Shown one piece after another: positions 1 to 64,000 of a stretch of DNA of 64,000 bases; position 1 is the first letter of the stretch, and each line of letters starts with the position of its first letter. Location of the stretch: the NCBI GenBank assembly GCA_028554795.2, contig CM068827.1, positions 71,583,809-71,647,808 on the forward strand. The letters are read 5' to 3'. Made by a program: the position numbers and the translations under genes. The notes beneath the pieces are model-generated. The model did not search any database, was not told the origin of the DNA, and was given only the letters and a program-made list of their open reading frames with translations. The stretch comes from Sinohyriopsis cumingii. Lineage: Eukaryota > Mollusca > Bivalvia > Unionida > Unionidae.

Positions 1-1160
1 TTACAAATTGTTTATTTTCATAAGCTCAGGGTCTTTTTTCATTACTTTAAACCCAAAACAAATTAAAAGTTTCATTGTCTTACGTGTGACGCTAACATAA
101 AAAATACATCACACCATCTGCCATCAAATGCTTTACATTGCCACTAGACCAACTATTACAAACCTTGAAAACATTTTATTGCTAGATATATTGCTTTTAG
201 ATGGATGTTCATTGACATATTACAGTTTTTATTACCTTTATCGTTTTTAGCCATTGCTTGCGCCAACATAGAAGTGGATGGATATCCACTAAAAAACTTT
301 TGTTGGCGTATTGGTTTTTGTGGAGTTTTTTTCCGCGCTCAAAGTTCAACACTGCCCAAAATAGCGTTTACGAGGGAAAATTTAGTTTATTGTTACATGC
401 TGGATCCTGGAGTATCATTATTTAAGAGAATAAACTAACCTGTATGAGCCTTTTTCATTTTTCCCTATTCTTTGTCATTGCAAACAGCATTTTATAAAAT
501 CACCAATACTGTTGACAAGAGTAAATGACTGATGACAAACGATAAGCAAACATTAAACAGATTAAAGCGTTACCAGTTTATTTGTATACCACCGTTTAGG
601 TCATTCTCCCTAGTGGTACTAGTTATAGGTAAATAATCATTTACTGCCATTGCATTCATAAAAAGAGTATATAAATATGTACAGTTACATGATGATTTTA
701 TTCCATTTTAGATATTTTAATAAATGACAGCTGTCTTTGAACAGCAAAAATGAAAACCCAATGTTTCACTAACTCTCCTACTATGGACAAACTTAAGCAA
801 TGAATTCCTGGAGGTTATAAGGCGAATAAAGAGATGGCGAGATGCCATAATAGGTGGAGCAATGGCCTAACTGGAAGCTTTGCATTTGGTTATTATGTCT
901 AGATGATTAGATCAAGAAACAGTAAAAGTGTTAATATAATGATCATAAACCTAACATTAAACCAAATTAAAAATAAACTTCTAATAAACAAACTCGAACA
1001 TAAAATCCAACATGATTAAATTTTGTTTCAAATTGGCTTTTATCTCATTTCCCCGAAGGTAGATCTAGCAAGTCTTTAAGGGCATCAAAATTGTTTTAGA
1101 TGCGCATAAATCCATACCATATTTCCTATTTTGCTTGTTAGCAGCAATGGAAGAAAATCT
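1..1160. other. Anonymous AT-rich DNA
   Basis: No coding family, RNA gene or structured repeat is recognised here. The only open frame of note (77 codons at 205-438, plus strand) has no motif and ends within the same AT-rich sequence, so it is not called as a gene. Confidence 0.6.
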
Positions 1161-1167
1161 TCCCTTT

Positions 1168-1310
1168 AGTAGTGACCCTCTGGCTAATATGAAAATTAAT
1201 ATTAAGGTCGCCATCTAGAAGAATATGACCTCAATGACAATTTAACGTTTGTCCATAAGTTTAAAATTAATATGATCGTATAGCCTCAAGGGGAATGTCA
1301 ATGTTAAATT
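1168..1310 (+). mobile_element. Fragment resembling a Polinton left terminus
   Basis: Starts with AGTAGTGA, the same octamer that opens the large Polinton at 48714. It is followed by a segment similar to the first terminal unit of that element (ggct-aatatgaaaattaatatta versus ggcctcaatgagaattagcattac). Two further units follow: CCTCAATGACAATTTAACGT at 1229 matches CCTCAATGGAAATTTAACGT at 48781 at 18 of 20 positions, and TAGCCTCAAGGGGAAT at 1281 is identical over 16 bases to 48868-48883. Unit order and orientation agree, so this looks like a short terminal remnant of a second element of the same broad family. Homology beyond about 1310 is not visible. It is an old, isolated fossil fragment with no gene content. 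Confidence 0.5.
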
Positions 1311-2537
1311 TGTCTATAGCATTAACACTATGGGGCAGTCAGGCCAGACGAGAATTGCAGTGTTAAAACGATCAATACGATTGACATGGTGGGATGAGCG
1401 GACTTTAGGGGGAACAGTACTGTGACAACCACTGATACTGACTGATCCTCACACATACATATTGACTCACCATCACCTACACCTACTAAACAACACCTAT
1501 CTCTACTTGGCATCGTCCACATCTACTGATCAGCACCTACACTTGCCAACAGGTGTGAGGGTAGAATTAATGTGAGGAGGTTAAACAAAAACAAAACTCT
1601 TATAATTACAACTAAAACCCTCAAACCTATTACCGTACAACCACCTACAACAATATAAAAAACTTAAAAGAAAACACTATCCCCTACAACACCAATAATC
1701 CTATAGACACAAAGTAACAAAAACTCACGACTGCCTGAAGGTTTGAATTTTTGTATTTTTATTTCGTATAATTTTTCTTTGATATGAGTGTTAAGATAAA
1801 TACTTCAATCCAGTCCTCCTGAATGTTACATGACTCGTGTATTCTTAGATTCTCGTACATTATTTACTTGATAATAATTTTTAGATAATATTTTAAATTT
1901 ATTTGTTTATACGAATCATGTATGCTAGGAATTGATATTGTTAATTTTGTATAAGTATTGACACTGAATTGTTAGTTAGCAAATAAACTAGTTAAGACAA
2001 GACGTGAATTTTCTTAATCAATTTGTGTAATTAAGATGTGAATTCTCAGCCTACGAATTAGTGTATTAGCGTAGGAGCAGAAAAGACGGTTATTTGTTGT
2101 TTACCGATTGTGTATATGTGTCAGACATTAGTCAAGGTAGTGATTAATAGTTACGACTGCAGAGGCCTATTTGTTAATTGTTTTAAGTGAGGCCAGACTG
2201 TGCTAAAGATCAATTAGTGAAATTAAATAGTCTGTAGGGAAATACAATAACCTTCCGGTATTGTGTTTGCATAAAAATACCTCAGTCAGAATTTGTATCA
2301 TATGTGATGTCAGGCTATAACCTGAAAACCATGTTATAAGTTAGTGTCCGTTTGAATTATAATGTGACGATATCTGACGTAATGAGAGAGTAAATAATGT
2401 CTATCCAAGTAGCAAGGACCATACAAAATATTTTGGTTGCATATTAGTCTCTTTTGACAAAGGGATAGCTCCACACAATGCAACGGGAGATGTAGAAGTA
2501 ATACCACCCATACTGTAATTAATGACCTGTACTAGAC

Positions 2538-2540
<3 letters not shown>

Positions 2541-2574
<34 letters not shown>
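2541..2574. repeat. (GA)n microsatellite
   Basis: Pure GA repeat inside interspersed-repeat copy 1. It corresponds to the left side of the GA tract at 6917 in copy 2. Confidence 0.9.
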
Positions 2575-2578
<4 letters not shown>

Positions 2579-3441
2579 GCTCTTTCAAGAAACTAAACTG
2601 TTCGGCATTTCCTGATCATTATTTCACATTCAAGAGCGTTTTGAAGGAACACATACACATTCATGTTGAGATGCAAGGAGTTAGATTTACAAGTTCACGC
2701 AGAACATGCGCCTGGATTTGTTACAGACTTAGTGGAATCTATCTATGATGGATGAGCTGAAACAGCAGTACCAAACTGAATATCACATTCGCTTTACAGT
2801 TTGTAATCCCCTGTCTGCATCGAATTTAGTACACGAGCTCTATTTAACATCTGTAAAAAACGCGGACAATTAGAATACGTACAACAATCCTAAGATTAGT
2901 TTGACCTAACTCTTAGACAGGCTACCCATAATATGACAAACGTTTCAGCGCCTTCAGGCAGCAGAAAACGTGACAACAAAACTAAACGTTTTTTTTCTCT
3001 ATGCCAGCTACCCCATTAACAAAATAAGTATCATCAAGATTGTTTAACTTGTGCTATCGTGGTAGACAGACCTGAGACAAAACAGATTCATCAAAAAAGA
3101 AATTATTGGGGGAAAGCTTTAGGCGGTAGGACTGACTCAAACAATGGAGAGAAGCAGAGACCCTTTAGGAATGATTAAGAGACCATGTGTAGATATAACG
3201 AAATGCAGAATATGCAATTAATGCCAAGCCTCCGCTATACTTTGAAAGTTTACCTTGAAGTTATTCGTGGATACCTCCTATTTTTAGGACGTCCATTTTA
3301 TAGAGAGAAAGTGCAGACACCTATTATTACTACCATTATTTTGATGTTATTGCATGCATACAGGGATTTGTTTCAGATGCGGTTAATACTGCGGTAAAAT
3401 GTGACCACTGATTTAATGATTGTGAGCAACCTATTCGTTGC

Positions 3442-3512
3442 AGAGAGAGACAGACAGACGGAGACATAGAGAGAGAGACAGAGACAGAGGGGAGGGGAGG
3501 GGAGGGGAGGGA
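3442..3512. repeat. GA/GACA-rich tract with GGGGA repeats
   Basis: Imperfect GA and GACA repeats followed by four GGGGA-type pentamers. It corresponds to the right side of the GA tract of copy 2. Confidence 0.85.
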
Positions 3513-3905
3513 ACTCGACGACTCTACCCTGCCACCAATGTTGAATTTGTAGTGACCGCAAGCAACCAGGTTATGTAGCATGCTGGGCCATTGCGTTTGA
3601 TCGTTCACTTGATTTTGTGATTAAATTTGTCTTATCGGTTTAAACAGAACAGTTGATTGCATTTTTTACAAACTTGGAAATTAATTCTAGGCAAGCGAAT
3701 CCTTGAAATGTCATGCTCAATTTCATTTTGTTCATATAATGGATTAAAATATCATATTCGTGTTGTATTATTCTATATCTTTGATCAGATCTCGATTATT
3801 TCCATCGATAAATTTCATATTTTATTTTGACTTACTCGATCCGGGCACTAACACCGTGGGCGATCATCTTCTAGATAGCTATAACTAAACCAACCCGTAA
3901 ATCTG

Positions 3906-6265
3906 ACTTTATGTTTTGTAGACTCATGAAAAGATGAAGTATGGACACCTTTCAAGATTAATGGATGGTTCAAAGAAAGCACATTGGAATGGTTTCCTGC
4001 CTACTTCAAGATGTAAATGTCCTTTTGATTAAAAAAGCAATTATGTTTTCTTTTACAGTAAGTTAGACTTAAACAGTAAAATAAACAGAAAAATGTGTAA
4101 TATTAGCAATTTATACTAATATATGCATCATTCAAGTACGGGGCCACAGAAGGGACAGAAAAATGTTACCTCTTGTCCACGAAATAATATCTATTCTCGT
4201 GCCTCCGAGATGTTTATGTCTTAGCCACCCAACATTACTGCAATGCCACGACAGAACATTTCGTGGCCAATCGATATTTTTAACTGATGTTTCTTCTTTA
4301 CTTCCGTATTGAAGGGATCGAAGCACATGAAGGAAAACAAGCACTGATTATGATAAAAAGGAGACTTGTTACTTTTTATTTTTATATTTCTCTTCAAATT
4401 CTAAACAGGTGGTTGTCAACATCACAAAATTATTTCGAACGTGTTTTGTTAAGAAATTTTTCTTATTTTGATAGAAGATAACAGCAAAGTCCTATTGTAC
4501 AGATATGGAAACGACAATGTCAATTCATTTGATGTAATCAAGAGTTGTAAGCGACAGAAATAGGAGCATTGAACTGAAGCTGTTATCAATTAAGACTATA
4601 GACAATGATTATGCAGCTAAATGTGAAAGAAAGAGCACATAGCTTGGGTGATCCCTAATCTACACTTGCCACAAGCAAGTCACCTTTTGACTATTTCCTT
4701 TCTTAGTAAAATATTTAAAAAAAATACAAGTCCAACATGGTGCTAAAACCTGTTTTGTAAACTTTAAGGCAGTAATGAACCATTTAAGAAATGAAAACTT
4801 CCTGGTTACAAGAAACTAATTTTTCATTTCTTTTGAAACTGAAATAACATTTTATCTTATAAACGTTCTATTGGTAAATTCTAATCATTCAAATTGAAGC
4901 TTTATTACACAATTATTAGGAGCAAAATTAAATATCAATGACTCGTTGTAACAGAGTGTTCAATAATTTCTTTAATATATTTTAAATGGTGTTTTAATTT
5001 TCTTTTCTATAGAGTTACATTTCATAGAAAACAACTGCCTTGAAATTTCCCTATTTTCAATGCCTTTTTAAACTTTCTTAACTTAGGCATTTGACCAAGA
5101 ACTCTGTAGCTTTACGCAGCTGGTAGTTCGGATAGATAATGCATCTTCAATGTAAATTAGCTGTATGGGTATTTCCAATGAATGTAAATAATCACTGATG
5201 ACAGTTTTCAAGACCTAATGGACTATATACCCTTTTAAATTGAAAGTGTTTCAAACTGAAGAAGTTATTTTCAAATATACCGTCGCAGCATGTTTTAAGT
5301 CAATATAATGTAGAGCTTCTGACATTTGATTCCTCTAAAGAGTTGCAGTCTATAGTATACAACCCGACTTCTGAGCATGTCGAGATAAATTATTTTAACT
5401 GTTTAGACATTATATTTTACTCCGCCATAGCTGTCAATCCAAAAGGTTATTTACAGGTTATTTTGATTCAGTGCTTGTAAATCTCAGTGTATTAGTGTGA
5501 ATTTTGTAATATGTTATGTCAACCCATAACTGAGTGAATCTTGTCGCGGTCAGTGTGACACGTAACACTTAAAATTGACGAATGGGCTAGGCACCATATT
5601 AAATCGCGAGCCTGCAGTGGGTTTAATGTCCCTAGTGTGGGGCATGATTTTTTAAAATTAGAATCCATCCTGATACCGGTCAGACACATGAACGAGGCAA
5701 GGTGAATTTAGGATCTACGCATAGAACAATGACAGAGTTAAGACGTTGCAGAGACAATTTTGTGCCATTTAAAATAAGTCTACATAAAATGAAAGTTTAA
5801 AGAAATCTTTATTAATAAGGGAGGAATAGACAAACTTATTCTAACATCGACGGGCTTGTGTTAATTTTCGGCGGTTAGACAAATTTAATCCTGATTGACT
5901 AAGTTAAAAATGCGGTGCGTGTTTAGCAAAACGAAATTCAGTGTTTTAGGTATTCTCCCACGCCAAATTAGTTAGTCTATGTTTGCAAGAGGCGACGTCT
6001 TAGTTCCGTGAGAATAGCAAGTATTTTCACATTATAAATTGTCTAAGAGACGGATGTTTGTAAGTTTGAGGACACGTAACCTTAAAGGTACAGACAGATT
6101 ATGTAATGTAGAAGCGAATGAGTCTAAAAACGCACAAGGTAGTTGAATCCATTGCATGCAAGTTGTTCATTGACATGAGTCTATAATTATTTGTTTGAAT
6201 TTATTCCTTTTCAGTATCATGCCATTATCGTGATACGAGTTTGTAATTATTTACTTGAATTTATT
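3906..6265. other. Anonymous AT-rich DNA
   Basis: Nothing recognised. No frame longer than about 70 codons, no terminal repeats and no tandem array. A 57-bp imperfect duplication (atgagtctataattatttgtttgaatttatt / acgagtttgtaattatttacttgaatttatt) lies just to the right at 6175-6270. Confidence 0.5.
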
Positions 6266-6269
6266 TGTT

Positions 6270-6912
6270 TTAAAATCTTACATCGATTTTCCTTTGAGCT
6301 TAAAAGATAGTTGCTTGAATTCATGCGTCTTGAATGATATATGACTCATGTGTTCTAAGAATTTCATGCCTTGCTTCCTTGATAAGAATCTTGAGAGAAT
6401 TTTTCTAATTTATTCGTTTATATGATATCATGTAGGCTAGGAATTTACATTACTATGTCTGGAAATGTTATGCCAAAGAATTTTAGTTAGCATTTAATGT
6501 ATTTAAGACATGAGTGAATTTCGTTAATTCGTTAGTATAATTAAGACTTGAATTCGTTTAAGCTGATAGTCGATGGTGTAAGCACTAAGAAGGCCTGCCG
6601 GCAGATATTTAGTCCAGTTAGTGATTCATAGTCCACAACAGGGCGTAATAGTTTATTAGGGCGTCTAGATTATGTTATAATTCAGTCCGGGATACTAAAT
6701 AGCTGTTAGGGAGATAAATTCATATTTGCACAGTGGTTTGTGTATCAGCTGTCGGGCTGCGAACTGACCCATATTAGGCTTAGTTTCTGTTGAATTACGA
6801 TATGACGATACCTGACATAACCAGAGAGTACTTAGGATGTCTCTTTTCTATTTTTAAAGCTCCGTATATCCGCCTATACTGTGGGCAAAGGAAAGGGACA
6901 AATGATGACACG

Positions 6913-6966
<54 letters not shown>

Positions 6967-6972
6967 AGAAAG

Positions 6973-7033
<61 letters not shown>

Positions 7034-7400
7034 GGATTGCATCGACCGGAAACAGCCACGTTTTTCAACAATGCGGGGCAAATGAGTTCAATTTCATGAT
7101 GCATTTTGTATTATCGTTTAAATAGAACAGCTAATCTCATTTGTATAAACTTGGTAATCATATCTAAGAGATTTTTCATCTTTAATGTCATGGTCAATTT
7201 CATGTTGTCTATATAATTGATTAAATTGTTATATTCTGCATAAGGTGGGGTCGTGTTGTTTATTAGATATCTCTGCCTAGATCTATATTTATTCCATCTA
7301 TAAATTCCATATTTTATTTTGTTATTTACTCGATCCGGGCAATAGCACAGTGGTCGATTAACCTCTTAATAACGATAATCAATCCACCACGTAACACTCA
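6270..7400 (+). repeat. Unclassified interspersed repeat, copy 2
   Basis: Second, more compact copy of the repeat at 1750-3905, in the same orientation. The two halves meet at the GA/GAAA tract (6917-7029). The copies differ by many substitutions and small indels, so the family is old. Confidence 0.6.
6917..7029. repeat. (GA)n / (GAAA)n microsatellite
   Basis: GA repeat interrupted by a GAAA-rich centre. It gives spurious Ser/Leu-rich and Arg/Glu-rich open frames on both strands. Confidence 0.95.
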
Positions 7401-7737
7401 GCATACAAGACTAATATGGGTGCCAGATTGTCAAATAATACTTAGTTTGTCACAAATGTGTCACCGTGTACAAATGTAGCTTCCACTCGAAAGAACAAAA
7501 TGTGTTGAGGACAAACAACATGTGCCGCAAAGACATTTTGGTTTCTAAGATAAACTACCTGGATTTGTTGAGCAGAAACATGGACGGAAATGAAAAAAAT
7601 TCAAGAAGCAAAGTACCGCTTATTGTGACAAGGCAATGATACTTTGAATACTAAACTTAAATAAGTTGTGTGAGGATGATACAATTTCTATTACTAATTT
7701 TGAAGGCTATTTCGCATATAGTGCAATCCCTGATAAA

Positions 7738-7739
<2 letters not shown>

Positions 7740-7768
<29 letters not shown>

Positions 7769-7870
7769 TGTATGGATGTATGTATGTATGTGTGCATCCA
7801 TGCATGCATGCATGCATGCATGTATGTATGTATGTATGTATGTATGTATGTATGTATGTATGTATGTATG
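7740..7870. repeat. (TATG)n / (CATG)n microsatellite
   Basis: Tetranucleotide tract with a CATG-rich middle. It is the source of the repetitive Met-Tyr-Val-Cys frames here. Confidence 0.95.
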
Positions 7871-7996
7871 ACTGACTAATTCCTCTTCAAAAGAGATGTC
7901 ATTCAGTTACATTCAGTTAATTTTTCATTATTACTCAACAGACATAGGAACATAGCTTAACATTAATGGATTTACAGCACACTAAACATGTAATAT

Positions 7997-8262
<266 letters not shown>

Positions 8263-8379
8263 ACAAAAGTAATAAAACACAATGTCTAAACCCATGAGTG
8301 AGAGAACTCATTGCAAACAAAATATATGAACAGAGTTTAAGAGAGGAAAAAAATAATTGGAATGTTTTACATTCAACTG

Positions 8380-11669
<3,290 letters not shown>

Positions 11670-11711
11670 CACATATACACAACTATATATACACATATGC
11701 ATACATACACA

Positions 11712-11753
11712 CATGTATGTATGTATGTATGTATGTATGTATGTATGTATGTG
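11712..11753. repeat. (TATG)n microsatellite
   Basis: About ten TATG units, close to the preceding AT tract. Confidence 0.95.
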
Positions 11754-11759
11754 GTTTTA

Positions 11760-14700
11760 AAGAACGTTGGTATCATACTAGCTAGCTAGTGCCTGTTAAA
11801 CGTAAACTTCTATAAATGTCAAGACAGAGAATGTAACTTCGGGAAATTCCAAACAAATAAGTAGCGTCACAAGATAAAAGCTAAAGGCAAAGATGTTAAA
11901 GTTAAGTAAATTGCATATATGATTAAAGATACAAGAAGTTACGGAAGCGTTTTTAAACAAAAGTTAAATGCTTGAAGTATACGGTCAACATATTTTATAT
12001 AAACCGCATTTCCTAAACTAAGTCCACGATTTACTCGGGTGGTAAATCATCATAAAATGTGATAATTAGCTAATGTCTCCCATGGTAGAAGTCGATTCAC
12101 TGGAGAAGAATGTGTCTCTTTATGTTTTGGTTGTAACAGCTGCTGCAACCTTAGTTTAATCATTCGAACCGTACATAGGGCATGGATGTACGAGAAAGAT
12201 ATGAGGCTCTAATTTCAGTGACTATAATTTGAGAAACAAAATGCTTGACTTTGTGATTTTGCTGGTTTTTAACGAAACTGTATACACAATATTTACTGTA
12301 TTTCGCAGAGGATATGAAGGCTAAGTCACTTTCCCAAGGACACATTGAGACAACCTGCTTTGTCTGGCCTGTGCGTGTGTCTTACAATTGGATTACGAGT
12401 CTGACGCTCTGCCAAATGTTCCATCGCGATTCCCAAGCACGAGCTTAGAACCATTCACAAATAGCAGCTACTAAATATTATATTGGAGCTTTTGATGACA
12501 AAAGCTGTGATTCGCGAACATAGAATTTTGCAGTTTTGACAAACTGAGTTTTGCTACTTCTAGATGAGGCCAACTCTGTATCCCGAAAGATGGGAAGGAG
12601 TTTGGTCTGAGCATACAAGGCTTGGTATTTTGGTGTTATGTATAATTAATTTGCATTGTTTGTTGTTAGTTTCTTTTATTTGTTTATTTTTTCATGATAC
12701 ACTGTGGTTTACGTAAAGTTGTATTATGTAGCTAACCTTATCGAAAATCTTGTTCATTGTGTACCTGACCAAAGTCATTGATCTTCTTTTAATTTTGTAA
12801 ACAACTAAAACATAGCTAACATTTTCCCTATGAGTGTTTAATATTAGGATCATTATTTATTGAAGTAAGCACATTTATTATGGTTGGAGGCAAGATTAAT
12901 ATGTTCTTCATTATAAATTTAGTAATTGACCTTCTAATTAGAGCTAAGAATTTATCTTGTAAACATTGAGTACTTTCTAAAATGAAATTTTCCATTAGAT
13001 AATAGTTTATTGTTAGAAAATGCCTATTGTGACCTAGGTCAGTAAGACGAGTATAAAATCTTGTTTATTTGAAAAATTATCTATTCTTGCTGTAAGATCT
13101 GAACAGAATCAGTAATAATTGTTGTTATTTCCAGTTTTCCATTGGGCTGGAATTTATTTATTCAAATATTTAATGCATGTACATCTTATCAGGAAATACA
13201 AAGTGCTCGAAAATAATATTCTTGAAAATGCAGATTTAGATTTATAGTGAAATTTCAAATAGGGATATATTTTTAGATTGTATTATTGTGATGTAGCAAA
13301 ACATTACGACACAAACCACAACAGGCACATCAACACTTCCAGCACTGATTTTATTTTAGAATACCACTAACGGTTGTTCAGAACTTTATTCATTAGGACT
13401 TATGTTTGAGATTCTAAGACTATTAGGAATTTATTTCACAATACAGTAATTTCTTAAAATTATTTGTTGAATTTTACAAAAATTGTTGGTTCTTACTTTT
13501 TTCTATTACGTAAAGACCATAGAGTGGTAATATTGGGTGTAAAGACTTTACCATATGCAGGATGGAAGGATTAGTAGATATTTATTGCAGCACAATGGGG
13601 ATCCAGTTTCGTTTTGATGGAGATTACATGATGGATGATTTGCCTCAGCATACAGACTCTCTGTATAAATGGGTTTACATGCTCACTACGATGCATCCAC
13701 AGCAGATTGAAACATCGTCTACGTATAATGAACAGTCATTTCCTAGAGTAAAACGTTGACAATGCTGTTACTTCTTAATATGAAAAGGTTGTTTGAAAAT
13801 AACCCGTACATAGAAACACCCATGTTACGAGGATACCAACATTAACTCAGAACGTGCTGTCTTTTCAAAATCCTGGAGTCAAAACAGCCTAATGACACAG
13901 TAAAATGAATTGGTGGGGTGGTTTTGCCGCAGTACCTTTGCGTGACAGGACAATACAAGTCTTCAGAAATTTGATTCTCATAACATCATCATGCAGTAAT
14001 GGCTTAATATATAGTGCCTAAACAAGTAATGACGTTGAAAGCATTCAGTTCAAAATGAGCTCTTTTCTCAGTAATTGTAATGTGTATTTCCGATAGAAGA
14101 CGATTTTGACCGTGTTAATACCGATTTTAATGGCACAGAGTAACCTGTCCCTTTTTAAATATCTCTCGCACGCATGTATTACCTTCGATTCATTTTTGTT
14201 TTAAATAAGTGCTCATCTTATTAAAACCAAAGGTTTTGATTAAAAAGTACCTTCCTGAAATGTAATTTTTCTGTGAAAAAAGATAGACTCATAGTAATAA
14301 ATACAATCATATTAACAGATATTTATACATCGTAAGGGCATATGTCCTGCTCGAGAGTATTGTTTCTACTTCGGTTCTGAAAAGCATGCAAGACATGTGT
14401 GCTACTAAAACTCTCCTGTAGAATGTGCACCTAGGATGATTCCCATAACAGTAGTTTGAGGTAACTATATGCGTAGCTTCGTATTATATCATGACTAAGA
14501 GTCTGGGACTGTGTACTTATAATACTATTTTGAGAGCAAGAAACTCGAGCTGTAAATCAAAAGTTTGAACTGTTTGACACTGTATAATTATAGTTATTAT
14601 AAAGCTTGAGTAATAGAACTTTCTGACCTTTCTTGAATCGGGGTCCCTCTGCCAGGCTGTCAAATTTCCTTTACGTATGTGCACCCTAAATATCACATCT

Positions 14701-15060
14701 GATTTAGGACTTTAGAGCTCATGCTGATGCGAGTAGTGTATTATAAACGAATTCCTGCCATTGCTTTCGCGACGAGCTGGCGTACCTGTAGTGAAAATAG
14801 AAGGGCTCTAAAGCTAACGTTTTCGTAATCAATAAACTGAAGAAAATTATAAAATACGTCAAGAATATCAAACTACGTATGGCCAAAGAGGTATCTCTTC
14901 CATTTATTTCCTGCATATAATTCATGAGATGATCTAGATTTTTATTGGTTGACACCACCACCTTCTTTAGCATGGCATATTACACTGTTGTGCAAATGCA
15001 CTACGGTGAAATGATGTCATCAGTATGACAACCAGCGATGTAACAATGATAACGCGATAA
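11760..15060. other. Anonymous AT-rich DNA
   Basis: No gene, RNA or repeat family recognised. The frames at 12160-12345, 13562-13759 and 14719-14973 are short, with no recognisable motif or neighbours. Confidence 0.5.
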
Positions 15061-15130
15061 TGTGTCTGTGTGTATGTGCGTGCGTGTGTGTGTGTGCGTG
15101 CGTGTGTGCGTGTGTGTGTCTGTGTGTGTT
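15060..15130. repeat. (GT)n-rich microsatellite
   Basis: Imperfect GT repeat with GC interruptions. Confidence 0.9.
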
Positions 15131-16385
15131 GAGAGGAGGGAGTATCATACTTGATTTTACAAGTATAATTAAAAGGGTGATATTTTTGGACTATATATTA
15201 CCTAATGTATTTGTAACAGAATTTTCTAAACAATGACTGAAATGAAGGATATTTAAATACATATTCAGAATGCTACGTTCATTTACAAAGTCTGAATATT
15301 CAAATTAGTCAACGTTTTCTTAACTAGAATTTCCGTGAAAAGGTCTTGTAAAGATCTCGAGTGATGTCTGTTATATTTTTTTAAAGAAACGCTTTGCCTT
15401 CACTAAAGGCTAATCAATCATACTTCAAGCTATAGTTTATTATCAGTAACCTTTTATGTAGCAAATATTTTATTTTACTGTCTGTAGCGTCTTCTTTGGA
15501 AACGATTATTGAATTTCCTTTTGATTTAGATCAATTGTTATCAAAGAAAGTTTATCTAAGTGTGCTTTCTTGACGATATTCGCAAAACACCAGGTTTCAG
15601 TAGCAACAAAACTAAATATTTTTAGAGATATTTGCGACAGAATTCCCTGCAAATTGTAAACAAAACTTTCCGCTTTGGTTCGGTATATCCAGATCGTTAA
15701 TAGCACTGTTAGCAACAGGTTTCTCTCCATTTCGACTAATCTAATTGCAGCCATTATCCTCTATGTGTGTTCTGTTGATCACGCTCCAGCGCTGATACTT
15801 CTAATTGGAAACAAAATGATGGTATCAGATTGCCAATTAAGCTGGGTTTTTTTTTTGTATAGCAAATACCAGTGTGCTTCCGCGACTTACACAGTGAGAT
15901 AAATCATTAAGCAATAGGATCATCAGCAGTGAGAGAAAAACCCTTACCATGCACGTTCCTTATCAACCTAGAAGTCTATATCATGTTGTATTTCCGTGGA
16001 CCTATGGATGTTCACCTACCTGTAAGCTTTAGCTATTATGTATCACCGCAGATTGGTGATGAGGGAAGCAAATGCCTTTATGGACATACTTTGTCAGGAC
16101 TATGTTGATCAATTTACTGAAAGATTGTAATAATATCTACCTAATGTAATATCTACCTAATGGTGAAAACATTTTTGAACCCGAAGTCCCATGTAAACAA
16201 ATATGAACTCAGACTCAAATTAACTTATGCATATTAATGTAAACTTATAATCATCTCTTTGTAAAACAAAAACAAAACACAAAAAAGCAAAAACAGCAAC
16301 CAAAATAGCACACAAATGTAAAAAAATACACCTACACAACAACATAAAAACAAATCGAAAACAAAAACAAACGATTTACTAGCAG
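15131..16385. other. Anonymous AT-rich DNA
   Basis: Nothing recognised. The overlapping frames at 15506-15754 and 15675-15902 are short and lie on opposite strands. Confidence 0.5.
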
Positions 16386-16387
16386 TT

Positions 16388-16447
16388 TATAGATCATGTC
16401 AAATTATGATATGTCAGCATGTCATATTATGATATGTCAACATATCA
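16388..16447. repeat. Short near-palindromic repeat of TATGATATGTCA
   Basis: The units 'gtcaaattatgatatgtcagcat', 'gtcatattatgatatgtcaacat' and a partial third give a short tandem array of about 23-bp units. Each is partly self-complementary. Confidence 0.6.
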
Positions 16448-16467
16448 AATAGAGAATACATTCAAAG

Positions 16468-16915
16468 ATGTAAGGAATATCTACAGTGGAAACACATACA
16501 ATTCAAGTAAAGAGCATCTACAATAGAAACACATATTTCAACTGAAGAGCATCAACAATGGAAACACATACAATTTAAGTAAAGAGTATCTACAATGGAA
16601 ACACAATCACTCAAATAATTATTATCTATACTGGAAAAACGTGCAATTCAAGTGAAGAATATCTACAATGGAAACATACAACTGTAGTGAGAGTGTCTTT
16701 AATGTTAACACATACAATTTAAGTGAGACTATCTACAATGGAAACATAGAAACAATTAAAGACAATTAACAATTGAAACACATACAATTAAAGCAATGAG
16801 CAAGTCAACTAAAAAGTGTCTACAATGAAAACACATACCGGAAACACATACAAGTAAACTAAAAAGTATCTGCAATGGAAACCCATACAATTAAAGTAGA
16901 GAGTACACTGGAAAA
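16468..16915. repeat. Minisatellite, about 37-40 bp unit
   Basis: About eleven diverged units built on 'tatctacaatggaaacacatacaatt(c/t)aagta(a/g)agag'. Related units reappear at 18475-18555. Confidence 0.85.
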
Positions 16916-17340
16916 GGGTTTGTCACATAATTGGTACACTTTACTTATCGTATGTGCAGTTTCATATTTTTTATATGACAACATGTTAAATATCACTTTC
17001 TTGCGCAGTATTCTCTTTACAAACTGGCTGCGAGCATTAGAAAATTACATTATGCTGCCTACTGGAACATTTTGTTTTTACTATAACTATAACATTTTGG
17101 CGGCCATTTTTTTTCTCGAATCCACTGCTCAAAGGGAACTGTAAGAGAATTGTGGGGAAAAGGTTACGTCTGACTGAGTATGGTCCATTTTCTCCTACGT
17201 GGACTTATTACGCCATATATGGTTTATCTTGCGCTGAATAATGGCAATAACATCAAACAAAAAAACAAGAAGAAAAACAAGAGCAACAGCAAATAAAACT
17301 AATGGAATTGGTAACTTAATAACGTAACTATGTAAGAACG

Positions 17341-17653
17341 GTGTCTGTGTGTGGCTCTGTGATTTGGATTTTTAATGTAGCTTTAACCATTTTTCAGTCA
17401 TATCGCTACGATATCTGTAGTGTGCCAGTTTATAGTGATGTCTATCATTGGGGCATCATGCCGTAGACATGTAACGTCATGTCCTACCCAGTCACATGTT
17501 TCTGACACCAGGCCGACCAGTCCCAACACAAACGTCTTGATGCTGAGCGCCAAACGATGGAGCTGCTCGTATAATCTTTGGTATGACTCGGCCGGAATTC
17601 GACCCTCCCGCATCCGAGGCCGACGCTCGAACCACTTAGGCCACCGGAGTGGT
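17341..17653 (-). repeat. tRNA-derived SINE, family 1, copy A
   Basis: On the minus strand the head reads CTCCGGTGGCCTAAGTGG (A-box-like), followed by a B-box-like region with GGGTCGAATTCCGG-type sequence. The body is shared with copies B (31005) and C (44325), and a GT/CA-rich tail follows. An apparent 126-codon minus-strand frame here is only SINE sequence. No clear target-site duplication was found. Confidence 0.8.
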
Positions 17654-18474
17654 AGGATGGAGTTATACCAGTAACATAGAATCCACCCTTTAGAAAAGTT
17701 TGTATTAAATGTTAACTTACTGGAGTAAATAATCTCACCTCTGTTCACAGAAAAATGTGGACATAAATCGGTCTCCAAACTGAAAGAACGTTATTTAACC
17801 AAACATGTTCACGCCATTAAATAGGTCTCATTATGTCATGCGATTCCAAATTTGTCTGTGTCTGCTATAGTCTACTGTTCCAAATCGAATAACGCTAATA
17901 TCCGGTCCCAAATACATTACTGGAATATCTGCATCTATAATCATCCCTTCACATATCCAACAAGGTGTATACTTAGAGGTGAACTGATAGTGACACACTA
18001 TCGCTGTTAAATATGTCTCTAATCTAACTAAAACCTTGAGACATCATACTGAAGTTGCATATACATTCTGTGTTGAAAAAAAAATGCTGTTTGAGTCATT
18101 CTATTTAATCGAAAGGACAGTTGCTCTTGGAATTATAATTGTTAACATAAAACTAATACATGTTAATATTTATAGAACAGCGTAAAAACTGTGAGGACTC
18201 TTTTTTTACGCGCAACAAATGAAAGGTGCATCATTTCTGTCAGAATGAATGAATTTGTTTCTTCTTCTTTCACTCATGTTTCCAGTAAAATAAAAACTAT
18301 GTGATCAACAGGACATCAAATGGGTAATGATTTAATAATAATTTTATGAAACTCTTTGAATAATTTACAAGAAAAGACTTGCCGAGCAAAAGGTATTCAT
18401 TATTCAAATCCTTTCGTAAATTAAATATTATATTATTACCCAGCTCAAATCCTATATATCTAAAACTGAAACAA

Positions 18475-18555
18475 ACACACACAATTTAAATAGAGTTTAT
18501 CTACAGTGGAAGTACATACAAATGAAGTAATGGATATCTACAATGGAAACATACA
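18475..18555. repeat. Small outlier of the 37-40 bp minisatellite
   Basis: Two to three units (tatctacagtggaagtacatacaaa, tatctacaatggaaac) match the array at 16468-16915. They run into the (CATA)n tract. Confidence 0.7.
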
Positions 18556-18579
18556 TACATGCATACATACATACATACA

Positions 18580-18608
<29 letters not shown>
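18544..18608. repeat. (CATA)n microsatellite
   Basis: About sixteen CATA units. Confidence 0.95.
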
Positions 18609-18611
<3 letters not shown>

Positions 18612-18908
18612 ACTTACTCTGCAGCACAATAGTATTTTCTGGAAACCTAACGGACAATTCAACTAACCCTTAAGCACTGTTAGGAGCTGAATTTAAATTT
18701 TAGTCAACATCATATTCACCACTTAAAATTATGACAAAAGTCAGGGAGGCCAAACTCCACGCCCTCAGTCACGAACATGGCAAAAGTTTCCATTTGATCT
18801 AAACTTTTAAGAAAATTACACATCCATATTCATTAATGGTTCGGATGAGAAAAAGAGGTTTAATAGCTAAAAACACATAATTGTGAATGTTATTTTGATA
18901 TCATTTTA

Positions 18909-18909
18909 T

Positions 18910-19005
<96 letters not shown>
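18909..19005. repeat. (ATA)n then (TTA)n: trinucleotide inverted repeat
   Basis: About 13 ATA units switch directly to about 17 TTA units on the same strand. The tract is therefore a near-perfect 80-90 bp palindrome that can fold into a long hairpin. Confidence 0.9.
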
Positions 19006-19128
19006 CGGGATTATTAATTTTAAAAGCTTTCTGTTGAAATATAATCTAATAATGAAACAATATTGATATATGCATATTAATGCACCATGGTATTGGTATA
19101 TCAAATTGTTTTATACCAACACTTTAAA

Positions 19129-19313
<185 letters not shown>

Positions 19314-19319
19314 TAATTC

Positions 19320-22300
19320 AAATAGTTTGACCTTTTATTGTCGATGATAACGGGTAGTTCATTGCAAATGTTTCATTCTAAATGCATTCGAAAAAGAATA
19401 AAGGTTGAACTAATTAAACATAGCTAAAAGTATGCGCTTTTAAAAATAAAATAAACTGTATCCCAGCCAATACATACGTAGACTAATATAATGATATCTG
19501 CACAGAAAAGACTGAGGGTTTGCATATTTTGATTTTTTTTTTTTGTTGTAATTAAGGATACAAAGAGATCAGAGATGAGTTTATTCAACTTTATCATAAC
19601 ACTGAAATTACATGGTTACATAAATGATATAGTTATAAAATCTATCCGTCAATTCATGCATGTATCAGCATGCGTCCTTCCATATTGATATATATACACA
19701 CACACATATACATTTTTACGCATACACACAAACTCCATCGGTATATTTATAGCGATATTCGCGTGCACATTTCCTGACATAATGTATTTGACTCACACGA
19801 AGATCAGTTGCAACTAAACTAGGGATACAATACTAGCACTAGAAGCAAATTGGGTAATGCGTCTAGGATGGGTTCAGATATGTTCACGAGCAAACGAACT
19901 CCACTTTGGCTTGCAATGTTAAAACAGGAAGAAATATTCCCGTTAGCGTGAGTAATTTGCGGGTTTTATGTCGCTTGTTTACAAGTACTTTGACTCCAGG
20001 GAATCAACCAATGGTTGGTTCCTTTATACCAAGCACCACCCCCCCCCACAAACCCCCCCCCAAAACAAGCAAACACTGTATCAATCAAACCATCACTTTT
20101 TATATCTGCTTTTTAATTGCCCATTTTAATGATCTCGTGCTTTGAAAACGTTACTCTTTATTCTGCGATGAAACAATTTACATAAAGGTTCTGTAAAGAG
20201 TACTTTAAATTACTATGTTCTTGTCCCGTGTAATGCAAAGATATGTCGCCTTCTAAATTTTTTACTTTATTGCACATGACAAAACCAACTTCATCAACCA
20301 ATACTGCCAGCATCTTTATACATTTACACAAAGTAGTTAGTTGTTTTCTTAATTAATTACTCAGCGAGTCACTTGGTCAGTCACATAGTTGGTTAGTTTG
20401 TTACATGGGCAGGTCAGTATGAAGGCATATCAGATATTTGGTGGTGTTTACCAGGATGGTAAAGAAGTAAGTAGATAGACTGATGGATAGACATATCTAG
20501 ACGCTTCTTTGCCTTTTTGCTGCACAGAATAAGTCATTTATTAAGTTTGTCATCTAGCTTATTAGTTCCTCATCTTGTAGTTGCGTCTGTGTTTTTGTTA
20601 GCTTTTGGTGATTATGTGTTAGATTTTAGTGAGTCTGTGTTGGGAAGATATTTCTCTAATCAAATAATTAGCCAGTGTCTAGGATCGGACGTCATAATGA
20701 AAAAAAAATTCACGAGAACTTATGGTTGCATGGATTTGTTCCATAAAATGGACCCGGTCTAATTTCTTAACATGAGGAAATCTAGGTATGAAATCACTTA
20801 TAGAGGGAACGTCGAGCCAGACCCACGCAAGTGTTTTATTTGATCGTTAGTAACACTACAATATTTAATATTTAGTTAGTGATTGTTGTCATCCAATTAA
20901 GATTTGTTGGCGATCAATTAATTAAGTTATCTTATTAATTTACCAATTTGCATCTTTTTAAAACTGAATCTTTCTTATAGTTAAAGACATCATGGAAATT
21001 ATTAATGAATCCTTTTCCTCCTTTCCGCATTATTCTTTCATAAGTTTTCAAAACAATTACGAAGAATAATGATCAAGAATAAAAGCAGGTGCGCTCTGCT
21101 TTTGCATATCACTTTATCTATGTGCCCTATTGCTTCATATATCTAAATTATGATTCATAAACTTGCTTAAACGATGCAGTTCCAGCGTAAAGATACTCAA
21201 GATTCATTTGAAATCTGCTTATGGAGCAATAACAGATATGTTAAGCTGATATTTCATGACCAACACGATGATAGTGTGCATATTTTGCCAACTGCCCGTA
21301 TTAAAAGGGATTCTTTCGCCCATTTTTTGAAGATAATAAATACCTCAAGCTCAGCTGCTTTTTGTCTACATTAATTCTTGATTTTCATTTTGAATCACAT
21401 TACATCTATCCACACTGATAGTAACAAATTCACTAATTCTACAGATTCATTTCAGCTGATGCAGCTGCCAGACAAGCATTATCGCAAACAACAAAACATA
21501 TTTACTTTATCTGAATGAAGAGGGCAAATTTTTTACATAAGCGTAAAATTGAAAAGATATAAACAATTAGTGCACAGTGACTCAGCATTAGCAATTTCTC
21601 TGTCGCTCATGTTCTGTTTGGAAACACGATATCATGCTTTAACAATATTAGATTACCAAACTATCCATGTTAGTATCAACATGTAAACAAACTCAGTAAA
21701 ATTCACATTTGGCAGATTCCATACAGATCAGATTTTCTCACTCAAGCTTTTTTCTTCTTTTTAGAATGCTTATAATTTGTTTCAAACGCTTATAAATACA
21801 TTACTTTTAGGACAGAATGCAATTTTGCGATTTTTTCTTTTCTTTTTAAAACTCTTTATAAACACATACATTTTATACGCTAGAAATACGTCGCAAGTCC
21901 AGGTAATGCCGGAATTTACACTGATGCACTGATGCACGGTACACAACGGCTCCCACATAACATACTCGAGACACAACAATTTGTGCTGTTATTTCACTAG
22001 ATTATGGTTAACTTTCATTTGTTATTGCATCTGTATATTTTGAAAGCTTTATACAAAATGTTTTGAAGATGAACATATTCTATATTTGTGACAATTTTTG
22101 TATACTGACTTCATTTTCTAGGTGACTAAAACAAAGACCATACATATATCATTATTGCAGACGGGATGAGACTATTACGGCCCAGCCGCCATAATGTGCG
22201 GAAATAATGATACATATATAATCAAGGTAGGGGTTAAAGCAGGGTACAAGACACAGAGGTACGTAGCAGAAGTGCTGGGTCTGCGTAGTGGTCTCTTTGC

Positions 22301-22630
22301 ATGCTAAATACAACTATCAAAGGAATCGAATATCTACACTTTCCATTTGGTTGAAACCCTGTGCAGGGCACCCTAATTCAATGACTTGCTAGGATCACGT
22401 ATATGTTACGAATGTTAAATAAATGAACAAAGTCTACGTAAAAATGTAAAATGGTAATATACACTTTACTTGTGGAATAAGCTGAAGTTTTAAGTGACAT
22501 GTGACCATGTTACTATTTAAAGATGCATACTAATTGTTGGTCATTTCTTTCTCGCAAAGTTTACATTCAGCTGCCAAACACTGTTAAGAATCCCCAGTCA
22601 TATTATATGAAATATAATGCTGCCAATCAG
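19320..22630. other. Anonymous AT-rich DNA
   Basis: No gene or repeat family recognised. It contains a short C-rich stretch (20039-20062) and several frames under 85 codons without motifs. Confidence 0.5.
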
Positions 22631-22811
22631 GTCGCTTAATAATAATAATAATGATGACTTTGTTTAGCGCCTAATCTTTAGAAGCTCTAAGCGCTTTACA
22701 ACATTAAACAATACCTAAAAGATAAAAAGCATATAATAATATTACAAAAACAAACACCATGAAATTAGAAAAACATTTAAAAAAAACAATGTAGGAAACA
22801 TTATTAGGTCT

Positions 22812-24596
22812 TTAAGTTTGTTCTTGCAGTCGAAATAAGTGAGTTTTGAGAGCACTCCTGAATGTGATCACTGTATCTTTGTGTCTAAGTTCAGTGGGCA
22901 ATTCATTCAACGTTGCTGGGCCCTGGTATGCAAAAGAACGCTGTCCATATGACTTCGTTTTCATAGTGGGAATAATGAGTATACGATTGTCAGAAGAGAA
23001 GCGTATGTTTCTTGCTGGTGTGTACACATGGGTGAGATCGGATAGGCATGTTGGACTAGAGTCCGACATTGAAACGTAGCACAGAGAACAAATTTTGTGT
23101 TTGATTCTGGATTGAATGGATAGCCAGTGTAGGGTACAGAGCAGTGGGGAGGTGTGCTCTGATCGTGGTGCTCTAAGTATGATCCAAGCAGCTGTGGTTT
23201 GAACTTTTTGAAGTTTCTGGAGTAGATATTGAGATGAACCAGACATAATTGAGTTACAATAGTCCAGTCTTGAAAGTACTAATGAACACACAAGTGTTTT
23301 AGTGGCATCAGCTGAAAGATATTTGCGAATTGAGCTGATGCGTCTAAACTCAAGATATGCAGCCTTGCATATGTTCATGACATGTTGGTGCAATGTGAGA
23401 GTACTGTCCAGAGTAACACCTAGGTTTCGTACTGATTGTGTGAATTTAATGTTGGCGTTGCTGATATTTATTGTTTGAGGTAAAGGATGTGAATGAGAAA
23501 GTCTTTGTGTTGTGATCAGAATGGCCTCAGTTTTATCATCATTCATCTGCAGCTTGTTACTTGTCATCCATGATTTCACATCAGAAATGCACCTCTCTAC
23601 ACCTTGGATGGTAGCATCAACTTCAGTTGGGTGGCTAGATTTGTATATTTGGGTGTCATCAGCATACATTGGTGAGACACTGGATGATGATCTATGACAC
23701 TTGAGAGCGACTAAGTGTACAGAATGAAGAGAACAGGTCCAAGAACAGACCCCTGTGGAACACCACAACATAGATCAACTGGGCTGGAGTGTATTCCATT
23801 TGCAGATACAATTTGTGTCCTGTTGACCAAGTAGGACTTGAACCACAGTAAGGCTGTATCATAAATGCCAAATACATGCTGGAGACGGTGAAGTAATATA
23901 TGATGGTCTATTGTGTCAAATGCTGCAGACAAATCCAGGAGGGTGAGGACTGTAATTTTTCCGCTATCCAAAGCAGAGAGAATGTCATTAACTACTTTTA
24001 GAAGAATAGTTTCAGTACTGTGGCAAGGGCGATATGCAGATTGTACACTGCTAAAAAGACTGGGATATAACAACCTTTTCTAAGATTTTTTATTTGAATA
24101 GGAGATTAGAAACTGGGCGGTAGTTCTTTAAATCGTTATGGTCTAGTGTTGGTTTCTTCAGCAGAGGCTTTACAATGACAGTTTTGAAAAATGATGCGAA
24201 TTCCCCGGATAAGAGAGAGGTATTAATAACATCAGTTAGTGAAGGCAATACTGGATCTAAGCACTCAAGCAGCAGTGATGTTAGAATTGGATCAAGTTCA
24301 CATGACTTTGGTGCACTCTTCATCAGGATTGTACGCACAAAATCCATAGAGACAGGTTCAAATGCTGCTAATGGTTGCCGCTCAAATTCTGTATCCCAAC
24401 TGTATGGTGACGACGAGTCAATTGAAATTGTGGTGTCAAGCTTATCTCTAATGGTTTGTACTTTGTCAAGAAAGAAATTTGCAAACATGTCCGGAAAGTC
24501 TACTGGAGAGAAGGTAGCTGGAAGTGGTGTTGATTTGTTCCTTGACATTAGCTTGTTAGTAATCTCGAAGAGCTCTTTGCAGCTGGAACTTTCCAT
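22812..24596 (-). pseudogene. LINE B reverse transcriptase region
   Basis: Three overlapping or adjacent frames carry one reverse transcriptase. 24596-24090 has the linker and finger region ending in NYRPVSNL. 24073-23711 has the HSTET block, palm motif A (LLDLSAAFDTIDHHILL) and GVPQGSVLGPVLF. 23771-22812 has the catalytic MYADDTQIY, the DKTEAILI block, and a C-terminal region with 'RLDYCNSIM'. The frame steps between the pieces (24090/24073 and 23771/23711) are single frameshifts. Sequence motifs fit the L2/CR1/Rex1 group. Exact clade assignment needs a phylogeny. Confidence 0.9.
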
Positions 24597-24608
24597 GATC
24601 TTAGTAGT

Positions 24609-25928
24609 TTAGTGGGCTGATTTCGCTGCATGGACTATATTTGTGACATTCTTCTTAGCGACTTCATAGATTTGCTTATGAATAGTGAGTCTGGTGGAAA
24701 GCCAGAGCTTCTGACCTTTACGGCGGTCTCTTTTAGCAGTGCGAAGCTGGTCCCTAACACTGCTATACCATGGAGAACACTTTTTAATTGATACTCTGCA
24801 CTTGGTAGCTGGGGCATGTTTGTCAAGCAATGAACGCAGACAGTTATCGAGTTGTTCTGCGGTAGGAGGTAAGCAAGTTGTTAGGTTATCTTGGATGTCG
24901 TGCATTAGTTTGGTTCTATTTATCATACGGAGTTTTCTCTTAGTAGCAGATAAAGGTGGAGGGTTAGTGACTGATACGTCAAGATGGTATATAATGCAGA
25001 GGTGATCTGATGCAAGGTTATGAGATACAAGAGAGGACCTTAGAATGTTATCATCAGGTCTATGAAGAATCCAGTCTAAAATGTGACCATGTTTATGGAT
25101 GGGTTGGTTAACTGACTGTTTGAGGTTGAAAACATTACTGGAATCTATGAGTTTTGATGTATTTGAGTTTCCGGGACAGTCAAAGTGAAAGTTGAAATCT
25201 CCAAGAATAATCAGGTTGCCACCTATCGAATTTCCATAGTCCAGGAGATTCGGAAACTGCTCCAAAAAGAGAGAGTCAGCCAGCTTGTTTTTTCTACTAG
25301 GAGGAGGGCGGTATAGGCAGAAACAATGGACTGACCTTTGCTTCAGTGTGAGTGTGGTTTTGACTAGTTTAAACGATGTGTGGTCGAAATTGAATGTTGT
25401 GGTGTAGTTAAGACGTTTTATCATGGAGTTCTTTGTGATGACAGCAATTCCACCTCCGCGAGAGTTACGGGCGAATGACTTGATGGAGTAACCAGTGGGT
25501 GTTAGATTCGCACACTTGGGCTCATCGCCTGATGTTATTAGCCATGTTTCTGTCAGGAAAAATATGTCAACATTTTGGGCGTTGATAAAATTAACTATTT
25601 CTGTACGCTTTTCCTGTGGTCCTACTGACTGGGCATTGAATAATGCAATGCGCAGAGGTATTTCTTGGATAGCTGACACAAAGGTTGACGAATTAATAGG
25701 GATTTGAATTAGGTTATCTAAATTAACGGTCGAATTGTTTTTAAATGGTTGTGCCGAAATAAGGAAGATAACTGGGATTCTTCTTCCTGTTCTACGCCGG
25801 CCAGCTTTGAAACAACGTTTCTTTTTTCGCTTCTGTTTACATTTAGGTAATGATGAATGTAGTCCGAGTTCGTTTAGTCTAGAGCACAATGTAGTGTGGA
25901 GAGCCAAGGAGTGATCATTTAAAGCCAT
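24609..25928 (-). pseudogene. LINE B endonuclease region
   Basis: A 439-codon open frame. Residues 1-60 are basic (KQKRKKKRCFKAGRRR). From about residue 93 comes an APE-type endonuclease: LRIALFNAQSVG, DIFFLTETWL, a RGGGIAVI block, IILGDFNFHFD, GHILDWIL and a terminal ASDHLCI block, i.e. the usual catalytic Asn, Glu, Asp/Asn and His positions. This domain nicks target DNA to start target-primed reverse transcription. The frame ends at a stop at 24609-24611. The next 168-codon open stretch (24596-24090) continues in the same frame, so the stop is a nonsense change inside the original long ORF. Confidence 0.9.
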
Positions 25929-25990
25929 CTTGTCTTAACTTATAAGTGACACAGATGATTGAATAATACTTGTCCGCTTCCCAGGTTTTA

Positions 25991-26630
25991 GTTTCCGATA
26001 TCGCTAGGTGAAAAAGTTACTAACTTGTACAAAGAGAAATATTTATATTTGAATTGTTGAATAAGACTTGAAATATTTATCACTTGTTTGACTTGAATAT
26101 TTTGTGATGGAAAGGTATCATTGTGTCACAGAATTAGGCAAAAAAATAATTTGGTTTTGCCTTAGAACTATTTGACTATTTCTTGTTGTACATGCGTACA
26201 ACGTTATCTAGGGTGAATAAGTGTTTTTCCAGGTAAGCGACTGTACTAACATGTACCTCGCCAGAAATTACTTGCGACGAAGGGACATTAATAACATGAT
26301 ATGCACGGGTATTTTACCCTGACTTTTGCTCACTCTCCTATGGATTTAAGTTAGATTGATTTCTAAACCGACACTGGTCGTTTTGGATCACGTCAAGGAG
26401 TGTATGCTCTCCATTGTTCTCCAGCCATAGGGGTAAGTGTTAAATTTACATTTCATTTGATATGCGAAGCTTATTTGGTTTGTTATGTCTTATCGCGCAA
26501 TAATGCATTTATTACAATGCAGATTTGAACTTTGTATTACAAGTCACTATTAGAGGTTAATGTATTAGCATATATCTAGAGATTTTACAGAAACTATTAT
26601 TATGACCAATTTGGTTTTATTGTAGCTGAT
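25991..26630. other. Anonymous DNA, possibly LINE B 5' UTR
   Basis: No motif recognised. Its only argument for belonging to LINE B is position directly upstream of the ORF start. Confidence 0.4.
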
Positions 26631-26770
26631 TGTGACTGTCGCTGTGATTGTGACTGTCACTGTGGTTGTGACTGTGACTAAGACTAGAGCTGACTAGAGT
26701 TTACTAGAGATGTCTAGAGCTATCTGAAGCTGTTTAGAGCTGTCTGGAGTTTCCAGAGTATTTAAGGCTG
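26630..26770. repeat. Short TGTGACTG and CTAGAG(C/T)T minisatellites
   Basis: Two adjacent short arrays: 'tgattgtgactgtcgc...' units of about 6-12 bp, then 'gactagagctgactagagtt' and related 10-12 bp units. Confidence 0.7.
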
Positions 26771-27010
26771 CGTGCTGTCGATACGTATGTATGTATGTAC
26801 GTATGTCTGTACCACGGACGTAGACGTAGTGAATTCAAAAAGGTGTTGTATGCTGTCTGTACGTGTATACGTATGACTGTACATGTGGTGGATCCATAAA
26901 GGGTGCGAGTGGCCGATGAGAGTGTGGGCCAACCCAAGGAATCGTGCGACTGTACAAGGGGTCTAGAAGCATACGTTTGGTTCAGTTATTGTTCCAATTG
27001 CATTTTTATG

Positions 27011-27130
27011 TTCATAAGATTATTTTGAATCTTAGTTGTGTTCATAAGATTATTTTGAATCTTAGTTGTGTTCATAAGATTATTTTGAATCTTAGTTGTG
27101 TTCAAAAGATTATTTTAAATCTTAATCGGA
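27011..27130. repeat. Four exact-spaced 30-bp tandem repeats
   Basis: Units start at 27011, 27041, 27071 and 27101. The first three are identical and the last has several changes. Because 30 is a multiple of three, the plus-strand frame encodes the decapeptide VHKIILNLSC repeatedly. There is no sign that this is a real protein. Confidence 0.9.
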
Positions 27131-27432
27131 GTTCATATTTGAGATTATGTGAATCTTTCTTGTATGTATAATACTGTTTGAAAACGTATCTGCAGTCCAT
27201 GAGGTTTCTTAGATCTGTACTTCATATTGATTTCATATTTTTGGGTTATTTTCAATGAGTGAATGTTGTGTAGAGTGATTGGGTCAATCGTATGTTGAGA
27301 GCGTGAGAGAATCATTGTATTTTTACATCATATATTTTTTCTTTGTTAATTTTCATAAATTTCCATCTTTCTCATATTGTGTTTGTCTTATTCATTTAGT
27401 CCAAAAACCCACTCGGTTTCTATTCTGCGACT

Positions 27433-27517
27433 CATTGGTCCGTCCAAATTGTATAGGAAGACGTCATTGGTCCGTCCAAAGTGTATAGGAAGACGTCATT
27501 GGTTCGTGCAAACTGTG
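27433..27517 (-). promoter_or_regulatory. Tandem CCAAT / TGACGTC-type repeats
   Basis: Three 32-bp units start at 27433, 27465 and 27497. On the minus strand each contains ACCAATGA. The two between units read CCAATGACGTCTTCC, i.e. a CCAAT box joined to a CRE-like TGACGTC. About 30 bp to the right lies AAAATGGCGCG (27543-27553), a YY1-like site. The composition resembles a proximal promoter, but no gene is recognised on either side. Confidence 0.35.
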
Positions 27518-28474
27518 ATTAAAGCTCGACACCACCCCATGGAAAATGGCGCGATAGAACTGCACATGCACCATCGCAACAAAGTCACCACTGCAGGAAC
27601 AAATAAGGGAAATATCTTTGTTTTTATAACAAAAGTTGAAGTTTTACTGAATAAAGACATTTTTTTTATCATGGATATCGGTAATAATACAATTACCTGA
27701 TCATGGCTCCAACACATAAATCTGTCGATTACACGTTTTTAGCAAGTTAGATAAGTGGTTACTTAGTTATGTAAGTAGATGGGTAGGTAAGAAGTTCGCG
27801 AATCCCTGAATCTGAGAGAGGGAGAGATTATCTGGATTGTTTGCAAGTATTTAGAAAATGCGTTTGTTAGTAACCATGGCGATAAGTTTGTTATCTTAAT
27901 TTATATTTATTGCAATCATTTATTGTATTTAGTAGGTGAAAAAGTTGACCATTGCTTTGTAGGAAGAAAATTAATCAATGTAACAATCAATTTCTTATGA
28001 AATTTAAAATGTATTCTCTCAAAAATCCATTTATACCGATGTAACGAAATTGCTGATTGAAGCTCCTAACTTTGTGCCGTCCAAATCCACTCCAACAGTC
28101 CACTTCATTTTATTTATCTTTCGGAAAACCTTGGTGTTGCGAACCGACAAAAGTATTTGTATTATTCTCGGTAACTTAGCAAACATTCTTAAATGCAACC
28201 CATATTGCAAATAAAGTCATTGTTAATACACTTAAATGTTTCAGCAATTGGCTTCATAGAAAGGTTTGAGGGAACAGTAGAATTAACGTCGTTTCTCGCT
28301 CAACTACTTGTGTGTTTGAGCGGATTGTCTATAAAATATTTGGCTTAATTCGTTTTTTATATATTTGTTTAAGCCATTTTATAATGTTTTTATTTTAGTA
28401 TTTTGAAATTGATTAAGTGAATATAAAATGGCTTTGTAATGACAAAAGGAATACTGACTTACACCATCAATATC

Positions 28475-28590
28475 TTACATCGAAATCTTGCCTATCCTAG
28501 ACGAACTCTACGCTGAACCAACTGTTGACGCCTGTAGCAAAACTATAGATGGCCTAACAAACGAAACATCTTCCGCTAAATAACACGTTG
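28475..28590 (+). pseudogene. LINE relic (LINE C): N-terminal reverse transcriptase piece
   Basis: The plus-strand frame PILDELYAEPTVDACSK followed by TIDGL matches the pre-palm region of a LINE RT family (the pattern P-[ILV]-LDEL-x2-x-PT-x2-E/A-x-SKAI-x2-L). It is short and ends in a stop soon after. The downstream half of the same type of element is at 29900-30330. Confidence 0.5.
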
Positions 28591-28599
28591 CGTCAACAC

Positions 28600-29890
28600 G
28601 TAATTAAACAAGAATCAACGTATGTAACTTGCAAACAAAAGAGAGATTCACTCACAGAGCGTTACCTGAATATTAATTTTATTACAGAACATATGCAACG
28701 TTTGGCGTCCAGTTGATTATCACAGAGTATTTCAGGTTCTACACCTCTTGACAAATAGTCAAGGAGCCATTACAAATAGCACGCTCCTAACAATCCGCTG
28801 ATGGATCCCTCAAAAGCCTCCGTATTCCTTGCAGACCCGTTGGTCCCGAAATTTCGGTCCCTCACCGCGAGTGAACCACAACCATCCTCTGAATTAACTT
28901 CACTATTGACAGCAGCATACAGACTGTAGGAAACCCGATAGAGCTCTACGACTCCCCATCCCAAAGGAGCTAAAAATATAATGCCTCGAACCGTGCAGTG
29001 CACGAGACACAGTTTGGCAGGAATGCCATGATATACGTTAAGCATGCGAGCACATGAATTTGTTTCGTTACAAATTAATTCATTTCATAATAGATCATTT
29101 TCATCCATTAATATATTCATAATATAAATGAATTCAACTTGTCTGGTCAGCTATACAATGGCCGACTTGAAACAGACGATAGTCTATCAGATAGCATGGA
29201 GCTATATGAAGTATGTCTGACTATCTGTAAAAAAAAGAATAAAGTACGAAGCATACCATATATCAAACAATTTAATACAGAACACTGATAGTGAAAAATT
29301 AATTGAATTTCTATTTCACATACCTCAACAGCTGGAGATTGCTCCCGTAGAGGTTATTGGTGTATGTATTTTCCAAAATACAAACAATACAATCTAGATC
29401 GTATGACCTACTGGCTTTTTGTTCGTTCCGGATGCGATCCGTAAAGTGGACGGCATCCTGAAAAAACGCGCTGCATTGTGATAATACTCATAATATAGTT
29501 AAACTTTGCTCTGAACTCAACGGCCAGAGAGCTTAAAGTACTCTGTTTTCTCACAGCGAGCACTTTGCTCATGCAGCAATGGGTAAATCGAATTCAGTAT
29601 TTTGAAACAGATAACGACGAAAATAAACCTCCCTCAGGTGACGCTCTACGCGGTAAGCTAGCCCCAGTACATTTTCGTTCATAAAAATTAAATACACAAA
29701 ATTACGTGACAAAGATGTTTGCTCGATCGGCCATGAACATGATTCAGACCGTTGTGAATCAATTCTACCCTGAGTCACAATGATGTTTCACTCGCTCCTT
29801 TTATATTAGAGGTCTACTAGCTCCTGCTGAAATATGCATACGTCTGATCATCCAACATACTCTAGATTTACATAAAGTCAGTTGGAAAAC
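28600..29890. other. Anonymous DNA between the two LINE C pieces
   Basis: Does not read as LINE sequence in any frame I could follow. It may be a later insertion or a rearranged segment. The minus-strand 91- and 69-codon frames have no motif. Confidence 0.4.
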
Positions 29891-29899
29891 CGTGCAACC

Positions 29900-30335
29900 T
29901 CGCACGACTCAGAACCAAAACCAAGATCCGCAAAGTTATTATCCGTGACCAACCCTTTTCTGACGACACGGCAATAACAAGCGACACTGAGGCTTATCTA
30001 AAAAAAAAGCTTCACTGACCGTCTTTCTCAAGCCTAGAATCAGCCTAAAACAAACGGTAAAGGTCGGTCAAAATGTTAAAGAACCACCTCTCATCAACAT
30101 GAATAACTGTGCAATTTGTTATGAACAGGTTCACATCGCTTGGGTCAACAATCACGGATCACCTCCCGTTTAACGCAGAACGCAAATCTCACATTAGAAT
30201 GTCTGTCTGAACGATATACAGTCTGAGCACTAGAGCCTGGAGCAACAACAAACTGGCTGATCGAACCAACATACAAGTGCACCAAGCCTATGCTATCTGA
30301 CCGCTACTCTACAACTATGTTAGTAAATAAATTTA
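29900..30335 (+). pseudogene. LINE relic (LINE C): RT palm-to-C-terminal piece
   Basis: In shifting plus-strand frames it shows DQPFSDDTAITSDTEAYLKK (relic of the FADD-AL-HTEEDL block), a LESA block, FTSLGSTITDHLPF (relic of FTYLGSTI), and RAWSNNKLADRTNIQVHQAY (relic of VWNN-KL-TK-VY-A). These are successive conserved blocks of one LINE RT, heavily decayed. Confidence 0.55.
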
Positions 30336-30339
30336 AATA

Positions 30340-30990
30340 ATATCGACAATATGGCTCATTAGATGAGTTTTTTTTATTAATCATAAAATGCTCTTCACAA
30401 ATGCATACTAATAGTTAGTCTCCTATTTAAATACTTCTCATGCATACAATAAATCAATTTTAAACATTCTTGCTTTTATAAATACTTGTATATAATGAAT
30501 AAAAATCTTTATTGTATCCTAAAACATATGCACGCCACTTTTTAATAATATCCTTAGTCTTTACTAGAAATTCTCTTTAATAAAACCCGAGTTATTCACC
30601 AAGCCACGTTCTAAATTCCGTTGTTCTTTGTAGATTTTCTTCTTGAAGATGTAACGCAAGCTAAATAGCCCGTTCGAAACAACGATTATCTGTATTAATC
30701 ACATTTATGTATGTTGTTCTATATTTTAATTATGGCTCAGACGGTACATAAGATGGTTAGCGGATTGGTTTATAGTTTTATATATTTAGATTTAAATATA
30801 AAATACCTGCAAAAAGTTGTGATGGTAAAGTTATTGACCATGTAGATAATAATAAGCTAAATAATAAACTGGAAACATACAACTTATGAACACGCTGGAA
30901 ACGTTTAACAAAATCAACAGTTTTTCGTAATTACTCTTAAAAAGTTTGGTGTATACTTTTATTAAAGCCAATAAGATTGATTATTTGCAT
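30340..30990. other. Anonymous AT-rich DNA
   Basis: Nothing recognised. Confidence 0.5.
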
Positions 30991-31004
30991 TACGTTTTCA
31001 TTCA

Positions 31005-31320
31005 TCGCTCCGGTGGCCTAGTGATTAGAGTGTCCGCCTCTGATGCGGAAGGTCGTGGGTTCCATACCGGGCCGAGTCATACCAAAGACTTACAAAAATG
31101 GTACTAACAGCTGCCTCGCTTGGCGCTCAGCACTAAGAGGTTAGTGTTATGACTGGTCGGCCTGGCGTCAAGATAATGTGACTGGGTGGGACATCATGCT
31201 ACATGTCTTCGGCATGATACCCCAGTGCTACACATCACTATAAGCTGTCACATCGTAGCGATATGACTGAGAAATTGTTAAAGCTAAGTTAAAAAATTGA
31301 AATCACACACACACACACAC
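31005..31320 (+). repeat. tRNA-derived SINE, family 1, copy B, with target-site duplications
   Basis: Head GCTCCGGTGGCCTAGTGATT (A-box-like), then GGTCGTGGGTTCC (B-box-like), a body of about 220 bp shared with copies A and C, and a (CA)n tail. It is flanked by a 13-bp direct duplication ACGTTTTCATTCA at 30992-31004 and 31321-31333, the signature of LINE-mediated insertion. It is the best-bounded copy of the family here. Confidence 0.92.
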
Positions 31321-31339
31321 ACGTTTTCATTCAATCTAT

Positions 31340-32570
31340 TATTTGGGGTGTAATCTTGGGATTAATGATGTGATAGTTAATTGCTTGCGCAAAGGTGTCA
31401 ATTGATGTTAAGTCAGGTAAACAAAACATTGATGCCTATCTTATATATTGGAATGTATTGATGGGCTGCCACATAATTTATTAGACCAAATCCTTTGGAA
31501 CAACATCATATTTTCCTCCTGTTCTTGGCAACGATTATTCTATTTCGAAAAGATTTCCCAAAACACCTGGTAGAAGAGAATCCGATGCCTCAAGTAGACG
31601 TATTACCGGAAGGATATAAAACTTATTTTAATTGTGTTCATGAAAACATTTTATGCGTACTATTTGCTTGAGTGTTTTTGCTTTTGTAATTCGTTTGATT
31701 TGCGTTTTTGTTAACACAGTATTAATCGTCTCAAATTCGTCTTGCATTTGCATAATCAAAACATGCATTGTTCTCTACTTTTGTATTACTTCCGGCTGTA
31801 CACGTGGTCGCAGCTTTTCATAGGTATCCTTGGTTATTCTCCATATTGGAATTAATTCATTATGGTTGTCTACATATTTTCCTTTGCATATAATATATCT
31901 TTTTGGTATACCCTGCAAGTCATTTTGTTTCAGTATTACTTGCCACTGACAGTGACCGTTCAGCTTGAGCAACAATATTATAAGATGACTAATGTCAAAT
32001 GCTCCCGCAACTACTCGATCTACTCGCATAATATATTGCGTTGGAGTAATCCTATATAACATTATTGAGATTTGATACCAAGAAACACAATATGTATTTA
32101 TAACACAACATACACCTTATTTACTTGACAATGTTAAAAAAAATATGACCTGTTTGGTGCCATTAATAGGTAGATGTCATTTTCTATTGTTACGTATATT
32201 TGATTAAATTTATATTTGATTTAATTTGTGTTTGATTTGATTTGATTGTTTGTGGGTTTTTGAATCTTTATATCTTCTTTGCATGTCAATGTAATGTAAT
32301 TTTGTTTACAAGGAATTTGATATTTTCCAGAAACTTCAGTTTAATCTGAATGTTTCCATAAATACCTAATAATAGAAACGTTTGTTTCTATTTTTGACAT
32401 AGTTCCTGGCCTTGATTGAGGGTCAAGTAAACAACTTTTTCTCAGAGTAAAATGATTGGTTCCTATCAAGGACATGCAGAAGCTATGTGACTTTTTCATG
32501 TAAACATGATCACGTGATGCTCTATTTGGCAATTAGGCATTTCTGAAATTGCGAAGTACTTATTATCAAT
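31340..32570. other. Anonymous AT-rich DNA
   Basis: No gene or repeat recognised. The minus-strand frame at 31775-32062 (95 codons) has no known motif. Confidence 0.5.
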
Positions 32571-32576
32571 AGTGAT

Positions 32577-32615
<39 letters not shown>

Positions 32616-32651
32616 GAGAGACAGAGAGAGAGACAGAGAGAGAGAGAGAGA
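32577..32651. repeat. (GA)n microsatellite with GACA interruptions
   Basis: Imperfect GA repeat of about 75 bp. Confidence 0.95.
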
Positions 32652-32659
32652 TCAGAGTC

Positions 32660-34260
32660 CGGGCTTTTAAACACTTGATGTCAAGTTGTTTTCTTCTGTG
32701 ACCAGTATTGAAGTTTCGAGTTTTTGAGTTATATGTTAAATTTTCTTCAGATTATTTGGACTCTAAAAGATTAATTCGTTTCTCTGGAAATTTTATTGTA
32801 TTCAAACATGATTCTATTAATTATTGTGCGATATTGAACTCGCGCGCAACATCATATTGCACTCATAAAGGAACTACTCTGTATTGTAAACAAACTATGG
32901 ACGCAGACACTAGCACTTTTGATTTATAAACAAATCATGTACACTCGCGTAGTAGGCGCTTTTCGTTTTGGTTGATTAAATATGTTTCTGAATGAAGTAA
33001 AGCAGCTGTTTCGTGGACTGCCACATACCAGCTGCTTTGGCACATAAAGCGTTAACCTTTGGATACAATGTTTCGGATTTAGGCTAGCTATACAGTAGAC
33101 ACCAGAAAGGATCCTTAGAAATAACATGCAAGTGACAAGGCATAAATTGTCTTCTTTAGCTAATAATAAGAATGGCAAACAATATACTTACACAGTTTTA
33201 CATCTTGAATTTTCTCAAAATGTAGTTTCTTAGTTCTGTAAATCCGAATTACATGCACCATGTCATAGGTTCTCAAACTTGATTACGCATTTCGAAATCG
33301 TACTGTAATTTCGACTATATTCCAAGTGCAATTACATCCTCCTTACCACACTCAAACTGAAATAAATATTATATTCCATAGCGTCTTTTAGATCATTGCA
33401 ATTGAAAGTCTTCATAATTTTCACACATTATGATTTCAAACATTCAATGGAAGAACAGAAAAACACTTGCAGATGTCAACAGTAAGCTACTCCGTCGCCC
33501 CTGAAATCTGATGTACTTCATGTAGAATTGGCACATAAATCCAGCCCATAATCATTACATTTTGGAAACGACAAAAAATGCCAAAATTTTGTCATTCCAG
33601 ATCAAATGGAAAAGTCGTGCATATTTCTCTCCGAAAAACTTGTTCGTATTTTCCCATAGACATGCAGTAACCTATATTTGTTGTGTTTATATCACTACTT
33701 GGCTTTGCACACCTTCTAATGGCATTCACCAAATTGTTTATAGTTCAAATGTATCTTTTCTTATATTTGGCAATTTTAGTGCTAAAGTCTTGCTAAAAAA
33801 CAACTTTAATGCATCAAATACCTTTCAAAATATGGGCCATCCAAAGTTTTTTGTTTTGTGATAATGAATGTTAATCATTATCATGCGGTATTTATCTTTT
33901 TTGTGATGCTTTTTATTGGTAAGTAACATATATTACTTTCTCATTATTAAAATATACTTCTATATTATCTTGTGTTGTTGTCTTTTTTTCTGATACATAA
34001 CTAAACAACAATGTATTAATAGTGGATTTGTATCGGTTTTGTTGACAGTGCTATGAACAGTATCGAGTTTTGTATATTATCCAAGAATTGTAACCAGATT
34101 GTGACGTATCACGTTTTGTATTGTAATATCAACCTTGTATTTACCTACCAATATTCTCTTACATGTTAAGAGGCTGTAAAATGGTTCAGTTGTTACTTTT
34201 GCATTTCTAATTAAGGATTGTATTGCTCCAACAATTTATACTGGAATAATTTATGAATAA
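32660..34260. other. Anonymous AT-rich DNA
   Basis: Nothing recognised. The plus-strand frames at 32708-32929 and 33562-33861 have no motif. Confidence 0.5.
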
Positions 34261-34270
34261 TATTCCGATA

Positions 34271-34474
34271 TAACTCGCTTATAAGTCAGATCAAATTGCA
34301 TACAACAGAGATCCTGATCTGCCGTAGCATAATGCTCCTGCAGATCTGGGTCTATGAGATTTGATCCACTGATTCCTAGTAACAAACTTCCCTGACCCAG
34401 ATCTGCTGGCACATTACGCGATGGCAGATCTGTGTCCCTGCATGATGCAGTAGGATTCGTCTTATAAGTGAGTA
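34271..34474. mobile_element. Foldback / MITE-like element
   Basis: Two imperfect inverted arms of about 82 bp (34271-34352 and 34394-34474) surround a 41-bp centre. The outer ends read ACTCGCTTATAAG on the left and ACTCACTTATAAG when the right arm is reversed. The inner 12 bases CAGATCTGGGTC are identical in both arms, as is GATCTGCC further out. There is no coding capacity. The target-site duplication is not evident, so the superfamily cannot be named. Confidence 0.7.
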
Positions 34475-35129
34475 CATACAGTATACCAACAAATCTGATA
34501 TACTCCCTGATGTGATATTAAACGGACTCTACTAAATTTATGAACTGATGAATATTAAGTCCCATTTTTACTACTAATGTAGTTTTGAAAATATCATTCA
34601 TATAACCGATGATTACATGTAATTTCAAAATATAATTGCATATTCAGTTTTATTAAATGTCTTATCATTGTTCAATTTATTAAGGATAACTATAACTTTG
34701 TGATCAATATTTTCGCTGTATTTTTTTGCCATCTTGTTTTCTTGTGCATACTAGCTGTAATCGTATTACTATTTAATCAGGATCTATATCATATTTGATA
34801 TTTTGCAAAAATTGCATTATTTTACTACTTCGACCAAGCATTAAAAGCATAACTATAAGCCCTTTTGCTCTTGAATCATTTTGTTATGAAATAGATAAAG
34901 TCGCAATCTATTTTACTAAATAACACATGTTTATTGTCACGGTGAGCATCTAGTTTAGTGCTAATAATTTTTCACGATCAATGCATAATTTTTTACAAAT
35001 TTTTGCATGGGGTAAGTTTGTAGCATTGCAATAAAGTGACTTTAACATCTGAGTCATATCTTATTTTTTACCTTCTCCTTGTTTAGTCTAGCATACATTT
35101 CGTTTTATATTTTGACAATATTTTGTACT

Positions 35130-35695
35130 TTCTTCTCTTCATCTGCTCCTTTCATTGCTTCTTCTTTTTTTTAACATTACTATTTCAGCTTATAACTTCA
35201 GTTTATCAAAAGATGTCTGGATTTGTTCTACTTGTTGCACTGCTTCTAATTTTTTCTGGAGCCTAAGTTTCTCTTTCCTTTGATTCCATTATCTTTCTTC
35301 CGGTATAATATATTTTATTGCTGGCTTTAGGTCTTTAATAATATATATTGTATTTTTCGTATTGATTCAATTTGAAACTTAGTGTATACTATATTCTTGT
35401 TTTGGTGATAGTTCTCATAATCTTTGACAGTATATATGGAATAGTGGCAACGCTCATATTAATTGATCTTGTTTTCCATAAACTAGTTTAAAATTAATTT
35501 AGTTTGTGTTTTCTTTTGCTTTTCTTGCAGTTTTTCTATCATTGTATGTGTAATAAGCATTGTTAAGGTTGGGCAATATCGCCTTGAAAACTTTGTTTCC
35601 TAATTTTGCTTGTAATATTTCACTCTTTAAAATTTCAGTCTTCCAAAACATTTTCGATTTCTTGTTTGTCATTTTCATTTCATTATATCAGTTTT
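35130..35695 (-). pseudogene. Unidentified coding relic with coiled-coil-like segment
   Basis: On the minus strand several open stretches read like decayed protein: KTEILKSEILQAKLGNKVFK, then NLNNAYYTYNDRKTARKAKE, LKPAIKYIIPEER, and RKEKLRLQKKLEAVQQVEQI, whose hydrophobic spacing suggests a coiled coil. These lie in neighbouring frames with stops between them. I do not recognise the family. It may be the ORF of an old mobile element. Confidence 0.35.
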
Positions 35696-36034
35696 CTCAA
35701 AGCATCGTTTGTATTACGACATTGCATAATAATTGATGTATGATGCAATGAGTTACAATATAAAAACATTTAAAACATATTTGACTGAAGAACTTATTTT
35801 TTGTTCTGTGAATGATGATTTTAGAAAAGATCAAATTGTTGATTTAGATTTAAAATGACGATAAACCCTAATATCCAAAACGGTCGATGCCTTTTATGTG
35901 TGGATAGATTGTGTATCTCACAATGCTGATATTTTCATTTAAATACGTTTGACAATGGCTACTTTCTATAACACAAAGTAACTGGGTTATCAAATTTATT
36001 TATAAGTATTGATGACTAAAGATGATATATCCGT

Positions 36035-36066
36035 TATTATTGTTGTTGTTGTTGTTATTATTATTA

Positions 36067-36131
<65 letters not shown>
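36035..36131. repeat. (TTG)n-(TTA)n microsatellite
   Basis: A few TTG units pass into about 28 TTA units, giving a spurious poly-Leu frame. Confidence 0.95.
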
Positions 36132-36136
<5 letters not shown>

Positions 36137-36139
36137 ATT

Positions 36140-36855
36140 TCTATCTGTTTCAATTTTATTCAGCTACATGTTTGATCTACTTTTCTAATTTAATATCAAG
36201 AATACTATTCAAGAGAGATGATGTACTACTATTCAGGATAGATGACATTGTTTGAATATGAAATTATGCATGCTATTAGTTTCTTACGTAGTTTACGAGA
36301 TCATGAGATAATTATTGCGAAGAATTTGGGCAGATGATTTGTTAATCACTAAGCACTACTACGTTAATCACTATTTATGAAGACACGATTTACATTTTCG
36401 CCTCAAAAAGACTGGAAACAAAAATCTGCGATGTATGTAAATTAAGTTTATTTTAAGAATGTATTGCTGTACACGTGCAGTATGATTAATATTGTTTTTT
36501 CGGAAAGTTAACTGCACATGAAAAAAACTATTTAAGTCAGTAGCTCTTTGTAAATATAAGCTTCGTCCATATCTTTGCACTTAAATTGATCTTGCGATTT
36601 CAAATGCCAAATTTATACAGGAAATATTTGTGAGGCCTGATAATGTTGGTCAATATAATTTCATGGAATATTGCTTGTTAACTTTGATGACTTTGGACCC
36701 AGCGTTTCTTCTTAGCATAGCATTGTAATGATAATTTTTCCCTCGAAATGTCTGTCTAGTGCACGAAACAACAGATCGCATTTCAACGCAGTGTCTTTGG
36801 TACAAACAGCTTTGGAAATTAAATTTCTTAAGGATTTTGACTGTGAGATAGAAAA
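36140..36855. other. Anonymous AT-rich DNA
   Basis: Nothing recognised. Confidence 0.5.
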
Positions 36856-36861
36856 TGAAAA

Positions 36862-39800
36862 TTGTAGATGCCCATAAGCACGCTAATCACAGAGAATGAA
36901 TAGTATAGAGCCCCATTAGCATACTAATCATATATAAATTAAAGCGTAGAGTCCGACTAGCATATTAATTAAGTCAGTCGTGAAAGAAACTTAGTTTACA
37001 GCAGAATATAGGATTTAAGCATACTAATCAGAGGATGGAAAGCATAGAGGCACATTAGTATACAAATCATAGAAAATAAAACGTGTAGATGACCATAAGC
37101 ATACTAGTAATAAAGAATGACAAACATAGATGATCATTAACATACTAATCATAGAGAATAAAATTTGTAGAGGCCCCTGGACATAATAATCATAGGAAAT
37201 GAAATGTGAAGAGATCTATGGACATACTAGTCATAGAGAATGAAATGTGAAGAGGCCCATTAGCATACTAGTAATAAAGAATGACAAATATAGATGACCA
37301 TTAACATGCTAATAATAGAGAATGAGAGGTGAAGAGGTCCATGGACATACTCAACATAGAGAATGAAATGTGAAGAGTCCCATGGACATACTAATCATCG
37401 AGAATGAAATGTGTAGAGGTCCATGGACATACTAATCATAGAGAATAAAATGTGAAGAGCCCCCATAACATACTAATCATAGAGAATGAAATGTGAAGAG
37501 GCCCCTGGACATACTGATCATAGAGAATGAACTATGAAGACACACTGGACATACTAATCATAGAGAATGAATTGTGAAGAGGCCCTGGATATACTTGTTG
37601 TTGTTGTTGTAGGGCTTAACGCCATTTTTCAGCACGCGATTGGCTATACATGGCGGCCAGTATTAATGGTGGAGGAAGAACCCGGGAAAACCCCGGAAAG
37701 AACCACCGACCCACGAGAAGCTACTGGCAGGCTTTCTCACATACCCACATTAGCCGAATCCGAGACTCGAACCCACGCAGACAGAGGTGAGATGGCAGTG
37801 ATCCGTAACGGAGAGCGCTTTAGACCACTCGGCCACTCGGGGCCCCCCCTGGATATACTAATCATAGAGAATGTAATGTGGAGAGGCCCATGGACATACT
37901 AATCATAGAGAATGAATTGTGAAGAGTCCCCTGGACATACTAATCATAGAGAATGAAATGTGGAGAGGTGCATGGAGATACTAATTATGGAGATTGAAAT
38001 GTATAGAGGCCATTGGACATACTAGCAATAGAGAATGAAATTTGAAGAGGCCCTGGATATACTAATCATAGAATGAAATATGTAGAGGTCCATGGACATA
38101 TTATTCATGGAGAATGAAATATGAATAGACCCATGAACAGATTAATCATAGAGAATGAAATGTGTAGAGGTCCATGGACATACTAATCATAGAGAATGAA
38201 CTATGAAGACACACTGGACAGACTAGTCATAGAGAATGAATTGTGAAGATGCCAATGGACATACTAATCATAGAGAATGTAATGTGAAGAGGTCCATGGA
38301 TATACTAATAATAGAGAATAAAATGTGAAGAGTCCCCTGGACATACTAATCATAGAGAATGAAATGTGGAGAGGTGCATGGAGATACTAATTATGGAGAT
38401 TGAAATGTATACAGGCCATTGGACATACTAGCAATAGAGAATGAAATTTGAAGAGGCTCCTAGATATAGTAATCATAGAATGAAATATGTAGAGGTCCAT
38501 GGACATACTAATCAAAGAAAATGAAATGGATATAGGTCAGTGGGTATATTAATCAAAGAGAATGAAATGTGAAGATGCCAATGGACATAATAATCATAGA
38601 GAATTGCATGTATAGAGGCCCATTAGCATACTATTAATAAAGAATGACAAACATAGATGACCATTAACAAACTAATCATAGAGAATAAAATTTGTAGAGG
38701 CCCCTGGACATATTAATCATAGAGAATGAAATGTGAAGAGACCCATGGGCATACTACTCATACAGAAAGAAATATATAGAGGTCTATGAACATACTAATC
38801 ATAGAAAATGAAATGGGTAGAGGTCCATGGATATACTAATCATAGAGAATGAAATGTATAAAGGCCTCTGGACATCCTAATCATGGAGAATCAAATGTGA
38901 CGAGGCCCCTGGACATACAAATCATAGAGAATCAAATTTGTTGAGTCCCATGGACATACTAATCATAGACACGGATATGCTTTGTGGCCCATGGACATAC
39001 TAATCATAGAGAATGAAATGTGAAGAGGCCAATGGACATACTAATCATAGAGAATGAAGTGTGTTGAGGCCCATGGACATACTAATCATAGACACGGATA
39101 TGCTTTGTGGCCTATGGATATACTAATCATAGAGAATGAAATGTGAAGAGGCCAATGGACATACTAATCATAGAGAATGAAGTGTGTTGAGGCCCATGGA
39201 CATACTAATCATAGCCACGGATATGCTTTGTGGCCCATGGACATACTAATCATAGAGAATGAAATGTGAAGAGGCCAATGGACATACTAATCATAGAGAA
39301 TGAAGTGTGTTGAGGCCCATGGACATACTAATCATAGACACGGATATGCTTTGTGGCCCATGGACATACTAATCATAGAGAATGAAATGTGAAGAGGCCA
39401 ATGGACATACTAATCATAGAGAATGAAGTGTGTTGAGGCCCATGGACATACTAATCATAGACACGGATATGCTTTGTGGCCCATGGACATACTAATCATA
39501 GAGAATGAAATGTGAAGAGGCCAATGGATATACTAATCATAGAGAATGAAGTGTGTTGAGACCCATGGACATACTAATCATAGACACGGATATGCTTTGT
39601 GGCCCATGGACATACTAATCATAGAGAATGAAATGTGAAGAGGCCAATGGACATACTAATCATAGAGAATGAAGTGTGTTGAGGCCCATGGACATACTAA
39701 TCATAGACACGGATATGCTTTGTGGCCCATGGACATACTAATCATAGAGAATGAAATGTGAAGAGGCCAATGGACATACTAATCAAAGAGAATGAAGTGT

Positions 39801-40255
39801 GTTGAGGCCCATGGACAGACTGATCATAGAGAATGAATGTTAAGAGGCCAATGGACAGACTGATCATAGAGAATGAAATGTGAAGAGGCCAATGGACAGA
39901 CTGATCATAGACACGGATATGCTTTGTGGCCCATGGACATGCTAATCATAGAGAATGAAATGTGAAGAGGCCAATGGACAGACTAATCAAAGAGAATGAA
40001 GTGTGTTGAGGCCCATGGACATACTAATCATAGACACGGATATGCTTTGTGGCCCATGGACATGCTAATCATAGAGAATGAAATGTGAAGAGGCCAATGG
40101 ACAGACTAATCATAGAGAATGAAGTGTGTTGAGGCCCATGGACATACTAATCATAGACACGGATATGCTTTGTAGCCCATGGACATACTAATCATAGAAA
40201 ATGAAATGTGAAGAGGCCAATGGACAGACTAATCATAGAGAATGTAATGTGGAGT
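36862..40255. repeat. 41-bp minisatellite with 123-bp higher-order repeat
   Basis: About 75-80 units of about 41 bp based on 'catactaatcatagagaatgaaatgtgaagagg(c/t)c(c/a)atgga'. The left two thirds are diverged, with larger duplications inside (for example about 406 bp between 37926 and 38332). From about 38930 a three-monomer higher-order repeat takes over. Its marker 'tagacacggatatgc' recurs at exact 123-bp steps (38968, 39091, 39214, 39337 and on to about 39706). The right edge (39800-40250) is irregular again. A SINE interrupts the array at 37596. Confidence 0.95.
37596..37846 (-). repeat. tRNA-derived SINE, family 2, inserted in the 41-bp minisatellite
   Basis: On the minus strand the head reads GAGTGGCCGAGTGGTCTAAA (A-box-like) and the B-box-like region reads GGGTTCGAGTCTCGG. 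A body with GGGGTTTTCCCGGGTTCTTC follows, and the tail is GGCGTTAAGCCCTACAACAA, ending in (CAA)n. It is flanked by a 13-bp duplication CCCTGGATATACT (37583-37595 and 37847-37859) made of minisatellite sequence. A 111-codon plus-strand frame here is SINE sequence, not a gene. Confidence 0.92.
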
Positions 40256-40259
40256 CTCA

Positions 40260-43200
40260 TAATCATGATAAGCATTTTAATCGAGAAAGATAATTAGTTT
40301 ATGGTAAAACAGGAATTAAGGAAGTTTATAAAATTTATAGAATGCTGGTTGTTAACTTCCGTTGGAAGTACATGAAGGCAGATACAGCACGAACTAAATG
40401 CAATATATCGCCTTATTTCAAGAAAGCTATTAACGTGACAATTACAAGCGCGACTCAGTTATATGTTTAATTGTCGATGGAGTAAAAAAGCGACACGTCT
40501 TGTACAAAATAAGATAATGAAGTGGTGGATTTGTTTGGCAAATGGGAGAATGGTATGAGAAAGATTTAGAATAACTTGGCAATAAAGCAGTTATTACACC
40601 AATATTATATCCGTCTAAACATAAATCGTGATTTCCTGTCCAAGATATAAGAGAAGGATTTGCAACCGTTTACTTTCTTTAGTGCCTTCTTTGGGCAAAG
40701 ACACAACAGTAGGTCATGTCACTGGTATCACATCTTATCGTGCTTTATCATTGCTTTGGCATGAAAAGAGAAATATGTGTAAAACTATTTTAATACTTAA
40801 TACTTAAAGAAAGATTTACGGTTGGAAATATTTGGACCAGACAATAAATACACCAGATGTAAATTAGGAAGCTTTTCCTCTAATGGAGACTTTCAGTTGA
40901 TTCACAGGAAACTATACTACTAAAAAGAAATCCCATGTTACCAGTTAGAGTACGATGCTGTATATAGCTACAATAAGATAACATAACATTGCTCTAAATT
41001 TTACTCTCAAAATCAAATAAATATACCCTAAATAGTTCATTTTTAAGAACCTGCCTAATCTTAAGGAGATAAAATTTTTGTTTCGAATGTTGTTTCACAA
41101 CTTAATAATTCTGATGCATTATTTCATGGAAAACGCTTGTGTGAAAAATGATGTTGCAAATCCTAAAGATTCGGACTTCATCTTATTCTTAACGTTGTGC
41201 TTGATTAATTACTTGCAAGTATTGTATTTCATTGCATGTAGTGTGTGAACAATGCATCAACCACATTTTGTCAAAGAATGTAGGTCACCAGTATGCCATG
41301 GTTGAAATGAAAAGAGCAATGTTAATCATGCCTCGTAAAAAAAAATTGATATTTTCATGAATTCATAATTTTGGCAAAACGTAAGCTGGAATTTCCGATA
41401 GGTAACACTGAAATCAATATGGCCAATGGCATTCGTAGTTGAAAGAAAGAATTCCACAAAATATGTTGCACACATGAGTGAATTGTCCATTTATTTTTAA
41501 GTCCTCAACAATTGCAAAAGGTACGTTATCTGCATAAGAAGAAAAAAATCAACATTTTCTTTCAATTCTGGTATTCTTAGGTTTTAACAGCGAGCAAACG
41601 GTCATCAGATATGGTTCAAAAACCTTAGGAAAATTAAACAGGACGTGGCTTCAAGGCTAAGCTTCTGGGATTCATTAACAAGATTGGCAGACGAAAATGG
41701 TAACATTTAAGATAACAAACGATTATTTAGTGGATGCAAGATGGAGATAATGAGAAAACTTAATCCTAAATCAATGGAAGTTCGGTAGATATGTCAAACT
41801 AGGAAATCTTTAGGAGAGGTTAATTTTCTCGTTTTGAATCCGAAGGCCATTTTGCTAATCATTGGCTTTCTTAATGATGCGAGTTACTGAAAAACTCTTT
41901 GTAAAACATGGCATGTGAAAATGCGTTGTTTCTTATTTTTTAAACAGTGTCTCTGTTTACAATACAGTATTAAAGAAATCTTCAATGAACATATATTAAT
42001 AGTGAATTTCAATACCGAAAAGCCTTTTCACGGCGTTAGTGTAAGAATGTTAAAGCGCCGTAAATGAATGTAAAAAATAATATTAATACTTATTTATTAT
42101 GGAATAGACAACTAAATCAGGGGATGAAAATATATCACGTTGATAAGCTTTACAACGTAAAATACCCATTCCACTTTTGCTTAACTCAAAATCCTTAAAA
42201 TAACAAATAGTTCAAATGTTGAGATGAATAAATATTAAGAAATTATACAATCGAAGTAACCAAAAAACCTTAAAACTATGTAATATCATACTTCCTTGTA
42301 TTGTGATCTGTATACGGGTGTTTTAAAGTAATGAACCAGACAGTAGAGCTATAAGCGCGATGGCAGAATAAGTTAGGATTTAGGATCATATTACACATAC
42401 ATTAATTTAATTTTTGTTACAACTTTATCGACGATAATATGAACCTGCATCAAATATTCAGTCAAAAGCAAGCAAACGTTTACACTACGATTCACCATTT
42501 CTTTGGCATTTGACAGATATTCAAGTAGTCTTTAATCATCATACTTGACAGGAAAAGTATTAAATAATAACCAATAATGAGTATCATAAACATATTACAG
42601 TTGAATTAATACATAGTTCCTGAGTACTGAACTTAGTAAAATAAATTCATTGCCCTACAACTATGTTATATCTTTCAATTGTTGGATTCAGGACTTTGTC
42701 ATGACTCGATTAGCAAATTACGATACATGCTTTATGACCTGAAATAAATTAAGACAGCTATGGTTTGTTGTTGAAATATTAATGCAAAAATATGAATTTC
42801 ATCAAAAAGAGAAAAATGTTATTCCAATTATAACTTGAGTTTTTTTGAGTTAAAATATTTTAACTTTTTTAACGCTGTATTGCCAGATTTTCTGCATATG
42901 TTGGAGCAAGACTTTCGTATTCTTTATCCTTGATCACAGTTTCTGGTTTTATTATAGGTTAATAACTGACAAGATCGTGTCATAATGTTAAGTTAAATAT
43001 TTATCATTTATGTGGTTTATGCTTGCAATTTGATACATTTTTAGTCATATGAAAATTGTCATGCAGGAAAGAACAATGTAGCTCGACCTGCCCACATAGT
43101 ATCTGCAGAGAGAATTTGTTTAGTCATCAGAAAGCAGAAGTTAAATACTGCATGAACTATTCTCCATTTCGGTTTATTTAACTCTTTCTTTGAGAAGGTG

Positions 43201-44320
43201 ATGATACCATCAAGATATGACATCATAATGTTAATTCCCTCATAAAGCGTTGTATGTAGCAAAGTTGTTCTAATATATTCTTCCTGATTAAATTATATTT
43301 TCTTGCCTTAAAGGTGTGAATTTACCCTCCTATGATATCAATATCGTAATTGATCTTAGTCAATGATCGCAAAGGTTTGGACGCATCTTTTTTTTTACCA
43401 CACCTTTTTCCCCCGGGCCCTGGTTTAGCTTTCCATTGCATAGCGATGAAATACAAAACGGTCCGAGTGACTTCGGCTAACAGCAATGAATATATTTGTC
43501 AGGATGGTGAGATAATGCTGCTAAGTTTCATTGGTGCCGCTTCTCGAATAAGTGATTTCTTTGTGCAATGATAAATGATTATCCAAAAGAATGAACTCAT
43601 AATGATGAACCATATCCTCTAAGTTCTGGAATCCAAGGAAAAAGAACCCAAAATGTGTGTTCCACAGGTCTCATAAGGGATACGATTTAGATTTAAGTGT
43701 GAACTTTTTGGACATGCTGACAATAATGAAAAAAGTAAACAGAAAATAAAGAATAATTTAAAGTCGTGGGTGACGCCAATTGGAACACTGATACCAGACT
43801 CTGACGAAGAGTAGCCAAAATATTAAACAAAATTGTATTGACTGGATGCTCCTTTTTCCTGTCTGAGTTTAGAAGGGAAATATGCACAAGAGCGAAGCCA
43901 CGAACTAAACTAAGCACTAAAATGATTGCAATTCTAGCAAGGAGAGTTTTACAAGATGCAGTTATTATTTATCTTTTTTATGCTTACAAGCGCAACCACA
44001 AAGAACAAGCAAATAGAATATGGATTCACTATACTATATGCAACAGGAAATCGTATATTAGGGGGAAGACTCTTCATGTTAAATGCTCATCATGCAACTA
44101 AGCACTAAACAGGAGACACGTGATCCATTTTAAGCATAAAGCCATCTTCGTGCGTCTGGAAGAGAACTTGATTAAGGCATTCCTGAATGCATACTTAATG
44201 GTAAATTAGAAGGGATATCATAATGTAAATGAAACTATTCTGTCGTCTGATACATACAGAGAAGAAAATGTGAAACTATTCTTTAGGGGAGAAAGATAAT
44301 CACAATTAATAACATTTGCC
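40260..44320. other. Anonymous AT-rich DNA
   Basis: About 4 kb without a recognised gene, RNA or repeat family. Frames at 43059-43262, 43350-43571, 43693-43917 and 43838-44101 have no motif. Confidence 0.5.
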
Positions 44321-44324
44321 TCTT

Positions 44325-44662
44325 TGTGTGTGTGTGTGTGTGTGTGTGTGTGGTTTGGATTTTTGACGTAGCTTTAACAATTTTTCAGTCATATCGCTAC
44401 GATGTCTGCAGGGTGTCAGTTTATAGTGATGTCTGGCATTATGGAACCATGCCGCAAACATGTAACATGATGTCCAACCCAGTCACATTATCCTGACACC
44501 AGGTGGACACGTCTTAATACTAACCTCTTAATGCTGAACGTCTAGCGAGGCAGCTGTTAGTACCATTTTAATAAGTCTTTGGTATGACTCGGCCGGGGAT
44601 CGAACCCGCGACCTCCCGCATCCGCGATCGACGCTATAACCACTAGGCGGCCTGAGCGGTTA
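44325..44662 (-). repeat. tRNA-derived SINE, family 1, copy C
   Basis: The (GT)n at its left (44325-44352) is the (CA)n tail read from the other strand. The body matches copies A and B, and the head (CGCTCAGGCCGCCTAGTGG on the minus strand) with a GGGTTCGATCCCCGG B-box lies at the right. The head directly abuts the 25-bp minisatellite. Confidence 0.88.
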
Positions 44663-44689
44663 ATATCAACTGCAGTTTCAAAATAAATA

Positions 44690-47205
44690 ATATGGTTTGG
44701 AAGAAGAATACATGATGTAGTTTGGATGAAGAATACATTATATAGTTTGGAAGAAGAATACATGATATAGTTTGGATGAAAAATACATGATATGGTTTGG
44801 ACGTAGAATACATGATATAGTTTGGATGAAAAATACATGATAGTTTGGGAGAAGAATACATCATATAGTTTGGAAGAAGAATACATGAATTAGATTGGAA
44901 GAAAAATACATGATATAATTTGGAAGACGAATACATAATATAGCTTGGAAGAAGAATACATTAATTAGTTTGGAAGAAGAATAATTTAATTAGTTTTGAA
45001 GTAGAATACATTAATTGTTTGGAAGTAGAAAACATTAATTAGTTTGTCAAGTAGAATAGATTAATTAGTTTCGAAGTAGAATACATTAATTAGTTTGGAA
45101 GAAAAATACATTAATTACTTTGGAAGAAGAATACATTAATTAGTATGGAAGGAGAAAACATGGTATAGTTTAGAAGAAGAATACATGATATAGTTTGGAA
45201 GAAGAATACATGAATTAGTTTGGAAAGAGAATACATGATATAATTTGGAAGGTGAATACATGATATAGTTTGGAAGGAGAATACATGATATAATTTGGAA
45301 GGTGAATACATGATATAGTTTGGAAGAAGAACACATGAATTAGATTGGAAGAAAAATACATTAATTAGTTTGGAAAGAGAATACATGATATAATTTGGAA
45401 GGTGAATACATGATATAGTTTGGAAGGAGAATACATGAATTAGATTGGAAGGAGAATACATGATATAGTTTGGAAGGAGAATACATGATATAATTTGGAA
45501 GGTGAATACATGATATAGTTTGGAAGAAGAACACATGAATTAGATTGGAAGAAAAATACATTAATTAGTTTGGAAAGAGAATACATGATATAATTTGGAA
45601 GGAGATTACATGATATAATTTGGAAGGAGATTACATGATATAATTTGGAAGATGAATACATGGTATAGTTTGGAAGAAGAATACATGAATTAGATTGGAA
45701 GAAAAATACATTAATTAGTTTGGAAGGAGAATACATGATATAATTTGGAAGGTGAATACATGATATAGTTTGGAAGGAGAATACATGAATTAGATTGGAA
45801 GAAGAATACATGATATAGTTTGGAAGGAGAATACATGATATAATTTGGAAGGTGAATACATGATATAGTTTGGAAGAAGAATACATGAATTAGATTGGAA
45901 GAAAAATACATTAATTAGTTTGGAAGGAGAATACATGATATAATTTGGAAGGTGAATACATGATATAGGTTGGAAGAAGAATACATTAATTACTTTGGGA
46001 GAAGAATACATGATATAGTTTGGAAGAAGAATACATGATATAGATTGGAAGAAGAAAACAGGATACAGTTTGGAAGAAGAATACATGATATAGTTTGGAA
46101 GAAGAATAAATGACATAGTTTGGAAGAAGAATACATGATATAATTTTGGAAGAAGAATACATAATATAGTTTGGATGAAGAATAAATGATATAGTTTGTA
46201 AGAAGAATACATGATATAGTTTGGAAGAAGAATACGTAATATAGTTTGGATGAAGAATAAATGATATAGTTTGTAAGAAGAATACATGATATAGTTTGGA
46301 AGAAGAATGCATGATATAGATTGGAAGAAGAAAACAGGATACAGTTTGGAAGAAGAATACATGATATAGTTTGGAAGAAGAATAAATGACATAGTTTGGA
46401 AGAAGAATGCATGATATAGTTTTGGAAGAAGAATACATAATATAGTTTGGAAGAAGAATACATGATATAGTTTGGAAGAAGAATACATGATATAGTTTGG
46501 AAGAAGAATACATGATATAGTTTGGAAGAAGAATACATGATATAGTTTGGAAGAAGAATACATGATATAGTTTTGGAAGAAGAATACGTAATATAGTTTG
46601 GATGAAGAATAAATGATATAGTTTGTAAGAAGAATACATGATATAGTTTGGAAGAAGAATACATGATATAGATTGGAAGAAGAAAACAGGATATAGTTTG
46701 GAAGAAGAATAAATGACATAGTTTGGAAGAAGAATGCATGATATAGTTTTGGAAGAAGAATACGTAATATAGTTTGTAAGAAGAATACATGATATAGTTT
46801 GGAAGAAGAATACATGATATAGTTTGGAAGAAGAATGCATGATATAGTTTGGAAGAAGAATACATGATACTGTTTGGAAGAAGAATACATGATATAGTTT
46901 GGAAAGAGAATACATGATACTGTTTGGAAGAAGAATACATAATATAATTTGTAAGACGAATACATGCTATAGATTGGAAGAAGAATACCTGATGTAGTTT
47001 GGAAGAAAACTACATGATATAGTTTCGAAGAAGAATACATGACAGCTTGTAAGAAGAATACATTAATTAGTTTTGGCAGAATAATACATGATCTAGTTTG
47101 GAAGAAGAATACATTAATTAGTTTGGGAGAAGAATACATCATATAGTTTGGAAGAAGAAAACATGATATAGTTTGGAAGAAGAATACATCATATAGTTTA
47201 GAACA
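44690..47205. repeat. 25-bp minisatellite (about 100 units)
   Basis: The unit is 'tttggaagaagaatacatgatatag' (25 bp) with variants such as aattag, aaggtgaa and aaagagaa. Multi-unit blocks recur at 200 bp (45301 and 45501, eight units) and 350 bp (45501 and 45851, fourteen units). Because 25 is not a multiple of three and the minus-strand unit has no stop in any frame, all three minus frames stay open for hundreds of codons (up to 450). These frames are repeat artefacts, not genes. Confidence 0.97.
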
Positions 47206-47209
47206 GGGG

Positions 47210-47629
47210 ATGGAGAACGGAACATACTACGAGCATATACTTTTCTGTAAAAATCAAACAATACACCTCTTTTATAAATCATTATTTCAGTCATGTTATG
47301 TTTAACATTTTCACAGGGCTTTCATATTGCTTTTTATACCGAATGGAATATTATCAAGAATGGCCATGATTTATTTTAAAGGGTCATAGACTTTAAATTC
47401 AGGACGATGTTTGTTGAACAGAAACGTTCTGACTCTTTTCATAAGAATATAACACGTAAAATAATATTTTTGAGTATAAGGAATGTTTTCGCCTATTTAT
47501 CATTTTGTTGATCGTTTTATTTGTTTCACGGGGAAACAAGACACTGATGTGTCCCTCTAAAGAAAAGCATAAGATAGTATCTAAATAGATTTTACCAAAT
47601 CTGTTCAGACTATACTGGTATCGTGTCAA

Positions 47630-47675
<46 letters not shown>

Positions 47676-48710
47676 CGGAAGACAGGTATAGTGCAATATA
47701 TTGATCGTTCTATGTAATGGTTCTTTGTTTTGCGCTATAAAAGTTTGAATGAATACCATGTGATTATCACATACAAGCGAACTATCGCAACCATAAAGTG
47801 ACGTATAAAAAAGAGTACTTCTACTTAAATTTATATGATACACCCGTTATCTTAAAAAGGTTTTGATGATATTGGAGATGTGGAGATTTATCAAAATCTT
47901 TGATGATTCGTCAAACCGTCTAGGGTTCAATTATGATATTATAATCGTTCAAACAAAGGATCAGTACATTTTGTGAATTACAGCATCCTTTTAATTACAT
48001 TGTCTTGTAGAATCCAAGTACCAACAACATGATAGAAGAAGAATGTGACGGTAAACCATTCCATTTAATAGAACAACCGGTAAACTGTTCCATTTAATGG
48101 AATAACCGGTAAAATGTTTTCATGGAACAATAGCAACCAACCCATTACTAAGTATGCGAAAATGACATTGTCGATAAAACACAATATAGCTAATATCCAT
48201 AACAAATTTAAATTGACGATCACTGGTTCCAAGGTTACGAAACAATTAATATTATCAAATTTACTACCGAGTGAGGCAATTTTAACATAAAGCACACACT
48301 GATTACAAACATATCCGCACATACACACTTGCAAATTGTACATAATTAGATAACGCTCGTTCCAATTTATACCGAAAAATTATTGTCATTTAGAATACAA
48401 AATCTGTTTTATGACTTGAAAACCCTAGGATAATCACGAAATGGGTTAAAATTTATTATCATGATTTCAAAATTAAAACTTTATCGGTCGTTTACAACCA
48501 GTATTTTGCAAATTATAACACCATTACTCAGCCAATTTGAGACAAAAATACTTTTGAAAGGTCTTAAATTTAGAGCTGGACATTTCCGAAAGTACTACCA
48601 TAATTTCTTCTTTCATGTCTGATTTCAGCTGCTTCACATCGAAGAAGGTTATCACTATAGCTGTCGAAAACAAACGCTGTTTTTCAGCTTTTTTCTTTTC
48701 AAAAGCCTAT
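47210..48710. other. Anonymous DNA left of the Polinton
   Basis: Contains a (CA)n tract at 47631-47673 and a 36-bp partial duplication at 48050-48118 ('ccggtaaactgttccatttaatgg'). No gene recognised. Confidence 0.5.
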
Positions 48711-48735
48711 GTAAGTAGTGAATGGGGATACCTTG

Positions 48736-48960
48736 GCCTCAATGAGAATTAGCATTACAGAACCCCTTGGGAACGTTTAGCCTCAATGGAAATTTAACGT
48801 GGGGAAAAATCGTGGGACAATATAGCCTCAAAGGGAATTTAACATGGGAAAAAGTCTTGGGTCACTCTAGCCTCAAGGGGAATTGAACATGGGGAAAAAG
48901 TCTTGGGTCACTCTAGCCTCAAGGGGAATTGAACATGGAAAAAAAAATCTTGGGTCTGTT
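48736..48960 (+). repeat. Terminal tandem repeats of the Polinton
   Basis: Five units of 44-46 bp start with GCCTCAA at 48736, 48780, 48825, 48870 and 48916. The last two are nearly identical, and the outer ones diverge towards the terminus. Subterminal tandem repeats are common in Polinton terminal inverted repeats. The matching right terminus is not in the window. Confidence 0.85.
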
Positions 48961-48986
48961 GAGTGACAAGGGAAAATGGAACAGGG

Positions 48987-49014
48987 TCGGGACCCTATTT
49001 TAATAGGGTTCCGA
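48987..49014. repeat. 28-bp palindrome in the Polinton terminal region
   Basis: Arms TCGGGACCCTATT and AATAGGGTTCCGA pair at 12 of 13 positions with a 2-nt centre. An overlapping alternative palindrome (AGGGTC-gg-GACCCT) lies at its left. It could form a cruciform near the terminus. Confidence 0.75.
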
Positions 49015-49109
49015 CATGATGGGTCTATGAAAAGGGAACATACGAAAATTGAAACAGGGAGGATTCTCTATTTTTTTAAAAAATAAAAAAAGGGTAGGCA
49101 ATTGAAAGT

Positions 49110-49155
49110 CTATCTCTTTTCGTGAAATGTGGGTGGCCCTGAAAAGGGCCTTTGG
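49110..49155 (-). terminator. Histone-type 3' stem-loop and downstream element, gene 1
   Basis: On the minus strand GGCCCTTTTCAGGGCC (49150-49135) is a perfect 6-bp stem with the loop TTTC. It is flanked 5' by CAAA and 3' by ACCCA, as in metazoan replication-dependent histone mRNAs (consensus GGYYYUHUHARRRCC). After 13 nt comes GAAAAGAG (49121-49114), a purine-rich tract in the place of the histone downstream element that pairs with U7 snRNA. Confidence 0.85.
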
Positions 49156-49556
49156 GTTTCTTCTTCTAATTTTTTTCTATTTCTCCACCAGCTTCTTATT
49201 TTCTGTCCTACACTTTTTCTCTTCTTTTCTTTCTTTTCTTCCTCCTTTTTCTCTTCTTTCTGCTTCTCCTCCTCTTCTTTCTTCCTCTTCTCATTTTCTT
49301 CTTCTTTTTCAATTTTTTCGTTCCATTCTCTCATCCTTATCCTTTCCTCTTCATCCTCCTTATCCTCCTTTATTTCTTTCATCAGAGCACTGATCATGTC
49401 CTTTACTTTTCTTAAATTGTTGATCTCCATCTTCACTCAATGGGGACTATAAGAATAGTGATCCTCGTTTAGCCTCACTAACATTTGCTCCATCATACCC
49501 AAATTGTCCAGGACGTCTTGCAAAGTTTTCATTTTATCAAGTTGGTTTGAAGCCAT
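49110..49556 (-). pseudogene. Polinton small gene 1 (stem-loop cluster)
   Basis: The start at 49556 is chosen because it lies 56 nt after the TATA-like box, as in its two neighbours. The N-terminus MASNQLDKMKTLQDVLDNL is Leu-rich and amphipathic. The remainder is extremely rich in Glu, Lys and Arg and would form a charged coiled coil or a disordered tail. It is one of three tandem paralogues, the most diverged at the N-terminus. Its 3' end carries a perfect histone-type stem-loop at 49135-49150. I do not recognise a family and the function is unknown. The locus is broken. Confidence 0.6.
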
Positions 49557-49606
49557 CTTCTTTTTTATTCTCTGTAGAATGGTTTGAACGACGAATACTG
49601 TGGGTT

Positions 49607-49645
49607 CTTATACGAAAAGCGCGGACGTGATGGAAAACATCCCCC
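49607..49645 (-). promoter_or_regulatory. Promoter module of small gene 1
   Basis: On the minus strand: GGGGGATGTTTTCC, then ATCACGTCCGCGC, TTTTCG, and the TATA-like box TATAAG (49612-49607). The CACGTCCGCGC core lies at 49629-49619. A second copy of the upstream motif, without a TATA box, lies at 49688-49713. Confidence 0.75.
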
Positions 49646-49734
49646 TAAAGCCCAAAAGTTATATTACCTAGATCATCACTTAAAACATGCGGACGTGAAG
49701 GAAAACATCCCCTACTTTTCTCATTTCATATGAT

Positions 49735-49879
49735 CTACTATCCACATACCTTAATCAACAATAAACAAACCCCAAATCTACTATCCACACACGCAAAGCA
49801 TTAAAATCAAACCCCAAATTTACTATCCACACAAACCAACTTAAGCTTTTGCATAACCCAATAGTCTACTATCCACACA
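49735..49879 (+). repeat. CTACTATCCACACA repeats upstream of the stem-loop genes
   Basis: Copies at 49735, 49778, 49820 and 49866. Further copies lie at 50643 (diverged) and 50690 upstream of gene 3's 3' end. Read on the minus strand the motif is TGTGTGGATAGTAG. Repetition in the same place in each gene block suggests an upstream regulatory or duplicated spacer element. Confidence 0.65.
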
Positions 49880-49897
49880 AACGTACGTGATCGCTTA

Positions 49898-49898
<1 letters not shown>

Positions 49899-49944
<46 letters not shown>

Positions 49945-49950
49945 ACACAC
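49899..49950. repeat. (AC)n microsatellite within the Polinton
   Basis: AC repeat with one TA interruption, between the gene 1 promoter block and the end of gene 2. Confidence 0.9.
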
Positions 49951-49974
49951 GGAAAAAAGAGCCAGTGTTTATAT

Positions 49975-50400
49975 TTACACTACTCTGCATACACACATTG
50001 GCAAATCGATTGTTATTTCTTTTCTAAAGGTTTGGGTAGCCCTGAAAAAGGCTCTTTGTTTTTGAACTCCATGGCACCTGGATAATGATGGCACCTTCCA
50101 GGCCTGGCACCACACACACATCTTCTTCCCCAGTCTCATTTCACTCTTTTTGAGGGGAGAGCAGAGGCAAGGATAAGTGGCTTCAGAATCCCAGTTTTTT
50201 GTCTCTGGGATTCTGAAATTTCCTCTCTCTTTTTCTTCCTCTTGTTTGTTTCTTCGCTCCTCCTCTTCTTTGTTTCTTCTCTCCTCCTCTTTCATTCTTC
50301 CCTCTTCTACTATGGCCTCTGCAGCCAGCTCATTCACTATACGCCTGGCATATTCCAGGTGTACATGAAGTTCAAGCAGTTTTGCTAGTCTGGTGTTCAT
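49975..50400 (-). pseudogene. Polinton small gene 2 (stem-loop cluster)
   Basis: The ATG at 50400 is chosen (57 nt from the TATA box). The N-terminus MNTRLAKLLELHVHLEYARR aligns with gene 3 (MCSKLAKLNEAYVNLHRVRH), sharing LAKL, the V-x-L spacing and the following Arg. Next is a Glu/Lys/Arg-rich stretch (EEERRNKEEEERRNKQEEEK), then a more ordinary sequence with a KKMCVWC segment. The function is unknown. The 3' part is decayed, so its natural stop is not used as evidence. A histone-type stem-loop lies at 50053-50038. Confidence 0.65.
50012..50058 (-). terminator. Histone-type 3' stem-loop and downstream element, gene 2
   Basis: On the minus strand AGCCTTTTTCAGGGCT (50053-50038) forms a 6-bp stem with one T-G pair and loop TTTC. 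CAAAG precedes it and ACCCA follows. The purine-rich AGAAAAGAAATAAC starts 12 nt downstream at 50025. The downstream tract is the same as in gene 3. Confidence 0.8.
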
Positions 50401-50451
50401 TCCGGTGTTGATCAATCAACAAGGGTAGCTAGAATACCGAGTGATTTTCAA

Positions 50452-50489
50452 TTTATAGTCAAAGCGCGGACGTGAAGGAAAACATCCCC
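50452..50489 (-). promoter_or_regulatory. Promoter module of small gene 2
   Basis: On the minus strand: GGGGATG, then TTTTCCTTCACGTCCGCGC, TTTGAC, and the TATA box TATAAA (50457-50452). The CACGTCCGCGC core is at 50474-50464. A weaker upstream copy of the core (AGGTCCGCGC) lies at 50539-50530. Confidence 0.8.
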
Positions 50490-50777
50490 TAAAACAAAAT
50501 TGATATTACCTAGATCATGACCAAACAACGCGCGGACCTAAAAGAAACACTAACTGACTTTTTTATACTACCCATTACTAATTTAAAAATTTTCATTAAT
50601 CACTTCAATATACCACATACGCAAAGAAATCAAACCCCAAATCTACTCTCCCCACACGTCAAACAGCAAAAAAAACCCAAGATCTTAATCTACTATCCAC
50701 ACAAACGTACGTGAGCACTTACAAACACACAATCATATACACAAACCACTCTACCTACACACATTGGCAAATGGATT

Positions 50778-50825
50778 GTTATTTCTTTTCTAGAGTATTG
50801 GGGTAGCCTTGAAAAGGGTTGTTTT
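50778..50825 (-). terminator. Histone-type 3' stem-loop (degenerate) and downstream element, gene 3
   Basis: On the minus strand AACCCTTTTCAAGGCT (50820-50805) keeps the loop and flanking ACCCC but has two stem mismatches. AGAAAAGAAATAAC begins 13 nt downstream at 50791. The stem-loop starts 32 nt after the stop codon of gene 3, a spacing typical of histone mRNAs. Confidence 0.65.
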
Positions 50826-50851
50826 TTTTTTTTGTTTGCTATGGCAATCTT

Positions 50852-51211
50852 TTAGTTTCTAAGAATGCGACGTCCTCTGACGATAGACTTTCTGACGATA
50901 GGTCTGCTTCTTCGGAAAGAGAAGAAGAACTCTTTGGTGTCGATACGACAATCGACAAAGCCTCTGTCAGCTTCAGGTTGCTGCTGCTGTTGCTGCTGTT
51001 GCTGCTCTCTCTGCTGTTTCTGAAGTCTGTACTTCTCTGTCCATTCTTCTTTCTCCCTGTTCACTTCTTCTCTGAAGAGATCTTCTGTCAGGTCTTCAGT
51101 GACTTTTAGCATTCTCACATTCTCTATCTCTTCTGGCTTCGGTATCAGACTGTGTCTGACCCTATGCAAATTCACGTAGGCTTCGTTTAGCTTAGCTAGT
51201 TTGGAGCACAT
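50852..51211 (-). CDS. Polinton small gene 3 (stem-loop cluster)
   Basis: The ATG at 51211 (MCSKLAKLNEAYVNLHRVRH) is chosen because it aligns with gene 2 and lies 59 nt after the TATA-like box. About 120 residues: the conserved N-terminal helix, a middle rich in Glu/Lys (VTEDLTEDLFREEVNREKEE), a run of nine Gln encoded by CAG repeats, and a basic C-terminus (RRSRPIVRKSIVRGRR) that could bind nucleic acid or act as a nuclear signal. No family is recognised. It has the best preserved frame of the three. It may be early-acting, because it shares promoter and 3' end type with its paralogues and not with the capsid genes. Confidence 0.7.
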   Translation of the reverse strand: MCSKLAKLNEAYVNLHRVRHSLIPKPEEIENVRMLKVTEDLTEDLFREEVNREKEEWTEKYRLQKQQREQQQQQQQQQPEADRGFVDCRIDTKEFFFSFRRSRPIVRKSIVRGRRILRN

Positions 51212-51264
51212 CTTCGTAGGAGGATGAGTCGACAATGGATGGTTAGACTGGAGGCTACCCCGGC

Positions 51265-51300
51265 TTTAAAGTCAAAGCGCGGACGTGAAGGAAAATATCC
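51265..51300 (-). promoter_or_regulatory. Promoter module of small gene 3
   Basis: On the minus strand: GGGATATTTTCC, then TTCACGTCCGCGC, TTTGAC, and the TATA-like box TTTAAA (51270-51265). The core is at 51287-51277. It is nearly identical in spacing to the modules of genes 1 and 2. Confidence 0.78.
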
Positions 51301-51429
51301 CTCCATGGTTTTCGAGCCGGAACGTTCAATGAGTGTCATGAGAGGGATAGTAAGAAGTCAAAGAGCATAAATCAACATTCTTATAGCCAAACAAAAGACA
51401 AAGGCACTTTTTTCAAAACACAACATTTT

Positions 51430-51435
51430 TTTATT
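51430..51435 (-). terminator. Poly(A) signal of the capsid-protease cluster
   Basis: AATAAA on the minus strand, about 110 nt after the protease stop codon. It is the first such signal downstream of the block of capsid genes. Confidence 0.65.
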
Positions 51436-51544
51436 CAAAATCACTTAACACTAACAAACAACTCTAAGATTTTTTAACAATAACTCAACAATATAACATC
51501 AAACTTTTTTTTCTAATGACAAACATTTTTTTTCAATTAACACT

Positions 51545-52105
51545 CTACTTTAAACAGGGTTGACAACGTTGTGAATGAAATTGTGATTTCCACTGTTGGA
51601 AGTCATTAGGCCATTGATGGACACTACGTTTCCTAGCTTGAGACAAAAGATAAGCATAATGGTGACAAAACCATTGATCTACTTTCACATCGTTTCTAGA
51701 AGAAGAACGAGGATCAAAATGAGTCACTAAATGTTCTAAGGAATAGCCCAGGCTGCGATGATGCAGAAAATACACACAATATTGTCCACACACCAAGGAA
51801 TCTGTGCCTTGTAATTTCACATTATTGAGTCGGGTGGTCTGAGCATTTCTTTTCATAAAGTCAATGATATCGTCTTCCAAAGGGGGCAATCCATACGAAT
51901 CAAAATATTCCACACATCCTTCTTGAGGAAAGTAGACGGCTACCCGGTGGGTTCCTGGGAGATGACTGTCGTCAGTGTTGATCACATAAGCTAGATGGTC
52001 TTGAGGTTTGCGATGAGGGAGTTCATCTTTAGCACAGACGACAGGATTCCAAGAAGCCGTGTACGAACTGTGGTTCAAAAGGTAATAAAGTTCCCAGGTA
52101 TCCAT
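51545..52105 (-). CDS. Adenain-like cysteine protease
   Basis: 186 residues, the usual length for adenovirus/Polinton maturation proteases of the Ulp1-like C5/C48 fold. The catalytic triad is visible: His in GTHRVAVYF (about residue 54), Asp in VEYFDSYGLP (about 70) and Cys in LVCGQYCVYFLHH (about 112, with the Gln of the oxyanion hole before it). Family members cleave capsid and core precursors during virion maturation. The ATG at 52105 opens directly on MDTWELYYLL, the normal start of the family. It is the last gene of the structural block and lies 36 bp after the preceding acidic gene. The frame looks whole. Confidence 0.92.
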   Translation of the reverse strand: MDTWELYYLLNHSSYTASWNPVVCAKDELPHRKPQDHLAYVINTDDSHLPGTHRVAVYFPQEGCVEYFDSYGLPPLEDDIIDFMKRNAQTTRLNNVKLQGTDSLVCGQYCVYFLHHRSLGYSLEHLVTHFDPRSSSRNDVKVDQWFCHHYAYLLSQARKRSVHQWPNDFQQWKSQFHSQRCQPCLK

Positions 52106-52141
52106 GTTTTGTGTGTTTTTTTCTTCTTCACAGGTAATAAG

Positions 52142-52624
52142 TCACCAAATCGTCCTGACTTTTTGCTTGAAAATGTCTGACAAATAACCGTTTCTTCGCT
52201 TCGTCTCCCCACTCTGATTCAGGAGAGCTTCGATACGATGGATCTCTTGAGTGGTTAATGGTGGACAAGAATGTTCACGCAAGTCTTTATACCACTGGTG
52301 CAACACGACTTCGTCCGAGATGAGACTCCAAGCTTCCTCCAGATACTCGTTCAATTTTTCTTCTTGACTCAGCATTAGGCATTTATCGTGTTGAATTTGA
52401 CTGGGATGATCGTTTTGACATCCATAGCAATCTTTTTTGATCAATTCCGTCATTTTTTCGACCAAGTGTTTGGCAAAACAGGAGACTAAATGGTCTTCTT
52501 GTTCTGGCCATCTTGACTTCATCATGATAACTTCGTCTTTGTCTTGAGATTCTTCTTCCCCGGTCTCCTCACATTCCATCTTCAAAGTTTCTCCACTAGG
52601 TAAAGAGGGATAACAGTCTTCCAT
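52142..52624 (-). CDS. Unknown acidic Polinton protein with Cys/His motif
   Basis: 160 residues. Residues 1-35 are acidic (CEETGEEESQDKDE). The central part has a Cys/His cluster KKDCYGCQNDHPSQIQHDKC that could bind zinc. The C-terminal half is helical and charged with WYKDLREHSCPPLT. It sits between major capsid (6 bp away) and protease, so it is probably part of the late structural transcript. I do not recognise the family with certainty. It may correspond to one of the unnamed small Polinton proteins. Confidence 0.6.
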   Translation of the reverse strand: MEDCYPSLPSGETLKMECEETGEEESQDKDEVIMMKSRWPEQEDHLVSCFAKHLVEKMTELIKKDCYGCQNDHPSQIQHDKCLMLSQEEKLNEYLEEAWSLISDEVVLHQWYKDLREHSCPPLTTQEIHRIEALLNQSGETKRRNGYLSDIFKQKVRTIW

Positions 52625-52629
52625 GGCTT

Positions 52630-53953
52630 CTAATAGTCTAGATTGACTTCTCTCAAACTGTTGATTTCTATGGTATTGTCAAATTCTGCATACAGGATGA
52701 CGATCACTGTGTGATCTGGAGGTGGATTTGCAAACTGAAGTTCCACACGAATCTGACCCGATTTTATAGGGTGGAAATGTCCCTCGTCGCTACCTTGGTC
52801 TGGAGTGAAATCAAAACCCCACAAAGCGTAGCCTCCTGCATAATCGTCGTACGAAATACCGTGACTGGTATTGGTTCCTAACTGTCCGGTGGCTTCGTAC
52901 ACGGACAAGTACGATCTCAGATAATTCTTCGCGACACCAAAGTTGGGCTCAAAGGGTCGGGTACACAAGGTCTTGCCGTCGCAACTGACTTCGATCTTGG
53001 ACACATTGTAATGTTGAAACTCAAAAGGATTTTGATCGTGGGTTCCGTTGAAGGCTGAATTCCTGACGATACCAACAATCAAACGCTTGGGTAACTGTCC
53101 TTGGAACAGATGATCTTCGATCATAGATCGCTGTCCAGCGGGAATGGTGAACGTTTTCACTTCTACGCGTCTTATCGGATACTTGGCGGTCGTTCTGCTC
53201 AACGTCTGACTGACGTCGTTTCCCACTTTAGGTAACACTTCCACACGACGCATGTAAAGTCGGGCTTCTTGAATGATAGCTTTGTATTCATTGGCATGGG
53301 CCATCAAATGGAAAGCGGCACTGCTACGATTCAGTCTCAGACGGATATCCACCCCGTTGAGCAAATACTTTTCTTGTAACCACATGTCCAAATGCAAACG
53401 ATCCATCAGTTCTAAACTTCGCCCTTGCAGAATTTTCTTACGACGGTCGTTAAACCCCACATTGTGAGGATTGTCATCTTCTGTCAGGACTGTGTCGCTA
53501 AACGTGGCTACACCTGCCGTGTCAGGTTTCCATACCACGCAAGCATCCAGATGAGTATTCTTGGTTTCTTTTCCGTACGTCAAGAGATTTTCCAGGTAGG
53601 CACGGTATGGGTAAGTATCCATGCTGCTGCTGACCAGTTTGTTATTCAAGTACAAGTCCACTTCGCTGAACAAGGAATGCATGAAATTGTTGACAGGAGC
53701 TACTCTAGCATCGCCTCTTGGATTGGTGTTGTCCGTTTTGATCACTTTCACTTTCATACAGGTAACTGCTATTCAGATCGATGTAATCTTCGGGTTGTCC
53801 TTTGATTTCAAACTCGATGGGAGCGGAATCCGTCAAAGAGGAGACGGGATGAAATTCCACCCACTGGGATTCTTGCATGGTCATCATGGTGGGGGGCATG
53901 GCAAACAGATCCAGTTCTGACTTGGAACAGGCGCAAGACTCTCGGTGCATCAT
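52630..53953 (-). pseudogene. Major capsid protein (double jelly-roll)
   Basis: The locus begins MMHRESCACSK at 53953 and ends at DYA-type sequence at 52630, about 440 codons, the family's normal size. Recognisable blocks are an N-terminal segment with 'FEIKGQPEDYIDL', then RVAPVNNFMHSLFSEVDLYL, an RAYLENLL block, the YGKE-x-K region, LNGVDIRLRL, and a C-terminal GYALWGFDFTPD. In relatives this protein forms the pseudo-hexameric capsomers. Its neighbours are the basic pX/pVI-like gene 12 bp upstream and the acidic unknown downstream. The locus is broken. Confidence 0.88.
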
Positions 53954-53965
53954 TTTTTCTCTTTC

Positions 53966-54391
53966 TCAATAATCGAAAACGTCTAAGTCTCGAACGGTTC
54001 TTCTTTTCTTTGCCTTTCTAGCTTTAGAAGTGTGAAGTCTGGTGAAAGGGTGTTTTCTTCGTCGTCTCTTTCTGCCTTGTCCTTGCTGAATGCCTGACTC
54101 AGTAGCGTGCAGGGCATTTATAGGTGTGTCTCGTCGGCCCAAAAGGTCTTTGCCCGTTTGCAGCAAGACATTTTTGCCTGCCCTCATGAAGGCTTCTTTA
54201 GGATTTTGTTTGTCGATGATGACATTTTGGAGAAATTCTTTGCCTTGTGTCAGTGCCGCATCTTTCAAGGCGTGCAATCCGCGTGTCACCATCGGTTTCA
54301 ACACCGGGGCCACCGAACGAAAGGCCGATTTTAACATATCTCCTAAACCGTGTCCTCGCTGTCGAGCAACCCCTCGGTACACTGGATACAT
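53966..54391 (-). CDS. Basic minor core/capsid protein (adenovirus pX/pVI-like)
   Basis: 141 residues starting MYPVYRGVARQRGHGLGD. The N-terminal half has a Gly-rich start and an amphipathic helix (MLKSAFRSVAPVLKPMV) like those of membrane-lytic or internal capsid proteins. The C-terminus is strongly basic (GRKRRRRKHPF, KARKAKKRR) and suited to condensing DNA or nuclear import. Polintons and adintoviruses carry such a gene between penton and major capsid, as here. It follows the penton stop by 3 nt. The frame looks whole. Confidence 0.75.
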   Translation of the reverse strand: MYPVYRGVARQRGHGLGDMLKSAFRSVAPVLKPMVTRGLHALKDAALTQGKEFLQNVIIDKQNPKEAFMRAGKNVLLQTGKDLLGRRDTPINALHATESGIQQGQGRKRRRRKHPFTRLHTSKARKAKKRRTVRDLDVFDY

Positions 54392-54394
54392 GAC

Positions 54395-55327
54395 TTACGA
54401 ATCGCGAGAGAACCGTTTTCGAAAATGGAGTTTCACCGTGACTTTTCCTTTGGTGAATGAAATATTTTGTCCCAGATCTCCTTTTATAGCAATGTTGACC
54501 GTGTCCAAATACGACCTGCTGACAGGCAAATAGTGAGGATGTACAAATTCGCGGTGAACGTGGTAAGTGTTTCCACCTTCCTCGTCAGTGACCGTGGCAG
54601 AATCCACTTTGAAAGGAATGACACGCAGTAACGGCACAGAGGTGTGTCCCACCACGTTATACTCCACCACATCGGAGTACACAAACATCAAATTCAGTCC
54701 TTGGTTCAGTTCTACCGGGGTACGAAATAACTTGCTAAAAGACTCGTTGTCGTAAACGATGGGTAATTCGTTTTTCTTCATCATGGCCTTTCCCATGTCC
54801 ATGTCTCTGCCCAACATGTCAAACAATTCAGGACAAAATAAAATGGACACGATTTTACTCCCGTCAAATTTCATCAAGAAGCGACAAGCTGCTTTGTGGT
54901 ATTCCATGGTGACACTTTTTTTGACACTTTCCAAAGCTTTCAGAAACACGACATTAAACCTGGAGGCTCTGGTGCTCAACAAATGTTGACCACTAAAATA
55001 ATAGCCTGGGGGAACGAACAAGTGATAGGTGGTGTACTTTTGATTTTTTGTGCCAGGGGTTTTCTTGTCATATTTGCCATGGGTATCCAAGTACTGTTGC
55101 AATTGTTCGTCATGAACTTCCACTTCAAAAAAATTTTGATTGGGAAGGACATTGAGGACTTGGGTCGGGTGAATGATTTCTACTAAAGCCACTTCCCAAT
55201 GGGCTTCGTGATCTAATGGGATGGTCTGAGGTAATTTGGCCGTGTAACAGCACAACGTGTTCTTGGGAAACACCTCCATGGAACTGTCACTGGGTAAGGT
55301 TAAGTAAAATTGGTTTTGGTGACTCAT
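54395..55327 (-). CDS. Minor capsid protein (penton-like, single jelly-roll)
   Basis: 310 residues, starting MSHQNQFYLTLPSDSSMEVF. The opening block with NTLCCYTAKLPQTI, the HWEVALVEIIHP motif and the following LPNQ block are conserved in Polinton minor capsid proteins, which in structural models form the vertex pentamers. The C-terminus has a VNIAIKGDLGQNISF strand region. It overlaps the end of the upstream membrane-protein locus by about 40 bp. The frame looks whole. Confidence 0.85.
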   Translation of the reverse strand: MSHQNQFYLTLPSDSSMEVFPKNTLCCYTAKLPQTIPLDHEAHWEVALVEIIHPTQVLNVLPNQNFFEVEVHDEQLQQYLDTHGKYDKKTPGTKNQKYTTYHLFVPPGYYFSGQHLLSTRASRFNVVFLKALESVKKSVTMEYHKAACRFLMKFDGSKIVSILFCPELFDMLGRDMDMGKAMMKKNELPIVYDNESFSKLFRTPVELNQGLNLMFVYSDVVEYNVVGHTSVPLLRVIPFKVDSATVTDEEGGNTYHVHREFVHPHYLPVSRSYLDTVNIAIKGDLGQNISFTKGKVTVKLHFRKRFSRDS

Positions 55328-55733
55328 AATTCCAGAGTTCTGTGGCTGTCCGAGGGTTACTGGACGTCAGAGGCGTGTCTCCGCTCAAAATGGGGTTATT
55401 GTTGTTGTTGGAGTGGTGACTGGCACTGGCACTGGACACAAGGTTCCCGTGGTTCCCGTTCGAGGAGAATTTCAGGGAGGGATTGGGAAGCAGGTAACCG
55501 ATGCAACTGCTCAATAAAATGGTCCACAATTGTTTGTCTCCTTGTTGCAAACTCAAATTGGCAATGGCTGCCCCGATGACACAATACACCACGAAGATTT
55601 GGCAGAAAAAGACGATTTGCGTTTTAGGCACACGTTCTCCACACCACACCCACAAGGGTTATTTTTGTAAATCTTGCAGAGAAGAACTAGGTGAAGGAGT
55701 GGTCGACGTAGCTGTGTCTATGTGAAAGGGCAT
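55287..55733 (-). pseudogene. Small membrane protein of the Polinton
   Basis: The Ser/Thr/Pro-rich leader starts at 55733, 6 bp after the integrase end. Two hydrophobic segments follow: IVFFCQIFVVYCVIGAAIA and LWTILLSSCIGYLLPNPSL. The second (LW-x-LLSS-x-GYLLP-PSL) is a recurrent signature of small Polinton membrane proteins. The tail is Ser/Asn-rich (SNNNNN). It is probably a virion or entry-related membrane protein, but the role is not established. The locus is broken. Confidence 0.6.
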
Positions 55734-55738
55734 GATGA

Positions 55739-56849
55739 TCACTTCTTTTTATAGTCGATGACTTGCGAAGCGTCGATCCAAGAATCAAAACTGGGCGGAT
55801 ATCCTTTCCAACGTACTGTGACTTCTTTGACACGTCGTTTGCTCACTTTACGGGTTCTGCATTCGAGAATGCTTTCGATGTCGTACACGTCGTCTTCTTT
55901 TTTGGTGACACGTTGTAACTCGGGTAAGTAAAACGTTCCTTTGATCACTTCTCCGTTCATGTCTTCCAATTTATAGACGGCAGGATGACGGCAATGCACT
56001 CGTCCAGTGACACGAAACAATTCGGTCGTCCAGTTAGGTAAGTAACCTTTGTCGAAAGTGCGTTTGGTTTTGCCAATGCGTACCCAATCTCCTACGGTCA
56101 ATACTCCACTTTTCTTGGGGGCAGCCCTCTTCGGGGACGTACCAAACAGGCGCTCAAACACCAGCACTTCGTTTTCGGGAGTCACTTCTTGCGGGGCACG
56201 TCCGATGCTTCGATGGTAAGATTGACTGTACGCTTGCACCAGGTGCGGTAAGATGTCGATGTACTTCAGAGTGTGGTGATGCGTAAAATATTTCCACATA
56301 CGTTCTTTCAAAGTCCGTTGAAAATGTTCCACGATGCTGGCTTTGGTTTCGGGATTCTCGGTGGTAAAAAAAATGAATGTCACGTTTCTTTAATTCTTTT
56401 TGGAAAGCTTGGTTCAGAAATTCGGTGCCTTTGTCCGTTTGCCATCGAAGAGGGTGACGATCGCTTTGTTTCATCACTCGTTGCAGGGCTCGCACTAACT
56501 CGCTGCTCGATTTGGAAGTCAAGGGTACGACCCAGGCAAATTTGGAAAAGACGTCGATGACACAAAACAAATATTTGTAGCCACGATTGTAGCTGGCCAA
56601 ATGAGAGATATCGGCTAAATCGGCTTGCCATTGATGATCGATGTCTTCCACATGGGTGCGACTTCTGGAAAACTTGCATCGAATGGGTTTGTGTAAAGTG
56701 TAGGTAGCTTGTTCTTGTAACCATCGTTGCACTTGAGGTAAAAGGAGACTTTTCAGTCGCATTTTGGCAGCACGATACAATTTTTGAACTCCTGCGTAAC
56801 CTGCAGGATGCGAGGGATCGTAGTAAATGCTGGCTAACACTTTTTCCAT
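55739..56849 (-). pseudogene. Retroviral-type integrase with C-terminal chromodomain
   Basis: The first ATG, at 56849 (MEKVLASIYYDPSHPAGYAG), matches the usual Polinton integrase start. The order is a zinc-binding-like N-terminal region, then the catalytic core with Asp in WQADLADIS, Asp in WQTDKGTEF and Glu in the ASIVEHFQRTLKERMW region (DDE triad), then an SH3-like segment (VGDWVRIGK), and finally a chromodomain (DIESILECR...TVRWKGYPPSFDSWI) at the extreme C-terminus. It inserts the element and makes 6-bp duplications in this family. The chromodomain could steer integration to methylated histone tails. The locus is broken. Confidence 0.9.
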
Positions 56850-56863
56850 TTTGTGTTTGTGTG

Positions 56864-57667
56864 TTAATAAGGCATCCACTCTTGGAAGATGCTACTCTTT
56901 TTCTCTTGGGGTACTTTCTTGGATTGCAATGCTTTGCGTGTGCGACCAGCAATAGGTGTCGCAGAGGAGGATGTCGGAACAGGGGATATCGGTTCTTGTT
57001 TCACTTCTGTCTTCACTTCTGTCTTCACTTTCTTTTTCTCTTGTGATGAAGAAGGAGTGGTCATCATCTTTTTAATCCATCCAATTCTGGAGGTAGGTGG
57101 TGTTGTTAACTTGCGTACTTTTTCTGGTGGAGTTTGAAACCCTTCTTCTTCTTCTTTTTCTGTCTTGGTCACTGGTAGTGGTGGTGGTGGTGGTGGTGCT
57201 GGTGATGGTGCTGGACTTTTCATCAAGGTCTTAAAATCTTTCAGAGTGGCAAGAGCTATTTCGTCTAAAGCTTTCTGGTGAAAGAGTTGCAGTCGTTGCA
57301 AGAGTTGACCGTACTTTTGCGATTTTTCTGTTTCGGACAAATCTTGGTGATCCATCAAGGACTGCAATTCGTGTTGTAACTGGGACATTTCGTTCAAATG
57401 GGGATTGGGAGGTAAATGCGGGGTGCGTCGTTCTTGCCAACGATGGTATTCCATCCATCGTTTGTTTAGCTCGAAAAAGCGTTTGGTTTGATGAGGAATC
57501 TGAATGATCCCTTGGAGTAATTGACGTGCTGTTACCGTGAACCATCTTAAGACTTCTTTGAGACTAGCTTCTAAGACACGAGCTCGTGTTTGTGGATTTT
57601 TTTCTCGACTGATGCCATACAAGGCACGAATCAATTTGACGGGAAGATGCGACTGAAGGGACGTCAT
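56864..57667 (-). CDS. Unknown Polinton protein with helical N-terminus and Pro/Lys-rich tail
   Basis: The ATG at 57667 (MTSLQSHLPVKLIRALYGIS) is preferred over upstream in-frame codons because it avoids overlap with the ATPase and has a TATA-like CTATAAC about 40 nt upstream. About 267 residues. Residues 1-160 are helix-forming with two heptad-rich stretches (MSQLQHELQSLMDHQDL; LLQRLQLFHQKALDEIAL). From about residue 160 it becomes Pro-rich (PAPSPAPPPPPPLP), acidic, then Lys/Ser-rich with VKTEVKTEVK repeats. It could be a scaffold or core protein, but no family is recognised. The frame looks whole. Confidence 0.6.
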   Translation of the reverse strand: MTSLQSHLPVKLIRALYGISREKNPQTRARVLEASLKEVLRWFTVTARQLLQGIIQIPHQTKRFFELNKRWMEYHRWQERRTPHLPPNPHLNEMSQLQHELQSLMDHQDLSETEKSQKYGQLLQRLQLFHQKALDEIALATLKDFKTLMKSPAPSPAPPPPPPLPVTKTEKEEEEGFQTPPEKVRKLTTPPTSRIGWIKKMMTTPSSSQEKKKVKTEVKTEVKQEPISPVPTSSSATPIAGRTRKALQSKKVPQEKKSSIFQEWMPY

Positions 57668-57732
57668 GTTGACGTTGTGTGAGACAGACGAAAAGTGTCT
57701 GAGGTTGTTATAGATTTTTTTGTGGAATGAAA

Positions 57733-58461
57733 TTAAGTCGAGGACGGAGACGTGTACAGGACAGGCCCTCCGTCTTGGCACCAGTGGTGAAACAAGTGGG
57801 TACGAAATCGCAAATCATCGGGGGTCGTAGGTTTCAAATCGACGAGTAAATAGGCGTGTGCAGTTTGAGTGGCATCGTCGTACGCCTGAGTCAGCCAAGG
57901 CGTTCCTAACTGTTTGGCTAAGACTTGCACTTGCGATTTATCTCGAGGGCTTTTAAACAAGACCACGTAATGCACATTGAGACTGATGGTGCGATGGGCT
58001 TTACTTTGTTGAAACAAATTTTGAGTGATGTAAACGACACTGGCATTACGATGATGCCCTTTGCGCGTGAACCACAGTTTAATTTCTTCTTCGTCTTCTC
58101 CTAACATGTCATCGAAAATGACCAAATGGGTTTGACGGGAGTCAGAGACGATGCCGTCGTCTTCTTTAGGAATGCCTTCCACAAACACGATGGAATCGCC
58201 TTGACTTTCTCGCAAGAGGCTGTACACCGATTGCCACTCTTTGTAACACCACACGATGCGTTGAGGTGGATGATCGATCAAATGATATTTATGTTCGATC
58301 AAACGTTTGACGAATTCGGTTTAGCCTGAACCGCTGGGTCCAGCAATGAGCATGTTAAAGGGATGGCGAAGATACAAAGCCTCCCAACTGGCACGATCTA
58401 AGTGTTCGTCGATGACTCTGACAGTAGAAGAAGAGGGAGCAGAGACAGCAGAGGTAGCCAT
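57733..58461 (-). pseudogene. FtsK/HerA-type DNA packaging ATPase
   Basis: The ATG at 58461 (MATSAVSAPSSSTVRVIDEH) lies 46 nt after a TATA box (58514-58507). Motifs in order: Walker A in LIAGPSGSG, Walker B in THLVIFDDMLGE, and the sensor-like SVVYITQNLF. The C-terminal part contains HYVVLFKSPRDKSQV. Such ATPases pump the genome into the capsid in adenovirus-like and Polinton-like lineages. Its neighbours are the Pro-rich unknown downstream and the possible BCL2-like locus upstream. The locus is broken. Confidence 0.88.
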
Positions 58462-58506
58462 AGTGTCAGAATGTCACTTGTGACACGAAAACAAACAAGA
58501 CGAGAG

Positions 58507-58514
58507 TTTATATA
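58507..58514 (-). promoter_or_regulatory. TATA box of the packaging ATPase gene
   Basis: TATATAAA on the minus strand, 46 nt upstream of the ATPase start codon and just after the end of the preceding locus. Confidence 0.7.
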
Positions 58515-58520
58515 CTTTTT

Positions 58521-59302
58521 TCAGGACACGTTTATTGAATGTTTAAAATATGAACAACACGAAAGACAAAAAATACATAAAATCCAAATAGTTATGTACA
58601 GGAATAAAAAACACATCAAAACAATCAAAGTGGAATATAAACAAGTCTCTGTACAACATGTTTTGGGTAACCAAGATGTCCTAGGAATAGTGTGTAATGT
58701 TCTTACAGTCTCTACATGAGGTATTGTCACACAATTGTCCTCCCGGAATGACCTTTCAGGAATGTCCATGTCAGTCCTGTCCTGAAGCGAGTGGTTGTTC
58801 TCGGTGACGGGTTCTTCTGGCACTGTCACTAACACAGGTTGAAAAGTAACTTTTTTCCTTGAACAATTCTCGTGCATACTGGGCCACTTCTTGGGTCCAA
58901 GCCTCAACACCCCCCTTTTTCCAGTCACGAACATCTGTCAAGTGGGGGTGTAAGTCACAAGCTACACACACATCGTCATACACGTCTTCGGTAGCTAAAA
59001 GTTGACGAATCTTTTTTGCCGTTGAGGTATCCAGATGAAAACACAAGGCTTGAGCAAAAGGAGTCTTTCGTGACCATTTAAGGCCATTGGGGTGCTAAGT
59101 ACTGTTCGTAAGGAGTCCATAAGGAATCGGCTGGTAAACGAAATCCCAGAAAACAAGTCACTAAGACACACACCACTTGTCGACCCAAATTGAATGGGTA
59201 CAGTTCTTGTAATAATCGATGGTAATGATCCACGGTTTGAATATGGTCATTGAGTTCCTTCCAAGGAATCTGTTCAATTACATGTGACATAAGTCGTGGC
59301 AT
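58521..59302 (-). pseudogene. Possible BCL2-like membrane-anchored locus
   Basis: A decayed locus between the BIR gene and the ATPase. From its 5' end it shows a helical start (SHVIEQIPWKELNDHIQTVD), a segment FNLGRQVVCVLVTCFLGF that resembles a BH1 region (N-W/L-GR-V-L-F-G), later RDWKKGGVEAW, which recalls a BH2 region (W..GG..), and near the 3' end a hydrophobic stretch (LIVLMCFLFLYITIWILCIF) like a tail anchor. BCL2-like genes are known in adintoviruses and many DNA viruses. The resemblance is my inference from short motifs. The locus has several breaks and could be something else. Confidence 0.35.
58531..58536 (-). terminator. Poly(A) signal at the end of the BCL2-like locus
   Basis: AATAAA on the minus strand, directly before the ATPase TATA box. 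Confidence 0.55.
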
Positions 59303-59311
59303 GGCAGCCTG

Positions 59312-59319
59312 TTTTTATA
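59312..59319 (-). promoter_or_regulatory. TATA box of the possible BCL2-like locus
   Basis: TATAAAAA on the minus strand within GACTATAAAAACAG. It lies 22 nt upstream of the ATG at 59290 (MSHVIEQ), the more plausible start. The ATG at 59302 is probably too close. Confidence 0.6.
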
Positions 59320-59438
59320 GTCTCTTTGTTTCGGAAACAATACACGTACTTTCTAGCCAGAGATCTTCGTTCTCGGTGATGTTGAACATTTCACTCCTAG
59401 CCAGTCTGGTTTCTTCTTCAACGACATGGTAAGTTACT

Positions 59439-60074
59439 TCAATGTCTCGGTCCCACTAAGGGTAAGTAATGACAATTCGGTGACCAACGAGCATGTTCTA
59501 GGTAGGCCGAATCTTGCGGTTCCCAGTGGTGAAGTGACACACCGGAACTGAAGCAGTTGACTTTATCTCCTTCACCCAAGTAGTAAAATCCGGCTCTGGC
59601 TAATTCTTCAGGGGTCGATCCTTCCAGATACTTAGGCCATTTTCCTTTGAACGATTGAAGACGATTTTCAAAGTCGCAGTATTCCGACAAACGCACAGGG
59701 AACGAATATTCGTCTTTCACAGGTTCGTTTCGATGAGGTTTGGGTGACATGGACAGGAGTTTGCTCAGGGCTGGATGACATCCGCAATGAGGTAGACGTG
59801 AAGGTGGACATTCACCTTTAAAACGAAACCCAGTAAAGTGTCCAAGAGGACGAGCGGCATCGCTTTCGTATCTCTCAGGTTTGGCACGCACAGCATCACT
59901 TTCCATGATAGGGGCAGTGAAAACAAAGTTCCCATCATGCTTTACGGCATCGCTAAGGTCACAGCGTACAGCATCGTTCCCATCGCAAGGCTCACAATCG
60001 CATTCCACTTCAGAAGCCCCACACTTGAATTGTGCCTTTCTAAATTTGTTTTGTGTTTCTCTGAAAGTATTCAT
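59439..60074 (-). CDS. BIR-domain (inhibitor of apoptosis-like) protein
   Basis: 211 residues starting MNTFRETQNKFRKAQFKCG. The N-terminal half is low in family signal, with Cys-rich (VECDCEPCDG) and repeated DAVR-type motifs (NDAVRCDLSDAV, SDAVRAKPE). Residues about 130-205 form one BIR domain: RLSEYCDFENRL, KWPKYLEGSTPEELARAGFY, YLGEGDKVNCF, LHHWEPQDSAYLEHARWSPNC. Family members block caspases or regulate signalling. A viral-type copy would keep infected cells alive. No RING domain is seen. It has its own TATA box 57 nt upstream, and PolB lies just beyond. The frame looks open end to end. Confidence 0.85.
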   Translation of the reverse strand: MNTFRETQNKFRKAQFKCGASEVECDCEPCDGNDAVRCDLSDAVKHDGNFVFTAPIMESDAVRAKPERYESDAARPLGHFTGFRFKGECPPSRLPHCGCHPALSKLLSMSPKPHRNEPVKDEYSFPVRLSEYCDFENRLQSFKGKWPKYLEGSTPEELARAGFYYLGEGDKVNCFSSGVSLHHWEPQDSAYLEHARWSPNCHYLPLVGPRH

Positions 60075-60130
60075 CTTGTTCGCTTGGTCTTGGTAGTCAC
60101 AATGAACTATCGATCTTGCCTAGGGTTCCT

Positions 60131-60139
60131 TTTTATATA
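60131..60139 (-). promoter_or_regulatory. TATA box of the BIR gene
   Basis: TATATAAAA on the minus strand within TGTATATAAAAAGG, 57 nt upstream of the BIR ATG. It overlaps the very end of PolB. Confidence 0.7.
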
Positions 60140-63100
60140 CAGACCAATACCGACGTGTCCATACGGTAAGGTGAAATGATTGGGAAGTCGCACTCGCTTC
60201 TGTGCACTTCTCCTTGTTTGTCCCGGTATTCGTAGCCGTAATTTTTAGGATCGCCACTGGCGAAATTTAGAATCTTGCCGTCGGGATGCTCGTCTGTCCA
60301 GGCTCCTAAACGGTCTCCTTCGATGTCAGGGTGCTGTTGACTTGGGTGATGGATGTAAATGCAACTATCCGTGTCAAAGTACAGGACACGTTCCCCTAAC
60401 AGTTCTAAAGCTTCGTACAATTTTAAGCGAGCATGGGCTGTCACGTAAGCCGCAATGATGACATTTCCAAAGGGGTCGTCTTGTACAAAGTCCAGATCTT
60501 CTTCGTAATTCACTAAGATAAAATCCTCGCGAACGACGTCCACGTGTTTCATGTATTTGGTTTTGTCGTGAATCATCTGGAAATAGCGGGAAGGTTCTGT
60601 CAAATATTCCGTCTTGGGTAAACACGGTCGTTGTGCCATTTTTCCCCTCAAGCAATTTAACATCACTTTGGCAAACGATCGCCTGCCTTCGTTTTTCTCG
60701 ATGTGGTCTAAAGGGATGCCTTCTTGTGCCCAGTACTTCTCTTTGAATGTCTTTTGGTCTTCGGGAGTGTGACACCAGGACGGATAGCCGCTGGCTTCTT
60801 GCTTCAGTTTCAAAAAGGCATCCACGTAGTCGGCGAAAATGCCTTTCTGAGTGAGGTCACCCTTGTGATATTGTTCTGTCTTGGGAAAGTGACAAATTTC
60901 GTACACTTCTAACAGTTGATATCCCATGTTCAGAGCTTTGAACAATTCTACGCTGACCCAGGTTCCCGTCAAGGCCCGTTCTTCCTGGGTGTGATGGCAA
61001 GGTTGATCGTGGTTGCAAGTTTCCGCACAAGTACGGCACAAAGGAAACATCAATTTGCCTTGGCAATGGTGAGGTAACACGGGATGGTACAAGTCCGTGG
61101 GAGGCAAAACTTTACACTTGATCAGACCTTCGTATTGTCGAATGTTTTTCAGGTCGATGTGTTCCGTCAACAATTGTGGGTGCCCTACAGGAAAGCGACA
61201 ATATTTGCACACGTAAGGATACAGCGAACACACGTAAAAGTATTTCATTTCTTCTCCTTTCTCTTCGTCGGCTTGGTACAGCAAACAGGTGGCATTGGTC
61301 CTTCCTCCGTACAAACTATCGATCGGGTTCAGCGGGTCCATGAACTGGTAACTTTCCACGAGGCGTTTAAACTCGGTATCGGTTTCCAAACGGTGATCGT
61401 ACTCGTGTTCCCACATTTCCACCACTTGGTATCCTTCCTGTTCTAAATTTAGGCGTCGCTGACAAGTAGCCTGGTACAAGTCTTCCATGGTCCGTTGTAA
61501 AAACTGATTTTTAGTGTCTCGGTCAGGGTAACAGACGGGACATCCGTGAAATAAGCAACCGTTAAACTCGTACACGATCTTGGGGTTTTCTAAGTCCCAG
61601 CCATCGACCGAATGCGTTCCGATGGTCTTTTCAACTCCTCCGTTGCGGGCATGCTGAATCCGTTCGTCTTCCTTGTCGCACAAGTAATGTAACCAGCGTA
61701 GGGCTTTGACCGAGTATTGACGTTTGACATAGTTGGTCGTTTGAGGACTGATGATAGCCACGGTGTTTTCAGGCATGAATCGTTGGCGGTACACTAAGGA
61801 ACACGCTTTGGCAATGGTGCAAGCTTCTTTCAAAGGATCGACCCCTCCGTGTTCCATGAACAGTTCTCGAAATTTTCCACAGCATCGCCGTAAAATGTCC
61901 ACATCGGAACGACAATACTTTAGCATTTCTTCCTGAAAGTCGAAAGGGTCCGAGGCGTGAGCCTGGTACCAAGGGTAGAAAGCTTCTCGTTGTTCGGTAC
62001 GCATGTTGTCGGGGTCGTAATAGTGAGCCTCAGGTAAATGGGGTAGAACGGCGTGTTGATTGGCTTCCGTATTGAAAAAGTGTGGAAAGTACCCTTTAGC
62101 CATTTCTGTCATTCCAAACGTTTTAGGCATTCGACTCAAAGGCATGGCTAAGTAACTCATCGAATCTTTAAACTTCACTTGTCCCGGAGAAATTGTGAGC
62201 CATCACTGTGGCATGACGATGACAATCTCCGTAACGTTCGATGTCCTCATGGCTCCACGTCTTGTCGATGGGGTCTAAGACCCATTGGGCAAAATCGACC
62301 AGCGTGTTCGGCCCTCGAAAGATTTTTTCACGCCCTCCAGGAATCTTGCTGCAGTGAGGGCAATGACTGAACATAGGTTCTTGAATACACTTGTCGCACG
62401 CTCGATGAGCCACGCATAAATTAGGAATGTGAATACCGGTCTCTTGCATGCATTCGAAATCGAAAAAGATGAAATTGCCTTTCTTCTTGTGTCCATCCTC
62501 TTTCTCTCGTGGGGATTGGTATTTTTGCACGTAGCATTAGTGTTCCAAGTCCATGATGTGGTGACAAATGTGACATTTTTTCTTTCCTGACCATACGTGT
62601 GCCTTGGCACTGTTGGTACGTATGCCTTGTCCACTCGTAGAGCACAATCTCAGCAGTTGACAAGCGCATTTCTTCTGTGAACCTTGCGTGTTCAGATGTT
62701 GTTGGTAACAGGCGGGGCTGACAAACGTGCGCAGACAAGCTGAACAATGCACTGGTTCTTGCCCTTCGTTCAGACAGGGTGGAGAGGCCAAACATTTTGA
62801 GCATTTCGAGCCACAGTGCTTGTGTTGCTCTCGATTGTTATAGCCATAGTCACATTTCTCACAGTAATAACCGTATCCCAGGAATCCAGTGATACTGGTA
62901 ATGGTATCGAAATGGTCATCGTGATGATAGACATGAATGTATTTTCCGTCCTTAAAGTCTTTCCTTCGAAACAACAGAGGCCCACGCATTTCTTGAGGAT
63001 GCACTTTCATGGTGTATCGTGGAGCTAGGGCATCTTGCAATTTTTGCATCTCAGGAATGCCACAGGGTGTGTCTTTGGGAAAGCCAGCTTGTTGTAACAG

Positions 63101-63877
63101 GAGTTCTGCTTCTTTTCGTTGTTTGGCTCGGTGCGATTGTCGAATAGTTTTCCAGGCTCTTTTCCATTCTGCCGTGTCGTTCTTATCGGCATAGGTTCGT
63201 CCCACCACGATGGCCCTGGCTAAACACATCTGGTCTTCAGGGTTGTGAATTCGGACGAGACTCTTTTTGGTGCTGCGAAGCTCGTCCACCAATAACATCT
63301 TTTTGCGTCCAGTCCCTTGAGGAGGAGAGACGTGGGTCATGGACAGTGTGGCTTTTCCATCGGTGATGTCAAACTGGTCATTGGATTGTTGCACGTGTTG
63401 AATTTTGTCCATGACTTTGGAAGCGGTCAATTCTGCAGGGCTGCTAAACTCGATCCAAACATGGGATTTCAAGCCGTCGTGTTGTATGGAAAGTCTCAAG
63501 CGATCGTCTTCTTTAGGTTGACATTGTCGCTTGAATGTGGTGAGTAAAGAATCCTACACGCCGGTGATGAACCCTTCTGCTTTCTCCAACGGTACTTCGG
63601 ACTTGAAATTTTTAAACTTCACCGTGTATTTGTAAGCCGTGGTTCTAAATTTTCTAGAGGAGCGCTTTTCTGTCTCTCGAATGTCATAGTACTTTTCAGG
63701 GTTGACTAAGGGTGGTGAACTTTGTTTAGAGGGTTTGGATTCTGGTTCACTCATGTTCTCTTCAAAATCACTGGCATGAATTTGTGCCAAGACTTCAGCC
63801 CTGGTACGAGGCGATAGATCACGTTTCTGCCTCTTACTTTCTTCTTCTTTCTTCTCAAATGAATTGGATCGTTTCAT
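60133..63877 (-). pseudogene. Protein-primed DNA polymerase B
   Basis: The locus starts at 63877 (MKRSNSFEKKEEESKRQKRD, a basic Ser-rich leader) and spans about 1,250 codons, normal for Polinton PolB. In order: an N-terminal region with KVMDKIQHVQQSNDQFD and the VSPPQGTGRKK block; a Cys/His-rich region (YYCEKCDYGYNNREQHKHC, then CSKCLASPPC and CSACLRTF); the 3'-5' exonuclease with FFDFECMQ; a FNGCLFHGCPVC block; and polymerase motifs SLYP, KVMLNCLRGKMAQ and YFDTDSCIYI (the catalytic Asp pair). It replicates the element from a terminal protein. The locus has a few breaks. Confidence 0.92.
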
Positions 63878-63925
63878 CTTGAGTGCAAAACGTCAAATGA
63901 CTAAAGTTTAAACACCACAGACTAA

Positions 63926-63931
63926 TTTATA
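63926..63931 (-). promoter_or_regulatory. TATA box of PolB
   Basis: TATAAA on the minus strand within GGACTATAAATTAG, 49 nt upstream of the PolB start. The GACTATAAA context recurs before small gene 2 and the BCL2-like locus. Confidence 0.7.
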
Positions 63932-63948
63932 GTCCTGGCAGACCAGCG

Positions 63949-63957
63949 TATATAAAA
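63949..63957 (+). promoter_or_regulatory. TATA box for a rightward gene beyond the window
   Basis: TATATAAAA followed by GGG on the plus strand. It lies 18 bp from the PolB TATA box and points the other way, so the element probably has at least one divergently transcribed gene to the right. No start codon is seen before the window ends. Confidence 0.6.
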
Positions 63958-64000
63958 GGGTATGTGTTTTGTCCTTTCACTATTCATTTCACTCTCAAAC

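Follow-up and report, generated by a model that had tools for sequence, protein, structure and literature searches.

Histone-type 3′ stem-loops on a repeated non-histone gene cassette beside, and probably inside, a Polinton of Sinohyriopsis cumingii

The array and the three small genes

The window analysed here is a stretch of 64,000 nucleotides (64 kb) from contig CM068827.1 of Sinohyriopsis cumingii. An array of genes occupies part of its minus strand and, immediately behind the array on the same strand, there is a cluster of three small genes, here called genes 1–3, each with a promoter box, a TATA-like box, a stem-loop and a purine tract. All coordinates are collected in Table 1.

The array was searched with several libraries. 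Pfam recognised the polymerase PolB (PF03175, E 2.2e-31), the integrase core rve (PF00665, E 3.1e-14) and a chromodomain (PF00385, E 1.4e-6), the integrase gene is broken and its two matches fall in two frames that overlap; the ATPase frame, by eye, is interrupted as well. At E<=0.01, Pfam gave no family for seven of the ten array proteins, and the ATPase, protease, MCP and penton-like protein went unnamed. With PHROGs, one of seven proteins was matched, again PolB. The protease has a weak likeness to S273R (E 0.0068). The MCP had no significant match in the PDB (best E 0.83) and none among phage records, and its structure model, built without an alignment, was poor (mean pLDDT 34.8) and was discarded, leaving the fold unconfirmed. 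The labels MCP, penton-like and minor capsid, for the window array and for the relative described below, are those that we take to apply to these genes.

More informative was the comparison with three contigs (L001–L003) that are binned into bacterial MAGs and came from an integrase scan of prokaryote genome contigs. L003 carries, in order, an ATPase gene, two small genes, an integrase, a penton-like gene, a small basic protein gene, an MCP and a protease. The relative gene order in the window is identical, with one gene, not two, between ATPase and integrase, and with an additional ORF (52142–52624) between MCP and protease. Homology to L003 extends over the ATPase (single-comparison E 6e-29), the protease (4e-31), the penton-like protein (6e-12) and the small basic protein (4e-9), as well as the integrase (40% identity) and the MCP (37% identity). 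Because both homology and relative gene order match L003, the adjoining array is, judged by its genes, a Polinton (Maverick). Scans of IMG/VR yielded no usable relative: three of them gave 1, 3 and 88 pattern matches, none confirmed, and the zero results for stem-loop patterns there are weak because the scans were made without a positive control.

Table 1. Features of the small-gene cluster and the adjoining array, in window positions
Feature	Positions	Strand	Description
Minisatellite, 45-46 bp	48733–48984		Possible terminal repeat, at the candidate left end of the element
Gene 1	49110–49556	minus	Frame from ATG 49556, Glu/Lys-rich, continues through SL1
Purine tract 1	49111–49121	minus	GAAAAGAGATA; candidate U7-binding element; starts 13 nt past the SL1 stem
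Stem-loop 1 (SL1)	49135–49150	minus	GGCCCTTTTCAGGGCC; 6-bp stem, TTTC loop; flanks CCAAA and ACCCA; 49130–49155 with flanks
TATA box, unit 1	49607–49612	minus	TATAAG, by eye; 17 nt from CACGTCCGCGC, 56 nt to first ATG
Promoter box, unit 1	49616–49637	minus	TTTTCCATCACGTCCGCGCTTT; partial second copy at 49684–49705
Gene 2	49975–50400	minus	141-codon frame, Glu/Arg-rich, continues through SL2
Purine tract 2	50012–50024	minus	GAAAAGAAATAAC; starts 13 nt past the SL2 stem
Stem-loop 2 (SL2)	50038–50053	minus	AGCCTTTTTCAGGGCT; ACCCA 3′ flank; six of six pairs
TATA box, unit 2	50452–50457	minus	TATAAA, by eye; 17 nt from CACGTCCGCGC, 57 nt to first ATG
Promoter box, unit 2	50461–50482	minus	
Purine tract 3	50778–50790	minus	GAAAAGAAATAAC; starts 14 nt past the SL3 stem
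Stem-loop 3 (SL3)	50805–50820	minus	Decayed; four of six pairs; ACCC retained (ACCCC in place of ACCCA)
Gene 3	50852–51211	minus	119 aa; stop codon precedes SL3
TATA-like box, unit 3	51265–51270	minus	TTTAAA, by eye; 17 nt from CACGTCCGCGC, 59 nt to first ATG
Promoter box, unit 3	51274–51295	minus	
Polinton core	51545–63877	minus	Protease, MCP, small basic protein, penton-like, integrase with chromodomain, ATPase, BIR gene, PolB; several genes broken

Stem-loops, purine tracts and poly(A) signals

A histone 3′ end is defined by a 6-bp stem, a 4-nt loop, an A-rich 5′ flank and an ACCCA 3′ flank; we read the candidates against this definition and against the usual spacing and consensus of histone 3′ processing signals. 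SL1 and SL2 have all four parts. An earlier note on this DNA had placed a histone-type stem-loop on all three genes and proposed the Rfam model RF00032 (Histone3) as a check. The model passes its gathering score on one of the three. SL1 matches it over its full length (49155–49110, minus strand) with 43.4 bits, the gathering score being 34, and E 1.5e-9, which makes it the sole Rfam match at gathering level when the whole window is searched with cmscan. In a permissive cmscan of 47800–64000, SL2 scored 18.8 bits (50058–50014, E 0.57), which is under the threshold, and SL3 was unmatched at E<=10. The folding energies are −11.4, −6.6 and −1.1 kcal/mol for SL1, SL2 and SL3, and the fold of SL3 differs from the histone-type pairing. 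Thus, the claim stands for gene 1, stands in weaker form for gene 2, and is reduced to a relic for gene 3, whose copy the note had itself called weaker and in which two of the six pairs are broken. The flanks of gene 2, described there as the same as those of gene 1, agree in ACCCA and differ on the 5′ side, where gene 2 has CAAAG, one base longer.

Two motif scores were also used, both devised post hoc with the motif already known. In the simple scan, on both strands of the 64 kb, SL1 scored 8, SL2 scored 7 and the next-best site 4. In the second, the 2.4-kb cluster contains two sites of 13 (SL1 and SL2) and a third of 11, all followed by AAAGA; none of 1000 dinucleotide shuffles of 48950–51340 (minus strand) produced a full-scoring site of 13. 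Three sites in the cluster score at least 11 and are followed by AAAGA, where a shuffle gave 0.006 on average, and the rest of the 64 kb, both strands included, has one other such site. The three stem-loop units are paralogous, and therefore these finds are not independent of one another.

Between SL1 and SL2 the outer pair differs on both sides (G-C, A-U) and one further change gives U-G, with full pairing kept. Covariation was tried as proof of the stem and is uninformative with three sequences: paired-position counts over the three stem-loops were not above those of shuffles (260 of 500 equal them), and the covariation score was higher with the 3′ side slid by one column (0.444 vs 0.278). 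On present evidence, SL1 can be called a histone-type element with confidence, SL2 is a probable one, and SL3 is a decayed one, recognisable by its context.

Each stem is followed by GAAAAGA, at 13, 13 and 14 nt in units 1, 2 and 3. By itself the tract is no rarer than chance predicts: with up to 3 mismatches allowed, TAGAAAAGAAATAACAA has two matches, both exact, where 1.09 are expected, and two or more were present in 29 of 100 shuffles.

The distribution of poly(A) signals, AATAAA and ATTAAA being those covered, was examined on the minus strand. From 48700 upwards there are four AATAAA, at 58536, 51435, 49569 and 49374. That at 51435 lies 110 nt past the stop of the protease gene. Those at 49569 and 49374 are within unit 1, upstream of SL1, and lie roughly 470 and 660 nt downstream of SL2. 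No AATAAA occurs on this strand from any of the stem-loops to the box of the next unit, or from SL1 to 48700; an ATTAAA lies 131 nt beyond SL1.

The expression unit and its coding parts

The three genes prove to be more alike outside their coding parts than within them. The promoter box TTTTCCTTCACGTCCGCGCTTT, which contains CACGTCCGCGC, is present with 0, 0 and 1 mismatches in the three units. Searched at up to 3 mismatches, the 22-nt box has 4 matches in the window, all inside the three units, where 0.00 are expected; with 2 mismatches allowed, the 11-nt core of the box has 6, five of them in the units and one at 25451, where 1.69 are expected. The layout is near-fixed in all three units: counted from the start of CACGTCCGCGC, 17 nt lead to the TATA-like box and a further 56, 57 or 59 nt to the ATG, and the stem-loop is followed after 13, 13 or 14 nt by GAAAAGA. 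If transcription began 30 nt past the TATA box and the message ended at ACCCA, the three units would give messages of 453, 395 and 441 nt. In promoter, spacing and tandem layout the cassettes resemble histone genes, the likeness being to their general description and not to a particular histone promoter.

Pairwise alignment gave the same picture. The promoters have 73, 67 and 73% of aligned bases in common and the 3′ ends 78, 72 and 85%, in both cases above all 200 mononucleotide shuffles in three of three pairs. For the coding parts, none of the three pairs exceeded all 200 shuffles: genes 2 and 3 scored 13 against a shuffle mean of 10.0, that is, at the mean, and both pairs involving gene 1 fell between the shuffle mean and the shuffle maximum. 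These comparisons, new in this analysis, indicate that the three genes represent copies of a single expression unit with matching promoters and 3′ ends. Since the units are paralogues, their likeness is no independent evidence of selection; gene conversion or recent duplication could also keep the unit ends alike.

What the units encode was searched for in Pfam. The downstream ORF of gene 1 (49110–49430) has no family at E<=0.1, gene 2 has two matches (E 0.04–0.07) and gene 3 one (E 0.058), all below the cut-off. No histone family was found at E<=0.1 for genes 1–3, the first 39 codons of gene 1 being outside this search; the earlier statement that the proteins do not resemble histones is thus borne out, and a histone gene remnant was rejected as an explanation. 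An LxCxE motif is found in none of the three ORFs. The model of the gene 3 product has helices at 3–22 and 26–75 and a low-confidence, Arg-rich tail (mean pLDDT 70.6); to assign it to DNA binding or early control would be a guess.

Two features of the reading frames had escaped the earlier note. Genes 1 and 2 have frames that continue across their stem-loops, and the frame of gene 1 is broken by an in-frame stop (49437–49439) that follows its first 39 codons. Gene 3 alone reaches an in-frame stop before the stem-loop, and it is this gene whose stem-loop is broken. In this copy, therefore, an mRNA of gene 1 or gene 2 ending at the stem-loop would lack an in-frame stop. The missing stops are likely due to decay of the copy, because the same copy has a broken integrase and an interrupted ATPase frame. 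The present copy may no longer yield working proteins.

The open frames of genes 1 and 2 bear on a further question, whether the hairpins are accidental or a conserved protein-coding motif has been mistaken for RNA structure. Frames running across the stem-loops are what a coding motif would give. The first bases of SL1 and SL2, however, fall at different codon positions of their two frames by their coordinates, so that the common part is nucleotide and not protein, and SL3 comes after the stop codon of gene 3. Together with the RF00032 E value of SL1 and the empty shuffles, these facts make such an explanation highly improbable.

The same open frames, in two of three genes, would also suit another possibility: that the element took up the end of a host histone gene by chance and copied it, the stem-loops being without function in the element. 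It would agree with this that SL1 is near the Rfam consensus and that SL2 and SL3 are increasingly weak. Yet the coding parts show no trace of a histone family within the search described above, the spacing is near-fixed in all three units, and the 3′ ends are more similar than the coding parts. SL2, moreover, retains its six pairs despite changes. The similarity of the 3′ ends could also stem from recent duplication or gene conversion. We regard a functionless passenger as quite unlikely, and the histone-type 3′ signal as credible.

Membership in the element and proposed processing

Whether the cassettes are part of the Polinton depends on where the element ends. Its left end is probably at about 48714, ahead of the 45-bp minisatellite, and with this end the cassettes would fall inside the element. 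The other (right) end is beyond the window. All six inverted pairs that were found are CA-repeat matches. Near 63950, TATATAAAA on the plus strand suggests a further gene.

The alternative is that the cassettes belong to the host, as a small tandem gene family whose 3′ ends are of the histone type and which happens to adjoin the left end of a Polinton. The left end is unproven, the right terminal repeat being beyond the window, and the base composition points both ways. In 4-mers, the three stretches between and behind the cassette genes resemble the flank more than they do the Polinton (0.08/0.21, 0.16/0.47, 0.35/0.47), and the GC content of the cluster (0.37–0.44) is intermediate between flank and Polinton core. 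By the same measure the cassette genes themselves are nearer to the Polinton than to the flank (0.57/0.36, 0.52/0.30, 0.44/0.18). The cassettes also share their strand with the Polinton genes and stand immediately behind them, and the minisatellite and candidate terminus (48714–48984) come past gene 1, on the far side of the cluster. On balance, host ownership seems unlikely to us, and the cassettes probably belong to the Polinton.

Related Polintons had been proposed as a comparison in the earlier note. L001–L003 are distant relatives and have no Rfam match at E<=1; L003, the only one to extend beyond the protease, has a different gene there, which by eye is like the penton-like one and unlike the cassettes. 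This different gene would fit host ownership. The stem-loop element is known here from one decayed copy in one genome, and no relative carrying it was found.

The reading given in the earlier note is supported in part. That non-histone genes next to a Polinton, and probably within it, carry a histone-type 3′ element is backed by the model match of gene 1, the spacing, the promoter box, the likeness of promoters and of 3′ ends, the homology of the array to a Polinton and the AATAAA pattern, features that are read directly from the DNA. The histone-type 3′ element on this repeated cassette of non-histone genes is real, and the cassette is probably the Polinton's.

We therefore put forward the following scheme for an active element. 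The three genes would be tandem copies of one cassette belonging to the Polinton, each with a promoter of its own, made up of a shared GC-rich box and a TATA-like box, followed by a short coding part and a 3′ end of the histone type. Host SLBP would bind the stem-loop, host U7 snRNP would pair with the purine tract, and the transcript would be cut directly after ACCCA, without a poly(A) tail. The products, presumably small and partly helical proteins, would be restricted to S phase, and ordinary polyadenylation would serve the protease gene and perhaps other structural genes. We infer the processing by SLBP and U7, the coupling to S phase, the position of the cassettes within the element and the service of their proteins to it from the arrangement described. 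As a whole, this scheme is in our view the best explanation of the locus and rather likely to be correct. The broader proposition, that there is an animal Polinton lineage with a dedicated S-phase module, marked by a common promoter box and SLBP/U7-processed ends and set apart from polyadenylated structural genes, is one on which we would go no further than an even chance.

If the scheme is true, a capsid-bearing mobile element has co-opted the metazoan histone-type mRNA 3′-end pathway, and the timing of part of a Polinton's gene expression to host DNA replication would have a direct explanation open to test. SLBP and U7 would then have natural non-histone substrates, and the cassette transcripts would be absent from poly(A)-selected RNA libraries.

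Comparison with known systems

According to two papers (PMC9756948, PMC5706932), the stem-loop of metazoan replication-dependent histone mRNAs replaces poly(A) and is bound by SLBP, U7 snRNP pairs with a downstream element, and processing is coupled to S phase. The use of this pathway by a mobile element had been called undescribed, which is nearly right. In section 16 of PMC12220804, six matches to a 'histone 3′UTR stem-loop' are counted in a collection of Polinton-like viruses and virophages, and 0 in cryptophyte elements, with no further description in that section. Those matches concern the same kind of element in related elements; unlike the present case, they are given there as a count alone, without position, genes or downstream element. 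PMC11071296 treats histone-like proteins of other animal viruses and PMC8363768 treats adintoviruses, and the term 'stem-loop' is absent from the main text of both. Among the matches listed from the open-licence literature, seen as titles and the starts of abstracts, none concerned a histone stem-loop at the end of a Polinton or virus gene.

The array compares with those of Polintons/Mavericks and adintoviruses, as PolB, a chromodomain integrase, ATPase, protease, MCP, a penton-like protein and a small basic protein are combined in one array. It differs from them in the three-gene cassette with histone-type ends, which was not seen in L001–L003, and in a gene with a BIR domain. The cassettes, in turn, compare with metazoan histone genes, with which they have in common the 6-bp stem, the TTTC loop, the A-rich 5′ flank, ACCCA and a purine tract about 13 nt further on, as well as an organisation as short tandem genes with a TATA-like box. 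They differ from histone genes in that their coding parts, as far as searched above, match no histone family at E<=0.1 and that they lie in, or adjoin, a Polinton.

Candidate left end of the element, and the BIR gene

After the candidate left terminus of the Polinton, a decayed virus-like mobile element, comes a 45-46 bp minisatellite. Because TATATAAAAGG lies on the plus strand at the right-hand end of the window, we propose that a divergent gene may be situated past that edge. Within the element is a gene with a BIR (inhibitor of apoptosis) domain (PF00653, E 7.5e-21), upstream of which TATATAAAA is located.

Repeats and retrotransposon-like ORFs

Recurring motifs precede units 1 and 2, two of the small non-histone cassettes adjoining the Polinton core, and gene 2 itself contains a palindrome.

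Coordinates of the features
Feature	Position	Strand
Retrotransposon-like (non-LTR) ORFs, judged by eye	22812-25928	-
Long satellite-like array; its translation shows YSSSKLYHVFFFQT repeats	45111-47142	
Candidate left terminus, then minisatellite	48714-48984	
TGTGTGGATAGTAGA-like motifs	49733-49870; 50628-50710	
(AC)n run	49897-49950	
Palindrome, TTCAGAATCCCAG ... CTGGGATTCTGAA	about 50180-50220	
BIR gene	59439-60074	-
TATATAAAAGG	63940-64000	+

Polinton-type contigs in bacterial bins

Three contigs recovered with the integrase as query (L001, L002 and L003), which carry Polinton-type gene arrays or integrases, were binned into bacterial MAGs (Ignavibacteria, Nomurabacteria); they are probably eukaryotic or viral contigs inside those bins.
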